Assembly (NCBI GenBank): GCA_947501845.1 | Contig: CANMXP010000008.1 | Span: 62,001 to 126,000 of the forward strand | DNA: 64,000 bases | Direction of reading: 5' to 3' | From: an uncultured Flavobacteriaceae bacterium | GTDB lineage: Bacteria > Bacteroidota > Bacteroidia > Flavobacteriales > Flavobacteriaceae | Shown: in pieces, positions 1-64,000 of the stretch | Layout of the letters: each line of letters opens with the position of its first letter | How positions within the stretch are numbered: position 1 is the stretch's first letter | Notes under the pieces: model-generated | The model's database searches: none | Seen by the model: the letters and a program-made list of their open reading frames with translations, nothing else | What the model was told of the DNA's origin: nothing | Position numbers and translations under genes: made by a program

Positions 1-463
<463 letters not shown>

Positions 464-473
464 TTACTGAAAT

Positions 474-2003
474 TTATAATAGTTTGTAAATATTGCTTAA
501 ATCAACTGGGTCATCCATGTCTTTTTGCAACTGCATTAAATCTTTAAATAACGACTTCACTTTTTCTTTATTAGCTGGAACTCCAGCAATATCGTTCATC
601 TCTTCTGGGTCTTTATTTAAATCGAATAAAAGTGTTTTTTCAATTTCAGGATACACTAATAACTTAAAGTTATCTTTTCTTATCATACGCTGTACATTTA
701 AATAGGCACCATATATTGATTTATAATTACTTTTATTAGTTTTGCCTTTAGCGATATCTAAGAAACTATTAAACTCGACATAATTTGGTTTTTTAACACC
801 TGCTATTTCAAGAGAAGTAGCCATAACATCCTGTAAATAAACATCTGAATCTACTTTTTTATCTTTAGGAATATCTGGACCAATTATAACAAGTGGTGGG
901 CGAATGCTATGATCAAACAAACTCTGTTTTCCTAACAAACCATGTCTACCCATAGCCAATCCATGATCTGAAGTTAAAAAGATATATGTATTATCTGCTT
1001 TGCCAGATTTCTTTAAAGCATCTATAATCAGACCTATTTGCTTATCTAAGTGCGTAATACTAGCATAATATTCTTGTTTATGAACTTTTATTGCATATTC
1101 TGTTCTAGGAAATGGCGCTAAAGCTTCGTCTCTTAAATTATTACCATTTGCGATATTGTTTCTAAATGGATATTCTGGTAAAAAACTTTCAGGAATTGAA
1201 ATATTCTCTAATGGATACATATCTACAAACTCTTGGGGTGCTTGTCTAGGGTCATGAGGTGCATTAAATGCTAAATACATAAAAAATGGGTCTTCGTTAT
1301 TTTTTGCATCCGCAATAAAGTTTAAAGCATCATCTTTTACAACTTCACTCCAATGTTTTCCGCCTTTCCAAAAACCGCCTTTTGAGGTATCTGTAGGAGA
1401 CCATGATGTATCGTTCACACTCTGCGGCCGATTGTAACCATTCGGCATAATAACTTCTGTATTTGCTTGCTTTATTTTTGATAAAGAATCAAATTTTGCG
1501 ACCATCTTAGCATGATCCCATGCATCGCCTGGCATTCCTGGACGGATATGAATTGTATTATTAAACAACTTATTTGCAGGAGCATCTACGTGCCATTTAC
1601 CTGTCATGTATGTTTTATAACCTTGAGATTCTAATAATTTAGGCCAACTTTTTTGAAAACTACTCGAATCGTGCTTCACCCAATTTTGTCTAAATTCATT
1701 TGCACGCCACACAAATCTACCTGAAACCATCATAGCTCTAGATGCTGCACAAACTGCACCACTCCAAGACCCCATATTGTAAGCATGGGTAAATGTCGTG
1801 CCTTCATGTACTAATTTATCTAAAGAAGGTGTTATAATCTCATCATTACCCAAAGCATTTATAGATGTGTATGTTTGATCGTCTGTAAAAATAAAGACAA
1901 TGTTGGGTTTTGCCTCATCAGATTTTGCTATTTTGCTTTCTTCTTTTTTAGTATTACATGAACAAAACAAAAATGCTAGGATAATCGTATAAAATTTACT
2001 CAT
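474..2003 (-). CDS. Formylglycine-dependent sulfatase lipoprotein
   Basis: Family S1 sulfatase of about 509 residues that would remove sulfate esters from algal oligosaccharides in the periplasm or at the cell surface. An ATG at 2042 is possible, but ATG at 2003 gives a compact lipoprotein signal (MSKFYTIILAFLFCSC) and is preferred. Visible motifs are NIVFIFTDDQ near the N-terminus (metal-binding Asp pair), the maturation signature CAASR with Cys85 as the residue converted to formylglycine, TGKWH, APHDPRQAP, and TSDHG with metal and sulfate ligands. The variant with Ala in place of Pro occurs in some S1 families related to choline sulfatase. It heads a two-gene unit with the GH2 gene downstream. 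A perfect 18-bp palindrome lies 52-69 bp before the chosen start. Exact regiospecificity cannot be read from sequence. Confidence 0.92.
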   Translation of the reverse strand: MSKFYTIILAFLFCSCNTKKEESKIAKSDEAKPNIVFIFTDDQTYTSINALGNDEIITPSLDKLVHEGTTFTHAYNMGSWSGAVCAASRAMMVSGRFVWRANEFRQNWVKHDSSSFQKSWPKLLESQGYKTYMTGKWHVDAPANKLFNNTIHIRPGMPGDAWDHAKMVAKFDSLSKIKQANTEVIMPNGYNRPQSVNDTSWSPTDTSKGGFWKGGKHWSEVVKDDALNFIADAKNNEDPFFMYLAFNAPHDPRQAPQEFVDMYPLENISIPESFLPEYPFRNNIANGNNLRDEALAPFPRTEYAIKVHKQEYYASITHLDKQIGLIIDALKKSGKADNTYIFLTSDHGLAMGRHGLLGKQSLFDHSIRPPLVIIGPDIPKDKKVDSDVYLQDVMATSLEIAGVKKPNYVEFNSFLDIAKGKTNKSNYKSIYGAYLNVQRMIRKDNFKLLVYPEIEKTLLFDLNKDPEEMNDIAGVPANKEKVKSLFKDLMQLQKDMDDPVDLSNIYKLL

Positions 2004-2054
2004 TCTTTTTAAACTTTTTAATAATATAAAATCAAATATCATCTAATTAAATGA

Positions 2055-2072
2055 CATTTGTTATAACAAATG
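2055..2072. promoter_or_regulatory. Perfect 18-bp palindrome, candidate operator
   Basis: The sequence CATTTGTTATAACAAATG is its own reverse complement. It sits in the 288-bp divergent gap between the sulfatase (start 2003) and the lactonase (start 2292). Partial or near-exact versions lie upstream of the GH2 operon (14874), the GH67/20-like gene (48185) and the first GH29 gene (55394), which suggests a common transcription factor. No regulator can be assigned from sequence. The rest of the gap is AT-rich with nothing else I can support. Confidence 0.5.
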
Positions 2073-2291
2073 AATTAATCGATATAACTAATGTTCAAAG
2101 AAACAAAAAATGAGATAATTCATTACTTCTATAAATTCAAAAACACCTCTAAAACTAACAAAACAGTATTAAAATGTTTGTACAATCATATATTTATAAA
2201 TTTGCAGATATTCAATAATAAATTATTTTATTTGTACAATACAGCCAAAACTGTAGTATAAAAAAAATCAAATTGATAAAGTTAAATTGCA

Positions 2292-3344
2292 ATGAATTCT
2301 ATTTTTTATATTGGATGTTACACGAAAATGCTCACCAAAGATTTTGGAGGCAAGGGCGATGGAATATATACCATTGAAATAAATAATAATACTGGAAAAA
2401 TTAGAGTGACACATACATTCCCTATAATAAATCCAGCATATTTGGCATTAAGTGACAACAACCAATATTTATATGCCATTACTGAAGTTTCTATTAACGA
2501 AAATCCAAAAATAAAAGCATTTAAGATACAAGAAGATTATTCGTTAAAACTTATAAATGAGCAAATTATTGATGGTGATTTACCATGCCATATTACCTAT
2601 GCCAACAATAGTCTTTTAATTGCCTGCTATGGGTCTGGCAACATGATGTTATTCCCTTTAAAACACAATGGTAAAGTGCTACCAAGTACTCAAAATTTTC
2701 AGCATAAAGGAAGTAGTATAAATTTAGCAAGACAAGAAGCCCCCCATGCACATCAAACAGTTATTCACCCCAATGGAAAAGATGTTTTTGTGCCAGATTT
2801 AGGTATTGATTTAATAAAGGCCTATAGATTTTACAACGATACTTTAAGCGATATTAAAAGTAATGATATTCCTGTTGAAAAAGGGGGCGGTCCTAGACAT
2901 ATGGTCTTTAATAAAAAAGGAGATTTGGGGTACTTAATGAATGAACTAACTGGAGATATATCTATTTTAAAACAAAAAGAGGATGCATTTATTTTTGTAA
3001 AATCTGTTAAATCCCTACCTACTTCTTTTAAAGAAACGCCAAGTGGTTCTGCCATTAGAATACACCCAAACGGCAACTATTTATATGCTGGAAATAGAAC
3101 TTTAGATGCTATTACTATATTCAAAATTCATGGTGATGACTTAGAATTATTGTCATTTCAAACTACAAAAGGAAAAACATTAAGAGCATTTAATATTATT
3201 GAAAATGGTAAGTGGCTCGTAGCCTGCTTGCAAGATTCAGATGAAGTTATTGTATATGAAATAACATCAACTGGAGAATTATTAGAACGATACCATAGCT
3301 ACGATATTACTTCTGCCGTTTGTGTCACTTCAGCCATAAGTTAA
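2292..3344 (+). CDS. Cytoplasmic lactonase-family beta-propeller protein (6-phosphogluconolactonase-like)
   Basis: A 350-residue protein of the seven-bladed propeller lactonase family (PF10282). Family hallmarks seen are the opening FYIGCYT, NPAYLALS, the APHAHQ segment, GGGPRHM and repeated IHPNGN/YLYA blade motifs. There is no signal peptide, so it should act in the cytoplasm. Characterised relatives hydrolyse 6-phosphogluconolactone or other aldonolactones, and some members have no proven lactonase activity. Set among sulfatase and glycosidase genes and transcribed alone on the plus strand, it may open an aldonolactone formed when a released sugar is oxidised, for example L-galactono- or galactonolactone. 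That role is inference. The end of the window has a second, unrelated candidate lactonase of the amidohydrolase type. Confidence 0.82.
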   Translation: MNSIFYIGCYTKMLTKDFGGKGDGIYTIEINNNTGKIRVTHTFPIINPAYLALSDNNQYLYAITEVSINENPKIKAFKIQEDYSLKLINEQIIDGDLPCHITYANNSLLIACYGSGNMMLFPLKHNGKVLPSTQNFQHKGSSINLARQEAPHAHQTVIHPNGKDVFVPDLGIDLIKAYRFYNDTLSDIKSNDIPVEKGGGPRHMVFNKKGDLGYLMNELTGDISILKQKEDAFIFVKSVKSLPTSFKETPSGSAIRIHPNGNYLYAGNRTLDAITIFKIHGDDLELLSFQTTKGKTLRAFNIIENGKWLVACLQDSDEVIVYEITSTGELLERYHSYDITSAVCVTSAIS

Positions 3345-3391
3345 TCTGTATTCAATAAAATATCCGAAAAAACGGATTATCATGAAGACGC

Positions 3392-3481
3392 CCTAGCAAA
3401 AAAGAATCTCCTGATGAAACTTTAGCTGGAAAATGGATTTTACAAGATATAGAAGTTAAAAACCTAGGAAGACATGTTTAG
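3392..3481 (+). pseudogene. Short C-terminal gene remnant after the lactonase
   Basis: An open stretch of 29 codons without a start, ending at a TAG at 3479-3481, reads ...DETLAGKWILQDIEVK in protein-like composition, resembling the start of lipocalin-like extracellular domains. It lies between two convergent genes. A small hairpin (ATCCG/CGGAT, 3362-3377) precedes it and might end the lactonase transcript. It could be chance coding, so support is weak. Confidence 0.2.
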
Positions 3482-3521
3482 ATAGCCTCTATTAGTAAAA
3501 AACACGGTTCTTAAGATTCTT

Positions 3522-5072
3522 TTAATAGAAAAAGTTCCAAAAATCATATTTTTCACCTTCAATATTTTCTTTTTTGTCTCCTAGTTCTAATGCTTTCTCT
3601 TTCATTTCATTTCGCATTTTGAGGAGCAACTCTTTATTTTCTGGAAAAAAGGAGAGATCCTGAGTCTCCCAAGGATCTTTTTTTATGTTGAAAAGCTGAG
3701 TGACTCTAGAACCCGTAATTTGCTCTCCATATTTCCAATGTAAATCGTTTGCCCTAACATATTCAATCAGCTTATAATCACCTTTTCTGTAAGCCCTTTG
3801 AAATTGCTTATACGCATGATATGTTTCATGTCTTACTTGAGCTGTTTCATTCTCAATCACTGGCGCTAGGCTTTTACCATTAACCGAAATAGGAGTATCA
3901 ATATTCGTGATGTCACAAACTGTTGGAAAAATATCATGTATGTAACTAAGAGCATCTATTTTCCTCCCTTTATCTTTAATAAGATTTCCTGAAAGCACAA
4001 AAGGCACATGAATACCGTCTTCATCGTAAATATTTTGTTTACCAATTAGCCCATGGTTTCCAACGGCTAAACCACTATCGCCTGCAAAAACGATTAATGT
4101 ATTTTCATAAGCACCACTTTCTTTTAAAGCAGAAATTATTTTCCCAATTTGATGATCTAAATGTGAAATTATAGCATAATAATCGGCTAAATGCTGTCTA
4201 GCGACTCCTGTTGTTCGCGGCCAGGGTGCTAATTCTTCATCTCTTAAAAACATATGGCCATTATCAAAAGGATGTTGAGGCATGTATGAAGGTGGCAGGT
4301 TTGTGGTTTCTGGGTTATACATATCCCGATACTCTTTAGGCGCCTGCCTAGGGTCGTGAGGCGCATGAAATGCGACATACATAAAAAAAGGCTTTTTACC
4401 TTTTTTCTTTTTTATGTATTGAACCGCATGTCTCGCAAAAACCTCCGAAGTATGTGGTCCATCCAATTCTGTACCAATAGGTCCTCTTTTATCCTCTTTT
4501 GTTAATGCTCTTCGAATTTCTTTTCCGTTATCATCATAAGTTAATAGATAGGCATCTTCTTTTTTAAATGCACCAGATTTATCCCAATCCCAAAACGGCA
4601 TTCTAAAGTGGTCTACTAAATACACGCCACGCCCCATAATTTTATCACCAGAATCGAACGAACGCACCAAGGACTTATTATCATTGTGCCATTTGCCAAC
4701 AATATGCGTATTATATCCTGCTTTTTTAAAAGTTTCACCCATGGTTGCATGTTCGCTAGGAATGACACGCCCTTGACCTTCTAGCTTGAAAAGATCTCGT
4801 CCAGAAAGCAACATAGCTCTACTAGCAATACAAGTCGCTCCTGTAAAAGCCCCCATTAAATATGTATTTGTAAAAGCAACACCATCATCTACTAAACGGT
4901 CTATATTTGGCGTTTTCACTTCCATACCTCCTAAAGCATGTATTCCAGAAAAGCGATGATCATCAGTATAAATAACCAATACATTGGGTTTTATATTTTT
5001 TCTCTTTTGGGCATTAGTTTGCATTGCTATTAAACAAAACATAAATGCAAAAACCAACTTTAATAATTTCAT
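3522..5072 (-). CDS. Exported formylglycine-dependent sulfatase
   Basis: A 516-residue S1 sulfatase. The open frame extends to a TTG at 5081, but ATG at 5072 gives a clean signal peptide (MKLLKLVFAFMFCLIAM, cleavage near TNAQ) and is chosen. Motifs are NVLVIYTDDH with metal-binding Asp residues, the maturation site CIASR with Cys81, VGKWHND, APHDPRQAP and FAGDSGLAVGNHGLIGK. The CIASR form and the GLIGKQ segment make it a close relative of the sulfatase at 474-2003; both resemble S1_7-type enzymes, but that subfamily call is tentative. It is the last gene of the operon starting at 14774, 17 bp after the GH28 gene. It probably desulfates oligomers before or after GH28 action in the periplasm. 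Confidence 0.92.
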   Translation of the reverse strand: MKLLKLVFAFMFCLIAMQTNAQKRKNIKPNVLVIYTDDHRFSGIHALGGMEVKTPNIDRLVDDGVAFTNTYLMGAFTGATCIASRAMLLSGRDLFKLEGQGRVIPSEHATMGETFKKAGYNTHIVGKWHNDNKSLVRSFDSGDKIMGRGVYLVDHFRMPFWDWDKSGAFKKEDAYLLTYDDNGKEIRRALTKEDKRGPIGTELDGPHTSEVFARHAVQYIKKKKGKKPFFMYVAFHAPHDPRQAPKEYRDMYNPETTNLPPSYMPQHPFDNGHMFLRDEELAPWPRTTGVARQHLADYYAIISHLDHQIGKIISALKESGAYENTLIVFAGDSGLAVGNHGLIGKQNIYDEDGIHVPFVLSGNLIKDKGRKIDALSYIHDIFPTVCDITNIDTPISVNGKSLAPVIENETAQVRHETYHAYKQFQRAYRKGDYKLIEYVRANDLHWKYGEQITGSRVTQLFNIKKDPWETQDLSFFPENKELLLKMRNEMKEKALELGDKKENIEGEKYDFWNFFY

Positions 5073-5089
5073 ATACAACAATTTAGATT

Positions 5090-6493
5090 TTAGTCTATTT
5101 TATTATCCATATCTAATATGGCATTAACGTCTTCAAAGACTTCTTTTTCTCTAATATCTTCAGCTTTTAACTTAAAAATCATTTTTGAAAACTGAAGCGT
5201 ATCTATATGTCTACCATACATTCCGTAGGCTGGCAATGTTTTAAAAAAACTAAATTCTGGATAAGCCGTTTCTTGTTCTTCAACGTCTTTTAACACTAAA
5301 TTTTCTTCACTTCCTGGAAGTGTCACTGAAATATTTTCTAAAAAAACAGAACCAATTTTATGATTAGGGGTCCCTGTTATAAAAATACCCGAAGGTGGGG
5401 ACACTCTCGAGTTTCCTAAATCCTGAGTTATTGCTGTAATATTTTTTATATGGACATTTTTAATAGAACCTACTGACTGTTTTTCTGCATTTCTATAAGT
5501 GCGTAAGCGTTCTCCTAATCGAATAAAAATTGGCATATCAACTTTATCCATTTTAATATTATCGATTTCTATGTCATAAATGTTAGCACCATCAACACTT
5601 AAAAGTTTTATCCCACCTCCTTTAGTATTATAAATTTCACAATCTTTAATTGAAATAGCATAAAAATCGCCCATAGATTCTGTTCCAAATTTAAGAGCTC
5701 CCCAATCACTTTTTAGTTTACAACCGCTCACTTTTACATGGTGAGTTGGTAATGGAGAAGTCGCTTTTATACAAATAGCATCGTCACCTGCATCAATAAG
5801 GCTATTGGTTATTATCACATCGTGACTTGAATCCAAATCTATGCCATCATTGTTATGGTGTGCATGACTGTATATGCTAATACTATCAACTTTAATATTT
5901 TTAGATTGATAGAAATGGCAGGTCCATGCTGCTGGTTGTCTTAAATTTATATTTTTTAAGCTTATAGAACTTGAACGCACAAAACGAAGTAAAAAAGGAC
6001 GATTGGCACCAAACTTTTTCTGTTTGATTTTATCAATGCCTAATGCTTTTATTTTTTGTTGAATATTTTTATGCAAAAAAGCTTTCCCGTTACCATCAAT
6101 AATTCCTTTACCTGAAATACCAATGTTGGAAGCATCAGTGGCACCAATTAAGCAATTTCCTCGTTCTTGGCCCGTAGCGTCCACAAAAGTATCGATACTT
6201 TGATAATCTTGGGGATTAGAACTTCCTACCAATTTAGTGCCTTCTGAAATATGAAGGGTTACATTATTTTTTAAGAGAACTGTGCCACTTACGTAAATAC
6301 CGTTTTCAATAAAAACGGTACCACCGCCATTTTGGGAACAATCGTCTATTGCTTTTTGAATGAAATTAGTATTTACAGTGAGACTATCTCCTTTTGCTCC
6401 GTAATCTATAATATTATATGTTGTTTTTTTATGATTACAGGCAGCGAGTATAAAAATTGATAACCCTATTATAAAGGATTTAAAATATGTCAT
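5090..6493 (-). CDS. GH28 glycosidase lipoprotein (polygalacturonase family)
   Basis: A 467-residue right-handed beta-helix hydrolase of family GH28. The N-terminus is a lipoprotein signal (IFILAACN, lipid Cys19), followed by the typical IIDYGAKGD start and GGGTVFI. Three catalytic Asp positions are visible: NNDGID (Asp216) and AGDDAI (Asp237, Asp238). The canonical GHG motif is replaced by DWGALKFGTES, as in many Bacteroidota GH28 enzymes acting on decorated or non-pectin substrates, followed by GGGIKLL in place of RIK. Its start overlaps the stop of the next GH28 gene by four bases, indicating translational coupling. It likely releases galacturonic-type residues from the oligomers desulfated by its neighbours; whether these come from pectin or a sulfated algal uronan is not visible. 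Confidence 0.9.
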   Translation of the reverse strand: MTYFKSFIIGLSIFILAACNHKKTTYNIIDYGAKGDSLTVNTNFIQKAIDDCSQNGGGTVFIENGIYVSGTVLLKNNVTLHISEGTKLVGSSNPQDYQSIDTFVDATGQERGNCLIGATDASNIGISGKGIIDGNGKAFLHKNIQQKIKALGIDKIKQKKFGANRPFLLRFVRSSSISLKNINLRQPAAWTCHFYQSKNIKVDSISIYSHAHHNNDGIDLDSSHDVIITNSLIDAGDDAICIKATSPLPTHHVKVSGCKLKSDWGALKFGTESMGDFYAISIKDCEIYNTKGGGIKLLSVDGANIYDIEIDNIKMDKVDMPIFIRLGERLRTYRNAEKQSVGSIKNVHIKNITAITQDLGNSRVSPPSGIFITGTPNHKIGSVFLENISVTLPGSEENLVLKDVEEQETAYPEFSFFKTLPAYGMYGRHIDTLQFSKMIFKLKAEDIREKEVFEDVNAILDMDNKID

Positions 6494-7872
6494 TGATTTA
6501 TGTATTTTGCTTTATTTACTAAAAAATTATTGGCTTTCGTATTTTGAATATTACCATTTATAACATCATCAAAAACTATAGGCGACCTTTGGTCTTCTTT
6601 CATGGTATTAACTTGAACATTATTAATAGAAATTCCTTTAACATGACGGGCAAATATACCATAAGCAGGAAGTGTTCCCACCAAATGAAACTCTGGCCAC
6701 CAACCATTTAAAACATCTAAAGTATATTCCTTAAAAGCCGTTTTTTCGGCATCTTTTTGAGTGCCTCCACCAGAAACAGTCATCTGAATATTATTTAATT
6801 GAATATCTGTAATATAATGATCGGGCATGCCAGTAATAAAAATAGCTGAATTCTTATCAAGGTCACTATTATCTGCTATAATTCCATCAAATATAAAATG
6901 ATGCATCGCTTTCATAGGATACATAACCTCGGGAGCATCCACACATGCTTTTTGCTGTGCAAAGGTCATAAAAATAGGTCGTGGCACATTTTTCATTACC
7001 AGATTAGAAAAAATCATATTCTTCATTTCCCCACCTTCATTTAACTGAATTTTCAAGCCTGAATCATCAATATCATTGAACGTACAATTGCTAACCGTAA
7101 CAGATTCTATATCGCCTCTAGAAAGCAACCCGATACGCAGACCTGCCCATTTACTTGTAAAAGTGCAATTGGTAATAACAATATTTTTACTGGGTTTATC
7201 TTGTAACGAAGCTTGAATACAAATAGAATCATCACTCGTATCAAAAGAACTGTTAGATACGCGAACATTAGTACAACCGTCAAAATCTAACCCATCTCCA
7301 TTGTTATTTGCCCTACTGTGGATTTTAATACCCTCCACAACAATCTCATTACAATATAGCCAAGCTGAAGTCCAGGCTGCGGGATTTTTAATAGTCACAT
7401 CCTTTATATGAATATTGTTACTATTGATAAACCGTATGAGCATAGGTCTTCCTGTTTCTCTGGTAAAGTTTTTAAAATAACCATTGCCATCTATAGTTCC
7501 ATAACCTTCAATAGCAAAAGATGTCGCTCCCTTTGCAAAAATTAAACAACGGTCCATATGAGGCTCGTTTTTGTACATATTTTTATGCGTATCCGTAGCG
7601 TAATTATTTATATCAGAACTACCCAATAACGTTGCCCCATTTTCAATATACAAGGTTACATAATCCTTTAAATATATGGTTCCAATAAGCACTGTTTTCC
7701 CAGCAGGAATAACAACCTTGCCACCACCATTTTTAGTGCATGCATCTATGGCTGCTTGCACGGCTTGGGTATCTAAACTTACTCCATCTGCTTTTGCTCC
7801 AAAATCTCTTACATCAAAATCTTTAGCATAAATAGATGTGCTAATAAGTAAAAACAGAAGACATTTTTTCAT
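6490..7872 (-). CDS. Exported GH28 glycosidase (polygalacturonase family)
   Basis: A 460-residue GH28 enzyme. The open frame runs to 7935, but ATG at 7872 starts a proper signal peptide (MKKCLLFLLISTSIYA) and lies 11 bp after the preceding sulfatase stop, so it is chosen. Beta-helix family motifs are VRDFGAKADG, GGGKVVIPAG, IDGNGYF, NGDGLD (Asp193), SDDSICI (Asp214, Asp215) and KWAGLRIGLLSRGD in the position of GHG. It is clearly related to the adjacent GH28 but not a recent duplicate. Lacking a lipoprotein Cys, it is probably soluble in the periplasm, while its neighbour is membrane-anchored, which could divide the work between surface and periplasm. Substrate is inferred as a galacturonan-like or sulfated uronic acid glycan. 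Confidence 0.89.
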   Translation of the reverse strand: MKKCLLFLLISTSIYAKDFDVRDFGAKADGVSLDTQAVQAAIDACTKNGGGKVVIPAGKTVLIGTIYLKDYVTLYIENGATLLGSSDINNYATDTHKNMYKNEPHMDRCLIFAKGATSFAIEGYGTIDGNGYFKNFTRETGRPMLIRFINSNNIHIKDVTIKNPAAWTSAWLYCNEIVVEGIKIHSRANNNGDGLDFDGCTNVRVSNSSFDTSDDSICIQASLQDKPSKNIVITNCTFTSKWAGLRIGLLSRGDIESVTVSNCTFNDIDDSGLKIQLNEGGEMKNMIFSNLVMKNVPRPIFMTFAQQKACVDAPEVMYPMKAMHHFIFDGIIADNSDLDKNSAIFITGMPDHYITDIQLNNIQMTVSGGGTQKDAEKTAFKEYTLDVLNGWWPEFHLVGTLPAYGIFARHVKGISINNVQVNTMKEDQRSPIVFDDVINGNIQNTKANNFLVNKAKYINQ

Positions 7873-7883
7873 AATAAAAATTT

Positions 7884-9179
7884 TTAGGGTTTTATAGACT
7901 TTAGGTTTACCGTATCCCCAACTTTTTCTTGCCAAACCATTAGTTTTTCATGGAGTTTTTTAAACTCTTTTTTTCCTTTTTTAGTGTCTTTGAGGTTTGT
8001 TGTTTCCCAAGGATCTTTTTCTAAATCATATAGCTCAATATTTCCCGATTTTGGATAAACTATTAACTTCTGATTATTAGAAATGACACCTCTTTGGTCA
8101 TCAAACATAGCCAAATAAATAGACTCCCTAGCTTTATCTGTTTTATTAATAAGCGGTGTTAGACTTTGAAAATCAAAATCGGTTACAGTTTTAACATCGG
8201 CTAATTCTAACAATGTTGGGAGTATATCCTGAAGATACACTCTATCTTTAATTTTTTTATTGGCAGCAATACTTGGTGCTTTTATAATAAGCGGTGCTGT
8301 AACACTCGGTTCATACAAACATACTTTACCAGCCACTCCATTTTCACCAAAACTAATGCCATGGTCTGACATAAAAACAATAATAGTATTATCGTAGATC
8401 CCTTTTTCTTTTAAAGCACTTAATATATCGCCTATACGTTCGTCCATATGAGTAACCATCGCGTTATTTTGCTGTACTCTTGACTTCATGGTTTTAGCTT
8501 TTAATGGCGCTTTGGTATAATTATATTTTATATTCGGATTTAAAGGACCGCTATCTATAACACTTGGAGGAAATTTGACCTTGTTGGTAGGATATAAATC
8601 ATAATATTTTTGTTCAGTTTGCCTAGGCACATGCGGTGCGTTAAAAGCAGCATAAACAAAGAAAGGTTTATCACTACTATAATCCTTTATGTATTGCGCA
8701 GCTTCTTTACCAACAATATCTGTTGCATGGCCCTTATCTGTGTAATACGTTTTAAGTTGCCCAGCAAGTATGGCTCCTGTTTGATCAAAAATATCGTTGG
8801 GATGATTCCCCATAGCATGCCATTTCCCAGTCATGTACGTATTGTATCCCTGTTCTTTTAAGATTTCGGGTAAAGAAATTGGAGCATTTTTTTTGTTGAT
8901 TTTTTGTGAATCCCATAAGTACTGTCCATAAAAAAGCATGGTTCTACTTGGTATACATACTGCGGGAGACCAACAGCCCATATTATAAGCCGAGGTAAAC
9001 GAAACGCCTTCTTTTGCAAGTGTGTCCATATTTGGAGTTACCATAGATGGGTTGCCATAAGCACCCACTGCCTGGTTGCTTTGATCGTCGGATTCTATAA
9101 ATACAATATTAGGGTGGTTTTGCGCATTAGCAATACTAATTGTTAAACTAAATAGTAATATACATATAACTTTTTTCAT
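7884..9179 (-). CDS. Exported formylglycine-dependent sulfatase
   Basis: A 431-residue S1 sulfatase with a signal peptide ending IANAQ. Motifs are NIVFIESDDQ, the canonical CIPSR maturation site (Cys75), TGKWHAMG, APHVPRQ and MSDHGISFGENG. It is shorter than the other sulfatases of the operon (509-557 residues) and has compact loops, suggesting a more open active site, though that cannot be proven here. Its ATG overlaps the stop of the upstream sulfatase by four bases, which implies coupled translation and similar expression. The AYNMGCWSPAVC segment before the active-site Cys is similar to that in the 474-2003 enzyme. Confidence 0.92.
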   Translation of the reverse strand: MKKVICILLFSLTISIANAQNHPNIVFIESDDQSNQAVGAYGNPSMVTPNMDTLAKEGVSFTSAYNMGCWSPAVCIPSRTMLFYGQYLWDSQKINKKNAPISLPEILKEQGYNTYMTGKWHAMGNHPNDIFDQTGAILAGQLKTYYTDKGHATDIVGKEAAQYIKDYSSDKPFFVYAAFNAPHVPRQTEQKYYDLYPTNKVKFPPSVIDSGPLNPNIKYNYTKAPLKAKTMKSRVQQNNAMVTHMDERIGDILSALKEKGIYDNTIIVFMSDHGISFGENGVAGKVCLYEPSVTAPLIIKAPSIAANKKIKDRVYLQDILPTLLELADVKTVTDFDFQSLTPLINKTDKARESIYLAMFDDQRGVISNNQKLIVYPKSGNIELYDLEKDPWETTNLKDTKKGKKEFKKLHEKLMVWQEKVGDTVNLKSIKP

Positions 9180-10849
9180 TCTAAGTGTACTTTTTTATTC
9201 GATTCTAACTGGCTATCGATGGTATACCGATTAACTTTAGGGGCTCCTTTTCCATAAGCAAACTCCATTTTCTTTCTCCAAACGGATTGCAATGCCTTCA
9301 GAACATTTTCGTGTTCTGTCTTATGTACAAGATTATTCAGTTCTGCTAGGTCATTTCTTAAATTATATAGTTCTTCATAAACTGGTTGTTCGCCATTTAA
9401 AGACGCTTCTATATAATCTCGGTAAATCGCGATATCCGTATCATGCACGGCATATAACATTTTGTTCTCATTGACTCCTAGCTGTTTTGCAATAGCTATT
9501 TTTTTGCTAGCCGAAAAAGTGTTGTTCTTATAATATCTAATGTATTTCCATTCTTTATTTTGAACGGCTTCACAACGCGGGTTACCAAATTGGGTTGACC
9601 ATAAATTTTCGGTAAACACATAATTACGGGGTTCACGAATACCCCCTTTAGTAAGTCCTGAAATATCTTTTCCTTGAAATTCTGATGGGATGGATACTTT
9701 TCCCAAAGAAAGTATTGTCGGAGCTATGTCGATGCTCTGAACCAAAGCATCACTTTTAATACCTTTATGTTTCTTTTTTACCCTAGGGTCCATAATGATT
9801 AAAGGAACATGGGTTACTTTTTCATAGCATAATGCCTTACCTCCCAAACCTTGTTCTCCCATAAACAAACCATGATCTGATGTAAAGATTATGACCGTAT
9901 TTTTATTTAACCTTAACGCTTTAAGCTTCTTTACTAAGTCCCCAACCATACGATCAATACCAGTCATAGCCTGCAACTGGCGTATATAGCGCTCTTTTGT
10001 TGCTTCTGGGGTATTTACATAATTATAGCCTTTCTGCCTATCTTCAGTACGAAGTAAGTCTTTAGGTAATTTTGGGTTTTTAACCGCTTCCTTTGCCACA
10101 TAATTATCTGGAAGTGGAATTTCGATATCTCCTCGATAAAGCGTTTTGTAAATAGTATCGTCTTCTGGCTTTAATTGCATCGAACCAGTACCAGCTCCAT
10201 GCGGTAAATTTAAATTTATCGAGAGAAGAAAAGGTTTATCCTCCGGGCGCTTTTCCAAAAACTCAATAGCACCTTTTAATCTTCGCTCATTACTATCTAA
10301 AAAAGAATGAACACCTTCGGTAATAATTTCAGGTTGCGTATGGGCTATCGCATCATTAAATATTTTATGTCTGTCTTTTGGATAAAAGCCCAAGTGCCCA
10401 TGACCTGCGTACCAATAATCAAAGCTTTTTTCCATAAGACCACTTTGATAACCACCTTTACCAATAGGTGCGTGGTTTTTACCAATCCAACCTGTATAAT
10501 AACCAGCTTTTCGCATCAAAACGGGATAGGACTGTCCCCAAGCTTCAGCAGAGACGCTAGTTCCTGAATTAAAATTCACACCGTGTTTGCGTTCAAATTG
10601 ACTTAATAAAATAGAAATTCTACTTGGTGTACATATGGCACTTGTTATATGAGCATTTGTAAACAAAATTCCTTGGTCTGCCAATTTATCTATCTGTGGC
10701 GTTTTTACAATCTCATTACCTGTACAGCCTAATAATCCATAAGATTGATCGTCTGTTAAAATGAAAATGATATTGGGTCGTTCTTGAGCTGTTAATCCAT
10801 TTATTATGAAGTAACAGAAAAATGTTAATACTAGAATATTATATTTCAT
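9176..10849 (-). CDS. Exported formylglycine-dependent sulfatase with GKNH variant
   Basis: A 557-residue S1 sulfatase with a signal peptide cleaved near GLTAQ. It shows IFILTDDQSYG, the canonical CTPSR site with Cys73, and FTSDHGLFMGEQG. The usual GKWH motif, which supplies a Lys and a His to the active site, reads GKNH here (Lys124, His126), so the key residues are kept but the Trp is changed. This and the long mid-region (NLPHGAGTG in place of APHDPRQ) place it in a different S1 subfamily from the CAASR/CIASR enzymes. The varied set of sulfatases in this operon suggests sulfates at several positions on one glycan. It sits between two sulfatases and is probably expressed with them. Confidence 0.9.
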   Translation of the reverse strand: MKYNILVLTFFCYFIINGLTAQERPNIIFILTDDQSYGLLGCTGNEIVKTPQIDKLADQGILFTNAHITSAICTPSRISILLSQFERKHGVNFNSGTSVSAEAWGQSYPVLMRKAGYYTGWIGKNHAPIGKGGYQSGLMEKSFDYWYAGHGHLGFYPKDRHKIFNDAIAHTQPEIITEGVHSFLDSNERRLKGAIEFLEKRPEDKPFLLSINLNLPHGAGTGSMQLKPEDDTIYKTLYRGDIEIPLPDNYVAKEAVKNPKLPKDLLRTEDRQKGYNYVNTPEATKERYIRQLQAMTGIDRMVGDLVKKLKALRLNKNTVIIFTSDHGLFMGEQGLGGKALCYEKVTHVPLIIMDPRVKKKHKGIKSDALVQSIDIAPTILSLGKVSIPSEFQGKDISGLTKGGIREPRNYVFTENLWSTQFGNPRCEAVQNKEWKYIRYYKNNTFSASKKIAIAKQLGVNENKMLYAVHDTDIAIYRDYIEASLNGEQPVYEELYNLRNDLAELNNLVHKTEHENVLKALQSVWRKKMEFAYGKGAPKVNRYTIDSQLESNKKVHLE

Positions 10850-10897
10850 TTTAAAATTTTATAATAATCATTCTTAAACCACTGAATGTCTTTTACA

Positions 10898-12286
10898 TTA
10901 CTTACCTTTAGTTGATTTTTTAAGGGTTTCTTGTAATCTTTTTTCTTCAAGAATGACATTTTTTGGATGTGGATCTACCCAACCAGGTGCTATGTTTTTT
11001 GAATCCCATTTTTTATAAGCTGCTTCAAGTTTTATAATGATTTCAGGGTTTTCATCTGAGATATCATAACGCTCATAACTATCATTTTTTAAATTAAACA
11101 ATAAGGTTTTATTCTTATAAGCACTTTTATACAATTTATAATCCCCTTTTCTTACTGCATATTCAAATCCGCCTACAGAGCGCCAAAATAAAATATCATG
11201 TGGAGCCCCTTTATTTTTGTTAGAGATATAAGGCAATAAGCTTTTACCGTCTAAATTCGATTCTTTTGTAGTATCAATATTTGCAGCTTGTAAAAAGGTT
11301 GGGTATAGATCTAAGGAAATAACAGGCTTATCATATACTTGATTTCCTATAATTTTTTCAGGCCAATTTATAAAGAATGGTACTTTAATACCTCCTTCGA
11401 ACAACATGCCCTTATGTCCGCGATATGGTCTATTATCGGCATGTTCTATTCTTCCTCCGTTATCACTTAAAAATACAATAATGGTATTGTCTTTTATATT
11501 ATTTGCAACTAATGTAGAGTCAATTTTTCCTATTCCAGTATCAACTGCATTGACCATGGATGCATAAATATTTCTACCACTGTATTCGATATGTTTTGTT
11601 TTTTCAAGGTGCTTTTTAGTCGTATGATCTGGTGAGTGGGGGGCATTATAAGCTAAATAGATAAAGAAAGGCTTATCCTCTTTTTTTGTGATAAAGCTAA
11701 TGGCTTCGTCGGTAAAATCATCTGTTAAATATGATAATTCACTTTGGGAAACTTCTTCTCCGTTACGATATATGGTTTGTAATGGATTAGCAGGATATCC
11801 CCAATAGTTCATATTACCACCAGGAAATCCAAACCAATGGTCAAACCCTTGTGCAGGAGGGTGCAAATCTGGATGATCTCCTACATGCCACTTTCCTATC
11901 GCACTAGTTCTATAACCTTGTTCTTTCAGAGCTTCAGAAATCATTTTTTCTGATAACGGCGTTCCTATAGATGCATCATTTTCACCTTCATATGGCATAT
12001 TGCAATCATGCCCAAAACGTGCCTGATATCTACCTGTTAATAACCCTGCTCTAGACGGGCTACAGTAAGGATGAGATACATAACCATTTGAAAAAATAAC
12101 GCCTTCTGAAGCCAATTTATCAAGGCTAGGCGTTGGAATATCGGTACTTCCATTAAAACCTACATCAGCCCACCCTTGATCATCAGTTAGAATAAGGATT
12201 ATATTAGGTTGCTCTTGAGCATACAATTGATTAAGCATTGAAATGCATAGAAAAGCAAATAATATTGTTTTTGACTGATAGTTCAT
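10898..12286 (-). CDS. Exported arylsulfatase A-like sulfatase
   Basis: A 462-residue S1 sulfatase with a signal peptide (MNYQSKTILFAFLCISM, cleavage near LYAQ). The order of motifs is that of arylsulfatase A and N-acetylgalactosamine-6-sulfatase relatives: LTDDQGWADVGFNG, CSPSRAGLLTGRY with Cys75, IGKWHVGD, the HWFGFPGG segment, APHSPDHT and LSDNGG. This pattern resembles S1_19-type enzymes of algal galactan loci, a tentative call. It starts 7 bp after the stop of the upstream GH2 gene, so it is the second gene of the operon, and the next sulfatase follows after 48 bp. Confidence 0.92.
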   Translation of the reverse strand: MNYQSKTILFAFLCISMLNQLYAQEQPNIILILTDDQGWADVGFNGSTDIPTPSLDKLASEGVIFSNGYVSHPYCSPSRAGLLTGRYQARFGHDCNMPYEGENDASIGTPLSEKMISEALKEQGYRTSAIGKWHVGDHPDLHPPAQGFDHWFGFPGGNMNYWGYPANPLQTIYRNGEEVSQSELSYLTDDFTDEAISFITKKEDKPFFIYLAYNAPHSPDHTTKKHLEKTKHIEYSGRNIYASMVNAVDTGIGKIDSTLVANNIKDNTIIVFLSDNGGRIEHADNRPYRGHKGMLFEGGIKVPFFINWPEKIIGNQVYDKPVISLDLYPTFLQAANIDTTKESNLDGKSLLPYISNKNKGAPHDILFWRSVGGFEYAVRKGDYKLYKSAYKNKTLLFNLKNDSYERYDISDENPEIIIKLEAAYKKWDSKNIAPGWVDPHPKNVILEEKRLQETLKKSTKGK

Positions 12287-12293
12287 AAAAAAA

Positions 12294-14774
12294 TTATTTT
12301 GTTTGAACCGTAATAGATTCAGGTTTTAATTTATCAGAAGAAGCGGTAATACTAATTTCCCCAACTGTTTCTGTAGATTTTACAACAAGCATACATAAAC
12401 CATTGAATGCCTTTCTGTTGTTTATCTGAAAAGAAGCTAATGATGTTTGATCTCCATTGCCTACAGCAGCTAACGTACCTTCTCCCTTGATGTCAAAGTT
12501 TACAAGATTGTCTGCCAAAGGACAAAGGTTGCCATCTCTATCTTCTATACGAACAGTAATAAATGACAAATCGTTTCCATCAGCATCAATTTCAGTTCTA
12601 TCGGCTATTAGTTTTACTTTTGCTGGTACACCTGCTGTTTTTAGTTCTTTAATAGCTACTTCTTTTCCTTCTTTATAAGCTATAACCTTAAGCGATCCTG
12701 GTTGATAGGGCACATCCCAAGAAAGGCGATACTTAGATTTATACATGCCTCTTTCAAAATCATGATATTCTGATGGAATTTCTGTGAGATCTTTTCCTTT
12801 TACTTTTTTTCCGTATGATTTTCCGTTTACAAATAGTTCTACTTCTTCAGCATTGGTATAAGCAAATACAGGAATCTTTTCTCCTTCTTTGCCTTCCCAA
12901 TTCCAATGTGGTAATACATGTACCATGGGTTCTGCAGTCCATTGACTTTGATATAAATAGTATCTATCTTTTGGGAAACCGCATAAATCAACTGGGGCGA
13001 AATACGATGAGCGTGCTGGCCAATCGTCATTCCAATAACCATTTGTTGAATTGTCTCGACCACCATAAGGTGTAGGTTCGCCTAAGTAATCAAAACCTGT
13101 CCAGATAAACTCTCCCAATGACCTTGGTTCTTTAGCCTGAGCATCAAATTCAACATCTGGTGCATAAGCCCACGGCGGCCCAACAATAACATCGTAACTA
13201 CTTACATGGGTGGTTTCGTGCTTTTGAGTAAATTCAATAGGCAAATGGTAGACCCCTCGACTGCTTGTTAAAGATGAAGTTTCGGAGCCATAAATAATCA
13301 TATCTGGATTATTTTCAAGAATTCCTTTATACTGCTCTGGCCAATAGTTCATACCAACTATATCTACTTGCTCGGCTAATTTATTTGTAAATGGGGCGGG
13401 GAAATGGTTAAACCCTATTGTAGTTGGCCTTGTATTATCTTCATCATGGCAAATATCATTTAAATGTTTCGTCAATTTCCATCCATCTTCTCTCGCTTGT
13501 TCTAAAATTTCGTTTCCAATGCTCCACATGATTACGGATGGATGATTTCGGTCTCGTTTAATCATATCCCGCAAATCTGTTTCATGCCATTCATCAAAAT
13601 ACTTATTATAGCCATTTTTTACTTTCCCTATTTTCCATTCGTCAAAAGCTTCAACAATAACAACAATTCCTAATTCATCACAAGCTTTTAATATTTCAGG
13701 AGAAGGTGGATTATGACTTGTCCGCAATGCATTTACCCCCATGCTTTTCATAATCTGCATTTGGCGCTGTTTTGCCCTAAAGTTAATTGCTGCTCCCAAA
13801 GGCCCTTGGTCATGATGCATACAAACACCATTCATTTCAACCGAATTCCCATTAAGTAAAAACCCTTTGTTTCTATCAAATTCTATCGTTCTAATTCCAA
13901 AATTAGTAATGTATCGATCAACAACATTCCCGTCTACAGTTATAGTACTTATAGCTTCATAAAGCGTGGGGTTTGTAATATCCCATAATTCTGGGTTATT
14001 CACAGTTAGCTCAATATTCTCGATTGATTCTTTATCAACTTTAATCGCTAAGTTCTCTTCTGCAACTATATCTCCATTTGCATTTTTAATCTCGGTTTTT
14101 AAAAACACATCTGAAGCTGTTCCACTAAAATTAGCGATTTTAGTTTCAATATTCACTAATGCTTTTTCTTTGGAAACTTCTGGAGTTGTTATAAAAGCTC
14201 CGTATTGTGGAATATGAATTGCTTCATTAATTTTTAATCGAACATTTCTATAGATTCCAGCACCAGAATACCAACGGGCAGCTAAATCTTTTGGTGTTAA
14301 TTGTACGGCTATGACGTTATCTCCGCCAAATTTTATATGTTTTGTTAAATCTAATTCAAAACCAATATAACCATATGGGCGTTCTCCAACATAATGCCCA
14401 TTAAGCCAAACTTTGGCTTCGTTCATGGCGCCATCAAATTCAATAGATATATGCTTATTTATATTTTCTTTAGCTATGGTAAAATGTTTCCTATACCAGC
14501 CTTCACCATGAACAGGAAGCCCTCCCGTTCTGGCATTGTATATACTATCAAAAGGTCCTTCTATAGCCCAATCATGCGGTAGGGTTAATTTTCTCCAATT
14601 TGAATCATTGAAACCAAATGTAGCACCTTCCTCAAAAGAGCCTTTAGAAAAAAGCCAATCTTTATTAAAGTTCTGATCTTCTATTGAAGTTGATTTTTTT
14701 GGAGTATCACAAGAAAAAAAAGAAACTGAAACCACCAATAAAACCGTTGAACAAACCCATTTAAAAATTTTCAT
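12294..14774 (-). CDS. GH2 glycoside hydrolase lipoprotein (beta-galactosidase-type)
   Basis: An 826-residue family 2 enzyme and the first gene of the seven-gene operon. The signal ends in SFFSCD (lipid Cys22). Domain order is an N-terminal sugar-binding domain (about 35-190, with LPHDWAIEGPF and WYSGAGIYR), an immunoglobulin-like domain (about 190-300), the catalytic barrel (about 305-590) with acid/base Glu422 in MWSIGNE and nucleophile Glu498 in IYGSE, then DUF4982 and a C-terminal Ig-like domain. Such GH2 enzymes include beta-galactosidases and beta-glucuronidases. With GH28 and sulfatase partners either is possible. The MHHDQGPLGAA segment is typical of Bacteroidota exo-acting GH2 beta-galactosidase-like enzymes. 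Confidence 0.92.
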   Translation of the reverse strand: MKIFKWVCSTVLLVVSVSFFSCDTPKKSTSIEDQNFNKDWLFSKGSFEEGATFGFNDSNWRKLTLPHDWAIEGPFDSIYNARTGGLPVHGEGWYRKHFTIAKENINKHISIEFDGAMNEAKVWLNGHYVGERPYGYIGFELDLTKHIKFGGDNVIAVQLTPKDLAARWYSGAGIYRNVRLKINEAIHIPQYGAFITTPEVSKEKALVNIETKIANFSGTASDVFLKTEIKNANGDIVAEENLAIKVDKESIENIELTVNNPELWDITNPTLYEAISTITVDGNVVDRYITNFGIRTIEFDRNKGFLLNGNSVEMNGVCMHHDQGPLGAAINFRAKQRQMQIMKSMGVNALRTSHNPPSPEILKACDELGIVVIVEAFDEWKIGKVKNGYNKYFDEWHETDLRDMIKRDRNHPSVIMWSIGNEILEQAREDGWKLTKHLNDICHDEDNTRPTTIGFNHFPAPFTNKLAEQVDIVGMNYWPEQYKGILENNPDMIIYGSETSSLTSSRGVYHLPIEFTQKHETTHVSSYDVIVGPPWAYAPDVEFDAQAKEPRSLGEFIWTGFDYLGEPTPYGGRDNSTNGYWNDDWPARSSYFAPVDLCGFPKDRYYLYQSQWTAEPMVHVLPHWNWEGKEGEKIPVFAYTNAEEVELFVNGKSYGKKVKGKDLTEIPSEYHDFERGMYKSKYRLSWDVPYQPGSLKVIAYKEGKEVAIKELKTAGVPAKVKLIADRTEIDADGNDLSFITVRIEDRDGNLCPLADNLVNFDIKGEGTLAAVGNGDQTSLASFQINNRKAFNGLCMLVVKSTETVGEISITASSDKLKPESITVQTK

Positions 14775-14873
14775 ATATCGCCGTTTTTTAGATTATATAA
14801 ATATGCTTATAGTAAATATAATTTATACTCATATCCTAATAAAAAATAACAGACATAATTTTCTTAAAAAACA

Positions 14874-14886
14874 CATTTGTTATATA
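14874..14886 (+). promoter_or_regulatory. Repeat of the shared CATTTGTTATA motif before the GH2 operon
   Basis: CATTTGTTATATA here is identical to 55394-55406 upstream of GH29, and its first 11 bases match the left part of the perfect palindrome at 2055. It lies 100-112 bp upstream of the GH2 start at 14774, inside the 442-bp divergent gap (14775-15216). It is a candidate activator or operator site for the minus-strand operon. Confidence 0.42.
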
Positions 14887-15078
14887 AAAAAAAACACTTG
14901 ATTTAATTCTTAGACAAAACAGGGGCTATTTTTATAACATAAAAACATTATCTAGCATATGCAAACATTATTCACCACATATATCTAATCATAACCTACA
15001 TCACTAAATAAATTAATTGCACCTTAATTAAAACTTAAAAACCAGTTGCAGGACAACGATCAGCAACTCCTTACAGGG

Positions 15079-15113
15079 GCACATATAGTTCTAAATACGT
15101 GCACATATAGTTC
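15079..15113 (+). promoter_or_regulatory. Two direct repeats 22 bp apart upstream of kduI
   Basis: GCACATATAGTTC occurs at 15079-15091 and again at 15101-15113. The 22-bp period is about two turns of the helix, so two protein subunits could bind the same DNA face. The pair ends 103 bp before the kduI start. Such spacing is common for regulators of the AraC or hybrid two-component type, but no partner can be named. The rest of the gap from 14775 to 15216 is AT-rich, and I see no further element there. Confidence 0.5.
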
Positions 15114-15216
15114 ATAATTAACAGAATTGATTAATCTACAATTAATTAAGTGGTCTTTATAGTATTTTAGCAAAACTTAATGAATCATAATTAATGAATT
15201 TTAAACAAAAATAGAA

Positions 15217-16059
15217 ATGAACAACAACTATGAAGTTAGATATGCTTCAAGCCCTGAAGCTGTAAAACAATATGATACTAAGGCATTACGTGATGAGTTT
15301 TTAGTAGAAAATGTTATGACCCAAGATGCATTGAAATGGGTATATTCTCATTATGATAGATATATGATTAGTGGCGTTGTTCCTGTTAATAAATCTGTTG
15401 AACTTGAATCTGTTGATCCTTTAAAATCTGAAAATTTTTTAGACAGAAGAGAACTTGGCATCATAAACATTGGAGATACTGGAGTGGTGACTGTAGATGG
15501 AACAGAATACACGCTTGAGCACAAGGAAGCGTTATATCTGGGCCAAGGAAATAAAAAAGTTGTTTTTTCAAGTAAATCCAATAATAATCCTGCACAGTTT
15601 TATTTAAACTCAACACCAGCCCATAAAGCATTTCCAAATAAAAAAATAGGGATAAATGATGTTGAAGTAGTAGAACTAGGCGCTCCTGAAACGGCAAATT
15701 CACGTACTTTAAGAAAATATATTGTAAACAGTGTTGTTGATGTTTGTCAATTACAAATGGGAATGACAACCCTAAAGCAAGGAAGCGTTTGGAATACCAT
15801 GCCTGCACATGTACATGATAGAAGGATGGAAATTTATTTTTACATTGAAGTTCCAGAAGATCAAGCTGTTTGCCATTTTATGGGACAACCTAACGAAACA
15901 AGACATATCTGGATGGCTAATAATCAAGCCGTAATTTCTCCACCATGGTCTATTCACTCAGGATCTGGGACTAGTAGCTATACATTTATTTGGGGAATGG
16001 CTGGCGAGAACTTAGATTATAGTGATATGGATACTTGTAAAATAAACGAATTAAGATAA
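15217..16059 (+). CDS. kduI: 5-keto-4-deoxyuronate isomerase (KduI)
   Basis: A 280-residue cytoplasmic isomerase of the KduI family, the usual length. It converts 5-keto-4-deoxyuronate, formed from unsaturated uronic acids, to 3-deoxy-D-glycero-2,5-hexodiulosonate, the step before KduD. Family signatures are the opening EVRYASSPEAVKQYDT, FLDRRELGIINIG, and the cupin metal site HVHDRRMEIYFY with downstream Glu and His residues (MGQPNETRHI). It is the first gene after the divergent control region and is followed 16 bp later by a DUF4861 gene. A KduD-like gene lies about 3.6 kb further on, on the other strand. The presence of KduI implies that unsaturated uronates from a lyase reach the cytoplasm, although no lyase or GH88/GH105 gene is seen in this window. 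Confidence 0.95.
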   Translation: MNNNYEVRYASSPEAVKQYDTKALRDEFLVENVMTQDALKWVYSHYDRYMISGVVPVNKSVELESVDPLKSENFLDRRELGIINIGDTGVVTVDGTEYTLEHKEALYLGQGNKKVVFSSKSNNNPAQFYLNSTPAHKAFPNKKIGINDVEVVELGAPETANSRTLRKYIVNSVVDVCQLQMGMTTLKQGSVWNTMPAHVHDRRMEIYFYIEVPEDQAVCHFMGQPNETRHIWMANNQAVISPPWSIHSGSGTSSYTFIWGMAGENLDYSDMDTCKINELR

Positions 16060-16075
16060 TATTAAACCTCTAGCT

Positions 16076-17248
16076 ATGGTCATTAAAAAACTAGGCATCT
16101 TCTGTTTTTCCGTACTAATTTTTACTGCTTGCACTAAAGAAGCTCGAAAAATAGTCCTCATTAAAAACACATTGGATATTGAAAGAACATTTGAAACTGT
16201 AGAACTAACAAAAGAGTTCTTAAAAAGTGATTCTTTAACACACTTAGGAGTTAAGGACACAGATTCCAATACATTAATGGTATCACAACTTGTTGACAAC
16301 AATGATGATGGTATTTACGATGTTTTGCTATTTCAACCTAAAGTATCTGCTAATTCAGAAAAGAAATATGAAATAGTCACTATTTCTAAAGAATCAAAAC
16401 CTGAGGCTGAGGCTATTTGTTTTTCTCGATTTGTCCCAGAACGCACTGATGATTACACATGGGAAAATGACAAAGTAGGATTTCGGGTTTTTGGACCAAC
16501 TGCTCAAAAAATGGTTGAGGATAGCATTCCAGGAGGTACATTATCTAGTGGTGTTGATGCATGGTTAAAAAGAGTTAACTATCCTATTATAAACAAATGG
16601 TATAAAAAAAATGCAGAAGGCGGATCTTATCATGAAGATACTGGAGAAGGCCTGGATAATTTCCATGTTGGAATAAGTAGAGGGGTTGGAGGAATTACTA
16701 TAAAACAGAAAGACTCCTTTTATCTATCTAAAAATTTCACACATTGGAAAACCATTACAACTGGCCCCCTTAGAACTAGTTTTTATTTAAAATATGAAGA
16801 TTGGGATGCCAATGAGAATACCATAAAAGAATCCAGAGTTATTAGTCTAGATTTAGGGAGCAACTTATCGAAATTCGAAATATCCTTATTGGGGTCTGAT
16901 TCAATTTCGGCTGGCTTAACCTTACACGAAAAAGATGGTGAAGTTGTAAGCAATGATGACAATTATTGGGTAAGCTATTGGCAACCACATGGCGATTCTG
17001 AACTAGGAACTGCTATCGTATCTGCAAAAAAATATTTTATAAATTCAGAAAAGTATGATACTGATAAAAAAGACTTAAGTAACGCATTTGCCAGCTTGAA
17101 TGTTTTAAATAACAAAGTTGAATATTATGCTGGATTTGGTTGGAAAAAAAGTGGACAATTTGAAACAAAAAAGGAATGGGAAGATTATTTGAATCAATTT
17201 TCATTAAAAATCAACAACCCTTTAGTTGTAGAATTAGAAAGTAACTAA
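16076..17248 (+). CDS. DUF4861 lipoprotein linked to uronate catabolism
   Basis: A 390-residue protein matching the DUF4861 family as I recall it. The signal ends in IFTACT (lipid Cys19). Visible features are an N-terminal beta-rich region (about 25-105), a conserved HEDTGEGLDNFHVG segment near residue 190 and WVSYWQPHGDSELG near 310. DUF4861 genes recur beside kduI/kduD, polygalacturonase and unsaturated-uronate genes in Bacteroidota, but their biochemical role is unknown to me. Some may bind or cleave acidic oligosaccharides. The gene follows kduI by 16 bp and is likely co-transcribed. As it is exported while KduI is cytoplasmic, the two probably act on successive stages of the same substrate. 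Confidence 0.78.
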   Translation: MVIKKLGIFCFSVLIFTACTKEARKIVLIKNTLDIERTFETVELTKEFLKSDSLTHLGVKDTDSNTLMVSQLVDNNDDGIYDVLLFQPKVSANSEKKYEIVTISKESKPEAEAICFSRFVPERTDDYTWENDKVGFRVFGPTAQKMVEDSIPGGTLSSGVDAWLKRVNYPIINKWYKKNAEGGSYHEDTGEGLDNFHVGISRGVGGITIKQKDSFYLSKNFTHWKTITTGPLRTSFYLKYEDWDANENTIKESRVISLDLGSNLSKFEISLLGSDSISAGLTLHEKDGEVVSNDDNYWVSYWQPHGDSELGTAIVSAKKYFINSEKYDTDKKDLSNAFASLNVLNNKVEYYAGFGWKKSGQFETKKEWEDYLNQFSLKINNPLVVELESN

Positions 17249-17340
17249 TAATCTAAATTAACAGTAAACTTGATGTGAATTTTAATAGGCAAATAGTATT
17301 TCATCAACTGGCGTATCTTAATATACAACCTATAAAAAAC

Positions 17341-17505
17341 AAAGAGGCCGTCTTAAAAGTGTCATTCAGAACGTGGTGAAGAATCTCTTAAAAACTAAAC
17401 ATTTATCTCTCAGAATATTAAGATTTTTCGACTTTAGTTTATGCTGAGCGTAGTTGAAACACTTAAAATGAAAATTTATGAGCTTTTTAGACTGCCTCTT
17501 TTTAT
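17341..17505. repeat. MITE-like element with terminal inverted repeats, possibly also a terminator
   Basis: The left end AAAGAGGCCGTCTTAAAAG and the reverse complement of the right end, AAAGAGGCAGTCTAAAAAG, match at 17 of 19 positions. The interior holds GTCATTCAGAACGTGG and ATGCTGAGCGTAG, words typical of dispersed intergenic repeats in flavobacterial genomes. No coding frame is present. It lies between the convergent DUF4861 and sulfatase genes, and the GC-rich stem followed by T residues could end transcription from either side. Confidence 0.55.
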
Positions 17506-17532
17506 TAAAAATATTTTTTTTAATAAAAAGAA

Positions 17533-19161
17533 TTAATCATCCCAGTGTTTGTCAATGATTTCTTTTAAATGCGGGTAATCATGATCTTCTTCATTTAACT
17601 CTTTTCTAGTCGTTTTCAGTTCAGCCTTCATCTTATCAATAATATCTTTGTATGCTGGATTATTGTATTGGTTCACTAACTCACCAGGATCATTCTTTAT
17701 ATCATAAAATTCCCAAGCTGCTGGTGTTACCTCAACTTTATTAGAATGTGCTTCATCATTCCAATACATGGTAAGTGTCCCTTCTTTTTCTAGATCATAA
17801 TGCCTTCCGTAAAAGAAAATTAATTTATGGTCTTGACTTCTTATCCCAAAATGAGCTGGAATATCATGATGGATCATTTGCATCCAATAACGATAATAGG
17901 TACTTGTTCTCCAATCGCTGGGTGTATTTCCTTTTAAAATTTCCACCGTACTCTCTCCTTGCATGTACTCTGGCTTTTTACCGCCAGCCAATTCTATTAA
18001 AGTAGGTGCGAAGTCTGTATTATTTACCATTAAATCTGTTCTAGAATCTTTCTTTATCATTTCTGGATAACGAACAATTAACGGCATATGAATTGATTCT
18101 TCATACATCCATCTTTTATCTTCAAAATCATGTTCTCCTAACATCATTCCTTGATCCGATGTATATACTATAATGGTATTCTCCCATAAACCTTTCTTTT
18201 TTAAATAATCAAAAAAACGGCCTAAATTATCATCCACACCTTTTACACATCTCAAATATCTTTTTAAATACTCCTGATAGGCAGCACTGGTTGCTTCTTT
18301 TTCCGTAGGTCTATCACCCGTTTTGTAAACATCAACATAACTACGGTGTGGGTGTCTTTTAGAAATAGAAGATCCTATTGTATTTATTAAGCTGTCATTT
18401 TTACCACGAGTTGCTTCTGAGCCCCAAAGTGGCTGATTGTATAAGCTTTCTGGCTCGGGGATGAATTCATTTTGTAAATAATCAGCATATTTAGGGTTGA
18501 ATTCAAACATATCATGTGGCGCCTTAAAATGATACATTAGGAAGAAAGGCTCTTCTTCATTTCCCTTTACATTTTCAAACCAATCTAATACTTGATCTGT
18601 GATAACATCTGTGCAATGTCCTTTATATTCAACAGTATTATTTGGCCATTCTTTTTCTCCTTGTACTCTAAAAACTGGATCAAAATATTTTCCTTGTTTT
18701 GGCAAAACTTTGTAGTAATCAAAAGCTTTTGGTTCCGAGTGTAAATGCCATTTTCCAATCATGGCGGTTTTGTACCCCAATTTTTTCATTTCCTGCGGAA
18801 GGTATTGCCTTTCTGCATCTAACTCATGCCACAAATCTAAAACTCCATTTGCTTGGCTGTATTGCCCAGTCATAATAGATGCCCTGCTTGGTGTGCAAAT
18901 AGAATTTGTAACGAAACAATTATCAAAAACCATCCCTTCACTTCCTAACTTATCCAAATTTGGTGTCGGGTTTAAGCTTGCCAAACGGCCTCCATACATA
19001 CCTGTAGCTCCAGCTGCATGATCGTCTGTCATAATGTAGATAATATTTGGCTTTTGTTTTTTAGTCGCTTTTTTTTCAGCTTGTCCACAAGAAGCGAATA
19101 ACAATCCGCAAAATAACAACCCCAAGGTTATCGAAAGTTTTAATGTCACTAAATTCTTCAT
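17533..19161 (-). CDS. Sulfatase lipoprotein of the GlcNAc-6-sulfatase / L-galactose-6-sulfatase type
   Basis: A 542-residue S1 sulfatase with a lipoprotein signal ending FASCGQ (Cys25). Motifs are IYIMTDDHA, CTPSRASIMTGQY with Cys89, IGKWHLHSEP, the long loop with APHDMFEFNP, and TSDQGMMLGEHDFEDKRWMYEES. The GEHDFxDKRWMYEES arrangement is that of S1_11-type enzymes, a group that includes glucosamine-6-sulfatases and exo-acting porphyran L-galactose-6-sulfatases. With GH29, GH16 and L-galactonate genes nearby, removal of the 6-sulfate from L-galactose is a reasonable proposal, but still inference. It is transcribed after the MaoC and KduD-like genes (38-bp gap), so it may belong to their operon. 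Confidence 0.9.
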   Translation of the reverse strand: MKNLVTLKLSITLGLLFCGLLFASCGQAEKKATKKQKPNIIYIMTDDHAAGATGMYGGRLASLNPTPNLDKLGSEGMVFDNCFVTNSICTPSRASIMTGQYSQANGVLDLWHELDAERQYLPQEMKKLGYKTAMIGKWHLHSEPKAFDYYKVLPKQGKYFDPVFRVQGEKEWPNNTVEYKGHCTDVITDQVLDWFENVKGNEEEPFFLMYHFKAPHDMFEFNPKYADYLQNEFIPEPESLYNQPLWGSEATRGKNDSLINTIGSSISKRHPHRSYVDVYKTGDRPTEKEATSAAYQEYLKRYLRCVKGVDDNLGRFFDYLKKKGLWENTIIVYTSDQGMMLGEHDFEDKRWMYEESIHMPLIVRYPEMIKKDSRTDLMVNNTDFAPTLIELAGGKKPEYMQGESTVEILKGNTPSDWRTSTYYRYWMQMIHHDIPAHFGIRSQDHKLIFFYGRHYDLEKEGTLTMYWNDEAHSNKVEVTPAAWEFYDIKNDPGELVNQYNNPAYKDIIDKMKAELKTTRKELNEEDHDYPHLKEIIDKHWDD

Positions 19162-19199
19162 ACTTTTAGATTATTTGAAAAGAGGGAATATACAAAATC

Positions 19200-19652
19200 T
19201 TAAGCTTCAAGTTCTTTTTTCTTTGCTAGTAAGATATGATCACAAACTAAAACCAATTCATCTCGCTGATTAAATATTTCAACATGCTCATTAACATGTC
19301 CTAATTCTGGACGTTTAGATTCTTTCTTTTCACTAATAGTAACAACTACTCGAATTGTATCACCAATATATACTGGTTTTATAAAGCGCAATCGGTCATA
19401 TCCTTTAGAAAAAGCCTCAGGATTTATCTCTGTTGCTGTCATACCAATACCTACACTAAATGTAAGTGTTCCATGAGCAATTCGTTGCTTAAAAGGCTGT
19501 GTTTTGCACCACTCGGCATCCATATGGTGTGGAAAATAATCACCTGTATGTCCAGCATGAACAACAAAATCTGTTTCAGTAATCGTTCTTCCTAAAGTCT
19601 CTCTTTTACTACCTAATTCGTAATCCTCATAAAACCTTGATACTATATGCAT
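19200..19652 (-). CDS. MaoC-family hotdog dehydratase/hydratase
   Basis: A 150-residue single hotdog-fold protein of the MaoC family, whose members hydrate or dehydrate CoA thioesters. A longer reading to 19721 would overlap the KduD-like gene out of frame; ATG at 19652 lies 25 bp after that gene's stop and gives a normal family length. The catalytic motif is intact: [10 protein letters not shown] with Asp38 and His43, followed by [12 protein letters not shown]. There is no signal peptide. Its pairing with a KduD-like dehydrogenase and a sulfatase is unusual, since known uronate routes use no CoA ester. A second MaoC protein at 30088-30591 sits with two CoA-transferases, so the two may form a heteromer or act in sequence on a sugar-acid CoA ester. 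Confidence 0.85.
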
Positions 19653-19677
19653 GTCTTGATATTTTTTGTGATTAAAA

Positions 19678-20448
19678 TTACCTGCCCATCCATCCTCCGT
19701 CAACGAGTACAATAGTTCCATTCATGTAAGCTGCTGCTTCTGAAGCTAAAAATACTGTTGGTCCAGCAAAATCTTCAGCTTTTCCCCATCTTCCAGCTGG
19801 AATACGAGACAAAATAGAATTAGCTCTAGCCTGATCGTTTCGTAAAGCTTCTGTATTATCTGTTGAAATATAACCAGGAGCAATAGCATTTACATTAACG
19901 CCTTTTCCTGCCCATTCGTTAGAAAAAGCCATTGTTAATTGCCCTATAGCACCTTTACTTGCAGCATACCCAGGAACTGTTATTCCTCCTTGAAACGTTA
20001 ATAGTGATGCCGTAAATATTACTTTTCCAGAACCTCTTGACACCATATCTTTACCAATCTCTCTAGTTAAAATAAACTGAGCATTTTGGTTTACTTCAAT
20101 CACTTTATCCCACAAATCATCAGAATGCTCCACAGCTGGTGCTCTTAAAATAGTCCCCGCATTGTTTACTAAAATATCTATGATCGGGTTATCCTTTTTA
20201 ACTTCTGCTATAAAAGTATACAAGTTTTTTCTATCTGAAAAATCACATTGATAAGCTTTAAAACTTTTACCTAGAGCTTGAACTTCTTTTTCTACATCAC
20301 TACCTTCTAATTCTAACGAAGCCGACACCCCAATAATATTAGCCCCAGCCTCAGCTAAACCTACCGCCATAGCCTTTCCTATACCTCTTTTACATCCTGT
20401 TACTAAAGCTGTTTTGCCTTCTAAACTAAATTTGTTCAAAATACTCAT
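19678..20448 (-). CDS. kduD: KduD-like SDR (2-deoxy-D-gluconate 3-dehydrogenase)
   Basis: A 256-residue short-chain dehydrogenase. The Rossmann motif is TGCKRGIG (residues 18-25), LVNNAGT follows at about 93-99, and the catalytic residues are Ser148, Tyr161 and Lys165 (YAASK). The opening [14 protein letters not shown] and the closing VDGGWMGR are characteristic of KduD-type enzymes, which reduce 3-deoxy-hexodiulosonate to 2-keto-3-deoxygluconate with NAD(P)H. That role fits the KduI gene at 15217. However, this gene is followed directly by a MaoC hydratase, so a different hydroxy-acid substrate for the CoA-linked module is also possible. It is cytoplasmic. Confidence 0.86.
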
Positions 20449-20981
20449 TATACAATTTTTATTTATTATTTTTTTGCTTTTTAGACTAAAGTTTTATTCG
20501 CGGCGAAGTTAAATAAAGTTCCTCAAAATCTGGCTCCGAAATAGCACTTTCTTCTCTTACAGAAAGCGCTAATAACGCTATCTTAAATACAAACGATTTT
20601 ATTGAATTTTATTCAGTAACAGAGGGCAAACAAGAAGATATTGATAACTTAACGAAACAAGTATATTAAACCTAATTTTCAGCTATTTGCTAACGATTCA
20701 TATAAAAAATTGTTTCATACTTTTTGTTTTGCGTTAACAGCGGTAATTTGGCTATTATAATTAGAAATATTGTAACTTTTTTACCCCCTTCTAGAGAAGT
20801 CCCATATATTCGTTAATATGCCTTTGGAAATAATTTTATTCCATCATTTACAACTACAAGTCTTTCACAAAATATAGTAAATAAGGCTTATACCTCTTAG
20901 TTCCTTTTTATTTAATTTATTAGCTGCATGGCTTGGACTAGTATTTGGTAATTCTTATTTTTAAAGTTCTATGGTAGACAG
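20449..20981. other. 533-bp intergenic region with a possible gene remnant
   Basis: No intact gene is seen. On the plus strand at 20517-20669 an open run of 50 codons without a start ends in a TAA and reads protein-like (SLTESANNAILNTNDF, then YSVTEGKQEDIDNLTKQVY). It looks like the tail of a decayed gene. The remainder is AT-rich with no hairpin I can support. The region marks the border between the sugar genes and the orphan island. Confidence 0.3.
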
Positions 20982-21692
20982 TTATTTTTTATTATTAATA
21001 TTTGCCAACATCCAATCATGATTAACCTTAAAATCAACCTTCAGCTCAATTTTTTCCTTATTGGATACTTTTAATAAGAAAACCTGAAAACTTCCCGTTA
21101 ATAATTGCCTTCCAGACTCATATAATTCATTCTCTTCTTCTTCAGTATTAATATCCTCCACTGATTCTATGATCAATTTGTTTGTTTCCTCAGACAAAAA
21201 CACAAAATCCTCCCCTATATCTTCCAAAAGGTCAGCAGCAATGGCTTTCTGATATGTCTCCATACCAATAACATTACCTACAAAATCAAAATAACGCACT
21301 AATCCTTTTTCAGACTCCATTAAAGACTTTATAGCATAAGTTCCCGTAATTAGCTTTGGCGAATTTGATTCTCGAATCATTATAAGTTCAATTTCCAAAG
21401 GGTTTTGATTATACATGTCTTCATTCAAACCAATACTAAAAGTAGTAGTGACAGCTCCTTTTTTCAATGCATTGAAACTTCTAAGGTCATAACTTAACGC
21501 CTGTTGTTTCATGCTCTCTAGTTCTATTTCGCAGTAAAATTCTGGTTCGTTTAAATTTAAGTTTTCTTTTAAAGTCCCAGAATGATCCACCATACCAATC
21601 TCCTCTTTTATGTTGTTAGATTTTTTACTCTTGTTACAAGAAGCAAGTAACATCACTATGAACAACAAACTTGCTAAAGATATTCTTTTCAT
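20982..21692 (-). CDS. Hypothetical lipoprotein
   Basis: A 236-residue protein I do not recognise. It starts with a lipoprotein signal (MKRISLASLLFIVMLLASC, lipid Cys19), so it is exported and anchored. The mature part is rich in Glu and Leu, with an acidic stretch (INTEEEENELYESG near residue 190), and predicted alternating strands such as VTTFSIGLN and IELELIMIRESNSPKLITGTY. No catalytic motif is visible. It lies at the downstream end of an island of orphan genes unrelated to sugar breakdown. It could be a stress or envelope lipoprotein, or an accessory immunity-type protein; neither is supported directly. Confidence 0.65.
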   Translation of the reverse strand: MKRISLASLLFIVMLLASCNKSKKSNNIKEEIGMVDHSGTLKENLNLNEPEFYCEIELESMKQQALSYDLRSFNALKKGAVTTTFSIGLNEDMYNQNPLEIELIMIRESNSPKLITGTYAIKSLMESEKGLVRYFDFVGNVIGMETYQKAIAADLLEDIGEDFVFLSEETNKLIIESVEDINTEEEENELYESGRQLLTGSFQVFLLKVSNKEKIELKVDFKVNHDWMLANINNKK

Positions 21693-21829
21693 GATTCTAT
21701 GTTATTTATATTATCTATTCTAATTTTCTGAAATAGGCATCGTAGACTGAATTATAAGCTGCTTTGATGTCTTTTACTTTTGTGTTAATAATTCGCTTTA
21801 GTTATAAAAATATTGATTCGCAGTATCTT

Positions 21830-21940
21830 TTAATCTCTGAAGCGATGTATGTGATTGCCCCAAGGTTCTTCAAACAATTCTTCTAATTCGTATAGACTTG
21901 ACTTTTTAAGTATGCCTAAATGTTCTTTCTTGTCGATAAT
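21830..21940 (-). pseudogene. Truncated 5' end of a DUF1963-like paralogue
   Basis: The frame reads IIDKKEHLGILKKSS and stops after 36 codons. It matches the start of the intact DUF1963 protein (MINKKEHLNILKNKF, gene start 23763), with the start ATG changed to ATT. The DNA upstream of both is also similar (see repeats at 21983 and 23816). A further open run on the same strand ending at 21715 (KDIKAAYNSVYDAYFRKLE) may be another part of the decayed gene. This is a broken duplicate. Confidence 0.45.
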
Positions 21941-21982
21941 GGATATCGATTATAGGGACAAAAATATCTTGTTTTAATTATC

Positions 21983-22110
21983 TAAAACACCCTGTTTCCA
22001 GTGAAAATTGTTATTTCTTAGAACATACCAAACAGTTAGTTTGTTTAGGAAAAATCTGTTAAACACTCCTTTTTTATGATTACAAATAGTAGATGAGGGT
22101 TTCGTTTTAT
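21983..22110. repeat. Repeat copy 1 (upstream region of the decayed DUF1963 duplicate)
   Basis: Shares with 23816-23935 the words CAGTGAAAATTGTTATTTCTT, the segment ACATACC/TGTACC followed by CAGTTAGT, and TACAAATGGTAGATGAG-like sequence (here TACAAATAGTAGATGAG), with small gaps. It lies just before the broken gene start, as copy 2 lies just before the intact one, so it marks a segmental duplication and not a mobile element. Confidence 0.6.
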
Positions 22111-22209
22111 TAAATTCTCCTATAATTGATTTTATACACTTCTAGTGACCGTTTTTCAAAATTCAACTTGAAGTTTTACCACCGCTCCGATCTTATCTTG
22201 TTGGACATT

Positions 22210-22746
22210 TTACTCTAATAATTCATAAGAATCTTTGTCACTCCAAATTCCATCACTATTTAAAGCAACAACACAAACCTTATTCACTTGATTTCTAACC
22301 ATAAACGCTCTTAGATCGGTATTTACCATACTCTGAATTTTAATTGAATCAAGTACCTTTTTAGGCTCATAAATCTGTAAATAAAATTCAACAATATCGC
22401 TTTCATTGGATATTTTAAGACCTAAATGTTTAGCCCTAAACTTTTTAGAAAGCAACTTGTTCAATTTTGTATTTACAATTATTTCTCCATGTTGTATCGT
22501 ATCATTGTTTTCTGTATACAACCATTTCCCGACCTTGATCCCGTCTTTATAATTAGCATAAGACCTATAAGAATATCCGTAACTATAGCCATCTTCTAAA
22601 CAATCAAGCTCACCATTTGCTAAATTCCCCGATTTTATTTCATAGAAATAACCACCTGCATAGGTTATATCATTGCAACCATATTTTTTTTGATAGGAAT
22701 TATAAATTATACCATGCAGTATCAAAAAAAAGCATATTATTTTCAT
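22210..22746 (-). CDS. Hypothetical secreted protein with MORN-like segment
   Basis: A 178-residue protein with a short hydrophobic start (MKIICFFLILHGIIYNSY) that could be a signal peptide. A Tyr/Gly-rich portion (YSYGYSYRSY, then YKDGIKVGKWLYTENN) resembles a toxin-antitoxin-wiring-protein or MORN-like repeat, in which GxxxGxW turns form short hairpins. The rest has no motif that I recognise. It lies between the decayed duplicate and the DUF1963 gene in the orphan island, on the same strand as its neighbours. Function is unknown. Confidence 0.6.
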   Translation of the reverse strand: MKIICFFLILHGIIYNSYQKKYGCNDITYAGGYFYEIKSGNLANGELDCLEDGYSYGYSYRSYANYKDGIKVGKWLYTENNDTIQHGEIIVNTKLNKLLSKKFRAKHLGLKISNESDIVEFYLQIYEPKKVLDSIKIQSMVNTDLRAFMVRNQVNKVCVVALNSDGIWSDKDSYELLE

Positions 22747-22899
22747 TTAATTACGTTTAATGTGAGAAAACAAGAAGTCCTTTAAGCCTAATAACATTTG
22801 GGACAAGACTAGTGCTTGATTAAAAATTTATCACTTTTAATCAAGCACTTAGTCAAAGCTTTTATATTTTATTTTTTTTCAACCAATTAACAAATGCTT

Positions 22900-23763
22900 C
22901 TATGTGCCTTGCATAACAAAAATGCATGCCTCAAAATTTTTGTCGGCTAAATCATCCTTTCGAATTCCAAAATACCCTTGTGCATCACCAATATTACTAA
23001 AAATAGGCATGGATAATATGTTAACAAATTCTTCAGCTAATTCATCTTCATCCTCATCACATTCCTCTTCTTCCATATATGCACAGACCCAATCGTTAGC
23101 CACATCATCCTGAAGCGCAGCAGGCACTCCTAATATTTGACTTGCATCTAAATCTTTTGATATTGTTTCGTGAAATTCGATGATACGATTATAATCATTG
23201 TTAGAAAGATCTTCCTCAAATTCTGTATAGTTATAAATATCATTTGGAACCTCAAAAAAAGGTTCAAAACTCATTTCCGATTCTTTAAATTGATAACAAA
23301 GGGGGAGTGTTTCTGGGAAAGGCGTATTTTTTAATTGAGCGGTATCTTCTCCTTCATAAAAAAGCACCTGGTATTTTTCTTTAGGCTCTATAAAATCAAA
23401 CTCTGCTCCATATTTGTTTATTGGTTCTTCATAATGTGCAAAGAAGTATAAAATGCCATTTTTAGGTAAATGATCTTGAGCGTGATACGATGCTATTTCA
23501 GATAAATTCAGTTGTGCAAAAAACACCATAGGAGCACCTTCATATTCTGGCCATTTTAGGTTAGGTGACAAATGAGGAGTACCTCCTATTTTCGATATTC
23601 CTAAGGTTGATTTTTTTAAAACTATTCCTTCAATTTTTATAGCTGGAATAGTTTCTGATTCGATAAAATCGAAATAAGATTTCCTTACGGCATTCGGGTT
23701 TTCCCATTTGATTTTATCAAATTTGTTTTTAAGTATGTTTAAATGTTCTTTCTTGTTAATCAT
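22900..23763 (-). CDS. DUF1963 (YwqG-like) protein
   Basis: A 287-residue cytoplasmic protein of the DUF1963 family. Family features are GGTPHLSPNLKWPEY (about 59-73), FFAQLNLSEI, and NGILYFFAHYEE, plus the closing GYFGIRKDDL region. An acidic run (EEEECDEDEDELAEE) near residue 235 is notable. DUF1963 proteins are found alone or as immunity proteins beside polymorphic toxins; no toxin is visible here. A truncated paralogue with the same upstream sequence lies 1.8 kb downstream. The gene belongs to the orphan island that separates the KduD/MaoC pair from the CoA-transferase operon. Confidence 0.8.
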   Translation of the reverse strand: MINKKEHLNILKNKFDKIKWENPNAVRKSYFDFIESETIPAIKIEGIVLKKSTLGISKIGGTPHLSPNLKWPEYEGAPMVFFAQLNLSEIASYHAQDHLPKNGILYFFAHYEEPINKYGAEFDFIEPKEKYQVLFYEGEDTAQLKNTPFPETLPLCYQFKESEMSFEPFFEVPNDIYNYTEFEEDLSNNDYNRIIEFHETISKDLDASQILGVPAALQDDVANDWVCAYMEEEECDEDEDELAEEFVNILSMPIFSNIGDAQGYFGIRKDDLADKNFEACIFVMQGT

Positions 23764-23815
23764 GGGTATATTGTTTCTAATTAATAGAAGCGAAAATACC
23801 CTGTTCAGACAGTTT

Positions 23816-23935
23816 AAAACACCCCGTTTTCAGTGAAAATTGTTATTTCTTGGGATGTACCTAGCAGTTAGTAGTTGTAGGAAACATTTGCCCCCCTTTT
23901 TATAATTACAAATGGTAGATGAGAGTTTTATTTTC
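23816..23935. repeat. Repeat copy 2 (upstream region of the DUF1963 gene)
   Basis: Second copy of the sequence at 21983-22110, located directly upstream of the intact DUF1963 start (23763). Shared blocks are AAAACACC, CAGTGAAAATTGTTATTTCTT and TACAAATGGTAGATGAG. A weaker echo (TTCAGTGAAAATT) occurs at about 26294-26306 upstream of the next gene, so this may include promoter sequence common to the island. Confidence 0.6.
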
Positions 23936-23960
23936 AAATTAGCTTAAAAACACTTGATCT

Positions 23961-26180
23961 TTAGCTCAGTTCTTTTAAAACCTCTTCTGTTGACTGATAT
24001 TGCTCCTTATACACCACCTTAATATCAATCGCATTCACTTCTTTTAGAAGACTATTAATTGCCTTGCAAAGTTTTTTATACGCTAAATTGATAAATTGTA
24101 GACATATCCCTGGCTCAAACCTAAGTTCTTCACTCGTATGACCGATAAAAGTATATACCCTAAAATTGGTCATTACATCATCAATCTCACTATTCCAAAT
24201 ATTAGGAATATCAACTTCTGTAAAATTATCTTGTTGCACCAAGTACACTTTTGGCGGAAAAGTCATTCGGTCTTCATACTCTAAAACTATTCCTTTAAGT
24301 GATGCTAAATTTTCCTTTTCAATAACGGGTACGATAAGCTTACTTAAAAGATCAACCATATTATCTATTATTTCATACATATAGGAATCATCTACACAAA
24401 ATCTCACCGATCTATTACCTATATTTATCATGTCAATTCGATACAGGTTCTCATCCCTATACATATATTCATAAGCATGCTTTGTTTCGTTTTTATATGG
24501 TGAAAAATACATGGTGTGAGAAACATTAGCTCTTACTATTTTCTTTTCTTCAACTACATAGTTTATTGATTCAAATCTTAAATCTGAGTATTTTAGACAC
24601 TCAACAGGCAAACCTTTATGATATTGGATTATGCTATACTCTTCCAAACTAGGTTCTTCCTTAACATGAAAATTATGGTGATGTAATATATTTTTCTGAT
24701 GTTCTAAAAAATCAATTCTCAATAAACTTCCATCATAAAATTCTTTAATCATATAAGGTTTCCCGTCTTTTATTTTATAATGAAAATAAGATTTAGCATC
24801 TGGAACATTTGTCTGCAATCTTTCCATCCAAGCAGAAGAAGGTCTATATTTTGTTAGTTCCCTACAAAAAGGCTCACTATAATACTCTTGAGATGTACTA
24901 TAAAAATTTTCCCCTTCTCGTTTTTTATTTTGTTCTAAAAGATGAGGGTAACGATCTATTTGTTCTTGAAGAATTTGTTTTACTTCAATAATTTCTTCAT
25001 CTTGATCAAACGTGCTTTGCACGCTTTGTTCTCTTTCATTTATTTCTTTTTCCCACTTAGCCCAGACTTTTTTGGGAAGTGTTTTTTCCATAAACATTTC
25101 TTCATTACAAGCACTATAATCCCTTGCTAAAACAAAATAATCTTTGGTCTGATCAATGCTTTCATTAAACATTGTGTCATTTTTTAGGGCTTTGGATATT
25201 TCAACATAAGCATCTATAACTTTGGTCTCTACTTCTTCAAAAGGAAGGTCTTCGATTAAGGCATTTGTTCTAGAATACAATGCATCGTCTTTATTAAAAT
25301 CAATCGAAAAAACACCATCTTCACTAAACAAAAGAAGATCTGGAGCATTAATCCAAATTAAAGGTCCATCACCATACTCCTCCAATATAGATTCCTTTTC
25401 CTGAACCGTTGCCATAGCAAAAGTTGGAGGAAAAGGGAATTGCATATTATATTCCATTAGAGACAAACAAATATCCTTTTCTTTTGGTGGATTAGATACA
25501 ATACCTTCTTTTATAACTTCAAAAATTGATTGCTTACACTTCTCCAACAAAGAATCAACTGATTCTTGAGCTAAATTTGCGTCAAAAATGTCAACGTCTA
25601 TTCCTTCGACAACAGAAACAATTTTATCCACTCCAGATTGATCAGCTTTTAAGTATATTTTACGCTGCTCAGAATACGAAGCATTACATTTTGAATCAAA
25701 ATACTGAATAGTAACATGTATTTCTACCTCCGATACATAAATAAAATTATGTTGTTCCCCGCCATACATCCCGAATTTTTTAAAACATTTTGGAGCACCT
25801 GAATCTAATTTTTCTAAATATTCCACATGCACAGCCTTCTTAGTATTTGGATTGCTATATATCTCATAGCGCCATGAGAGATTTTCTTCTGTTTTATAAA
25901 AGCTGTCATAGTAAGTTTCTCCTCCACAAAACAATCGAGAAAAAATTAATTTTCGATCTTTGAGCATGCACAGATACTGGTCTTGTCCTTCTAGCGACTC
26001 AAGAGACGTTTCGAACTTTAATTTATCCAATGGTATATTAGCCCTCTCAGAATGAAATGGTTCTAAACTAAAAAAACCATAAGCACTGTATAAATACATC
26101 GCTTTCTCTTTCTCTAAGTTTGTCAAGTATGTTTTATATCTATTCGGTAGGTCTTCAAAAATTTTTCGCAGTTCTTTCAT
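23961..26180 (-). CDS. Large unknown protein with internal duplication
   Basis: A 739-residue protein without signal peptide or membrane segments. I do not recognise the family. The two halves look related: MEYNMQFPFPPTFAMATVQE (about residues 256-275) parallels LEYEDRMTFPPKVYLVQQ (about 657-674), and each is preceded by a beta-rich segment of similar pattern (YLCMLKDRKLIFSRLF and YHYKIKDGKPYMIKEFY-like). A Lys/Glu-rich helical linker lies at about 385-425. The protein is acidic, and no catalytic motif stands out. Placement with DUF1963 and other orphan genes suggests an accessory or conflict-related island, which is inference. Confidence 0.65.
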   Translation of the reverse strand: MKELRKIFEDLPNRYKTYLTNLEKEKAMYLYSAYGFFSLEPFHSERANIPLDKLKFETSLESLEGQDQYLCMLKDRKLIFSRLFCGGETYYDSFYKTEENLSWRYEIYSNPNTKKAVHVEYLEKLDSGAPKCFKKFGMYGGEQHNFIYVSEVEIHVTIQYFDSKCNASYSEQRKIYLKADQSGVDKIVSVVEGIDVDIFDANLAQESVDSLLEKCKQSIFEVIKEGIVSNPPKEKDICLSLMEYNMQFPFPPTFAMATVQEKESILEEYGDGPLIWINAPDLLLFSEDGVFSIDFNKDDALYSRTNALIEDLPFEEVETKVIDAYVEISKALKNDTMFNESIDQTKDYFVLARDYSACNEEMFMEKTLPKKVWAKWEKEINEREQSVQSTFDQDEEIIEVKQILQEQIDRYPHLLEQNKKREGENFYSTSQEYYSEPFCRELTKYRPSSAWMERLQTNVPDAKSYFHYKIKDGKPYMIKEFYDGSLLRIDFLEHQKNILHHHNFHVKEEPSLEEYSIIQYHKGLPVECLKYSDLRFESINYVVEEKKIVRANVSHTMYFSPYKNETKHAYEYMYRDENLYRIDMINIGNRSVRFCVDDSYMYEIIDNMVDLLSKLIVPVIEKENLASLKGIVLEYEDRMTFPPKVYLVQQDNFTEVDIPNIWNSEIDDVMTNFRVYTFIGHTSEELRFEPGICLQFINLAYKKLCKAINSLLKEVNAIDIKVVYKEQYQSTEEVLKELS

Positions 26181-26381
26181 TTTATTTTTTATAGTTTATT
26201 CATTCCCAAACGATATTCAATCTCGTTTTTGAAATAAAACATAATAAAGAATACATAAAAATAAGTACAACTACCTTTTTACATCTCCCTGAATTCAGTG
26301 AAAATTTGCTTTCAAAAATTTTAAAATATTGCTACTACCAATTTAATTGATTCCTTTTTTTATTAGATTAGAAACTTCTTC

Positions 26382-27452
26382 TCATAAATTATAGTTTGGA
26401 GTAACACCTCCACCATTATTAGATTGATAAGCAGATTCAACGATAGCCATAGAATGCACGACATCTTCAACACTTGTTGGAAGCTTATCTGTAGAACCTT
26501 CAACATAACGCATTAAAGATGCCATAGTTCCTACAAAAGCATCAGGAAACCAAGATCCTTCTAATTCAACCTCAACCCATTTTGGATTCTCACCATCTTT
26601 CACAATACAATATTGAAATAAATCTGGTTTTCCATTAGGGTAATCCAACAATAACCCTATTCTAGCCTTAATAGCACCTTTAGTGCCTTCCCATTTCACA
26701 AAACTTTCTTGGTTCTTCTCTCCAAAATTGTGATCATGGTTCGTGTTGATAATGGCACGCATAGCATCGTTATAATCCATGATGGTTGTGGTTCGTGTTG
26801 AAGACATCTGTTTTGCAGGATTTCTCAATGTTTTTGAATACACTTTCTTTGGGTTTCCTAAAAACGAACGAATCAAATCAATGTAATGTATACTATGTTG
26901 TTGAATTTCCAAGCGTGGGTGGTTCACGACATTGGGAAAATACTCCCATGGAGTATAGGTTGTTAAACGGACTTCAAAATCGTATAACTCACCTATAACG
27001 CCTTGTTCAATTAAATATTTTGCTGCCATAACATACGGAGCAAAACGCATTTGACAATTGATAGCTGCTTTCAATTTTTTTCTTCTGCAAACTTCTAAAA
27101 TCTCTAAAGTCTGCTCATAATTATCGCCCATAGGTTTTTGAATCAATACTGCTGATTCGTCTGGCAACAACTCTAATGTAGCCACAAATTGGTTTGGCAT
27201 TAATGTTAAATCGAAAACTGCATTTTTGGGAGTCACGGCTACCATTTCCTTTACATTGTTATAAACATTAGGAATATGAAATGTTTTAGCTAAATCTACG
27301 GCTCTTTGTTTTGTTCTGTTAGTAATACCTTCAACTACAAAACCTACATTTTTATATGCTGGCAAATGGGCATCGCGAACAATACCCCCTGATCCAATAA
27401 TATATATTGGCCGTTTTTCTTTTGGTAATTCTGGTTTATAGGCTAATTCCAT
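26382..27452 (-). CDS. Gfo/Idh/MocA-family oxidoreductase
   Basis: A 356-residue NAD(P)-dependent sugar or cyclitol dehydrogenase family member. The N-terminal Rossmann motif is GSGGIVRDAHLPAY. The usual EKP motif that binds cofactor and substrate reads QKP (VLIQKPMG). The C-terminal domain carries the catalytic-type segment QQHSIHYIDL. There is no signal peptide. It is the last gene of the CoA-transferase operon, 2 bp after the solute-binding-protein homologue, so its substrate is probably the sugar or sugar acid handled by that module. Oxidation of a hydroxyl before or after CoA activation is plausible but unproven. A 201-bp gap (26181-26381) separates it from the island with nothing else visible. 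Confidence 0.88.
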   Translation of the reverse strand: MELAYKPELPKEKRPIYIIGSGGIVRDAHLPAYKNVGFVVEGITNRTKQRAVDLAKTFHIPNVYNNVKEMVAVTPKNAVFDLTLMPNQFVATLELLPDESAVLIQKPMGDNYEQTLEILEVCRRKKLKAAINCQMRFAPYVMAAKYLIEQGVIGELYDFEVRLTTYTPWEYFPNVVNHPRLEIQQHSIHYIDLIRSFLGNPKKVYSKTLRNPAKQMSSTRTTTIMDYNDAMRAIINTNHDHNFGEKNQESFVKWEGTKGAIKARIGLLLDYPNGKPDLFQYCIVKDGENPKWVEVELEGSWFPDAFVGTMASLMRYVEGSTDKLPTSVEDVVHSMAIVESAYQSNNGGGVTPNYNL

Positions 27453-27454
27453 AA

Positions 27455-28690
27455 TTAATTATTTTCAATATGATCTACTTCTTTTTGAGCACGGTCTAAA
27501 ATTGATTTAATATCTTTTGAGGTATTAATAACCTCTAAAACCAATTGATCAATAACATTAGCTATTTCCGACCAGTTACTTTTTCTGGGAAGTGATCGTG
27601 TGTCTTTATGTAAAGCTTCCAATTTGTGATAATAAGGAACTTTATTATTCACATCGGTATCATGCCAGGTAGATTTACGACAACCAATAGCGCCTTCTAG
27701 CGTTAGTAACTTATCATTTTCTTTATTCACTGCATACTTAATAAATTCATATGCTAAATCTTTATGTTGACTACCACTTCCAATAACATACATCCAATAG
27801 GCATTTAAAGAGACGCCTTCACCATTTGGTCCTGCAGGTATATTGGCAATATCGACTTTTCCTTTAACTTTCGAGCCTTCTATAAACTCACACATAGAAG
27901 CGAATCCAAACCAGTTTACCATCATCGCTAAGTGACCATTAGCAAACGCCATACCCGATTTTATAGAATCAAAATCTCTTGATTCTGGATGAATTGCTTT
28001 TGAATTTTGAAGCGCCTTTCTGTAAAATACCATGCCTTTAATAGCTTCTTCTGAATTTAATCTGATTTTTTTGTCATCATCAAATAATTCTCCGCCACGA
28101 GTCCATAATTGCAAGCAAAAGTCAAACACTGTATTATGACCATCTGGATACGCTGCAAAAGTAGTTCCATACAAATGATCTTCAGGTCTATTAAAAAACT
28201 CTGCAACTTCAATTAAATCATCCCAAGTTTTCGGAATCTCTAATGACTTTCCATGTTTTTTATAGAAAGCAACACTTTCTTCAACCGATTCAAACAGGTC
28301 TTTTCTATAAATTAAACATTCTGGTCCGTCATGAAATGGTAACCCTACTATTTTTTTATCAAATTCTTGTTTATAAAGTAAAGACCTTGACCATCCATCG
28401 GGAAAATCACTAGGAGCATCTTTATTAATATATGGTGTTAAATCTTCAATAGCGTTGGCAGTATAAGCTTCGGTAATCCAATCTGTATTTATTAAAGACA
28501 CATCCCAAGCTCCTTTTGCTAAGCCATTTTCTTTTAAAATAGTATCGTATAACGGGTGCAAATCTAAAGGAATCGCTTCCAACTCCAGACCACAACCTGT
28601 CTTCGCACAAAAAGATTCCCATATTTTATTTATTGATGATTCAAACGCATCAAATTTACGAACAGCAATTCTAAATTTATTTGATTTCAT
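27455..28690 (-). CDS. Solute-binding-protein homologue without signal peptide (SBP-1)
   Basis: A 411-residue protein with the fold pattern of ABC sugar-binding proteins (type 1/8 solute-binding family): DVSLINTDWITEAYTANAIEDLTPY, the hinge GLPFHDGPECLIYRKDLF, IPKTWDDLIEVAEFF, GTTFAAYPDGHN, and SGMAFANGHLAMMVNW. Unlike transport receptors it has no signal peptide; the start is [15 protein letters not shown]. The start is fixed by overlap with the upstream CoA-transferase stop (TGATG). No permease or ATPase is present nearby. It should therefore be cytosolic, as a carrier, sensor or enzyme, since a few binding-protein folds, such as MqnA/MqnD, are enzymes. A second such protein is at 31811. 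Confidence 0.82.
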   Translation of the reverse strand: MKSNKFRIAVRKFDAFESSINKIWESFCAKTGCGLELEAIPLDLHPLYDTILKENGLAKGAWDVSLINTDWITEAYTANAIEDLTPYINKDAPSDFPDGWSRSLLYKQEFDKKIVGLPFHDGPECLIYRKDLFESVEESVAFYKKHGKSLEIPKTWDDLIEVAEFFNRPEDHLYGTTFAAYPDGHNTVFDFCLQLWTRGGELFDDDKKIRLNSEEAIKGMVFYRKALQNSKAIHPESRDFDSIKSGMAFANGHLAMMVNWFGFASMCEFIEGSKVKGKVDIANIPAGPNGEGVSLNAYWMYVIGSGSQHKDLAYEFIKYAVNKENDKLLTLEGAIGCRKSTWHDTDVNNKVPYYHKLEALHKDTRSLPRKSNWSEIANVIDQLVLEVINTSKDIKSILDRAQKEVDHIENN

Positions 28691-29835
28691 CAGTCTTCAA
28701 TTAGCTCATTGACTATTGAATTTGTGTGCTCTCCCAATGCAGGACATCCTATGGGCGACGTTAAATATTCACCATCAATTTTAATAGGACAACGTGTGGT
28801 ATCGTACTCAAAACCATCACTCATTTGCACTCTTTGAATCATATCTAACACCTTAAATCCATCTGTAGCAAATAAGGTTTCCCAATCCATGATATTGGCA
28901 CACCAGATATCTGCAGGCTCTAATAATGACAACCATTTTTCAGTAGTACTTGTACTTAAATGATCCGCCAATATCTTCTTAATAGCATCCCTATCATCAA
29001 ACCAACTTGCTACTTCTTTATACTCCAGAAGTGCATCACAGCCTAACAACTCACCAATAAAAGGAATGGCCCCCATGGCCAAGGCTAAGTAGCCATTTTG
29101 AGTTTTATATACACCATAAGGTGCTCCTAAATAGGCATGAGCACTGTTACTTGCAGGACGAACTGTTGGTTGCCCCCCGTCTTGATAAAAAGTTGTAATA
29201 GATTCAAATTGAAAATCTATGATAGACTCTAACATGCTTACTGAAACTTTGGTCCCTTGGCCTGTTTTGGCTTTTTTAACCAAGGCCGCTAAAATGCCTT
29301 GTACCAAATGGGCTCCAGATAAAATATCTACAATTGCCAATCCAACTGGTGTTGGACCATTTCCTTCGATGCCATTTAACCAGGTTAAACCAGATAACGA
29401 CTGTACCAATAGGTCTTGCCCTGGTTTACTTCTCCAAGGACCTTCTGACCCATATCCTGAAATATCTCCGTAAACAATACTTGGATTTATTTTTTTAATG
29501 GTATCGTAATCAAACCCCAATCGCTCAATTACACCTGGTCTAAAATTGTGAACCAAAACATCTGCTTTTTCTATTAATTTTAAAACACGTTGTTTATCGA
29601 TGGTATTTTTTAAATCGGCTTGAAAACTTTCTTTATTTCTATTTATAGCCCTAAAAATAGAGGACTCTCCATTTATATTTACATTTGAAACGTACAACTG
29701 ACGACAAATATCTCCTGTTAACGGTCTTTCAACCTTAATAACTCTCGCTCCTAAATCTGCCAAGCGTAAAGTTGCAGATGGTGCTGATAAAAACTGGCTT
29801 AAATCTATAACTAATATATCTTCTAATGGTTTCAT
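28690..29835 (-). CDS. CaiB/BaiF-type (family III) CoA-transferase, copy 1
   Basis: A 381-residue family III CoA-transferase, normal length. It transfers CoA between carboxylic acids through an aspartyl-CoA intermediate. Seen are the opening [54 protein letters not shown], and the catalytic Asp141 in [12 protein letters not shown]. The C-terminal interlocking part has [15 protein letters not shown]. It is paralogous to the copy at 30607, with the same motif spacing. Its stop overlaps the start of SBP-1 by one base, so the two proteins are probably made in fixed ratio. Substrate is unknown; no thiolase or acyl-CoA dehydrogenase accompanies it, which argues against fatty acid or carnitine use. 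Confidence 0.9.
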
Positions 29836-29840
29836 TTCAA

Positions 29841-30071
29841 CTAATTGTGAATTAAGGAATATAATTCGCTAGGTTCTTTATGCCTTTGAACTATGTTATT
29901 GTCTATCAACTTTAAAAAATCGATCCGTAGCTCGTTCAGAGATCTCGCTCCTATGCCTATTTTTGCTTTTACCTCATCGGTATCTTTATTCTTTTGTTTA
30001 TTTCTACACACAATGGTAGGTAAAACGAACACTACCGATTCTATTATTTTTGTTCTCATTTGTAACATATA
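29841..30071 (-). CDS. Small hypothetical protein, doubtful
   Basis: The 252-bp gap between the MaoC and CoA-transferase genes has an open frame. It runs up to 30140, overlapping MaoC, but an ATG at 30071 would give 76 residues ([14 protein letters not shown], then [17 protein letters not shown]). There is a hydrophobic N-terminal part and a basic middle. I do not recognise it. It might be the remnant of a larger gene, since all other gaps in this operon are short, or it might be chance. Confidence 0.25.
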
Positions 30072-30087
30072 AAATGCTTCTAAAACC

Positions 30088-30591
30088 TCATTTTTTATAA
30101 TTTTCAGGGTCTCGGTATTTAACTGTCTGCAAGTGTTCACAATACAATACTAATTCTCCTGGATGTTTATAGACTTCATAACTTACAGTAATCAAACCCA
30201 TTTCATTATATTTTGGAGTTTTATTTAAATGGGTTCGCACTGTATAAATTGTGTCTCCTATAAATACTGGTTTTATAAATCGAAGCTTATCATAGCCATA
30301 ACTAAATGTATTTACATTATTGTTAGCCATCAAGCCTAGCCCCAAACTAAAGACCATGGCTCCTGCAACCAGACGCTTTCCGAACAGACCATCTTCTTCA
30401 GCAAAAACTTGGTCACCAACATAGGGATGCATATCAAGTACTAAACCATTGAACATCATGGCTTCTCCTTCTGAAATTGTTCTTCTAATAGAACGATCCT
30501 TTTGTCCAATTTTAAAATCTTCATACATCCAGTTTTCCGTGTTATAGACAGGAATATTTTTGTGCTGCTCTATAGGTGTTTTTTCTGGCAT
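30088..30591 (-). CDS. MaoC-family hotdog protein with altered catalytic motif
   Basis: A 167-residue MaoC-like protein, cytoplasmic, between the two CoA-transferase genes (15 bp after copy 2). It shares [20 protein letters not shown] with the MaoC protein at 19200 ([18 protein letters not shown]), so they are close relatives. The catalytic motif DxxPxHxD reads DMHPYVGD here (Asp53, Val58), so the expected His is replaced by Val, although a His occurs at position 55. Either His55 serves, or this copy is non-catalytic and pairs with the intact one at 19200. Similar proteins hydrate mesaconyl-CoA and related CoA esters. Confidence 0.83.
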
Positions 30592-30606
30592 AATTTCCTT
30601 GTTGTT

Positions 30607-31749
30607 CTATAGATTAAATTCCTTAATAAGATCTTCTGTATGTTGACCAACTCTTGGAGCAGGTTTAGAAGCAAATAACCGTTCATCATTTAGTCGTATT
30701 GGACAACGCGTTGTATGAACTTCTTCACCTGAAAGTAATGGTAATTTTTGATCCATTTTTAAGACGTTATATGCTTCGTGATTTAATAATGTTTTATAAT
30801 CAAAAACATCGGAACACCAAATACCCGCAGGTTCAAGTATTGCTAACCAATCATTGGTGCTCTTATGAATTAAGAAATCCCTTAAAATATCCATGATTTC
30901 ATCTCGTTGACTAAACCAGGATTCTGAATCTGTAAATATATCCAATGCTTCACAACCAATAACTTTGCCTAGTTTTAATAATGATCCCATGGCAATTGAG
31001 ATGTAACCACCTTGTGTTTTATACACACCATATGGTGCTCCTAAGTAAGCATGGGCTGCTCCCTGTTTTGCTCTTACAGGTTTTTTATTGCCATCATTTA
31101 AATACGTTGTAATAACTTCAAACTGAAAATCTAGAGTAGATTCTAACAAACTAACTTCCACCAATGATCCTTTATTTGTTTTTATCCGTTTTAAAAGGCT
31201 TGCCAAAATACCATGGGCCAAATGTGTCCCTGTTATAATATCTGAAACTGCTGCCCCAACAGGTACTGGGGCGTCATTTTTATTTCCCGTTAAATTTGCA
31301 AAACCAGACATAGACTGAATCAACAAATCTTGTCCTGGTTTTTTGGCCCAAGGGCCTTCTGTTCCATATCCTGTAACAGTTGCATAAACTAATTGAGGGT
31401 TAATTTCTTGAACTGTTTGATAATCTAAGCCTATTTTTTCCATAACTCCTGGTCGGAAATTATGAGTCATTACATCTGCTTGACCAATTAACTTTTTGAC
31501 ACGTGCTAAATCATCCGCATCTTTTAAATTCGCCGCATAAGAATCTTTATTTCTATTTACAGTATGAAAAACCAAACTGCTTCCGTCTAAAAATAAATTC
31601 TTCAAGGCTATTTGCCTGCCAGCTTCTCCATGACCTGGTCTTTCAATTTTTATAACTCTGGCTCCTAAATCTGCTAATTTTAATCCTGCAGACGGACCAG
31701 CCATAAACTGTGCAAATTCTAAAACTAATATCCCCTCTAATGGTTTCAT
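30607..31749 (-). CDS. CaiB/BaiF-type (family III) CoA-transferase, copy 2
   Basis: A 380-residue paralogue of the CoA-transferase at 28690, alike throughout ([51 protein letters not shown]). The catalytic Asp is Asp141 in [12 protein letters not shown]. Both copies are full length with intact motifs, so neither is obviously degraded; they may form a heterodimer, since this family has interlocked dimers, or treat two different acids. The gene follows the SBP-2 gene by 61 bp and precedes MaoC by 15 bp. Confidence 0.9.
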
Positions 31750-31810
31750 CTGTTTATATTTATTTTATTGATTCAATCAGACCTACCTACCAATAAGTAA
31801 GTGTCATATT

Positions 31811-32965
31811 TTAAATATCTAGCGATTTTTTATATAGAACATTCATTTGATCAAGCAATACTTTTTCATCACCTCCGTGCATTAAGTAGTCTCTAATTGG
31901 TGCTCCAGCCCTATCTTGAAAGTATATGTGTCCATTATAACGTGGACGTAAAAATGCACGATCCAAACCAGGCAATGTATTCTTAAAGAAATTTGAGGTC
32001 AAATTATTAGTATAGGCATCTATCCATGCTTTTCTATGCCCTGGCTGCCCGCCTCCATCAAAGAATACTGTTTTTTGGCAAGCTTCCGAGCCTACATACT
32101 CAACATATTTCATAACAGTTTCTATTTCTTTTACTTCTGCTGAAACAGCTAACCCAGTGCCTCCCAAAGTCGTAATTGCTTTTCCAAAACCTTTAATATC
32201 TACCATATCATGAAAATGTAACAGCTTGCGCGCATAACCTTGTCTACTATAGTTTGTATAACCGTAAGCCCATGGACAATAAGCATATTTATCTGTAAGT
32301 GTCATGGCTTCATATACCTGAATAGGATTCCAATCGTAAATTTTAGGATCCATTTCAACGGCCAATGCTCGTAATAATTGCAATGCTTTTATACCTATTG
32401 CCTCACTTACAACATGATCTTGCGATACACATACATCTTCTCCTATAGTACAACACATCATATAAAAATTCATCAATGTATCTTGCGGGATTCCAGGCAT
32501 GATTACCAATCCTTTTTTAGCTAAAGCTAATAAATCATCATATGTTTCTGGAAGGTCGATTCCTTTATCTGCAAGAATATCTGGTCTGCTTGAAGCTACT
32601 GGTGTAGCAGCATCAACAGCTAACGCCCACTGATGACCACTTGAAGAATAGCTTTCATGAGAACGTCCAACGGTATTTTCGGCTAAATCGTCCATAAATG
32701 ATTCAGGTAAATACTCGTCTAGTGGCAGAATCACGTTATTTTTACCTGCAAAACCCGCCCACGGATGATCAATAATAAGCAGATCATACCTTTTTGCTAA
32801 TTCGTTTATCGGCTCGTCTGCAAAAGCTTGTAACGACCTTTTTTCCCATGTAATATCAACGTTTGGGTGTAATTCTGAAAAACGTTGTGCTGTGGCTACC
32901 ACAGAAGTAAAACCTCTACTATGATTCCACGTAATGCCTTTTAATTGTACTCTTTTTGTACTCAT
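31811..32965 (-). CDS. Solute-binding-protein homologue without signal peptide (SBP-2)
   Basis: A 384-residue protein of the extracellular solute-binding family (type 1) by pattern: KGITWNHSRGFTSVVATAQRF, FSELHPNVDITWEKRSL, DLLIIDHPWAG, YDDLLALAKKGL, CPWAYGYTNYS, and GGTGLAVSAEVKE. It begins MSTKRVQLKG with no hydrophobic signal, and no alternative upstream start gives one, so it should stay in the cytoplasm. It is only distantly related to SBP-1. A permease of the ABC type is absent; the only transporter in the operon is the RhaT-like symporter 23 bp upstream. Role unknown: substrate channelling, sensing or catalysis are the options. Confidence 0.8.
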   Translation of the reverse strand: MSTKRVQLKGITWNHSRGFTSVVATAQRFSELHPNVDITWEKRSLQAFADEPINELAKRYDLLIIDHPWAGFAGKNNVILPLDEYLPESFMDDLAENTVGRSHESYSSSGHQWALAVDAATPVASSRPDILADKGIDLPETYDDLLALAKKGLVIMPGIPQDTLMNFYMMCCTIGEDVCVSQDHVVSEAIGIKALQLLRALAVEMDPKIYDWNPIQVYEAMTLTDKYAYCPWAYGYTNYSRQGYARKLLHFHDMVDIKGFGKAITTLGGTGLAVSAEVKEIETVMKYVEYVGSEACQKTVFFDGGGQPGHRKAWIDAYTNNLTSNFFKNTLPGLDRAFLRPRYNGHIYFQDRAGAPIRDYLMHGGDEKVLLDQMNVLYKKSLDI

Positions 32966-32988
32966 TCTATATGATATAATGATTTTAT

Positions 32989-34062
32989 TTAATGACCTGT
33001 TGCGATGTCTGTTCCTAGTTTACTTCCATACGCCATAATTATAAATGAAACAACCAACACTATAAGTGCAAGTACTAAGGTAAAATACGTGCGTTTTGTT
33101 ACTTGTTTCCATTCTTTCATAACAATACCAACGATATAGCTAAAAAATATAAGCATAGACATATGCAATACCCAACTTGCAAACTTGTAGGCTCCCATTT
33201 GTACATGTCCTATACCGTAGAAGAAAAATTGACCGTACCACAAGGCACCACTAAGAATCGACATACCAAAGTTTAGAACTAAGCTCTTTTTACCTACACC
33301 TTTAACATCAACAATTTCCTTTAGTGTATTATTTTTTATCCCTACAACGGTAAACCAAATAAAGTTAGTAATAAAGGCACCTCCAGTAGATAATATTAAA
33401 TTAGCATTACCTTCAAAATTACCTGCACCATATGTTCTTCCAGCTATTTCTGCAACTGGTGCTCCAACTTCTAATGAAATTCCAAAAACGGCAGACAAAA
33501 CACCAGCAATTAAAGTAAGGGTCAAGCCCTTTTTCATATTAAAAGTTAAAGGCTCGTCTCCATTAATATTATTATTTTTTAAGTCCTTTTCTTTCCTATA
33601 ACCTGCGACACCACATATTATAATACCAACAAGCGCCAAACCCATTCCAAAAAAAATAACATACCCTCCAGGAGCATTAAACTTTTGCAATAATTCACCG
33701 TGCATTAGTAAAGGGACAATGGTTCCCAAAATTGCCGAGATGCCGATAGATATGGTATAGGTTAAGGAATATCCTATATGTTTAATTGCAAACCCAAAAC
33801 ACATCCCTCCAAAACCATATACAGCTCCCAATAATGTTGCATTTATTAAAACTTCAGATGATGCATCCGTGAAAACGCTCATGAGATTAGGTACCGTTAG
33901 GAAACCTATTAAAAAAGGGAAAATAAACCAGGCAAAAGAAGCTTGCACGATCCAATAGGAATCCCAAGACCATTTTTTTACTTTTTGAAAAGGTACATAA
34001 CAGGTCGATGCAGCTACACCTCCAATTGCATGAATTAGAGTTCCTATTAATGGATTTGCCAT
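32989..34062 (-). CDS. RhaT-type sugar/proton symporter
   Basis: A 357-residue inner-membrane protein with about ten hydrophobic segments, the pattern and length of the L-rhamnose/H+ symporter RhaT. Typical parts are NPLIGTLIHAIGGVAASTCYVPFQKVKKWSWD-like N-terminus, GAVYGFGGMCFGFAIKHIGYSLTYT, and the central GISLEVGAPVAEIA. It is the first gene of the operon, 117 bp from the divergent IclR gene start. RhaT relatives also occur in red-algal polysaccharide loci, where they may import other deoxy- or L-sugars, so L-rhamnose is not certain. No rhamnose isomerase or kinase is seen here. Confidence 0.88.
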   Translation of the reverse strand: MANPLIGTLIHAIGGVAASTCYVPFQKVKKWSWDSYWIVQASFAWFIFPFLIGFLTVPNLMSVFTDASSEVLINATLLGAVYGFGGMCFGFAIKHIGYSLTYTISIGISAILGTIVPLLMHGELLQKFNAPGGYVIFFGMGLALVGIIICGVAGYRKEKDLKNNNINGDEPLTFNMKKGLTLTLIAGVLSAVFGISLEVGAPVAEIAGRTYGAGNFEGNANLILSTGGAFITNFIWFTVVGIKNNTLKEIVDVKGVGKKSLVLNFGMSILSGALWYGQFFFYGIGHVQMGAYKFASWVLHMSMLIFFSYIVGIVMKEWKQVTKRTYFTLVLALIVLVVSFIIMAYGSKLGTDIATGH

Positions 34063-34090
34063 AATTATTTAGTTACAGATTAATTTAAAA

Positions 34091-34125
34091 ATTTCATATA
34101 CAAAAATATATTTTATATATGAAAT
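34091..34125. promoter_or_regulatory. 10-bp perfect inverted repeat between rhaT-like and iclR genes
   Basis: ATTTCATATA (34091-34100) and TATATGAAAT (34116-34125) are exact reverse complements separated by 15 bp, in the middle of the 116-bp divergent gap. The position suits an operator for the adjacent IclR regulator controlling both the operon and its own gene. Confidence 0.5.
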
Positions 34126-34178
34126 ACACAACAACCAAATAGTTTTTATTAATATTGCATTATAGATAGTTTTAGTAA

Positions 34179-34949
34179 ATGACCAAAACAACCTCTACAA
34201 AGTATAACGCTCCTGCATTAGACAAGGGACTTGATATTATTGAGTATTTGTCTCAAGAAGGGATTCCCTTAACCCAAGCTGAAATTGCACAAGGTATAGA
34301 TAGGACCCCTAGTGAAATATACAGAATGCTAATATGTTTGGAGGAACGCGGTTATTTAATAAGAGGGGCAAATGCAGGTAAATATAGATTGTCATTAAAA
34401 ATGTATAACCTATCGCATACGCATACTCCTTTTGATGAGTTGAAACGTGTCGCTCGATATCCTATGCAACATTTATCTGAAATTACCAGACAGTCCTGTC
34501 ATTTAAGCATTATGAATAATGATCAATTATTGATAATCTATCAAATGAGGAGTCCTAGCCCAGTATCACTATCTATTGAAGAAGGCACGCATTTCCCATT
34601 ATCAATGACTACTTCTGGCAGCATATTACTATCCATGTTTTCTAAAGAAAAGAGGCTGTCGGTTTTGTCGAGAGACAAACATTTTAAAACATGGAACAAA
34701 AAACAAAAAGAGGCGCTTTTATCGACTATTGAAGACATAGAAAAAGAGGGCTATCGATGCTCTAAAAGTAAATTAACTGGTGGTGTTACCGATATTGCTG
34801 TTCCATTAGGCTCTAAAAACTCTAATATAAATGCCGTATTAGCGCTTTCTCTGTTTTCTTCTAGTTTAGAAGAGGAGGCAAATATTGACACTATAATTGA
34901 TGCTCTTAAAAAAGCGCAACTTGAAATAAATCAGTTAATTGGAAGCTGA
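34179..34949 (+). CDS. IclR-family transcriptional regulator
   Basis: A 256-residue IclR regulator. The winged helix-turn-helix occupies about residues 13-65 (LDIIEYLSQEGIPLTQAEIA, TPSEIYRMLICLEERGYL), followed by YRLSLKMYNLSH and the effector-binding domain (about 75-250) with TRQSCHLSIMN and a GVTDIAVPLGS segment. IclR proteins commonly control sugar-acid and aromatic catabolism and bind a pathway intermediate. The gene is divergent from the RhaT/SBP/CoA-transferase operon and is its most likely regulator, with the inverted repeat in the gap as a candidate site. Confidence 0.93.
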   Translation: MTKTTSTKYNAPALDKGLDIIEYLSQEGIPLTQAEIAQGIDRTPSEIYRMLICLEERGYLIRGANAGKYRLSLKMYNLSHTHTPFDELKRVARYPMQHLSEITRQSCHLSIMNNDQLLIIYQMRSPSPVSLSIEEGTHFPLSMTTSGSILLSMFSKEKRLSVLSRDKHFKTWNKKQKEALLSTIEDIEKEGYRCSKSKLTGGVTDIAVPLGSKNSNINAVLALSLFSSSLEEEANIDTIIDALKKAQLEINQLIGS

Positions 34950-35103
34950 CCTTAATTTATTTTCTTAAAAACCATATGCTCTTCTATTTAAAACAAATGT
35001 TACTCCCATAACGTTAACTCTTCTTTAACTTTATTTTTTGAATGTTCAATGCTTTTTATTTAAAAAGTATCTTGTTGTTTAAACCTCAAATCAAAATTAT
35101 AAA

Positions 35104-35889
35104 ATGAAAACACCAAAAGTATTATTATCAACAATAATTTTATCAGGTCTCTTTTTGCTCTTTTCGTGCTCAGGCAGTGACTCTCAACCTGACCCAAAAT
35201 CCGAAGATTGTAGCAAAATCTGCCTAACAGGATTTATACTTAATACGGATACCTGTGAATGTGAAAAAGAGGCCTGTACTAAAACTTGTGATGGTAATTT
35301 CATTTTAAATACAGATACCTGCGAATGTGAAGCGTTTGTTGCTACTGTAATCGAGGTAGATGCTTCTGTTGTCACTTTAACTGGTGATTGGAAAAAACGA
35401 ACCTCTATAGCTGATTATACTGGGGAAAGTTATATTGTTTGGGAAGGCCCTGGACAAACCTGGAAAGGCAACATAGGAGAAGTTGGAAAATTAACGTATA
35501 CTATTGATGTTCCTAAAGCAGGAACTTATCTTTTTCAATGGCGGTCTTATATAGCGAAAAAGGCAGATAAAGATCCATGGGCAGAACATAACGACACCTG
35601 GCTTAAATTTCCTGATGCCGATAATTTTTTTGCGAAACGTGATGAAAGCACTCTTTACCCCAAAGGATCTGGCAAATCACCAAATCCTGCTGGTGAAAAT
35701 GGAAATGGCTTTTTTAAAATATATATGAATGATATTGATAAATGGTCAATGGTTAGTAGTACGTCAGACCATAATGCGCATCAAATTTATGCCACTTTTA
35801 ATGAGGCAAAAAAATACACTGTTGAGATTGCAGCAAGATCAGATTTTCATGCTATAGATTCTTTTAAGCTTACAGAACAAAAACCCTAA
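35104..35889 (+). CDS. Surface lipoprotein with two Cys-rich repeats and a beta-sandwich domain
   Basis: A 261-residue protein with a lipoprotein signal ending LLFSCSG (lipid Cys22). Residues about 36-75 hold two tandem copies of a Cys-rich unit containing ILNTDTCECE, similar to short EGF-like linkers. The rest (about 80-261) is beta-rich with YIVWEGPGQTWKGN, YTIDVPKAGTYLFQWRSY, and HAIDSFKL, resembling the carbohydrate-binding-type modules appended to marine glycosidases. No catalytic motif is seen. It is probably a glycan-binding lipoprotein. It stands alone between the IclR gene and a terminator. Confidence 0.7.
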   Translation: MKTPKVLLSTIILSGLFLLFSCSGSDSQPDPKSEDCSKICLTGFILNTDTCECEKEACTKTCDGNFILNTDTCECEAFVATVIEVDASVVTLTGDWKKRTSIADYTGESYIVWEGPGQTWKGNIGEVGKLTYTIDVPKAGTYLFQWRSYIAKKADKDPWAEHNDTWLKFPDADNFFAKRDESTLYPKGSGKSPNPAGENGNGFFKIYMNDIDKWSMVSSTSDHNAHQIYATFNEAKKYTVEIAARSDFHAIDSFKLTEQKP

Positions 35890-35908
35890 CACTACTACTC
35901 TTACCCAC

Positions 35909-35949
35909 AAAAGAGGATTCATTTTAATTTATAACGAATCCTCTTTTTG
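35909..35949. terminator. Bidirectional intrinsic terminator
   Basis: A perfect 12-bp stem, AAAAGAGGATTC (35909-35920) and GAATCCTCTTTT (35936-35947), with a 15-bp loop and a T run on each strand. It lies between the convergent lipoprotein (ends 35889) and GH2 gene (ends 35989). Confidence 0.8.
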
Positions 35950-35988
35950 CAATTTAATCTTAATAATAAAAACTTATCGGCTAAGGGT

Positions 35989-38529
35989 TTAATTCATTTT
36001 TAAAACCAGACTTTTAAATACCCCTTTATTATTTGATGCTTTTATTACAACATCACCTTTTTTCTTGGTAGATTGAACAAAAATTACTGCTTTTCCAAGA
36101 TGAGTGGTTACCGTATTATCTTTATGAGATGATACATTTTTTTCCCATCCATTGTCCACGCCTAGGTTTTTTGCTTCACCTTCAATACTAAAAGTAATTG
36201 TTTCTTCTGCATCTGTTATTAACGCTCCATCATTATCTAACAACTCAATAGTAATAACCGCTACATCATAATCATCTGCCTTTACTTTCTTTTTGTTAGA
36301 CCTTATGCCTATTTTTGAAAGTTTTCCTGGAGTATTTAAAACGTATTCGTCGGCCTGCTCACCATTATTATAGCCTACAACTTTAAGTGTTCCTGCTTCG
36401 TACGGAACCAACCATTTAATAATATTGTCTTCTACAAAATCTGAACGCTTTTGTTTCCCTAATGAGGTGCCATTTAAAAATAATTCGGCTTCTTCACAGT
36501 TGGTATAAGACTGAACGACAATAGATTCGGATTCATTATAATGCCACTTCGGATTTACTTTATACCACTCCCATAAACGTAACTTGTTCCACACTGGTGG
36601 TGGTGTTAATTGTATATCGAATTTCCAGCCATCTTTATCTGTAAATGAAAATTCAGAATCAGTCGCAGATGTTGTAACCATATACACTTTAGGGTCTGTT
36701 TTCCATAAACATTCAAAAAAGTGACCTCTAGGTGTTTTAAAACCTGCATAGTCAAAAAATGAAATCTCCAATCCTTTTCTAGGCCAGGGTCCTGCTTCTC
36801 CAAGATATGCAAAACCTGTCCAAGCAAAAATACCTGCAATAAAATCTCGATCTTTGCATGCTTTCCATTCCTTATAAGCACCCCAATTCTCTGAGCCTAA
36901 TATTTTTAAATCGGGATATTGCTTATGCGCAACATCGTAATCTGCCAATCTATAATTAAAGCCTAAGATATCCACAGCCTTTCCATAACCACTAGCCATT
37001 GAAACCGAAGGAAGCACGCTGCCACAAACAGTTGGACGAGTCGTATCAACTTCCTTCACCCAATCAACCAATTGCCTAGCGGTAGTTGCTAGTGGGTCTA
37101 ATCCTTCTACATTTTTGTTAAAAGCCTCTTTTATGGTTACTGGATCATAATTGGGAGCAAAATCATAGCCCCCTGCATCAGACTCTATATTAACATCGTT
37201 AAATGTTTTTGAATAATGCGGAAATGTCCATTCTATTTCATTGCCAATACTCCACATAATTACTGAAGGGTGATTAAAATCACGTAGAATCAAATCTTTT
37301 AAATCCCTTTCTGCCCATGTATCAAACGCTTCAGGGTATGCTTTCGAAGCTTCTTTAGGTGCCGCATTGTCTCCTAAATAGATAAAACTTTTTCCTTTTG
37401 GACGATTCCACTCGTCGAAAGCCTCATTCATGACCAAGATTCCCTTCTCGTCACAAACCTCTAACAACTCAATAGCATGAGGGTTATGAGCCATACGCAC
37501 AGCGTTTACACCAATCGACTTTAACTGGTTGATACGATATTCCCAAATAGCCTTCGGAACAGCTGCCCCAACTGCTCCCGCATCATGGTGCAAATTCACG
37601 CCTTTTATTTTAAAGTTTTTACCGTTTAAGGAGAATCCATTATTGGCATCAAAATTAAATGTGCGAATTCCAAATACTTCCGATACATTATCAATAAGTT
37701 TATCTCCTAGAAATAATTGGGTTTTTAAAGTATACAGATTGGGAGTATCTACACCCCATAATTTAGGGGTTTCTATTGATAATATCGCCTTATTAGACGC
37801 TCCCATATCTATAGCGACAACTTTTTCTACCACAAGACTCCCACTTGCATCCAGAATAGCATATTTTACCGATCCGTTTTCAATGGATTCTGTATCTGTA
37901 TTTTCAACTTTTGCAGTAACATGAACCTCGGCAATTTTTGAAGACACCTTTGGCGTCGTAATCTGTATACCCCATTGTTTAATATGTATGGGATTGGTTT
38001 TTACTAACTGTACTTTTCTATAAATTCCAGACCCCGTATACCAACGAGAATCTACATAGGCTGTTCTGTCAACTTTTACGGCAATGATATTTTCCGATCC
38101 GTCAAATTTTAAATGCTCAGATAAATCATAAGAAAATGTGCTATAACCATAGGGTCGTTTTCCTAAAAAATGACCATTTATCCAAACACTTGAATTATTA
38201 TAAACACCATCAAATGTAATACGAATCATTTTGGTTTCATCTGCTTTGGAAAGCGTAAAAGCTTTTCTGTACCAACCTATGCCTCCTATGGCAAACCCTG
38301 TACTTGCTGCTCCTTTTTCCTTTTGATAGCCTGCTTCGATACTCCAATCGTGAGGCACATTAATTTTTCTCCAATCAGAATCATCAAAATCAGATTTTGA
38401 GGCAGAGTCATCATCCACTAAATGAAATTTCCAACCATAATTAAAATCTTCAATCTCTCGAACAGAATCGACCGATTTGTGACATGAAGCCAGTATTAAC
38501 ATGAAAAGAAAAAAGCCAACAATTCTCAT
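35989..38529 (-). CDS. GH2 glycoside hydrolase lipoprotein (beta-galactosidase-type)
   Basis: An 846-residue GH2 enzyme. The lipoprotein signal ends LILASCH (Cys16). An N-terminal sugar-binding domain (about 30-180, with PHDWSIEAGY and WYTGSGIYR), an Ig-like domain, then the barrel with acid/base Glu431 in MWSIGNE and nucleophile Glu547 in ILGSE, then DUF4982 and an Ig-like C-terminal domain. It is similar in plan to the GH2 at 12294 but with a long insertion (about 375-400) near the active site. It lies 52 bp after the ferredoxin reductase gene on the same strand, so it likely ends the P450 operon. This suggests it releases D-galactose from oligomers once O-methyl groups are removed. Confidence 0.92.
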   Translation of the reverse strand: MRIVGFFLFMLILASCHKSVDSVREIEDFNYGWKFHLVDDDSASKSDFDDSDWRKINVPHDWSIEAGYQKEKGAASTGFAIGGIGWYRKAFTLSKADETKMIRITFDGVYNNSSVWINGHFLGKRPYGYSTFSYDLSEHLKFDGSENIIAVKVDRTAYVDSRWYTGSGIYRKVQLVKTNPIHIKQWGIQITTPKVSSKIAEVHVTAKVENTDTESIENGSVKYAILDASGSLVVEKVVAIDMGASNKAILSIETPKLWGVDTPNLYTLKTQLFLGDKLIDNVSEVFGIRTFNFDANNGFSLNGKNFKIKGVNLHHDAGAVGAAVPKAIWEYRINQLKSIGVNAVRMAHNPHAIELLEVCDEKGILVMNEAFDEWNRPKGKSFIYLGDNAAPKEASKAYPEAFDTWAERDLKDLILRDFNHPSVIMWSIGNEIEWTFPHYSKTFNDVNIESDAGGYDFAPNYDPVTIKEAFNKNVEGLDPLATTARQLVDWVKEVDTTRPTVCGSVLPSVSMASGYGKAVDILGFNYRLADYDVAHKQYPDLKILGSENWGAYKEWKACKDRDFIAGIFAWTGFAYLGEAGPWPRKGLEISFFDYAGFKTPRGHFFECLWKTDPKVYMVTTSATDSEFSFTDKDGWKFDIQLTPPPVWNKLRLWEWYKVNPKWHYNESESIVVQSYTNCEEAELFLNGTSLGKQKRSDFVEDNIIKWLVPYEAGTLKVVGYNNGEQADEYVLNTPGKLSKIGIRSNKKKVKADDYDVAVITIELLDNDGALITDAEETITFSIEGEAKNLGVDNGWEKNVSSHKDNTVTTHLGKAVIFVQSTKKKGDVVIKASNNKGVFKSLVLKMN

Positions 38530-38581
38530 AATTTTATTTTTAATGAATGATATGAATACAACTATTAAGTTACTACACTAA

Positions 38582-39838
38582 CTACTCCGCAAGTAAATTA
38601 GCTGGTTTAAAAAGCACTGAAGGATCTGCTAATTTCGATTTATCAATTTTATTATTGCCTTTTATAAACTTTGTTCCTAAAACATAAGCCTTTGCATTAT
38701 TAATGGCATCTACTGCCAGCAAAGTATCATCTTTAAAGTACCATATGGAAAATTTAACACCTTCACTTTCTTCTTCTCTGATTAAGATATTATTATAACC
38801 TTCTGACAGACCAACCATTTGTAGTTTAATATCATATTGATCTGACCAAAACCAAGGCATGGTGTTATAAACAGGATGCTTTTCGCAAATTGCAGCAGCG
38901 GCCACTTTAGCCTGATCTACAGCATTTTGCACAGATTCTAATCGTACGTGGCGTTTGTAATGCGGATTATAGTGAAATGTACAGTCACCTATAGCGTAAA
39001 TATCTTTATCATTTGTACAAGCCGTCTCATCCACAGCAATACCGTTTTCTATATGCAAGCCTGCATCTTTAGCTAATTCTAAATTAACTCGAATACCAAC
39101 ACCCACTACAATAATATCTGCTTCAAATTTAGAACCATCTTCGCAAGTAACTATATTGACGCCAGCAGTATTATTTATGGCAACAACATTTTTGTTAGTT
39201 AGCACATCTACTCCATTTTGAGTATGCAGTTGCATAAAGAAGTTTGACATTTCTGGAGCAGTAACACGTGCTAAAATACGTTCTTCTCGTTCTAAAACAG
39301 TTACAGTACCTCCCAGTTTTTTTAAAGAAGCGGCTGTTTCTAAACCAATATAACCACCTCCTATAATTATAATGCGCTTATTCGAACTCGCATGAAATGC
39401 ATGACGAATATTCTCAACATCTCCTGCCGTACGTAAAGGATATGTATTAGCGGCTGTATCTATTCCTGGAATTGGCGGTATAATAGGACGTGCCCCAGTA
39501 GCAATAACTAGTTTATCGTAGTTCTGAACTCTACCATCACTTAAATAAAGTATTTTATCTTCTCGGTTTATTGAACTAATTGAAACACCTAAATTTAAAC
39601 TTATGTTCTCTTTTTCGTAGCTTTCGGCAGATTTCAATAAGTTTTTTTCAATACCATCTTCACTGGTCAAATATGCTTTTGAAAGTGGTGGCCTATGATA
39701 AGGGAGTACAGGATCTTTGTCAAAAAGAACGATATCACCTTCCCAACCTTCTTTGCGTAATGAAAATGCAAAGTTTACACCCGCATGACTTGCACCAATG
39801 ACGGCACAAACACGCTCTTTAGTATGATTATTTGACAT
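38582..39838 (-). CDS. Ferredoxin reductase (putidaredoxin-reductase type) for the P450
   Basis: A 418-residue FAD- and NAD(P)H-dependent reductase. Seen are the first nucleotide-binding motif GASHAGVNFAFSLRKEGW, LPYHRPPLSK, the second motif GGGYIGLETAASLKKLGG, and the flavin segment YAIGDC. The length and order match reductases that serve [2Fe-2S] ferredoxins of class I P450 systems. It follows the ferredoxin gene by 19 bp. It would pass electrons from NAD(P)H to the ferredoxin at 39858, which reduces the P450 at 40220. The protein lacks a signal and is cytoplasmic, so the demethylated sugar must first be imported. Confidence 0.92.
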   Translation of the reverse strand: MSNNHTKERVCAVIGASHAGVNFAFSLRKEGWEGDIVLFDKDPVLPYHRPPLSKAYLTSEDGIEKNLLKSAESYEKENISLNLGVSISSINREDKILYLSDGRVQNYDKLVIATGARPIIPPIPGIDTAANTYPLRTAGDVENIRHAFHASSNKRIIIIGGGYIGLETAASLKKLGGTVTVLEREERILARVTAPEMSNFFMQLHTQNGVDVLTNKNVVAINNTAGVNIVTCEDGSKFEADIIVVGVGIRVNLELAKDAGLHIENGIAVDETACTNDKDIYAIGDCTFHYNPHYKRHVRLESVQNAVDQAKVAAAAICEKHPVYNTMPWFWSDQYDIKLQMVGLSEGYNNILIREEESEGVKFSIWYFKDDTLLAVDAINNAKAYVLGTKFIKGNNKIDKSKLADPSVLFKPANLLAE

Positions 39839-39857
39839 TAAATATACTTTAACGGAT

Positions 39858-40172
39858 CTAGTCTGATTCTGCTACCTGTAGTACTAAACCATCAAGCGCT
39901 TCACTAATCTCAAGCTGGCAGCACAAACGACTACGCTCATTTGAATAATCGTTTAAATCCAGCATATCTTCTTCTATTTCACTAGCTGCACCTGTTTTTT
40001 CAATATGCTCTGGTGCTACATGTACATGACACGTTGCACACGAGCAAACCCCTCCGCAATCACCATCAATTCCTGGCACACTATTATCTACTGCTAATTG
40101 CATGACTGAACCTGAAGTACCTTCTAATGTTATTGTTTTATCATCTGTTGTTATGAAAGTTATTTTTGCCAT
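39858..40172 (-). CDS. [2Fe-2S] ferredoxin, adrenodoxin type
   Basis: A 104-residue ferredoxin of the adrenodoxin/putidaredoxin class. The cluster ligands are the Cys residues in CGGVCSCATCHVH and the distal LCCQL. It lies between the P450 and reductase genes, as expected of a three-part electron chain. Small gaps (47 bp to the P450, 19 bp to the reductase) indicate one transcript. Confidence 0.94.
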   Translation of the reverse strand: MAKITFITTDDKTITLEGTSGSVMQLAVDNSVPGIDGDCGGVCSCATCHVHVAPEHIEKTGAASEIEEDMLDLNDYSNERSRLCCQLEISEALDGLVLQVAESD

Positions 40173-40219
40173 AATTTTAATTTTAAATGTGTTCTGTAAA
40201 ATAAGGTTTTTTAAGCGGA

Positions 40220-41377
40220 TTACCTGCCATTAAATTTAACGGTTAGATTGTCATAACCAACCTTACGTTTAAATTCACCTAGTTCTTCAATGTTTTCTTT
40301 GTAATCTACAATATTGATCGATTTAACTTTTTTAGCCAATGTTGTTAATAGAATATTCATAATCTGACGGGCATGTGTTGCTCCCAAACAGTTATGGTGA
40401 CTAAAGCCAAAAGCTACATGTGGATTGATTTTTCGATCTATAACAATATCATTTGGGTTTTCGAACACTTTGGCATCTCGATTGGCCGATGCCCAACATA
40501 ATGAAATGCGGGTATCTTCTTTTATAGCATGCTCACACACTTGAGTGTCTTCTGTTACCACACGCCCCATCTGTGTTAATGGCGAAAAATAACGAATCAA
40601 TTCTTCAACAGCCTTACCTGTAATATCTGGTTCGTTTAGCAACCTATCTAACGATTCTGGATGTTCGGCAAAGTATGCTATAGAATTTGTAACCGCATTA
40701 ATAACTGTATCACGACCACCTGCAAAGGTTAAAATCATCACGCCCTTAACTTCTTCACGTGTTAACTTTTTACCGTTTACCGTTGCCGCTAAAAGCATGG
40801 AATATAAATCGTTACCAGGACTTTCAATTGCCTTAGTTATTCTTTCATCTATATAATCATAAAGAATATTAGCCTTGTCTCCATCCAATGCTTCGCCTTC
40901 ACTTCTAAATACATGGGTTCCCCAGGAAATCCAGGTTTCAGACTCCTCGTAAGGTGTATTTAATAATAAGGTTAATGCACGTGATTGTAAACGCAATGAA
41001 AACCCTTCTACAACCTCAACAGAATCTTCAGTAAGCACCTCATCAACAATATCATTAATTTGTTGGGTTAAAACTGCTTTATAATCTGCTTCTAATGGGC
41101 GTTTAAACCAAGGCTCTACCAAGGCACGAAAATCTTTGTGTTCTGGTGGGTCTACTTCAAATGGTATTTGACGTGTATCACGAATATTAACTTCCGAAGG
41201 TATGACAATACGTCCTGGAGCTGCTCCAGATTGAAATGTTTTCCAGTTATGTGCACATTTACGTAAATCTTTTAAACCTAAGATCATTGTAACTGGATCA
41301 TTTTGGTCATCCATTTCGCCATATCCTTTATTAACTCTGGCTTCTTCAAACGGATCTGGAAGTGCACTCTTTTTCAT
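40220..41377 (-). CDS. Cytochrome P450, probable 6-O-methyl-D-galactose demethylase
   Basis: A 385-residue soluble P450. The I-helix oxygen motif is FAGGRDT, the ExxR motif is in EELIRYFSP, and the haem thiolate is Cys330 in AFGFSHHNCLG. Start and length are normal for a bacterial class I P450. The ferredoxin/reductase partners next to it, and the sulfatase, GH16 and GH2 setting, match the P450 systems from marine Flavobacteriia (including Zobellia) known to remove the methyl group of 6-O-methyl-D-galactose from porphyran, giving galactose and formaldehyde. That substrate is inferred from context; the active-site residues do not prove it. Confidence 0.92.
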   Translation of the reverse strand: MKKSALPDPFEEARVNKGYGEMDDQNDPVTMILGLKDLRKCAHNWKTFQSGAAPGRIVIPSEVNIRDTRQIPFEVDPPEHKDFRALVEPWFKRPLEADYKAVLTQQINDIVDEVLTEDSVEVVEGFSLRLQSRALTLLLNTPYEESETWISWGTHVFRSEGEALDGDKANILYDYIDERITKAIESPGNDLYSMLLAATVNGKKLTREEVKGVMILTFAGGRDTVINAVTNSIAYFAEHPESLDRLLNEPDITGKAVEELIRYFSPLTQMGRVVTEDTQVCEHAIKEDTRISLCWASANRDAKVFENPNDIVIDRKINPHVAFGFSHHNCLGATHARQIMNILLTTLAKKVKSINIVDYKENIEELGEFKRKVGYDNLTVKFNGR

Positions 41378-41390
41378 GTGTTTATATTTA

Positions 41391-42191
41391 TTATTTTAAA
41401 ATTCCATTAAAAAACGCAATGGTTTCCTTAATATGTGTTTCCCAGTAAATCCACTCATGTTTTCCTGGATTTTCTTTGTAAGTATGGGCTATATTCAAAT
41501 CACTTAATTGTTGATGAAGCTTTCTATTTCCTTCAATGAGTTCGTCTTCTTCACCACAATCGAATCTAAAAGGTGGCAAGCTATTTTTATGTTTTAATAC
41601 CGTAGCATAAACAGATTCGTTTTCTGCTTCTTCCTGACTGTAAACATCAAGTGGTTCCTCAACAAATAACGCCATCTCATCAACAACTGTGATAGATGAC
41701 AACCCAGACACACCTGAAAATTTATTATGGTATTTGATTCCTAAACGCAAGGCTCCGAAACCTCCCATAGACAAACCCGCAATAAATAATTTAGATTGGT
41801 TACTCGCCTGAGGAATTAATTCTGCAACGGCATTAGGCACATCTTCAACAATCCACTTTTCGAAATCGGAATTTTTATGAGGAAGGTAAGCACTACCATC
41901 TCCCCATAAGCCATCTGAGGGCATAGCTATAATCATAGGAGCTATATCACCATTTTCTATCCATGATTCCATTTTTAAATGAATCCCTGTTTTTTGAGAC
42001 CAAATCCAGTGACTTCCGTATACACCATGCAATAAAATGACAATAGGCAAATCGGTTAAATCGTCTCCTGGCGGAACAAAAACCGTTATATCGCCTCGAT
42101 TTTTTAAATGTTTACTTTTTACAGTAATGTGCCGCAAATGATTGGCTTCAAAACGAGGGTCTGATATTTCGGTTGTCTTAAATTTTGACAT
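41391..42191 (-). CDS. Esterase D-superfamily hydrolase (putative S-formylglutathione hydrolase-like)
   Basis: A 266-residue alpha/beta hydrolase. An upstream ATG at 42257 lies inside the neighbouring gene, so ATG at 42191 (MSKFKTTEI), 13 bp after that gene's stop, is chosen. The nucleophile elbow is GLSMGGFG and the His is in GKHEW. The HGVYGSHWIW segment forms the oxyanion region. Relatives hydrolyse S-formylglutathione or carbohydrate esters. Sitting between a thiol-type alcohol dehydrogenase and the P450, which would release formaldehyde, a role in formaldehyde detoxification is likely, although removal of an ester group from a sugar is an alternative. Confidence 0.85.
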   Translation of the reverse strand: MSKFKTTEISDPRFEANHLRHITVKSKHLKNRGDITVFVPPGDDLTDLPIVILLHGVYGSHWIWSQKTGIHLKMESWIENGDIAPMIIAMPSDGLWGDGSAYLPHKNSDFEKWIVEDVPNAVAELIPQASNQSKLFIAGLSMGGFGALRLGIKYHNKFSGVSGLSSITVVDEMALFVEEPLDVYSQEEAENESVYATVLKHKNSLPPFRFDCGEEDELIEGNRKLHQQLSDLNIAHTYKENPGKHEWIYWETHIKETIAFFNGILK

Positions 42192-42204
42192 GAATTTTAT
42201 CTTT

Positions 42205-43323
42205 TTATTCGAATACGATAACTCCTTTGGCATTTTTCCCAGATAGCATATCATCAAATGCCTGTTGCAAATTATCTAACGAATACGTTCTGGTAATCAT
42301 CTCATCTAATTTGATATCCCCGTTTTTATAGTGCTCAATTATTTTTGGAAAGTCCTTTTGAGGATTACATTTTCCATATAAAGGATTGATGTATTTTTTA
42401 TCCCATTCGAACAGTTCCATATTAATTAGTACTTCTTGTTCAATACCACTTACTTGAACCGCGGTTCCTGCATTTCTAACCATTGCTAATGGTGCTGCCC
42501 CAAGTTCTGGAATCGCTGTACACTCGAAAGCATAGTCTGCTCCCCTTCCTTCAGTCATTTCTTTTACTTTTTCGGCTGCTTTTAATAAGCCTTTATCGTC
42601 TTTATCTGCTAAAATAGTGTGGGTTGCTCCAAATTCGACAGCCATGTCCAATCGTGTTTGATTGATATCAATGGCTATAATTTTAGATGCCTTAGACACT
42701 TTAATACCTTGAATAACATTTAAACCAACACCTCCTGTTCCTAAAACTACGGCTGAAGTATTTTCAGCTACCTGTGCTGTATTTACGGCAGATCCAAAAC
42801 CTGTCATAACACCACAACTCACAATACTTGCAGCACTAAAGGACATATCTTGAATGGGGTTTTTAACAACTGCTGATTCTTTTACCAAAGTATATTCTGA
42901 AAGCGTGCCTATATTAAAAGAACGCTCAATAGGAGTACCGTTTAAAGTAGCGCCTTCTATATGCGCATGACCATCTGTATAACCATTGGCCCCTGCTACT
43001 ACTGGTGAATTATTTTCACAAATATGTTCATTCTCATTTTCGCATTGAAAACATGTACCACAAGGTGTCGCCCAATTTAAAATAACAGCATCTCCAATTT
43101 TGACGCTTGTCACATTTGAACCAACAGCCTTAACGATACCAGCACCTTCATGCCCCATAATTATAGGCTTTCCCCAATTTAACGAATCATGATCTGTATG
43201 GCACAATCCAGCTGCTTTTACTGCAACTAAAACCTCATCGCTTTTAGGATTTTGAACTTCAATTGTTTCAATGGAAAATGTGCCATCTCCATGAGAAATG
43301 GCTGCTTTGCATAATAGACTCAT
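42205..43323 (-). CDS. Zinc-dependent alcohol dehydrogenase, class III-like (formaldehyde-type)
   Basis: A 372-residue medium-chain dehydrogenase, cytoplasmic. Catalytic zinc ligands are in GLCHTD and GHEGAG; the structural zinc Cys set is PCGTCFQCENENEHIC; the NAD site is VLGTGGVGLN. The size and the CHTD/GHEGAGIV features follow class III enzymes that oxidise S-hydroxymethyl thiol adducts of formaldehyde. It is the first gene of the P450 operon. Its position fits removal of the formaldehyde released by oxidative demethylation. Alternative substrates (other primary alcohols) remain possible. Confidence 0.9.
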   Translation of the reverse strand: MSLLCKAAISHGDGTFSIETIEVQNPKSDEVLVAVKAAGLCHTDHDSLNWGKPIIMGHEGAGIVKAVGSNVTSVKIGDAVILNWATPCGTCFQCENENEHICENNSPVVAGANGYTDGHAHIEGATLNGTPIERSFNIGTLSEYTLVKESAVVKNPIQDMSFSAASIVSCGVMTGFGSAVNTAQVAENTSAVVLGTGGVGLNVIQGIKVSKASKIIAIDINQTRLDMAVEFGATHTILADKDDKGLLKAAEKVKEMTEGRGADYAFECTAIPELGAAPLAMVRNAGTAVQVSGIEQEVLINMELFEWDKKYINPLYGKCNPQKDFPKIIEHYKNGDIKLDEMITRTYSLDNLQQAFDDMLSGKNAKGVIVFE

Positions 43324-43416
43324 ACCTTTTTGTCTTTTTACTAATAATTTACAAAATTAGAGATTCCCTATTTTTAAAAAAGTACGTATCCTAACCTAAT
43401 AGTAATGTATTTTGAC

Positions 43417-43424
43417 TATTTTTG
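43417..43424 (+). promoter_or_regulatory. Possible Bacteroidota -7 element upstream of araC-type gene
   Basis: TATTTTTG fits the TAnnTTTG consensus for the -7 element of Bacteroidota promoters and lies 53-60 bp before the regulator start at 43477. A clear -33 TTTG partner at the right spacing is not evident, so this is tentative. Confidence 0.3.
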
Positions 43425-43476
43425 CCTTTTAATTCATAATTTGAGTTAGAATTGAACATCATATTTGTAAAAAGCG

Positions 43477-44337
43477 ATGAAAGCGCAGTTTGAAAAAATA
43501 GCAGCTCCTTTAGAGAGTTCCTTTAAATCTTTTATTTATAAAGACAAAAGATTTGATGCGCCATGGCATTTTCACCCTGAATTTGAACTCACCTATATTG
43601 TAAAAGGAAAAGGCATACGGTATGTTGGCAATAATATTCAAAAATTTGAAGAAGGTGATTTTATTTTAATTGGATCCAACCTACCTCATTGTTGGAAAAA
43701 CACAGAAACCAATGAAGGCCTTGTAGAATCTATTATTTTTCAATGGGACGAAAACTTTTTAGGCAACGATTGGATTTTAAAACGTGAATTTTCCGAAATT
43801 AAAAAACTCTTGCACAAAGCGTCCAAGGGCATAAAATTTCATCCAAAGACTGCAGAAAAGCATTTAGATAGGCTAAAAAACATATTAGAACAACCTCCAT
43901 TTAAAAAAATGATTCGTTTTTTAGAATTTCTGGAGGAACTAAGCCATATTAAAGAATATGAGCTCCTATGTTCTCCAAACTTCACCCCTATATTAAATAG
44001 AAAAGCAACCACTAGAATTGAAACTGTTTATCATTTTGTAAGACACAATTACGATAAAAAAATAAAACTAAACGATGTATCAAACTTGGTTTCTATGAGT
44101 GATGAAGCTTTTTGTCGTTTCTTTAAAAAATCATTCAACAAATCTTTTTTTACCTTTATAAATGAATACCGAATAAACTTAGCTTGCAAATTACTTTCTG
44201 AAACGAACAAGCAAGTAAGACAAATTGCTTACGAATGCGGTTATGAAAGCTTGCCTTTCTTCTACAAGCAATTTCAAAAATTTATGAATTGCTCGCCATT
44301 GGTATTTAAAAAATCTTACTTGAAGGTTAATCCTTAG
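43477..44337 (+). CDS. AraC-family regulator with cupin sensor domain
   Basis: A 286-residue regulator. The N-terminal cupin has FDAPWHFHPEFELTYIVKGKG and GDFILIGSNLPHCWKN; the C-terminal AraC DNA-binding region (about 185-283) has KLNDVSNLVSMSDEAFCRFFKK and VRQIAYECGYESLPFFYKQFQK. Such proteins sense a mono- or oligosaccharide. It is divergent from the P450 operon and 116 bp upstream of GH16, so it could control both. It is similar in design to the AraC protein at 57191, which suggests related effectors. Confidence 0.92.
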   Translation: MKAQFEKIAAPLESSFKSFIYKDKRFDAPWHFHPEFELTYIVKGKGIRYVGNNIQKFEEGDFILIGSNLPHCWKNTETNEGLVESIIFQWDENFLGNDWILKREFSEIKKLLHKASKGIKFHPKTAEKHLDRLKNILEQPPFKKMIRFLEFLEELSHIKEYELLCSPNFTPILNRKATTRIETVYHFVRHNYDKKIKLNDVSNLVSMSDEAFCRFFKKSFNKSFFTFINEYRINLACKLLSETNKQVRQIAYECGYESLPFFYKQFQKFMNCSPLVFKKSYLKVNP

Positions 44338-44453
44338 CTTAACAAACTTTATATTTTTCACAATAAAAAACATCTGTAACCTAATTAAAGACACTTGTAG
44401 CATTTGAGGGCTGTTCAATGAGCTAATTTTATTTAAATTTTAAATTCATTATT

Positions 44454-45320
44454 ATGAAATTCAAATTAATATTTGCTTACCTCTTGTTAACTACATTTTT
44501 GACATATTCGCAAGACCTAACTATTCCTCCAAAAAATTACGTAGATTCTGTTAACATAGAAAATGCTATTATTAGAAGCAACAATAAATTCCCACTATCA
44601 GATCAAGACAATTCTAAGCAATGGGAGTTATTAAAAAAATATTCTGATGAATTTGATGGTAAAAAGATAGATAAAAAAAGATGGTATCCTAATAACCCTA
44701 AATGGAAAGGGAGACCACCTACTTACTTTCACGGATCTAATGTGAGTTTAGAAAATGGCGAATTAGTCATTAGAGTCAACAAACACGGTAATGAAAAATT
44801 ACCTGCTAAATTTACACATACCACTGGATTTATTAAAAGTAAGCAGCAATTTTTATATGGTTATTTTGAAGCTGAAGTAAAATTAATGGATGCCCCATGG
44901 GTATCAGGTTTTTGGATGACCAATGTAAGTAAGGATTGGTGGACTGAAATTGATATTTGTGAAAATGCACCTGGTTTACATTATAATAGACATGATTTAA
45001 ATTCTAACATTCATGTTTTTAGGACTCCAAAAAACAAAGGAAATATTAAAAAGCATTTTTCAAGAACAAAAAAATATTTTTTCCCTAAAGAACTACAAGC
45101 AGATTATCATGTTTGGGGTTTAGAGTGGACACCCGAGTTTATTCGCTTCTATATTGATGGCATCCTGTTTAGAGAAGCCAAAAACACGCATTGGCACCAA
45201 CCTTTGGAAGTGAATTTTAATTGCGAATCTAATAAATGGTTCGGTGCGCTTCCAGATGATAATCGTTTAGATGGTGAATATCATGTTAAGTATTTTAGGG
45301 CTTGGAAACAAAAACAATAG
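44454..45320 (+). CDS. GH16 endo-hydrolase (agarase/porphyranase-type)
   Basis: A 288-residue GH16 enzyme with a signal peptide (cleavage near LTYSQ). The catalytic signature is TEIDICE: nucleophile Glu165, Asp167 and acid/base Glu170. The jelly-roll pattern includes GYFEAEVKLMDAPWVSGFW, AGCATGC-free HDLNSNIHVF, YHVWGLEWTPEFIRFYIDG and YHVKYFRAWKQKQ. The overall form is that of beta-agarases and porphyranases, which cut beta-1,4-linked galactose in red-algal chains. Exact specificity is not readable without structure or alignment. It follows the AraC gene, and the DUF6786 gene starts 5 bp after its stop. It is the only endo-acting galactanase in the window. Confidence 0.88.
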   Translation: MKFKLIFAYLLLTTFLTYSQDLTIPPKNYVDSVNIENAIIRSNNKFPLSDQDNSKQWELLKKYSDEFDGKKIDKKRWYPNNPKWKGRPPTYFHGSNVSLENGELVIRVNKHGNEKLPAKFTHTTGFIKSKQQFLYGYFEAEVKLMDAPWVSGFWMTNVSKDWWTEIDICENAPGLHYNRHDLNSNIHVFRTPKNKGNIKKHFSRTKKYFFPKELQADYHVWGLEWTPEFIRFYIDGILFREAKNTHWHQPLEVNFNCESNKWFGALPDDNRLDGEYHVKYFRAWKQKQ

Positions 45321-45325
45321 ATTAG

Positions 45326-46525
45326 ATGCAAAAGTTTTTATTTACTGTTCGTTTTAAAATGTTAAGGTTACTTATAATTATGTGCATTTTTGGTAGTTGC
45401 AATAAAACCGACACAAGTAGTTATAAAAATGACCTGGAACTAATAAAGGAACACACCAATTTTATTGAGCTTACCACCAATGATGGTAAATCCAGACTTA
45501 TAGTTTGTCCAAAATATCAAGGAAAAATTATGACGAGTACCTACGGTGGCATAAATGGAAAAAGTAACGGATGGCTAAATAGAAGCGCTATAAATAAAGA
45601 AAATCTATCTGGAAAAGGACTCGGGGGTGAAGATAGAGTCTGGATTGGCCCGTTAGGTGGACAATTTTCTTTTTACAACCAGCAAATTAAACCATTGGAT
45701 GAAAAGAATTGGCAGGTTCCAGCTACTTTAGAAAATATGGTCTTTAATGAGCTGTCCAAGACCAATACTCATGTATCATTGGAAAACACCTTACGATTAA
45801 CCAACTTTTCAGGTAGAACTTTAAACTTAAACATTAAACGTGATATTTTCATTTTAGACAAAAACAATATTGAAGAAAACCTAAAGTTTAAATTAAATCC
45901 TGCTATTGATTTTGTTGCTTACGATAGTTCTCATACTCTTAAAAATATAGATTCTGTTAGCTGGAAAAAAGAAACAGGTTTAGCGTCTATATGGAGTGCT
46001 GGTATGTTTAAAGGTAGTGATAACACTACGGTTATTATTCCTTTAAAAAATAACGGATCCATAGCCGATATATACAAATACATGGGACCTCTAGATGCCA
46101 AAAGGCTATATACAAAAAACAAAACATTGCTTTATAAAACGGATGGCAAGTACAGAAGTAAAATTGGGATTCCACATAAATTTGCTCCAGAAATTTACGG
46201 CTGCTACTCTAAAGACCTACAACGGTTAACTATTATTCAATATCGAAAAACAAATGACAGCCTTTACTTTAATTCGAATGCTTTTGTTCAAAAAAAACCA
46301 TATCAAGGTGAAGTTATTCCTATTTACAATAATGGTACTATGGATTATTCTGCTACAAATGAAATCAGCTTTTTTGAATTAGAATCAACTTCGGCAATGA
46401 AAGAATTACAACCTAATGAAACCATAGAACATTTTCATAGAGTTTATCATTTCTCTGGAAGTTTTGATGAATTAAACCATATCTCTGAAACGTTATTAAG
46501 CTTTGAACTTAATCAAATCAAATAA
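45326..46525 (+). CDS. DUF6786-type lipoprotein of unknown function
   Basis: A 399-residue protein with a lipoprotein signal (IFGSCN). ATG at 45359 is an alternative start with a more compact signal; the one given is 5 bp after the GH16 stop. The mature part is beta-rich with CPKYQGKIMTSTYGG, GEDRVWIGPLGGQFSFY, HTLKNIDSVSW and NGTMDYSATNEISFFELES, resembling the supersandwich fold of the aldose-epimerase/GH-like group and the DUF6786 family. The role is not known. Coupling with GH16 implies a role in red-algal galactan use, such as binding or processing an oligosaccharide. Confidence 0.65.
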   Translation: MQKFLFTVRFKMLRLLIIMCIFGSCNKTDTSSYKNDLELIKEHTNFIELTTNDGKSRLIVCPKYQGKIMTSTYGGINGKSNGWLNRSAINKENLSGKGLGGEDRVWIGPLGGQFSFYNQQIKPLDEKNWQVPATLENMVFNELSKTNTHVSLENTLRLTNFSGRTLNLNIKRDIFILDKNNIEENLKFKLNPAIDFVAYDSSHTLKNIDSVSWKKETGLASIWSAGMFKGSDNTTVIIPLKNNGSIADIYKYMGPLDAKRLYTKNKTLLYKTDGKYRSKIGIPHKFAPEIYGCYSKDLQRLTIIQYRKTNDSLYFNSNAFVQKKPYQGEVIPIYNNGTMDYSATNEISFFELESTSAMKELQPNETIEHFHRVYHFSGSFDELNHISETLLSFELNQIK

Positions 46526-46579
46526 TTTTAGTAGATAAATCCCATATTAAAAACACACCTTAATTAAAGTTCTTTCATT

Positions 46580-47989
46580 TTAGTTGTTAAGTATCTTGAT
46601 TGCCTTTTCAATACCTCCATCAATATTTTTACTAAAATCATCATTAAATAAGAAAGGTACTCTATTTTCAGCTACAGGCCCAACCCCGATGCCTTCATAT
46701 ACAACACCATTCATATCGCTATATATTTCATTAGACAGACCTATTATCGCTCCATTGGGCAGCGCATGTGTTAATATATCTGAAAATCCACCGTTGGTAT
46801 TCTCCCCTACTATAGTTACATAAGGTAAATCTTTTAAATATAAAGCAAAGATTTCAGCAGCACTTGCTGTCAAAGGACTAGTAAGCAAAACGATATCTTG
46901 ATTAAATTGAAAATCGCCTTTTGGACTTAACGAGATTATTTGATCTTCTGTAAAGCTATCACCTAACCTTGCCTTTTTTGAAAAAGCTATATGTTCTTGG
47001 TTCGTGAAACGCGATGCAATATCTGATGAAACTTTATCAAAGCCCCCTTGATTAAAACGGACATCTATTATCATCTTAGACACTCCCGATTTTTTAATAT
47101 CATTCATAATATTGTCCAATAATGAATTTAATGTGGTTAATTCATTACTTAAATCAGAACCATATCCAGCCATTCCAAAAATATTCAAATATGCTATATC
47201 TCCATTTATGAAGCCCCACCACATATTTTCTTCACTGTCTTGTTGAAATGTTCCGTCTAAATATTTATCTATAATGACTCTTGATTTTTGTTCCAAAATT
47301 GTATACAAATCATCCTCATTTTCTATGGTAAATTCGCCACTTAAATTAGTGTTCAATCGTTCAATCAAACTTGGTAAACCAGCTTCAATCTCAATATCGT
47401 TTTTTTCATCATTAATACTTACATGTCCATCTTTAAACAAGAGTACCAAATCTTCTAAAACATCATAAAAATTATCTTCTGTAATCTGGTTACCAAAGTT
47501 TTTATAGTCTGTCCAGTTGACCTCTCTTAACTCAAAAAAGGCGTAGTAATCATTAAAAAAAGCCCAAAAATGATCGAAATTAACCTTTGGATCATCTGTA
47601 TTTGAAATATGTTCAGGAAGACAACTATTCTCCAAATTAGGCAAACGGGTAAGCTTAAGTTTAGAAAGTGATTGTTGAGAAGTTACAATGAGTTTATTTG
47701 GATTAACCATCTGTACTTTAAAACCTGATTCTTCCAGATTAAAATCATTATTTAAAATAGAACATCCTGCTGAGGATCTATTATAGATCATATTTTTATC
47801 GTCTGTAAGCTCTAGAATATACCCCTTTTCTGCTATGAGCCAAAATCCATTTATTGAACCCTCAGAAGGCGGTATATATATTCCATCATTATCTGATTTA
47901 CAAGCAAAACAATAAAGTAATAAAAGGCATAAAGAAGACCTCGTTATTGTTTTTAAGACTTTCTTTTTCTTCAAAATAGGTAATTTCAT
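46580..47989 (-). CDS. S41-family peptidase lipoprotein
   Basis: A 469-residue tail-specific protease homologue. A signal ending YCFACKS (lipid Cys30) is followed by a small N-terminal domain (about 45-110), then a S41 region with FWAFFNDYYAFFELREVNW, KDGHVSI, MIIDVRFNQGGFD, and the catalytic Ser in TSPLTASAAEIFALYLK, with VGENTNGGFSD after it. It is exported, so it would cleave proteins in the periplasm or at the surface. It stands between the DUF6786 gene and the next unit, on the opposite strand from both. A specific connection to sugar use is not evident. Confidence 0.88.
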   Translation of the reverse strand: MKLPILKKKKVLKTITRSSLCLLLLYCFACKSDNDGIYIPPSEGSINGFWLIAEKGYILELTDDKNMIYNRSSAGCSILNNDFNLEESGFKVQMVNPNKLIVTSQQSLSKLKLTRLPNLENSCLPEHISNTDDPKVNFDHFWAFFNDYYAFFELREVNWTDYKNFGNQITEDNFYDVLEDLVLLFKDGHVSINDEKNDIEIEAGLPSLIERLNTNLSGEFTIENEDDLYTILEQKSRVIIDKYLDGTFQQDSEENMWWGFINGDIAYLNIFGMAGYGSDLSNELTTLNSLLDNIMNDIKKSGVSKMIIDVRFNQGGFDKVSSDIASRFTNQEHIAFSKKARLGDSFTEDQIISLSPKGDFQFNQDIVLLTSPLTASAAEIFALYLKDLPYVTIVGENTNGGFSDILTHALPNGAIIGLSNEIYSDMNGVVYEGIGVGPVAENRVPFLFNDDFSKNIDGGIEKAIKILNN

Positions 47990-48184
47990 AATCTTGATTT
48001 TTTAAGTTAATGATTGATACCCCTATTGACAATTAAAGAATCAATGGGTTGCAAATAAAATGGATTAAAAAAGAAATTGTAAAAAGTATTTATAAGTAGT
48101 TAATAATAAATTTGGTAGGGTACTTTTCATAAGTAATAAACCAGTATTCCGATTATCTGTAAAATAAAAACAAAATATGTTCTA

Positions 48185-48200
48185 TTTCCTATAACAAATG
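48185..48200 (+). promoter_or_regulatory. Near-copy of the shared palindrome before the GH67/20-like gene
   Basis: ATTTCCTATAACAAAT plus a following G matches the palindrome core ATTTGTTATAACAAAT at 2056 in 14 of 16 positions. It lies 78-93 bp before the gene start at 48278. The rest of the 288-bp gap 47990-48277 is AT-rich, with nothing else I can support. Confidence 0.42.
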
Positions 48201-48277
48201 TTCAATAAACAGAACTTAACTCATATGGTATCTTATAATTATTTAAATTTATAAACTATCAATCATTACTTCCATAA

Positions 48278-50473
48278 ATGAAACACATTACAATACTAAT
48301 TGTCTGCCTACTAACATTAATTTCATGCTCCAATGAAAAAACAGTTAAAATAGAATACGATACTTCTATACCTCAAATTGGTTTTGCTGTAACAGATTTA
48401 ACAAAAGCACTACAATTAAAATCTTATAAAATAGTCCAAAATGGCAATTTAACCATCAAATTCGAACTAGAAGCAAATAGTAGCGCTCCACAAGGCTTTA
48501 AAATTGAAAAAGTATCCAATTCTGAAATCCTTATAAAATCTAGTGATATAAACGGTTTAATGTATGGTGGTTTGGAGCTTACCGAACTTATTAATATTGG
48601 GAAAAATATAAATTCAATTACTAAAGTAGAAGATAAGCCTTATATAGAGAAACGAGGAATTAAATTTAATATTCCCTTAGATGTGAGAACCTCAAGCTTT
48701 GATGATTCTGGAGATGCTGCCCAAAATAATATTGCCGACATGTGGAATCTGGAATTCTGGGAACAGTTTTTTGATAACATGGCACGACACCGTTACAATA
48801 CGATTTCTTACTGGAATGCACATCCTTTCTCTTCTATGGTTAAACTAGACGATTATCCTGATGTAGCATTACAAGATGTTTGTGGGACAACGATCAAACC
48901 TCAAGAAAATGGTAACTATTGGAATGTTCCCGAAATGCCGAGTACCAAAATTATTGCCAATTTAAAAGTACTCACAAAAATGACCATTGACGAAAAGATT
49001 ATGTTTTGGCAAAAGGTTATGAAACATGCAAAAAACAGAGGTATCGCTGTTTATTTTATTACCTGGAATATTTGTTTAAATGGTGCTTCGCCACCAGGTC
49101 CTAATTGGGAAAATGAAGGTCAGGTTGGAAAATATGGTATTACAAACGATTATAAAAATGACATCAGTAAAGATTATTTGCGAAAATCTGTAAAACAGTT
49201 TCTTTTAAATTATCCAGACGTTACAGGTATTGGAGTTACTGCTGGTGAAAACATGCGGACTCCTATGAATGATGATGACAAGGAAAAATGGCTCTGGGAA
49301 ACTTATGGTTTAGGCATTTTAGATGCCAAAGAATTACAACCTGATAGAACAGTAAATTTTATCCATCGTTTTTGGTGGACAGACATGAAAATAGTAAATA
49401 AATACTGGGATAACTACCCAGATCCTTTTGAGATGAGTTTTAAATATGCTAAAGCCCATATGTATTCTGCCGTAGACCCACCTTTTTACAAACCATTTGC
49501 CGAATGGATGAAAACAGAAAATTTAAAGTCCTGGTGGAATCTTAGAAATGATGACATCTTTATTCATCGGTGGGGAGATCCACAATTTGCCAGTGATTTT
49601 ATTAAACATTTACCTTTTAACCAAACTGCTGGTTACCACATGGGATCGGACGGCTATGTTTGGGGCAGGGAATTTATTAGTAAACAACCTGCTACTCCAA
49701 GACAATTAGAAATTGATAAACATTGGTACAATTTTATGCTTTGGGGAAGGCTAGGATACAACCCCGATATTCCAGAAGATAGATTTCAACAAATCTTAGC
49801 TTCAAAATACCCAGAAACCGATGCCGAACTATTAATGAGTACTTGGGCAGAAGCCTCTAAAATAATACCACAAGTTACAAGGTTTGTTTGGGGAGATTGG
49901 GATTTCCATTGGCAACCAGAAGCATGTATGGAGATATGGAATGATTTAAAATCGGTTGATAAATTCAGAACCAATCCTACTATGGAAGGCAGTGGTATTT
50001 TAAATGCTTCAGACTATGTTAAAGCCATTTTAAGCGATGAAGACATAAAGTCAATAACACCTCTTGATGTTGTAAGCAATTTAACCACTTATTCAAGTAA
50101 TTCAATTAAAAATGCCGATAAATTATTAGCAGGGGAAACTTCTGAAGAATTAAAACAAACATTGTTAGACATTAAATCTATGAGTTTTTTAGGCGAATAT
50201 TATGCTCATAAAATCAATGCAGCTGTAGCATTAGAATTTTTTAAAAATAACGGTGAGGCCTCCCACAAAGAAAAAGCTATTGACCATCTAAAAAATGCCG
50301 TGACTAGCTGGGAAAAATATACAAATATTAATGTCCCCAGATATGAAAGGCAAAACTTTGCTCGTTTAAGAACCTTTGATTGGGAAAAACAACTTGAAAC
50401 CATAAAAAAAGAAGTTGATTTTGCCAGAAACATCAAGACTTACGAGGAAGAAAAAGGCTCTAGTAAAAAATAA
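48278..50473 (+). CDS. Lipoprotein with GH67/GH20-like architecture, family unassigned
   Basis: A 731-residue protein with a signal ending LISCSN (lipid Cys17). The N-terminal 20-110 region (EYDTSIPQIGFAVTDLTKAL, INGLMYGGLELTELI) resembles the small alpha/beta domain that precedes GH67, GH20 and GH84 barrels. A barrel follows with PYIEKRGIKFNIPLDVRTSS, FFDNMARHRYNTISYWNAHPF, GIAVYFITWNI, GIGVTAGENMR (candidate catalytic Glu region) and HRFWWTDMKIV, then a helical C-terminus (about 560-731). I cannot assign a family. It may be an exo-acting uronidase or hexosaminidase-like enzyme. Position beside GH16 and a shared upstream motif suggests glycan processing. Confidence 0.7.
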   Translation: MKHITILIVCLLTLISCSNEKTVKIEYDTSIPQIGFAVTDLTKALQLKSYKIVQNGNLTIKFELEANSSAPQGFKIEKVSNSEILIKSSDINGLMYGGLELTELINIGKNINSITKVEDKPYIEKRGIKFNIPLDVRTSSFDDSGDAAQNNIADMWNLEFWEQFFDNMARHRYNTISYWNAHPFSSMVKLDDYPDVALQDVCGTTIKPQENGNYWNVPEMPSTKIIANLKVLTKMTIDEKIMFWQKVMKHAKNRGIAVYFITWNICLNGASPPGPNWENEGQVGKYGITNDYKNDISKDYLRKSVKQFLLNYPDVTGIGVTAGENMRTPMNDDDKEKWLWETYGLGILDAKELQPDRTVNFIHRFWWTDMKIVNKYWDNYPDPFEMSFKYAKAHMYSAVDPPFYKPFAEWMKTENLKSWWNLRNDDIFIHRWGDPQFASDFIKHLPFNQTAGYHMGSDGYVWGREFISKQPATPRQLEIDKHWYNFMLWGRLGYNPDIPEDRFQQILASKYPETDAELLMSTWAEASKIIPQVTRFVWGDWDFHWQPEACMEIWNDLKSVDKFRTNPTMEGSGILNASDYVKAILSDEDIKSITPLDVVSNLTTYSSNSIKNADKLLAGETSEELKQTLLDIKSMSFLGEYYAHKINAAVALEFFKNNGEASHKEKAIDHLKNAVTSWEKYTNINVPRYERQNFARLRTFDWEKQLETIKKEVDFARNIKTYEEEKGSSKK

Positions 50474-50595
50474 AATGACGGATCATGCTCAAAAGTTATG
50501 TTTAAGCAAAATCCCTAGTCAATTTTAGCTGGGAGCAGATTAGTATTTGGCTCTTTTTGTCCATCATAGTGGCCTTGTTTAATTTAACCCTCCTA

Positions 50596-50638
50596 AATTT
50601 CGATTTTATCGAAATTATCCTCCCTTTTAAAAGTGAGG
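50596..50638. terminator. Adjacent hairpins after the GH67/20-like gene
   Basis: AATTTCGAT (50596-50604) and ATCGAAATT (50608-50616) form a perfect 9-bp stem with a 3-base loop. Next to it CCTCCCTTTT and AAAAGTGAGG (50619-50638) form an almost perfect palindrome. They may end the upstream transcript, but a long T run is lacking. Confidence 0.4.
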
Positions 50639-50722
50639 AACAAGTCCGATTTGTATTTTCAAATACGAACTTAAACTTTAATATTATATAGTTGAATTAA
50701 GATAAAATATTATACAATGAGC

Positions 50723-50754
50723 AGACCTGACAGGTTTTAAAACCTGTCAGGTCT
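50723..50754. repeat. Perfect 32-bp palindrome
   Basis: The left arm AGACCTGACAGGTTTT (50723-50738) is the exact reverse complement of the right arm (50739-50754), with no loop bases. This is the type of palindromic intergenic element dispersed in Flavobacteriia. It lies in the 615-bp region 50474-51088 between convergent genes, which has no gene I can support; another inverted pair, TTTGTCGAAA (50963-50972) and TTTCGACAAA (51014-51023), lies further on. Confidence 0.7.
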
Positions 50755-51088
50755 CTCTTAAACACAAATGCAGATTATGTTAAATTACTATGATTTAGCT
50801 ATAGTTTTAGTTTAACATTGAAATCTTATTGATGCGACTGTTATGTCCTTAAACTTGTTTTGTTAAATATTATTTCTTTTCACAAACAACTTTTGGTATT
50901 GATTCAAAACGGCCTCTTGAAACTCTGTGAAATTTAAAAAATAAGTACCAAGTCACATTAAGTTTGTCGAAATGTTTTCTCAACTAACTAATATTTAATT
51001 GTCGGTTTCGGCGTTTCGACAAATCCTGTACCAAATGTAATAGAGGTACCAATGACAATTAATGACTTCCTAGACTGTCTTTTTTCAA

Positions 51089-51910
51089 TTAATTCTTTTT
51101 GTATTGAAATTGTTTATCGAAACCAACTTGTCTATAGGCATCTGTATTAGGCAAAACGAACTGGTACTCATGCATTTCGTCAATAGAAATATTTAACGAT
51201 TCAGCATTAAATTCCATAACGTGACCTCCAAATTTTTTGTCGTCCGAAATAAAATGCAAATGATAGCCTGCAACGTTTATATCTCCAATAAATTTAGGAC
51301 AATAAAAGCCTACCATCGTACCTTCTATTTCTTCCGCCTTGAAAATAGGCCTATTCGGAATCAATACATCTAAACCTTCTTTAAAGGGAGGCTCTTGTTT
51401 GCTTAAACCCCCACACTTTATATTTTTAAATGTCCCATGAATTTTAAATCCATAAAACATATTTTTTGAAGGGAGTTGTTTGTTTATTTCAACTCTTAAT
51501 GAATCGTAATTTATGGCATTGGTAATTTTAAACGATAGATCTTCATCAAAAAAAGTTGTGTTTACGTATACAATCTTATCGTCATCTTTTGCAACACTAA
51601 CACGACCATCTTCAGTAGCCTTATAAGGAATCCCATCAAGCATGATTAACTCGCCGTCAAGCTTTGTGTAAGACCCTAACCCAATATCTCCTTTTGTCTT
51701 TAATTTAGACACGGTTAAATCTCCTTCAAAAACTTTATTCACAAAAGCGTACCATATGGAATAATGATAAAACAAATCGCGATTCATGCTTGTTTTTTCT
51801 ATTACAACTGGGGTATCGGCTATTTTGGTATCATTTTTACAGGCACTACATAAAATAAGTGTTAAAAAAGTGCAACTAAAAAGTAGAAAGGGCGTTTTTT
51901 TAAATATCAT
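51089..51910 (-). CDS. Exported acetolactate-decarboxylase-like lipoprotein
   Basis: A 273-residue homologue of alpha-acetolactate decarboxylase (BudA/AlsD). An ATG at 51943 lies inside the upstream sulfatase gene, so ATG at 51910, 11 bp after that stop, is chosen. It begins with a lipoprotein signal (ending LCSACKND, lipid Cys24), which the cytoplasmic fermentative enzyme lacks. Family motifs are WYAFVNKVFEGDLTVSKLK, GDIGLGSYTKLDGELIMLDG and the metal site HLHFISDD...GGHV with His217, His219 and His230. The Cys-anchored form coupled to a sulfatase is unusual. It may act on a sugar-derived keto acid or be a binding protein that lost catalysis. Confidence 0.85.
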   Translation of the reverse strand: MIFKKTPFLLFSCTFLTLILCSACKNDTKIADTPVVIEKTSMNRDLFYHYSIWYAFVNKVFEGDLTVSKLKTKGDIGLGSYTKLDGELIMLDGIPYKATEDGRVSVAKDDDKIVYVNTTFFDEDLSFKITNAINYDSLRVEINKQLPSKNMFYGFKIHGTFKNIKCGGLSKQEPPFKEGLDVLIPNRPIFKAEEIEGTMVGFYCPKFIGDINVAGYHLHFISDDKKFGGHVMEFNAESLNISIDEMHEYQFVLPNTDAYRQVGFDKQFQYKKN

Positions 51911-51920
51911 TTTTCTTGGT

Positions 51921-53744
51921 TTATATTCTTTTGACATAAGCATAATAAGCTACATTTTCTTCTCCTTTAGAATTTGTGAAATTAGCTGTGAATTTAGTTT
52001 TTCCAGATTTTAAATGCACTTTAAAATCTGCTGATTTATCGGTGCTTGCAACCTGAATAGTTTCGTTTATTTGATCTCCTATCGTTATAGATGCCTTTAC
52101 AAAATTTAAATTAGCTCCTTCAGGGATATCAAACTCTAACCCTGGAAGCTCCTCTGTAGCTACTTTAGATACAGATGTATTTATTAATAAATCTGATTCT
52201 TCAGGGTATCTTCTTAGAGAAATCTCATAATCGCCTTCATGCTTTACATCAATACTCCAATACCCCGATCCTATTTTTCCTTTTCTTATCTGAATTTGGT
52301 TCCAAGGATAATCTTCTTTAGCGGAATGCACATCATGAGCTGTTAAGATTACAGGATTTTCTTCCTCAACCCCAATTTTAAAGAAGATTTGCTCATTAAA
52401 TTTACCAGATATACGGGTCCACCATTTTTCGTAGAAATTCCGCATATCCGCTACTCTTTCTGGATATTTGGATGCCACATCATTTGCTTGCCCCTTATCA
52501 TTCTCAATATTGTAAAGTTCTGTTCCATTAATCAATCGCCATTTATTTTGCATGACCGAAGAATTTTTCCACTTTTTTGGAACTTCTAAGCGTTGTGAAT
52601 CTGTAACCAACATTCTATTATTTGTACCTGTGGAATCTGAAAACATGGAGACTAGACTTTGTCCATGAATCTCTAAATGATTTTTAGCTAATTTTAAGTC
52701 GCACAACTCGGCCAACGTTGGTAAAATATCTATTTGGGCTGTTAGCTCGTTAATGTCTTTTGAGATGTTAATATTTCCATTCTTCCAATGAATAAAAAAT
52801 GGGACTCTATGGCCACCTTCATATTCACTACCTTTTACACCTCTCATTTCTGCATTAAACCCTGTCGTTTTTCCATTTCTATTATAATACCCCGAAGATG
52901 TACCATTATCTGTCATGAAAATTAAAATCGTATTATCAGCAATATCCAATGCCTTCAAAGTACTTCTTAATTTTCCAAAATTGTCATCAACATTAGTAAT
53001 CATTCCGTAAAAACGTTTTTGAGTATCTGCTAAAATAGCATCACTCAAATCCTTATACATATTATAATAATGTACAGGAACATTGTAAGGCCCATGAGGT
53101 GCATTTGTTGATATGTAACAAAAAAAAGGCGTTTCTTTATTCGATTCTATAAACTTGATTGCTTCCTCGAAAAATACATCTGTGCAATAGCCATCATACT
53201 TAACAGGTTTTCCATTTTTAAAATATGTATCATCAAAATAATCATTCCCCCAATAATCTGGTGTTTGTTGTACACCACCTCCATAGTGCATGACTGTTTC
53301 CTGAAATCCACGATCATGAGCTCTAAACGGGTAATTATCTCCCATATGCCATTTTCCAAAAGCGGCTGTTGCATAACCATTTTCTGTAAACATATCTGCC
53401 ATCGTCTTTTCATCTTCTCTTAATAGCGACCTCCCTCCAACGGTATGCCATACTCCTGTACTATTGGCAAATCTTCCCGTCATCAAAGCCGAACGCGTTG
53501 GTGCACAGGTGGGATTAACATGAAAATCTGTTAAATGATAACTTTCATTATAAAATGCATCAATATTTGGTGTTTTAATAATTTGGTTTCCATGTACTCC
53601 AATGTCTCCATAACCTTGATCGTCTGTAATGACTAAAATCACATTAGGTTTTTTAGTTTTCTTTATTACCTCTTCATTTTTTGTTTTACAACTTGTAAAA
53701 CTCAAAACGATGAATATGATCACTATTTTAATGGACTTTTTCAT
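51921..53744 (-). CDS. Sulfatase lipoprotein with C-terminal beta domain (CAPTR form)
   Basis: A 607-residue S1 sulfatase lipoprotein (signal ending FTSCKT, Cys19). Motifs are VILVITDDQGYGDIG, the maturation site CAPTRSALMTGR with Cys80 and Thr in the usual Ser position, FGKWHMGDN, APHGPYN and FMTDNGTSSG. A C-terminal extension of about 130 residues (from about 475, with GSGYWSIDVKHEGDYEISLRRYPEE) is a beta-rich domain not required for catalysis, perhaps for glycan binding. It is downstream of the kelch gene (16 bp apart) and upstream of the acetolactate decarboxylase homologue. These three likely form one operon. Confidence 0.91.
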   Translation of the reverse strand: MKKSIKIVIIFIVLSFTSCKTKNEEVIKKTKKPNVILVITDDQGYGDIGVHGNQIIKTPNIDAFYNESYHLTDFHVNPTCAPTRSALMTGRFANSTGVWHTVGGRSLLREDEKTMADMFTENGYATAAFGKWHMGDNYPFRAHDRGFQETVMHYGGGVQQTPDYWGNDYFDDTYFKNGKPVKYDGYCTDVFFEEAIKFIESNKETPFFCYISTNAPHGPYNVPVHYYNMYKDLSDAILADTQKRFYGMITNVDDNFGKLRSTLKALDIADNTILIFMTDNGTSSGYYNRNGKTTGFNAEMRGVKGSEYEGGHRVPFFIHWKNGNINISKDINELTAQIDILPTLAELCDLKLAKNHLEIHGQSLVSMFSDSTGTNNRMLVTDSQRLEVPKKWKNSSVMQNKWRLINGTELYNIENDKGQANDVASKYPERVADMRNFYEKWWTRISGKFNEQIFFKIGVEEENPVILTAHDVHSAKEDYPWNQIQIRKGKIGSGYWSIDVKHEGDYEISLRRYPEESDLLINTSVSKVATEELPGLEFDIPEGANLNFVKASITIGDQINETIQVASTDKSADFKVHLKSGKTKFTANFTNSKGEENVAYYAYVKRI

Positions 53745-53760
53745 TAAAGTATGCTTTATA

Positions 53761-54750
53761 TTAATATTTTTCCATGGTATTTAATTCCGGAGAACCGCCT
53801 CTATTACCACAACCAGAAGCAATATATATGTGTTTATTGAATAATAGGGCCCCAGTACCATGCCTTCCCTGTAATAAAGAAGGATAAGTACGCCATGTAT
53901 AATCTCTGGTATTTAAGGCTTCTACATCATTATGTGCTGTTGTTTGGTTAGCAGACTCGCCTCCAATTACCAATACGTCATCATTATATAACAGTGCTAT
54001 ATTACCCGCACGTTGAGTAGGAATTTCTTTTTCTAATGTTATCCATGTATTTTTCTTTATGTCATATACATCAACCTCTGCTACGGTTTCCTTAAATGTT
54101 GCATGCGGTGCTTTAGATAATCGCCCTGCCAACACATAAATCTTATTATCATTTTCTACAGCTTGAAAATGGTCTCTTGCTCTTGGAGCATCTGGAAGTA
54201 TTTTCCATTCCCCAGTTTTAAGATTATAGCTATCTAACCATTTTTTATGTCCGCTTATATGTCCATTGCTAATACCACATGATAAATAAACGACACCATC
54301 TTTAATAATATTCCCCGTAGAACCTCTTAACCTGTCTTTAGGAATTGAGTCTCCCTTTACCCAACTATCTGTTGTTGTATTGTATATATAAACATGCTCA
54401 ACAGGGGTCTCGGCAGGATACTTCCCAGTTAGTGCACCTATTATATATATGCTATCTTTAAATACGATGGGTTGGAAATGATGAAATTCAATAGGAGGTT
54501 GTTTACCTGAAGTCCATTTTTGAGTTTTTGTATCAAAAATACTAATAGGCCTTATACCTCTTCCTCCTAATAAATAAAACTTATCCCCTATATTTACAAA
54601 AGCTGCTTCATGCCTTGCTATAGGTACAGAAGCATCAGATGCTACAACTAGATGCCATGTTTTCTGGTGTTTGGAATCGACTTCTTTATATCCCTTACAA
54701 GACAAAATAAAGAAAAGCAATAATATTAAAATCCTGTTCCTTTTAAACAT
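53761..54750 (-). CDS. Kelch-repeat lipoprotein
   Basis: A 329-residue protein with a lipoprotein signal ending FILSCKG (lipid Cys18). Six or so kelch blades are visible (FYLLGGRG, YIIGALTG, VYLSCGISNG, YVLAGRLS, VLVIGGESAN, IYIASGCGNRGG), forming a beta-propeller at the membrane or cell surface. Kelch proteins of this type often bind proteins or carbohydrates, and some are mutarotases such as NanM. It is the first gene of the sulfatase / acetolactate decarboxylase group. A sugar mutarotase or binding role is possible; no catalytic residue is certain. Confidence 0.85.
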   Translation of the reverse strand: MFKRNRILILLLFFILSCKGYKEVDSKHQKTWHLVVASDASVPIARHEAAFVNIGDKFYLLGGRGIRPISIFDTKTQKWTSGKQPPIEFHHFQPIVFKDSIYIIGALTGKYPAETPVEHVYIYNTTTDSWVKGDSIPKDRLRGSTGNIIKDGVVYLSCGISNGHISGHKKWLDSYNLKTGEWKILPDAPRARDHFQAVENDNKIYVLAGRLSKAPHATFKETVAEVDVYDIKKNTWITLEKEIPTQRAGNIALLYNDDVLVIGGESANQTTAHNDVEALNTRDYTWRTYPSLLQGRHGTGALLFNKHIYIASGCGNRGGSPELNTMEKY

Positions 54751-54860
54751 ACTTTTAATTTTATAAATGTTAAGCTCTCAATATAAAAAATAAAACTACG
54801 TAATATCGTCTTTAATGTTTATTTAATATGCGCTTTAATGTATATCAAATGTCTTTTTTA

Positions 54861-54886
54861 GTACCATTTGGCATACATTATGGTAC
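54861..54886. promoter_or_regulatory. Inverted repeat upstream of the kelch gene
   Basis: GTACCAT (54861-54867) and ATGGTAC (54880-54886) are exact reverse complements with a 12-bp spacer, 111-136 bp before the kelch start at 54750. A candidate operator with low support. It lies in the 768-bp gap between the divergent kelch and GH29 genes. Confidence 0.3.
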
Positions 54887-54992
54887 AATCATATTAATTG
54901 CTCATTATAAACTTTAAAACTTATGTAGTCAATAATAATTTTATTTCAATAAATCATACAAATAAAAAACATAGTATACGAAGGAAAAATAG

Positions 54993-55211
54993 TCAAAACA
55001 GAGTCAATATACTTCAGAAATATATTGGTCTAGATCATACATTAAAATTAATTTTGAAGATACTCTAAAAGCAATTTTAGAAGACGAAAACGGCAAAAAT
55101 TGCTTCAACATCATTAACGACAATACTTCGCTTGAAATGTTGAGTTTAAATCTAGGAAAAAAAATTCATATACTCACCAAAAATTTAGACCTTCGAAAAC
55201 AATTGAATTGA
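54993..55211 (+). pseudogene. Gene remnant in the kelch-GH29 gap
   Basis: An open run of 72 codons without a start, closing with a TGA at 55209-55211, reads protein-like (RSYIKINFEDTLKAILEDEN, then TSLEMLSLNLGKKIHILTKN). I do not recognise it. It could be what is left of a deleted gene, perhaps with a helical regulatory or DNA-binding domain. Apart from this and the two motifs noted, the 54751-55518 gap has no feature I can support. Confidence 0.25.
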
Positions 55212-55393
55212 CTAAAAGAAATGGGGGAAGTTATGGAACGACTCGTTTTCATAGAAAATTTGGCAAACATGATCTTATCTACTCAAAGTCCTTTTTTATC
55301 ATATTTTTTATTTAGTAAATCATTTAAACAAAAAAGTATTGTTATTCAACATCATAGCCAATACATTTTAACAGTCCTAAAAGAATAAAAACC

Positions 55394-55406
55394 CATTTGT
55401 TATATA
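55394..55406 (+). promoter_or_regulatory. Copy of the CATTTGTTATATA motif upstream of GH29
   Basis: Identical 13 bases to the site at 14874, 113-125 bp before the GH29 start at 55519. It supports a shared regulator between the GH2/sulfatase operon and this GH29 gene. No clear second half-site follows, so the symmetry of the 2055 palindrome is only partial here. Confidence 0.42.
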
Positions 55407-55518
55407 GTTTTCAACATTCGACACGTCATAAAACCCAATAAAATTAGACTTTAGCAGCAGAAATTATGAGTGTATTTAAATAAACTCTAACCATAAATCA
55501 TATTAAATAAAATACCTT

Positions 55519-57057
55519 ATGGCTTTTAAGCAAAAACATTTATCATTAATACTTCTTCTCGTTTTTTTGGTTTCTTGTGGATCAAAAAATGATAAAAAAC
55601 TAGCAGAAGTAGTTGCAAAAGATTCTCTTCAGGTTTTTCAACCTAATTGGGAATCTATTAAAAAACATTACAAAGACCCAGAGTGGTTCAACAATCAAAA
55701 ATTTGGAATATTCATACATTGGGGTGTTTATTCAGTTCCTGCTTTTGGATCAGAATGGTATCCACGCCGTATGTATATGGATACTGCAACATTCAGTGCC
55801 CAATTAGATCCAGGAAAAGCAGGTCCTAATGCTGCTTATCTTCATCATAAAAAAACATGGGGAGATCAAAAAAAGTTCGGTTATAAAGATTTTGTGCCCA
55901 TGTTCAAAGGCGAAAAATTTAATGCGGCGGAATGGATCGATTTATTTAAAAAATCAGGAGCTAAATATGTTGTCCCTGTGGCGGATCATCATGATGGGTT
56001 TGCCATGTACAAATCGAATACCACACGTTGGAATGCTGTAGATATGGGGCCAAAAAGAGACATTATAGGGGAACTCTTTAAAGAAGGTCGAAGTAAAGGT
56101 TTAATTATGGGAGCTTCTTCTCATTATGCTTTTAATTGGTCTTTTTACAATAAAAAAGATCATTTTGACACGACAGATCCTGAATATGCAGATTTATACT
56201 CTCCAAAAGGAAAAGATTTAACAGAACCTGTTTCTGATGAGTTTAAGAAAAAATGGTGGGATAGAACGGTAGATTTGATTGATAATTACCAACCAGATAT
56301 TCTTTGGTTCGATTTTTATTTAGATATTCCCGACTATAAAGATATGCGTCCTAAAATTGCTGCTTATTATTACAATAAAGGTATTGAATGGGGTAAAGAA
56401 GTTGTTCTTCAAGACAAGAATTTCGATCATGATGCATTTCCTGAAGGCACTGTTATTTATGATCTAGAAAGAGGTAAACTGCCTGGTATTAGAAAGTTGC
56501 CTTGGCAAACAGATACCTCAATAGGCAAGAACTCTTGGAGTCATGTTTCAAACTGGGAATCTAAAACCGCAAATCAATTAATTGACGACTTAGTAGACAT
56601 TGTATCTAAAAACGGGAACCTATTGTTAAATGTTGGTCCCAAAGCTGATGGTACGATACCAAATGATCAAAAAGACATCTTACTGGAAATAGGTCATTGG
56701 TTATCAATTAACGGAGCTGCTATATATGATACAAAATATTGGAAAGTATTTGGTGAAGGTCCAACAGAAGTGAGTAAAGGACATCACTCTGAAGGTGACA
56801 ATAAAGAATTTACAGGACAAGATATTCGTTTCACACAAAAAGACGGAAAATTATATGCCATTATGATGGCCTGGCCTGAGAACAATAAAGTTACCATCAA
56901 ATCAATTAAAAAGAGTGATGATCCTGTTTCCAAGATTAAAATGCTTGGAAGTGACGCAGAAATAAAATGGTCTCAAGACGATAATAGTCTAACTGTTGAG
57001 ATGCCTCATGAGAAACCTTGTGATCATGCATTTGTACTTGAAATACTATGTAATTAA
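55519..57057 (+). CDS. GH29 exo-alpha-L-fucosidase/alpha-L-galactosidase-like lipoprotein
   Basis: A 512-residue GH29 enzyme with a lipoprotein signal (VFLVSCGS, lipid Cys20). Family motifs are KFGIFIHWGVYSVPAFGSEWYP, the VADHHDGFAMY segment, and the nucleophile Asp265 in ILWFDFYLD. The C-terminal part has NLLLNVGPKADG and a closing beta domain. GH29 enzymes remove terminal alpha-L-fucose, and some in porphyran systems act on alpha-L-galactose. The adjacent genes for L-galactonate-type metabolism favour L-galactose here, by inference. A site shared with other units (55394) precedes it. Confidence 0.9.
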   Translation: MAFKQKHLSLILLLVFLVSCGSKNDKKLAEVVAKDSLQVFQPNWESIKKHYKDPEWFNNQKFGIFIHWGVYSVPAFGSEWYPRRMYMDTATFSAQLDPGKAGPNAAYLHHKKTWGDQKKFGYKDFVPMFKGEKFNAAEWIDLFKKSGAKYVVPVADHHDGFAMYKSNTTRWNAVDMGPKRDIIGELFKEGRSKGLIMGASSHYAFNWSFYNKKDHFDTTDPEYADLYSPKGKDLTEPVSDEFKKKWWDRTVDLIDNYQPDILWFDFYLDIPDYKDMRPKIAAYYYNKGIEWGKEVVLQDKNFDHDAFPEGTVIYDLERGKLPGIRKLPWQTDTSIGKNSWSHVSNWESKTANQLIDDLVDIVSKNGNLLLNVGPKADGTIPNDQKDILLEIGHWLSINGAAIYDTKYWKVFGEGPTEVSKGHHSEGDNKEFTGQDIRFTQKDGKLYAIMMAWPENNKVTIKSIKKSDDPVSKIKMLGSDAEIKWSQDDNSLTVEMPHEKPCDHAFVLEILCN

Positions 57058-57091
57058 CCTTATAATCATTTAGTTTTTTGTTTGTTTAGTA

Positions 57092-57123
57092 AAAAGAGGG
57101 TGCACTAAAAATGCACCCCTTTT
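57092..57123. terminator. Bidirectional terminator between GH29 and AraC gene
   Basis: Stem GGGTGCA (57098-57104) and TGCACCC (57112-57118) with a 7-base loop, flanked by A-rich sequence on the left and TTTTC on the right. It lies between convergent genes ending at 57057 and 57191. Confidence 0.7.
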
Positions 57124-57190
57124 CTTGTTAAATCAAAATAATTCATGAAATACCTTTTTAGTATTCTATTTAGGTTTATTTTAAAAAACA

Positions 57191-58066
57191 CTATAAATAT
57201 TTTACTTTTTTATAATGCTGAACATAAACTTTAGGGGACATTAACATAAGTGCCTTAAACCTCCTATTAAAATTAGAAATATTGTTAAAACCAGATTCAT
57301 AACATACTTTAGAAATATTTTTATTCCTTTCCATTAAAAGCTTGCATGCATACCCAATTCTAACCTCATTTAAGTATTCCGAAAATGATTTACCATTTAC
57401 CTTTTTAAAAAGTCTGCTAAACGAAGATGGATTCATACAAGCTATTTTGGCAACATCGACAAGTGTTATTTGCTCTTTAAAATTATTAAATATATACTCG
57501 TAGGCTTTGTCTAAATTTCTATGACTCCCTTTATTAAACGAATTTATAAATCCTTTACTTGCCAAAAGTTGATACGTTTCACAATGGGCCAAATCATTTA
57601 AAACATCAATAAAACTCATCATTCTATGAAATCCGTTAAGTCCCGAAAGTGTCTTTATTTTACCTACTAATTCCGAGCCAATATTCAAGAATTTAATACC
57701 ATATTTAGCCCTTTCTATCAGGTCTGAAATAGGCTTCATTTCATTAATGTTAAAAAAATCGCCTCCAAGAAAATCTTGCTTAAAATGAATGGCGATCGCC
57801 TCAGCCTTTAAATTCGATGATGCTTCAAAATATTCGTCATCGTTTAACCACATATGTGGCAAATCTTTACCTATAAGTACCAAATCTCCTTCGTCGAATT
57901 TAAGAATACTATCACCAACAAATCGAGTTCCTTTACTTTTAATAGACAAAACCAATTCTAGTTCCCTATGATGATGCCAAATTTTTAAAAAATATGGGTA
58001 ACTGTGATGTGTCACAGTAAAAGTATTGTTCTTTAAATCGCTTCTATCTATAAAATGAAGCTTCAT
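57191..58066 (-). CDS. AraC-family regulator with cupin sensor domain
   Basis: A 291-residue AraC regulator. The N-terminal cupin has FLKIWHHHRELELVLSIKSKG and GDLVLIGKDLPHMWLN; the C-terminal DNA-binding part (about 190-285) has LVDVAKIACMNPSSFSRLFKK and ISKVCYESGFNNISNFNRRFK. It is divergent from the L-galactonate-type dehydrogenase gene and is the likely regulator of the 58210-63940 operon, probably sensing L-galactose, an aldonate or a related sugar. It is a paralogue of the AraC protein at 43477 (both have the GDxxLIGxxLPHxW cupin motif). Confidence 0.92.
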   Translation of the reverse strand: MKLHFIDRSDLKNNTFTVTHHSYPYFLKIWHHHRELELVLSIKSKGTRFVGDSILKFDEGDLVLIGKDLPHMWLNDDEYFEASSNLKAEAIAIHFKQDFLGGDFFNINEMKPISDLIERAKYGIKFLNIGSELVGKIKTLSGLNGFHRMMSFIDVLNDLAHCETYQLLASKGFINSFNKGSHRNLDKAYEYIFNNFKEQITLVDVAKIACMNPSSFSRLFKKVNGKSFSEYLNEVRIGYACKLLMERNKNISKVCYESGFNNISNFNRRFKALMLMSPKVYVQHYKKVKYL

Positions 58067-58086
58067 ATGCGTATTATTTATTGATC

Positions 58087-58129
58087 TTATAATGCAATTA
58101 TAACCTAAATATTTTTTTTAATGCAATTA
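58087..58129. promoter_or_regulatory. Inverted and direct repeats in the AraC/dehydrogenase gap
   Basis: TTATAAT (58087-58093) and ATTATAA (58097-58103) form an exact inverted pair with a 3-base spacer. The 11-mer TAATGCAATTA occurs at 58090-58100 and again at 58119-58129. The pair lies 81-120 bp before the dehydrogenase start and close to the AraC start (58066), as expected for tandem AraC-type sites. Confidence 0.45.
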
Positions 58130-58209
58130 AAGTATCAAAAAATGTCCTCTGTGAGGTAGATTTGACCTGATAATCGGTCTAATTTTGTATTCTTAATATT
58201 AATTTTTTT

Positions 58210-59220
58210 ATGAAATACATTGTTTGCGAAAAGCCAGGAGAGTTTCTTTTAAAGGAAAAAGATGCTCCAATTAGAAAAGAAAATGAAGCTTTATTACAAA
58301 TAAATAAAGTTGGTATATGTGGAACGGATCTACATGCCTACTCTGGAAATCAAGCTTTTTTTACTTACCCTAGAATTTTAGGACATGAATTGGCTTCAGA
58401 AGTTTTAGAAATAGGAGAAAATCCACAGGGTATAAAAGCTGGCGATAAAGTAGTTGTCATGCCTTATGTTAGCTGTGGAAAATGTATTGCATGTAGAAAT
58501 AGTAAAACAAATTGCTGCACCAATATTACAGTACTTGGAGTACATGGTGATGGCGGTATGCAAGAACAAATAACTGTTCCTACTAATATTTTACTTCCCG
58601 CGAACAACCTGTCTAATGATGAGATGGCCATCGTAGAGCCTTTAGCAATTGGAGCTCATGCTGTTAGAAGAGCCGATATTAAAAAAGGTGAGTTTGTAGT
58701 TGTTATAGGTTGTGGCCCCATAGGAATTGGCATCATGAAATTAGCGCAGATAGCTGGAGCTAAAGTTATTGCTTTAGACCTAAACGAAGATCGTTTACAA
58801 TATGCAAAAGACAAAATAGGTGTTGATTATACCGTAAATGTTAGTAAAGATCCTGTAGAACAAATCACAGAAATCACTAATGGTGATATGGCAACTGCTG
58901 TATTTGATGCATCTGGACATAAAGGTGCTTTAGAAACTGGACCAAATTATATGTCACATGGTGGCAGATTTATATTAGTAGGTCTCTCAAAAGGAGAATT
59001 AACTTACAACCATCCAGTAGTTCATTCTAAGGAAATGACATTGATGTGCAGCAGAAATGCCACCACAGAAGATTTTGAACATGTAATAAGTGTTCTAGAT
59101 CAATTCCCTACAGATTCTTTCATTACACACAATGTCCCTTTTACAGAAATGATAGAAAATTTTGATAGTTGGCTAAACCCAGAAACTGGTGTGATTAAAG
59201 CGACTGTAAATTTTAATTAA
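58210..59220 (+). CDS. Zinc-dependent L-galactonate 5-dehydrogenase-like enzyme
   Basis: A 336-residue medium-chain dehydrogenase. Catalytic zinc ligands lie in GICGTDLHAYSG and LGHELASEV; the structural zinc set is CGKCIACRNSKTNCC; the NAD site is IGCGPIGIGIMKLAQ. It resembles E. coli LgoD (YjjN), which oxidises L-galactonate to D-tagaturonate. The two next genes encode altronate dehydratase (9 bp later) and tagaturonate reductase, and tagaturonate is the product of LgoD, so the assignment is well supported by context. Other secondary alcohol substrates (sorbitol-type) are possible if the context misleads. Cytoplasmic. Confidence 0.84.
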   Translation: MKYIVCEKPGEFLLKEKDAPIRKENEALLQINKVGICGTDLHAYSGNQAFFTYPRILGHELASEVLEIGENPQGIKAGDKVVVMPYVSCGKCIACRNSKTNCCTNITVLGVHGDGGMQEQITVPTNILLPANNLSNDEMAIVEPLAIGAHAVRRADIKKGEFVVVIGCGPIGIGIMKLAQIAGAKVIALDLNEDRLQYAKDKIGVDYTVNVSKDPVEQITEITNGDMATAVFDASGHKGALETGPNYMSHGGRFILVGLSKGELTYNHPVVHSKEMTLMCSRNATTEDFEHVISVLDQFPTDSFITHNVPFTEMIENFDSWLNPETGVIKATVNFN

Positions 59221-59228
59221 GAATATAA

Positions 59229-60881
59229 ATGTCTAAGAATTACGTTCAGATAGATCCCAAAGACAATATTATTGTAGCTATCACACCTCTTGAAAAAGGA
59301 ACCGTTACAACAATTCAAGGTGTCGATATTATCCTAAAAGAAAATATAAAACAAAAGCACAAGTTTGCTTTGCATGATTTTGCTGTAGGTGATGAAATTT
59401 TTATGTACGGAGTACTAATCGGCAAAGCCATAGAACCCATTCAAGCAGGGTGTGCAATCACCATTAATAATGTAAAACATGCCTCTGCCGAATTTCAAGA
59501 TTCAAAAGAAAAATTTACCTGGAAAGCTCCCGATGCTTCAAAATTTGAGGGTAGAACATTTAATGGGTATCACAGAAAAGATGGCAAAGTAGGCACGGGA
59601 AACTATTGGTTAGTTATTCCATTAACCTTTTGTGAAAATAGAAATGTTGATGTTTTAGAAGGGGCACTTTCTGAAAAATTAGGATACGAAACAAAAAAAG
59701 ACTTTGCTGTAGATACAGAAGCCTTGGTCAATCAATATAAAGCAGGAGCCTCAAAAGATACTATTTTAAACACCCCTATCATTACAACTAAGGAAGAAAT
59801 GACTAAAAATCGAACCTTCCCTAATGTTGATGGTATTAAATTTTTAAAACATGATGGTGGTTGCGGTGGTATTCGTCAAGATTCTGAAACACTTTGCAAA
59901 CTATTGGCGGGCTATATTTCGAACCCTAACGTTGCTGGAGCTACTATTTTCAGTTTAGGGTGCCAAAATGCACAGATAGACATGCTTCAAGATGCCTTAG
60001 ATGCCATTAGCCCAAACTTAGACAAACCCGTTCATTATTTAGAGCAACAACGAAGTGAAAGTGAACGAAAATTAATTGAAGAGGCTGTTAAGCATACATT
60101 TTTAGGGTTAATTGAAGCTAATAAAATAACAAGACAACCAGCACCTTTAAGTAAATTGGTATTAGGCTTAGAGTGTGGTGGTTCTGATGGGTTTTCAGGA
60201 ATTTCTGCAAATCCAGCTTTAGGCTATGCATCCGATTTATTAGTAGCACTTGGGGGAAGCCCTGTTCTATCAGAATTTCCAGAATTGAATGGTGTAGAGC
60301 AAGAAATTATTAATCGCTGTGAAACAGAAGAGGACTCTAAGAAATTCTATGATTTAATGCGCGCTTATTCTGCCGCAGCAGTAGCTGTAGGATCTGGGTT
60401 TGAAAACAACCCTTCTCCTGGAAATATAAAAGATGGTTTAATTACAGACGCTATGAAATCTGCTGGAGCCGCTAAAAAAGGGGGTACATCTCCAGTGACT
60501 CAGGTTTTAGATTATACCGAGCAAGTAACAAAACCAGGCTTAAACTTATTATGCACCCCTGGAAACGATGTAGAGTCCACTACTGGCTTAGTGGGATCTG
60601 GATGCAATATTGTCGTATTTACAACTGGTTTAGGAACCCCTACAGGAAACCCTGTATCACCTGTTCTAAAAATGTCCAGCAATACCCATTTGTATGAAAG
60701 AATGAATGACATTATCGATATAAATGCAGGTACCGTAATTAGTGGAGAAGATACCATTGAATCTATGGGCGAAAAAATATTGGACCATATTATTAAAGTT
60801 GCTAGTGGCGAAGTTGCCTCAAAAGCAGTATTACACGGAAACAACGATTTTATCCCTTGGAAAAGAGGGGTTTCATTGTAG
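59229..60881 (+). CDS. uxaA: Altronate dehydratase (UxaA)
   Basis: A 550-residue enzyme with two parts: an N-terminal SAF-like domain (about 1-95) and the large catalytic domain (about 115-550). Characteristic parts are NGYHRKDGKVGTGNYWLVIP, HDGGCGGIRQDSETLCKLLAGY, LGLECGGSDGFSGISANPALG and the C-terminal CTPGNDVESTTGLVGSGCN. It removes water from D-altronate to give 2-keto-3-deoxy-D-gluconate. The length is slightly above the E. coli enzyme. It lies between the L-galactonate-type dehydrogenase and the tagaturonate reductase, so it is the final step of the route from L-galactonate. Confidence 0.95.
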   Translation: MSKNYVQIDPKDNIIVAITPLEKGTVTTIQGVDIILKENIKQKHKFALHDFAVGDEIFMYGVLIGKAIEPIQAGCAITINNVKHASAEFQDSKEKFTWKAPDASKFEGRTFNGYHRKDGKVGTGNYWLVIPLTFCENRNVDVLEGALSEKLGYETKKDFAVDTEALVNQYKAGASKDTILNTPIITTKEEMTKNRTFPNVDGIKFLKHDGGCGGIRQDSETLCKLLAGYISNPNVAGATIFSLGCQNAQIDMLQDALDAISPNLDKPVHYLEQQRSESERKLIEEAVKHTFLGLIEANKITRQPAPLSKLVLGLECGGSDGFSGISANPALGYASDLLVALGGSPVLSEFPELNGVEQEIINRCETEEDSKKFYDLMRAYSAAAVAVGSGFENNPSPGNIKDGLITDAMKSAGAAKKGGTSPVTQVLDYTEQVTKPGLNLLCTPGNDVESTTGLVGSGCNIVVFTTGLGTPTGNPVSPVLKMSSNTHLYERMNDIIDINAGTVISGEDTIESMGEKILDHIIKVASGEVASKAVLHGNNDFIPWKRGVSL

Positions 60882-60941
60882 ACTTCTAATTTTGGAATTA
60901 CAATTAAAAAAGTTAAAAATTAATAGCTAAAAGCTAACAAA

Positions 60942-62372
60942 ATGAATTCATTAAATAGAAAGACGGCTAAAACGAATACATATACAGAACGCATTATTCA
61001 ATTTGGAGAAGGGAACTTTTTAAGAGCCTTTGCCAATTGGATGATTCATGAAATGAATAAAAAAGCAAATTTTGATGCTGGTGTTGTAGCCATACAACCT
61101 ATCGATCAAGGTTTAATTAAAATGTTGAATGATCAGGATGGCTTATATACATTATATCTAAACGGTATTAAAAATGGACAGGCTATTAGTGAACATGAAA
61201 TTATCGATTGTATTCAAAGAGGAATCAACCCTTACGAAAACTATACAGATTATTTAGCAAATGCCGAAAACCCAGATTTACGCTTTGTCATTTCTAATAC
61301 AACTGAAGCTGGAATAGCTTATAATGTTGATGACAAATTAGAAGACACGCCACAATCTAGCTTTCCAGGAAAATTAACCGCTTTATTATACAAAAGGTTT
61401 CAAACTTTTGGAGGTGCCTCAAATAAAGGCATGATAGTAATTCCTTGCGAATTGATTGATAAAAATGGAGACCATTTGAAGAAAATTGTTCTACAATATG
61501 CTGCCGACTGGAATTTGGGAGATGCCTTTGTTGAGTGGATTCATGAAGATAATATTTTTTGTAATACTTTAGTAGACAGAATTGTTCCAGGATATCCAAG
61601 AGATAAAATGGATGCTATTACAGAAGAATTGGGTTATAAAGACAATCTGGTTGTTGAAGGCGAGCAATTTCATTTATGGGTTATTGAAGGACCTGCTTCT
61701 GTAAAAGAAGAAATTCCTGCTGAGGCATGTGGATTAAATATTGTATTTACAGACAATATGGAACCGTACAGAACACGTAAAGTAAGAATCTTAAATGGTG
61801 CGCATACAACCTTAGTTCCTGTTGGGTATTTATACGGCATAGACAAAGTACGTGAGTCTTTAGAAGATAATGTTGTTGGCGGTTTTTTAAAAGATGCTAT
61901 TTTTAATGAAATTTGCCCGACTCTAAATCTTTCTAAAGAAGAATTAGATCAGTTTTCTAATGATGTATTGGATCGTTTTAGAAATCCGTATTTAGAGCAT
62001 GCATTGATTAGTATTTCGTTAAATTCAACTTCAAAATACAAAACAAGAGTATTGCCATCAGTATTGGAATATATCAAGAGAAAAAATGAATTACCAAATA
62101 GATTATTGTTTTCATTAGCTTCTTTAATTGTCTTCTATAAGGGAAATAGAAATGGTGAAGCGATTGCTTTAAAAGATGATCAGTCTGCATTAGACTTTTT
62201 TGCAGCGCAGTGGGCTACAGAAGACTTGCCTGCTATAGCAAAAGCAACATTATCTAACACCGATTTCTGGGGAGTCGATTTAACAGAATTTGATGGTCTT
62301 TTAGACCTTGTAACCTATCAATTAGAAAATATCGTTGTAAATGGTATGAAACAAGCATTAAAAGCTTTGTGA
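60942..62372 (+). CDS. uxaB: Tagaturonate reductase / altronate oxidoreductase (UxaB)
   Basis: A 476-residue enzyme of the mannitol dehydrogenase family. The N-terminal NAD-binding part has IQFGEGNFLRAFANWM, and the active site has the conserved Lys/Asn/His triple in KVRILNGAHTTL, after DNMEPYRTRK. It interconverts D-tagaturonate and D-altronate with NADH. Length and motifs match UxaB rather than mannitol or mannonate enzymes. It links the dehydrogenase at 58210 to UxaA. It ends 29 bp before the next GH29 start, so it is part of the same operon. Confidence 0.94.
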   Translation: MNSLNRKTAKTNTYTERIIQFGEGNFLRAFANWMIHEMNKKANFDAGVVAIQPIDQGLIKMLNDQDGLYTLYLNGIKNGQAISEHEIIDCIQRGINPYENYTDYLANAENPDLRFVISNTTEAGIAYNVDDKLEDTPQSSFPGKLTALLYKRFQTFGGASNKGMIVIPCELIDKNGDHLKKIVLQYAADWNLGDAFVEWIHEDNIFCNTLVDRIVPGYPRDKMDAITEELGYKDNLVVEGEQFHLWVIEGPASVKEEIPAEACGLNIVFTDNMEPYRTRKVRILNGAHTTLVPVGYLYGIDKVRESLEDNVVGGFLKDAIFNEICPTLNLSKEELDQFSNDVLDRFRNPYLEHALISISLNSTSKYKTRVLPSVLEYIKRKNELPNRLLFSLASLIVFYKGNRNGEAIALKDDQSALDFFAAQWATEDLPAIAKATLSNTDFWGVDLTEFDGLLDLVTYQLENIVVNGMKQALKAL

Positions 62373-62401
62373 AATTAAATAGTATTTTAAAATCAAAAAA
62401 A

Positions 62402-63940
62402 ATGAAAGTCTCTTATTCAAAATTTTTAGTGTTTCTTTTTCTAATTTCTCTAGGTAGCTGTGCTCATAAAGAAGAAAAAAACAAAGAGGTCCCGGTAAAG
62501 GAAGATGTAAAAGATATATACGAAAAAGATTGGGCTTCACTGGGAAAACATAACGAGTCTCCAGATTGGTTTAAAGAGGCAAAATTAGGAATCTATTTTC
62601 ATTGGGGCATCTATTCTGTACCTGCATTTCATGACGAGTGGTACCCACGCTATATGCATTTAGAGAACCATAGGGTTTACAAACATCATGTCGAGACATA
62701 CGGACATCCCTCTGAGTTTGGATACCATGACTTTGTACCCATGTTCAAAGCAGAACAATTCGATCCAGAAAAATGGGCTACATTATTCAAAAAAGCAGGT
62801 GCTAAATTTGCAGGTCCAGTAGCAGAACATCATGATGGGTTCGCTATGTGGGATAGCGAAATCACACCTTGGAATGCCATGGACAAAGGTCCTAAACGTG
62901 ATGTGACTGGTGAATTAAAAAAAGCCTTTACATCAAAAGGCATGAAATTTATTACTGCTTTTCATCATGCCAGAAATTTGCAAAGAAACACAGAATTGAA
63001 TGGCACTAATTGGCTGAGTCATTACCCATATATGGAAGGTATGCCTCCTACTTCTAAAGATTCTACATTAGCATATTTATACGGTAACATTCCAGCCGAA
63101 AAATGGCACAAAGAAGTTTGGTTAGGAAAGTTAAAAGAAGTTATTGATAATTACCAACCCGATATTATTTGGTTTGATTTTGTTCTGGATGCCATTCCAG
63201 AAAATTATAGAAAAGAGTTTGCTGCTTATTATTTAAACGAAGCAGAAAAATTAGATAAAGAAGTGGTTATTGTTAGGAAACAACACGATCTACCTTTGTC
63301 TATGAGTGTCATGGATTTAGAGCAGTCCCGAAAAAATGTTATTGGAACTAAAGCTTGGATGACAGATGCCACCATTAGTAATGGAAGCTGGTCTTATAAA
63401 GAGGATTTAGGAGTAAAATCGTCAACAGATGTTTTACATATGCTTATAGATATAGTAAGCAAGAATGGTGTTTTACTTCTAAATGTTTCTCCAATGGCAA
63501 GCGGAGTTATTCCAGAAAACCAAGAAAAATGCCTACTAGAAATGGGGGCTTGGCTAGAAAAATATGGAGAGGCTATTTATGGAACTGAGGCCTGGTATAC
63601 TTTTGGTGAAGGACCAACAAAAGAACCTGAGGGGCATTTTGGAAACCATAAAGCCTTCCATAAAATAAAATACAGCAACAAAGATATTCGTTACACAACG
63701 AAAGATTATAATATCTATGGTATTGTTATGGGAGACATCGTACCAAATAAAGAAATCTTATTAACGGCTTTTGCAAAAAAGAATATAAAAGACAATGTAA
63801 AAATAGAGTCTGTTTCTATACTAGGAAGTGATGAAAAAATAGAATGGTCTATCGATACAAAAGAAGGTTTAAAAGTAAAACTTCCCTCAAAAGTAGTAGA
63901 TGAAATGGCCACAGTAATTAAAATAGAAATATCTGCATAA
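62402..63940 (+). CDS. GH29 exo-alpha-L-fucosidase/alpha-L-galactosidase-like lipoprotein, second copy
   Basis: A 512-residue GH29 lipoprotein. An earlier ATG at 62369 overlaps the uxaB stop, but ATG at 62402 gives a clean lipoprotein signal (FLISLGSCAH, lipid Cys20) and is chosen. Motifs are KLGIYFHWGIYSVPAFHDEWYP, AEHHDGFAMWDSE and the nucleophile Asp259 in IIWFDFVLD, then NGVLLLNVSPMASG. It is clearly homologous to the GH29 at 55519 but differs in loops (HARNLQRNTELN near residue 190), so the two probably accept different aglycones or sulfation states. It sits within the L-galactonate operon. Confidence 0.9.
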   Translation: MKVSYSKFLVFLFLISLGSCAHKEEKNKEVPVKEDVKDIYEKDWASLGKHNESPDWFKEAKLGIYFHWGIYSVPAFHDEWYPRYMHLENHRVYKHHVETYGHPSEFGYHDFVPMFKAEQFDPEKWATLFKKAGAKFAGPVAEHHDGFAMWDSEITPWNAMDKGPKRDVTGELKKAFTSKGMKFITAFHHARNLQRNTELNGTNWLSHYPYMEGMPPTSKDSTLAYLYGNIPAEKWHKEVWLGKLKEVIDNYQPDIIWFDFVLDAIPENYRKEFAAYYLNEAEKLDKEVVIVRKQHDLPLSMSVMDLEQSRKNVIGTKAWMTDATISNGSWSYKEDLGVKSSTDVLHMLIDIVSKNGVLLLNVSPMASGVIPENQEKCLLEMGAWLEKYGEAIYGTEAWYTFGEGPTKEPEGHFGNHKAFHKIKYSNKDIRYTTKDYNIYGIVMGDIVPNKEILLTAFAKKNIKDNVKIESVSILGSDEKIEWSIDTKEGLKVKLPSKVVDEMATVIKIEISA

Positions 63941-63942
63941 AA

Positions 63943-64000
63943 ATGATCATAGATTCTCATCAGCATTTTTGGAATTATGAACCAGTAAAACATGAATGGA
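63943..64000 (+). CDS. Amidohydrolase (L-fuconolactonase/L-galactonolactonase-like), start only
   Basis: Only the first 19 residues are in the window: MIIDSHQHFWNYEPVKHEW. The opening IDSHQHFWNY is the hallmark of the amidohydrolase-fold sugar lactonases, which include L-fucono-, L-rhamnono- and L-galactonolactonases; the HxH pair binds metal. The ATG is 3 bp after the GH29 stop, in the same operon. A lactonase is the step that a GH29-LgoD-UxaB-UxaA route would need, just after L-galactose oxidation. Only the start is seen, so the family is likely and the substrate inferred. Confidence 0.72.
   Translation, partial: MIIDSHQHFWNYEPVKHEW

Follow-up and report, generated by a model that had tools for sequence, protein, structure and literature searches.

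A gene set in the genome of an uncultured Flavobacteriaceae bacterium suggests an undescribed breakdown of algal and plant L-sugars, in which coenzyme A is attached to the oxidised sugar. It occupies positions 26382-34949 of the window (the whole 64,000-nucleotide stretch of DNA analysed) and combines a sugar importer and a sugar oxidoreductase with two family III CoA-transferases, a MaoC-like protein and two homologues of sugar-binding proteins. The initial annotation had assigned families to these eight genes, and every one of them scored above its Pfam cut-off. They are listed here together with a second MaoC gene and its KduD-like neighbour:

19200..19721, minus strand: MaoC2, MaoC-type hydratase with intact motif (PF01575, 81 bits)
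19678..20448, minus strand: KduD-like SDR (kduD model 318.8 bits, cut-off 338.85)
26382..27452, minus strand: Gfo/Idh/MocA oxidoreductase, 356 aa (PF01408, 40.8 bits)
27455..28690, minus strand: binding protein B, 411 aa, maltose-binding-protein fold (PF01547, 100.2 bits)
28690..29835, minus strand: CaiB-B, family III CoA-transferase, 381 aa (PF02515, 314.1 bits)
30088..30591, minus strand: MaoC1, MaoC-like protein with altered active-site motif (PF01575, 49.4 bits)
30607..31749, minus strand: CaiB-A, family III CoA-transferase, 380 aa (PF02515, 319.3 bits)
31811..32965, minus strand: binding protein A, 384 aa, maltose-binding-protein fold (PF01547, 41.6 bits)
32989..34062, minus strand: RhaT-family sugar/proton symporter, 357 aa (PF06379, 184.3 bits)
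34179..34949, plus strand: divergent IclR-family regulator (PF01614, 83 bits; PF09339, 44.5 bits)

The seven minus-strand genes lie close together, with gaps of -1, 2, 15, 23, 61 and 252 bases, and so resemble an operon; only the 252-base interval separating MaoC1 from CaiB-B departs from this pattern. A scan of positions 26100-35100 returned 24 promoter-like sites against a shuffled mean of 37.1, and nine terminator-like sites against 4.7. Pfam families for an ABC permease, a thiolase or an acyl-CoA dehydrogenase were absent from the eight genes, as had been claimed, and no acyl-CoA synthetase was found among them.

The set had been expected to recur if it formed a pathway, and recurrence is what we observed. 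The CaiB pair is present in 16 of 249 genomes of the family, each of which also encodes a binding protein A homologue of nearly full length (46-100% identity); beyond these 16, seven family genomes hold only distant homologues (34-36%) or, in the case of G240, a fragment of 75 residues. Across 102 distinct binding protein A loci, counted after removal of the duplicates L070, L073, L078 and L099, a CaiB gene lies on the same strand and at most four ORFs away in 96. The gene set is not a chance assembly, and the module is conserved. The named loci represent the best 80 of at least 582 confirmed relatives and lean to close ones. Among the matches listed in literature searches, none described the module.

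Two forms recur across the 102 loci. Form I (55 loci, including the window's) comprises binding protein A, CaiB-A, CaiB-B, binding protein B, Gfo/Idh/MocA, mostly a MaoC protein, and RhaT or FucP, while form II (27 loci) has an enoyl-CoA hydratase and an aldehyde dehydrogenase in place of the last parts of form I; these labels derive from BLAST against a manually assembled reference set and from simple ORF calling, with some genes misframed in GC-rich genomes. Nine loci were classed as 'other', including the short contigs L111 and L149, and L056, which by eye is form I with a fused gene. Neither the hydratase nor the aldehyde dehydrogenase of form II was found in any form I locus, and neither Gfo nor MaoC in any form II locus; since these genes define the forms, the informative part is only the lack of mixed loci. 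Such exclusion would be predicted if the two hydratase folds, though unrelated, carried out the same type of reaction. In the form II enoyl-CoA hydratase, Glu114 and Glu135 are both conserved.

CaiB-A and CaiB-B are 51% identical, and both belong to CaiB/BaiF family III, with full-length PF02515 matches and the catalytic aspartate. This residue, Asp170 in either protein, which we take to be the equivalent of formyl-CoA transferase Asp169, is kept in at least 93% of 88 CaiB-A and of 94 CaiB-B homologues. NCBIfam cut-offs for a named CoA-transferase activity (oxalate, succinate-glutarate, mesaconate, carnitine) were not reached, the best score being 229.2 bits against 750. Five Hymenobacter loci encode CaiB-A and CaiB-B as a single fused protein.

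Both binding-protein homologues had been described as lacking signal peptides, and inspection of their N-termini, together with a crude hydrophobicity test on their homologues, bore this out. Binding protein A begins with MSTKRVQLKGITWNHSRGF, and its conserved N-terminal stretch lies around LKGxxWxHxRG. A signal-like stretch was detected in one of 111 A homologues and in none of 59 B homologues; the sole positive, L108, has its frame extended upstream of the conserved start. As controls, two of three ABC-linked binding proteins tested positive and the third fell just under the threshold. The AlphaFold2 model of binding protein A (pLDDT 92.1, pTM 0.90) matched MalE3 best in Foldseek (6dtq, TM 0.83, 14% identity), and that of binding protein B (pLDDT 79.6, pTM 0.79, with three weak segments) matched 5iai (TM 0.74). 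ABC sugar uptake relies on an exported binding protein, a permease and an ATPase; the module has no signal peptide, permease or ATPase. One flavobacterium (L056) encodes binding protein B and the dehydrogenase as a single fused protein. Among the fusions in the compared loci, none joined a binding protein to a CaiB.

The symporter matched the NCBIfam RhaT models with scores below their cut-offs. A RhaT or FucP gene lies at most nine ORFs away in 54 of the 55 form I loci, and the remaining one, L055, has a RhaT at 65%. Lys106, His189 and Asp192 of the Gfo/Idh/MocA protein are kept in at least 93% of 63 homologues, and the protein reached no curated NCBIfam activity. An IclR gene is found within ten ORFs in 28/55 form I and 17/27 form II loci. 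Such frequent proximity of a regulator would suit a sensor or detoxification side branch in place of a main catabolic route, with the cytosolic binding proteins acting as ligand sensors. We regard this as the least probable of the readings considered here, as the conserved catalytic residues and the fusions point to enzymes and nearly all form I loci include an importer.

MaoC hydratases carry a G-D-x-x-P-x-H motif that includes the Asp/His pair. MaoC1 has D-x-H-P-Y-V in its place, the histidine being missing from its usual position, while MaoC2 combines the family match with the Asp/His motif. Of the 55 ORFs labelled MaoC2-type, 51 have the intact motif and the remaining four are antisense ORFs. 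In tblastn searches of the compared loci from L030 onwards, Roseibium alone gave a better match to MaoC1 than to MaoC2 (71%, L037 8262-8828), in a gene that immediately precedes the CaiB and binding protein A of that locus; a second MaoC1 row, in L129 at 39%, corresponds to that locus's MaoC2-type gene. Between CaiB-A and CaiB-B, L041 and L042, of the same genus, have gaps of 17 and 52 bases, too short for MaoC1. Within ten ORFs, a MaoC label was absent from seven of the 55 form I loci, including the closest relatives L041-L044, in stretches of about 20 kb and with L089 ending at a contig end.

The suggestion that the MaoC and KduD-like pair at 19.2-20.4 kb belongs to the module gains support from L045 and L072, where relatives of both (86-90% identical) directly follow the Gfo and Zn-dehydrogenase genes. 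In L045, L046 and L072 a relative of MaoC2 (89-90%) follows shortly after the operon's Gfo gene, and relatives of the KduD-like SDR (86%) adjoin MaoC and the operon's Zn-dehydrogenase in L045 and L072. From this gene order, MaoC2 is a probable module member, and the KduD-like SDR probably one displaced by about 6 kb. A caveat for the SDR is that an 80% relative of it lies beside KduI in L159, and KduI is also encoded at 15217 in the window.

We tentatively read the module as a pathway of L-sugar catabolism that carries the oxidised sugar acid in the form of a CoA ester, a reading that we consider possible and likelier than its rivals. RhaT would import a free L-hexose or 6-deoxy-L-hexose, which Gfo/Idh/MocA, with binding protein B as a substrate-holding partner, would convert to the lactone or acid. 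A CaiB-A/CaiB-B heterodimer partnered by binding protein A would place CoA onto the acid, and MaoC2, perhaps helped by MaoC1, would remove the 3-hydroxyl by beta-elimination to give a 2-keto-3-deoxy acid as its CoA ester. Once a starter acyl-CoA has primed the cycle, the CaiB pair would move CoA from the product to the next substrate acid, so that neither ATP nor a thiolase would be needed. The product could then be processed by the KduD-like SDR or, in relatives, by a Zn-dependent dehydrogenase or an RraA-type aldolase. What we observed is the gene content, its joint inheritance, the conservation of catalytic residues, the absence of signal peptides from the binding proteins and two kinds of natural fusion; we infer every reaction, the substrate and the partner roles of the binding proteins. 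The initial annotation had proposed an IclR-linked sugar-CoA route; its outline stands insofar as the gene products match the steps of import, oxidation, CoA activation and dehydration, but the simple version is weakened by the varied sugar neighbours of the core and by L041-L044, which carry no labelled MaoC in about 20 kb. More doubtful is the broader claim of a new kind of sugar catabolism, in which a CaiB pair that recycles CoA would act with a hydratase to dehydrate L-aldonates in CoA-ester form, and ABC-fold binding proteins would have moved into the cytosol to present substrate as subunits of a CoA-transferase and a sugar dehydrogenase.

The aldehyde dehydrogenase of form II raises the alternative that CoA is attached further downstream, to a C3 product made by that enzyme (L-lactate or L-glycerate) instead of the six-carbon acid, and that the resulting CoA ester is dehydrated or isomerised. 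The L047 enzyme is closest to PRK10090 (490.9 bits, cut-off 500), a model presumably linked to AldA, and next closest to D-glyceraldehyde dehydrogenase (426.8 bits, cut-off 760); RraA-type proteins occur near 2/55 form I, 1/27 form II and 7/9 third-form loci. Against this, no form I locus has an aldehyde dehydrogenase label, though both CaiBs are kept there, L-lactate offers no 3-hydroxyl to MaoC, and the constant partners are sugar importers and sugar oxidoreductases. A C3 substrate is, on balance, improbable.

Form II could alternatively serve L-3,6-anhydrogalactose, with CoA activation replacing the cycloisomerase. The names of several form II hosts refer to agar use, an agarase-type protein occurs at one locus (L047), and an aldehyde dehydrogenase suits a sugar unable to close to a pyranose. 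Relatives (at least 50% identity) of the window's P450 demethylase-type set are found near 4/27 form II and 1/55 form I loci (Fisher 0.038, uncorrected, relatedness ignored), or 6/27 and 1/55 with weak labels (Fisher 0.0045, likewise uncorrected and ignoring relatedness); GH16 labels accompany 8/27 form II and 1/55 form I loci, all form II ones being weak (23-33% identity). The apparent closeness of form II to red-algal genes is weaker at the 50% threshold than with weak labels counted. In Microbulbifer thermotolerans, moreover, a cycloisomerase relative (517 bits to 5xd7) lies beside form II, and a Zobellia galactanivorans cluster for anhydrogalactose is reported to resemble the known pathway (PMC5613140). 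These two observations led us to downgrade anhydrogalactose as the form II substrate, and we now consider it very unlikely.

In different organisms the core lies beside rhamnosidases, fucosidases, agar-type genes or a RuBisCO-like/kinase set, and because these neighbours differ it may serve several sugars. The substrate might instead be a branched or carboxylated rare sugar acid in need of CoA activation, such as aceric acid or apionate from rhamnogalacturonan II. Form I indeed adjoins GH78-type and GH106 rhamnosidases in Pedobacter (L112), a GH78-type enzyme in Olivibacter (L142), and a RuBisCO-like protein with a two-domain sugar kinase in Mucilaginibacter (L144); yet the core is also present in agar-degrading marine bacteria and next to GH29 fucosidases, where such sugars are unexpected, leaving this option with a low probability, similar to that of a C3 substrate.

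L-fucose is an unlikely substrate of the window's module, because the genome (G000) has a separate L-fucose locus from 55519 onwards. The best match to L-fuconate dehydratase in that genome reached 61.3 bits at 30% identity, compared with 560-668 bits for copies of 57-67% identity, and FucI, of the isomerase route, had no match there. In support of the proposed pathway, the module in G127 stands beside an L-fucose dehydrogenase (353.9 bits, cut-off 300), FucP (358.7, cut-off 280.4), and lactonase-like and diketo-acid-hydrolase-like proteins, both below cut-off; the best L-fuconate dehydratase match in this genome was 25 bits. We considered form I as a stand-in for a missing L-fuconate dehydratase, an idea that came out as only suggestive on the 249 family genomes. 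The hydrolase was found in seven and the dehydratase in one (G162) of 13 form I genomes, compared with 69 and 29 of all 249 (G115's 39% match excluded from the dehydratase count), and form I was present in only 6 of the 41 family genomes with the hydrolase and without the dehydratase. FucI, which provides a CoA-free route for L-fucose-like sugars, scored above cut-off in the form I genomes G061 and G159. Alphaproteobacterial clusters combine the CaiB/binding-protein pair with two enolase-type enzymes, one of them annotated as L-fuconate dehydratase, so the CoA route does not simply replace the dehydratase there.

If the proposed L-sugar pathway is real, marine and soil bacteria process sugar acids via CoA esters, a transporter fold has been turned into an enzyme subunit, and many orphan binding proteins and CoA-transferases annotated in Bacteroidota and Proteobacteria gain a function. 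The module offers concrete targets for work on the use of L-galactose, L-rhamnose and L-fucose.

Several known systems share parts of this design. Carnitine is dehydrated by the CoA-transferase CaiB and the crotonase-type hydratase CaiD, with CoA passed from product to substrate at no net ATP cost. The module likewise joins a family III CoA-transferase to a hydratase, and would pass CoA in the same way, but differs from CaiB/CaiD in its two CaiB paralogues, its MaoC or other hydratase, its sugar importer, its oxidoreductase and its cytosolic binding proteins. Succinate-hydroxymethylglutarate CoA-transferase (9br6) and the two-subunit benzylsuccinate CoA-transferase (9fn0) belong to the sequence family of CaiB-A and CaiB-B, and 9fn0 also consists of two non-identical subunits; the genomic context of the CaiB pair, unlike theirs, is sugar catabolism. 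DddD, which acts on DMSP, is built of two fused CaiB domains and resembles the Hymenobacter fusion, whereas sugar genes surround the CaiB pair. The oxidative L-fucose pathway proceeds through a dehydrogenase, a lactonase, a dehydratase and a diketo-acid hydrolase. It shares partners with the module in G127 and the alphaproteobacterial clusters, but to our knowledge no CoA step has been described for it, and the window's genome keeps its own L-fucose locus apart. Finally, binding proteins A and B have the fold of ABC sugar-binding proteins of the MalE/SmoF type, from which they differ in lacking a signal peptide, in belonging to a module that has no permease and in their fixed genetic link to a CaiB or a dehydrogenase.

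The gene set that the initial annotation had described at 26382-34949 is complete: a RhaT symporter, two family III CoA-transferases (CaiB-A and CaiB-B), a MaoC-like protein (MaoC1), two SBP_bac_1-type binding-protein homologues (A and B), a Gfo/Idh/MocA oxidoreductase and an IclR regulator are all present. The genome from whose contig C8 the window is taken (positions 62001-126000; G000, 5.37 Mb) encodes three CoA_transf_3 genes, two of them being the CaiB genes of the operon. The features discussed are:

26382-34062, minus strand: operon, in transcription order RhaT, binding protein A, CaiB-A, MaoC1, CaiB-B, binding protein B, Gfo/Idh/MocA oxidoreductase
34179-34949, divergent from the operon: IclR regulator
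19200-20448: pair of a second MaoC protein (MaoC2) and a KduD-like SDR
55519-64000, continuing to about 129400 on C8: separate L-fucose locus (L068)

Homologues of binding protein A occurred in 23 of the 249 family genomes, 16 of which carried near full-length matches (identity ≥46%). The CaiB pair (E 1e-90 or better) was found in exactly these 16 of 249 genomes, bearing out the co-occurrence on which the initial annotation had made its reading depend. The other seven harbored distant relatives of A (34-36%) or, in one genome (G240), a fragment of 75 residues, and their loci all belonged to the third form described below. Outside Flavobacteriaceae, tblastn returned 149 plasmid records, 90 from Sinorhizobium, and the genome collection yielded at least 582 relatives. 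The best 80 of these, which were retained, came, judging by record titles, mainly from Bacteroidota, plus Gammaproteobacteria, Hirschia (Alphaproteobacteria) and a single Acidobacteriota MAG.

Combining 26 family-genome stretches (the G000 locus itself excluded) with 80 named loci and removing four duplicates left 102 distinct loci, which fell into recurrent forms. Form I (55 loci) encoded CaiB (55), binding protein B (54), the Gfo-type oxidoreductase (55) and mostly MaoC (48), with neither crotonase-type hydratase nor aldehyde dehydrogenase in any; all 27 form II loci encoded both of the latter, and none had binding protein B, Gfo or MaoC. Two loci had the crotonase-type hydratase without a labelled dehydrogenase, and nine were unclassified. 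RhaT or FucP accompanied 54 of the 55 form I loci. A Zn-dependent dehydrogenase lay up to nine ORFs away in seven, all with RhaT and six with an SDR of the window's type. The third form (nine loci: L057-L064 and L066) combined a seven-bladed lactonase-like protein with either a fragment of binding protein A or relatives of it that are 34-39% identical to the nearest reference; CaiB lay within four ORFs in five, a crotonase-type hydratase in six and an RraA-type protein in seven. Small unassigned proteins (about 136-154 aa) were also encoded there, and the single one examined (L063 7004-7468) had no Pfam match.

Both binding proteins were modeled with a maltose-binding-protein fold (A: pLDDT 92.1, TM 0.83 to 6dtq; B: pLDDT 79.6 from 11 sequences, TM 0.74 to 5iai), and, as originally annotated, neither A nor B has a signal peptide. 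In one flavobacterium (L056 12855-15134), binding protein B and the oxidoreductase form a single open frame of 759 aa, from which we infer that each cytosolic binding protein hands substrate over to the enzyme it accompanies. For binding protein A, that enzyme would by analogy be the CaiB pair, although no fusion of A to CaiB was seen. CaiB-A and CaiB-B are themselves fused in five Hymenobacter loci (L085, L097, L098, L101, L128).

The displaced MaoC2/KduD-like pair, about 6 kb off, had been offered only as a possible complement. Relatives of MaoC2 at 89-90% stand behind the operon in three loci (L045, L046, L072) and SDRs of the window's type lie near six of the form I loci with a Zn-dependent dehydrogenase, making the pair a probable part of the module. 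The stretches examined for seven form I loci, including the closest relatives L041-L044, contained no MaoC, that of L041 stopping 4.7 kb behind the Gfo gene, short of MaoC2's position in the window. MaoC1 looks like a later addition to the operon, since a Roseibium protein with 71% identity to it adjoins CaiB and binding protein A, and in two same-genus loci the CaiB genes are too closely spaced to accommodate it. The 252-base gap between MaoC1 and CaiB-B (29836-30087) contains a minus-strand open frame about 75 codons long, which may be left over from the acquisition of MaoC1.

The MaoC2 motif recurs in 51 of 55 labelled ORFs, is altered in MaoC1, and is carried, in the alignment, by the solved structure 4ffu (labelled 'oxidase'; from Sinorhizobium meliloti). 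Homologue alignments retained Asp170 in both CaiB proteins; both glutamates of the crotonase-type hydratase and Lys106/His189 of the oxidoreductase were likewise conserved. From characterized relatives, we take all of these to be catalytic.

Neighboring genes point to L-sugars, without singling out one: rhamnosidases in Pedobacter (L112; GH78-type and GH106) and Olivibacter (L142; GH78-type), GH29 in Tamlana fucoidanivorans, Seonamhaeicola algicola and Persicobacter, an L-fucose gene set in G127, and an agarase-type protein near the form II locus L047. A Mucilaginibacter form I locus (L144 17677-21059) adjoins a RuBisCO-like protein, an SBD_N/NBD_C sugar kinase and an Asp/Glu racemase family protein, a set known from apionate catabolism. 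Within the window, 474-19161 encodes six sulfatases, two GH28, one GH2, KduI, DUF4861 and a seven-bladed lactonase-like protein, and at 51089-51943 an alpha-acetolactate decarboxylase family protein has unusual neighbors, a sulfatase and a Kelch-repeat protein. The L-fucose locus comprises two GH29, AraC, a Zn-dehydrogenase, altronate-dehydratase-type and mannitol-dehydrogenase-type proteins and a fuconolactonase-like protein (271.6 bits, below the cut-off of 400); next come, by reading, an SDR, a FucP-like permease and a mutarotase-like protein. Since L-fucose thus has its own locus in G000, our best guess for the substrate of the window's module, made with low confidence, is L-galactose from porphyran. 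Going by reading alone, the P450, ferredoxin, reductase, esterase and alcohol dehydrogenase at 38582-43323 look like the 6-O-methyl-D-galactose demethylation set for porphyran described in PMC10033563. Relatives of these genes (identity ≥50%) lie near four of 27 form II loci; form I has one such locus among its 55, and a further one is unclassified.

The literature matches listed contained no published description of the module; as subscription papers and preprints lay outside their scope, its novelty is provisional. No locus mixes MaoC with the crotonase-type hydratase, the cores being otherwise equal, and the module has no ligase and, as first noted, no thiolase. Together with the paired CoA-transferases, these features are consistent with a sugar acid being dehydrated while CoA is recycled; each reaction in this scheme is putative.
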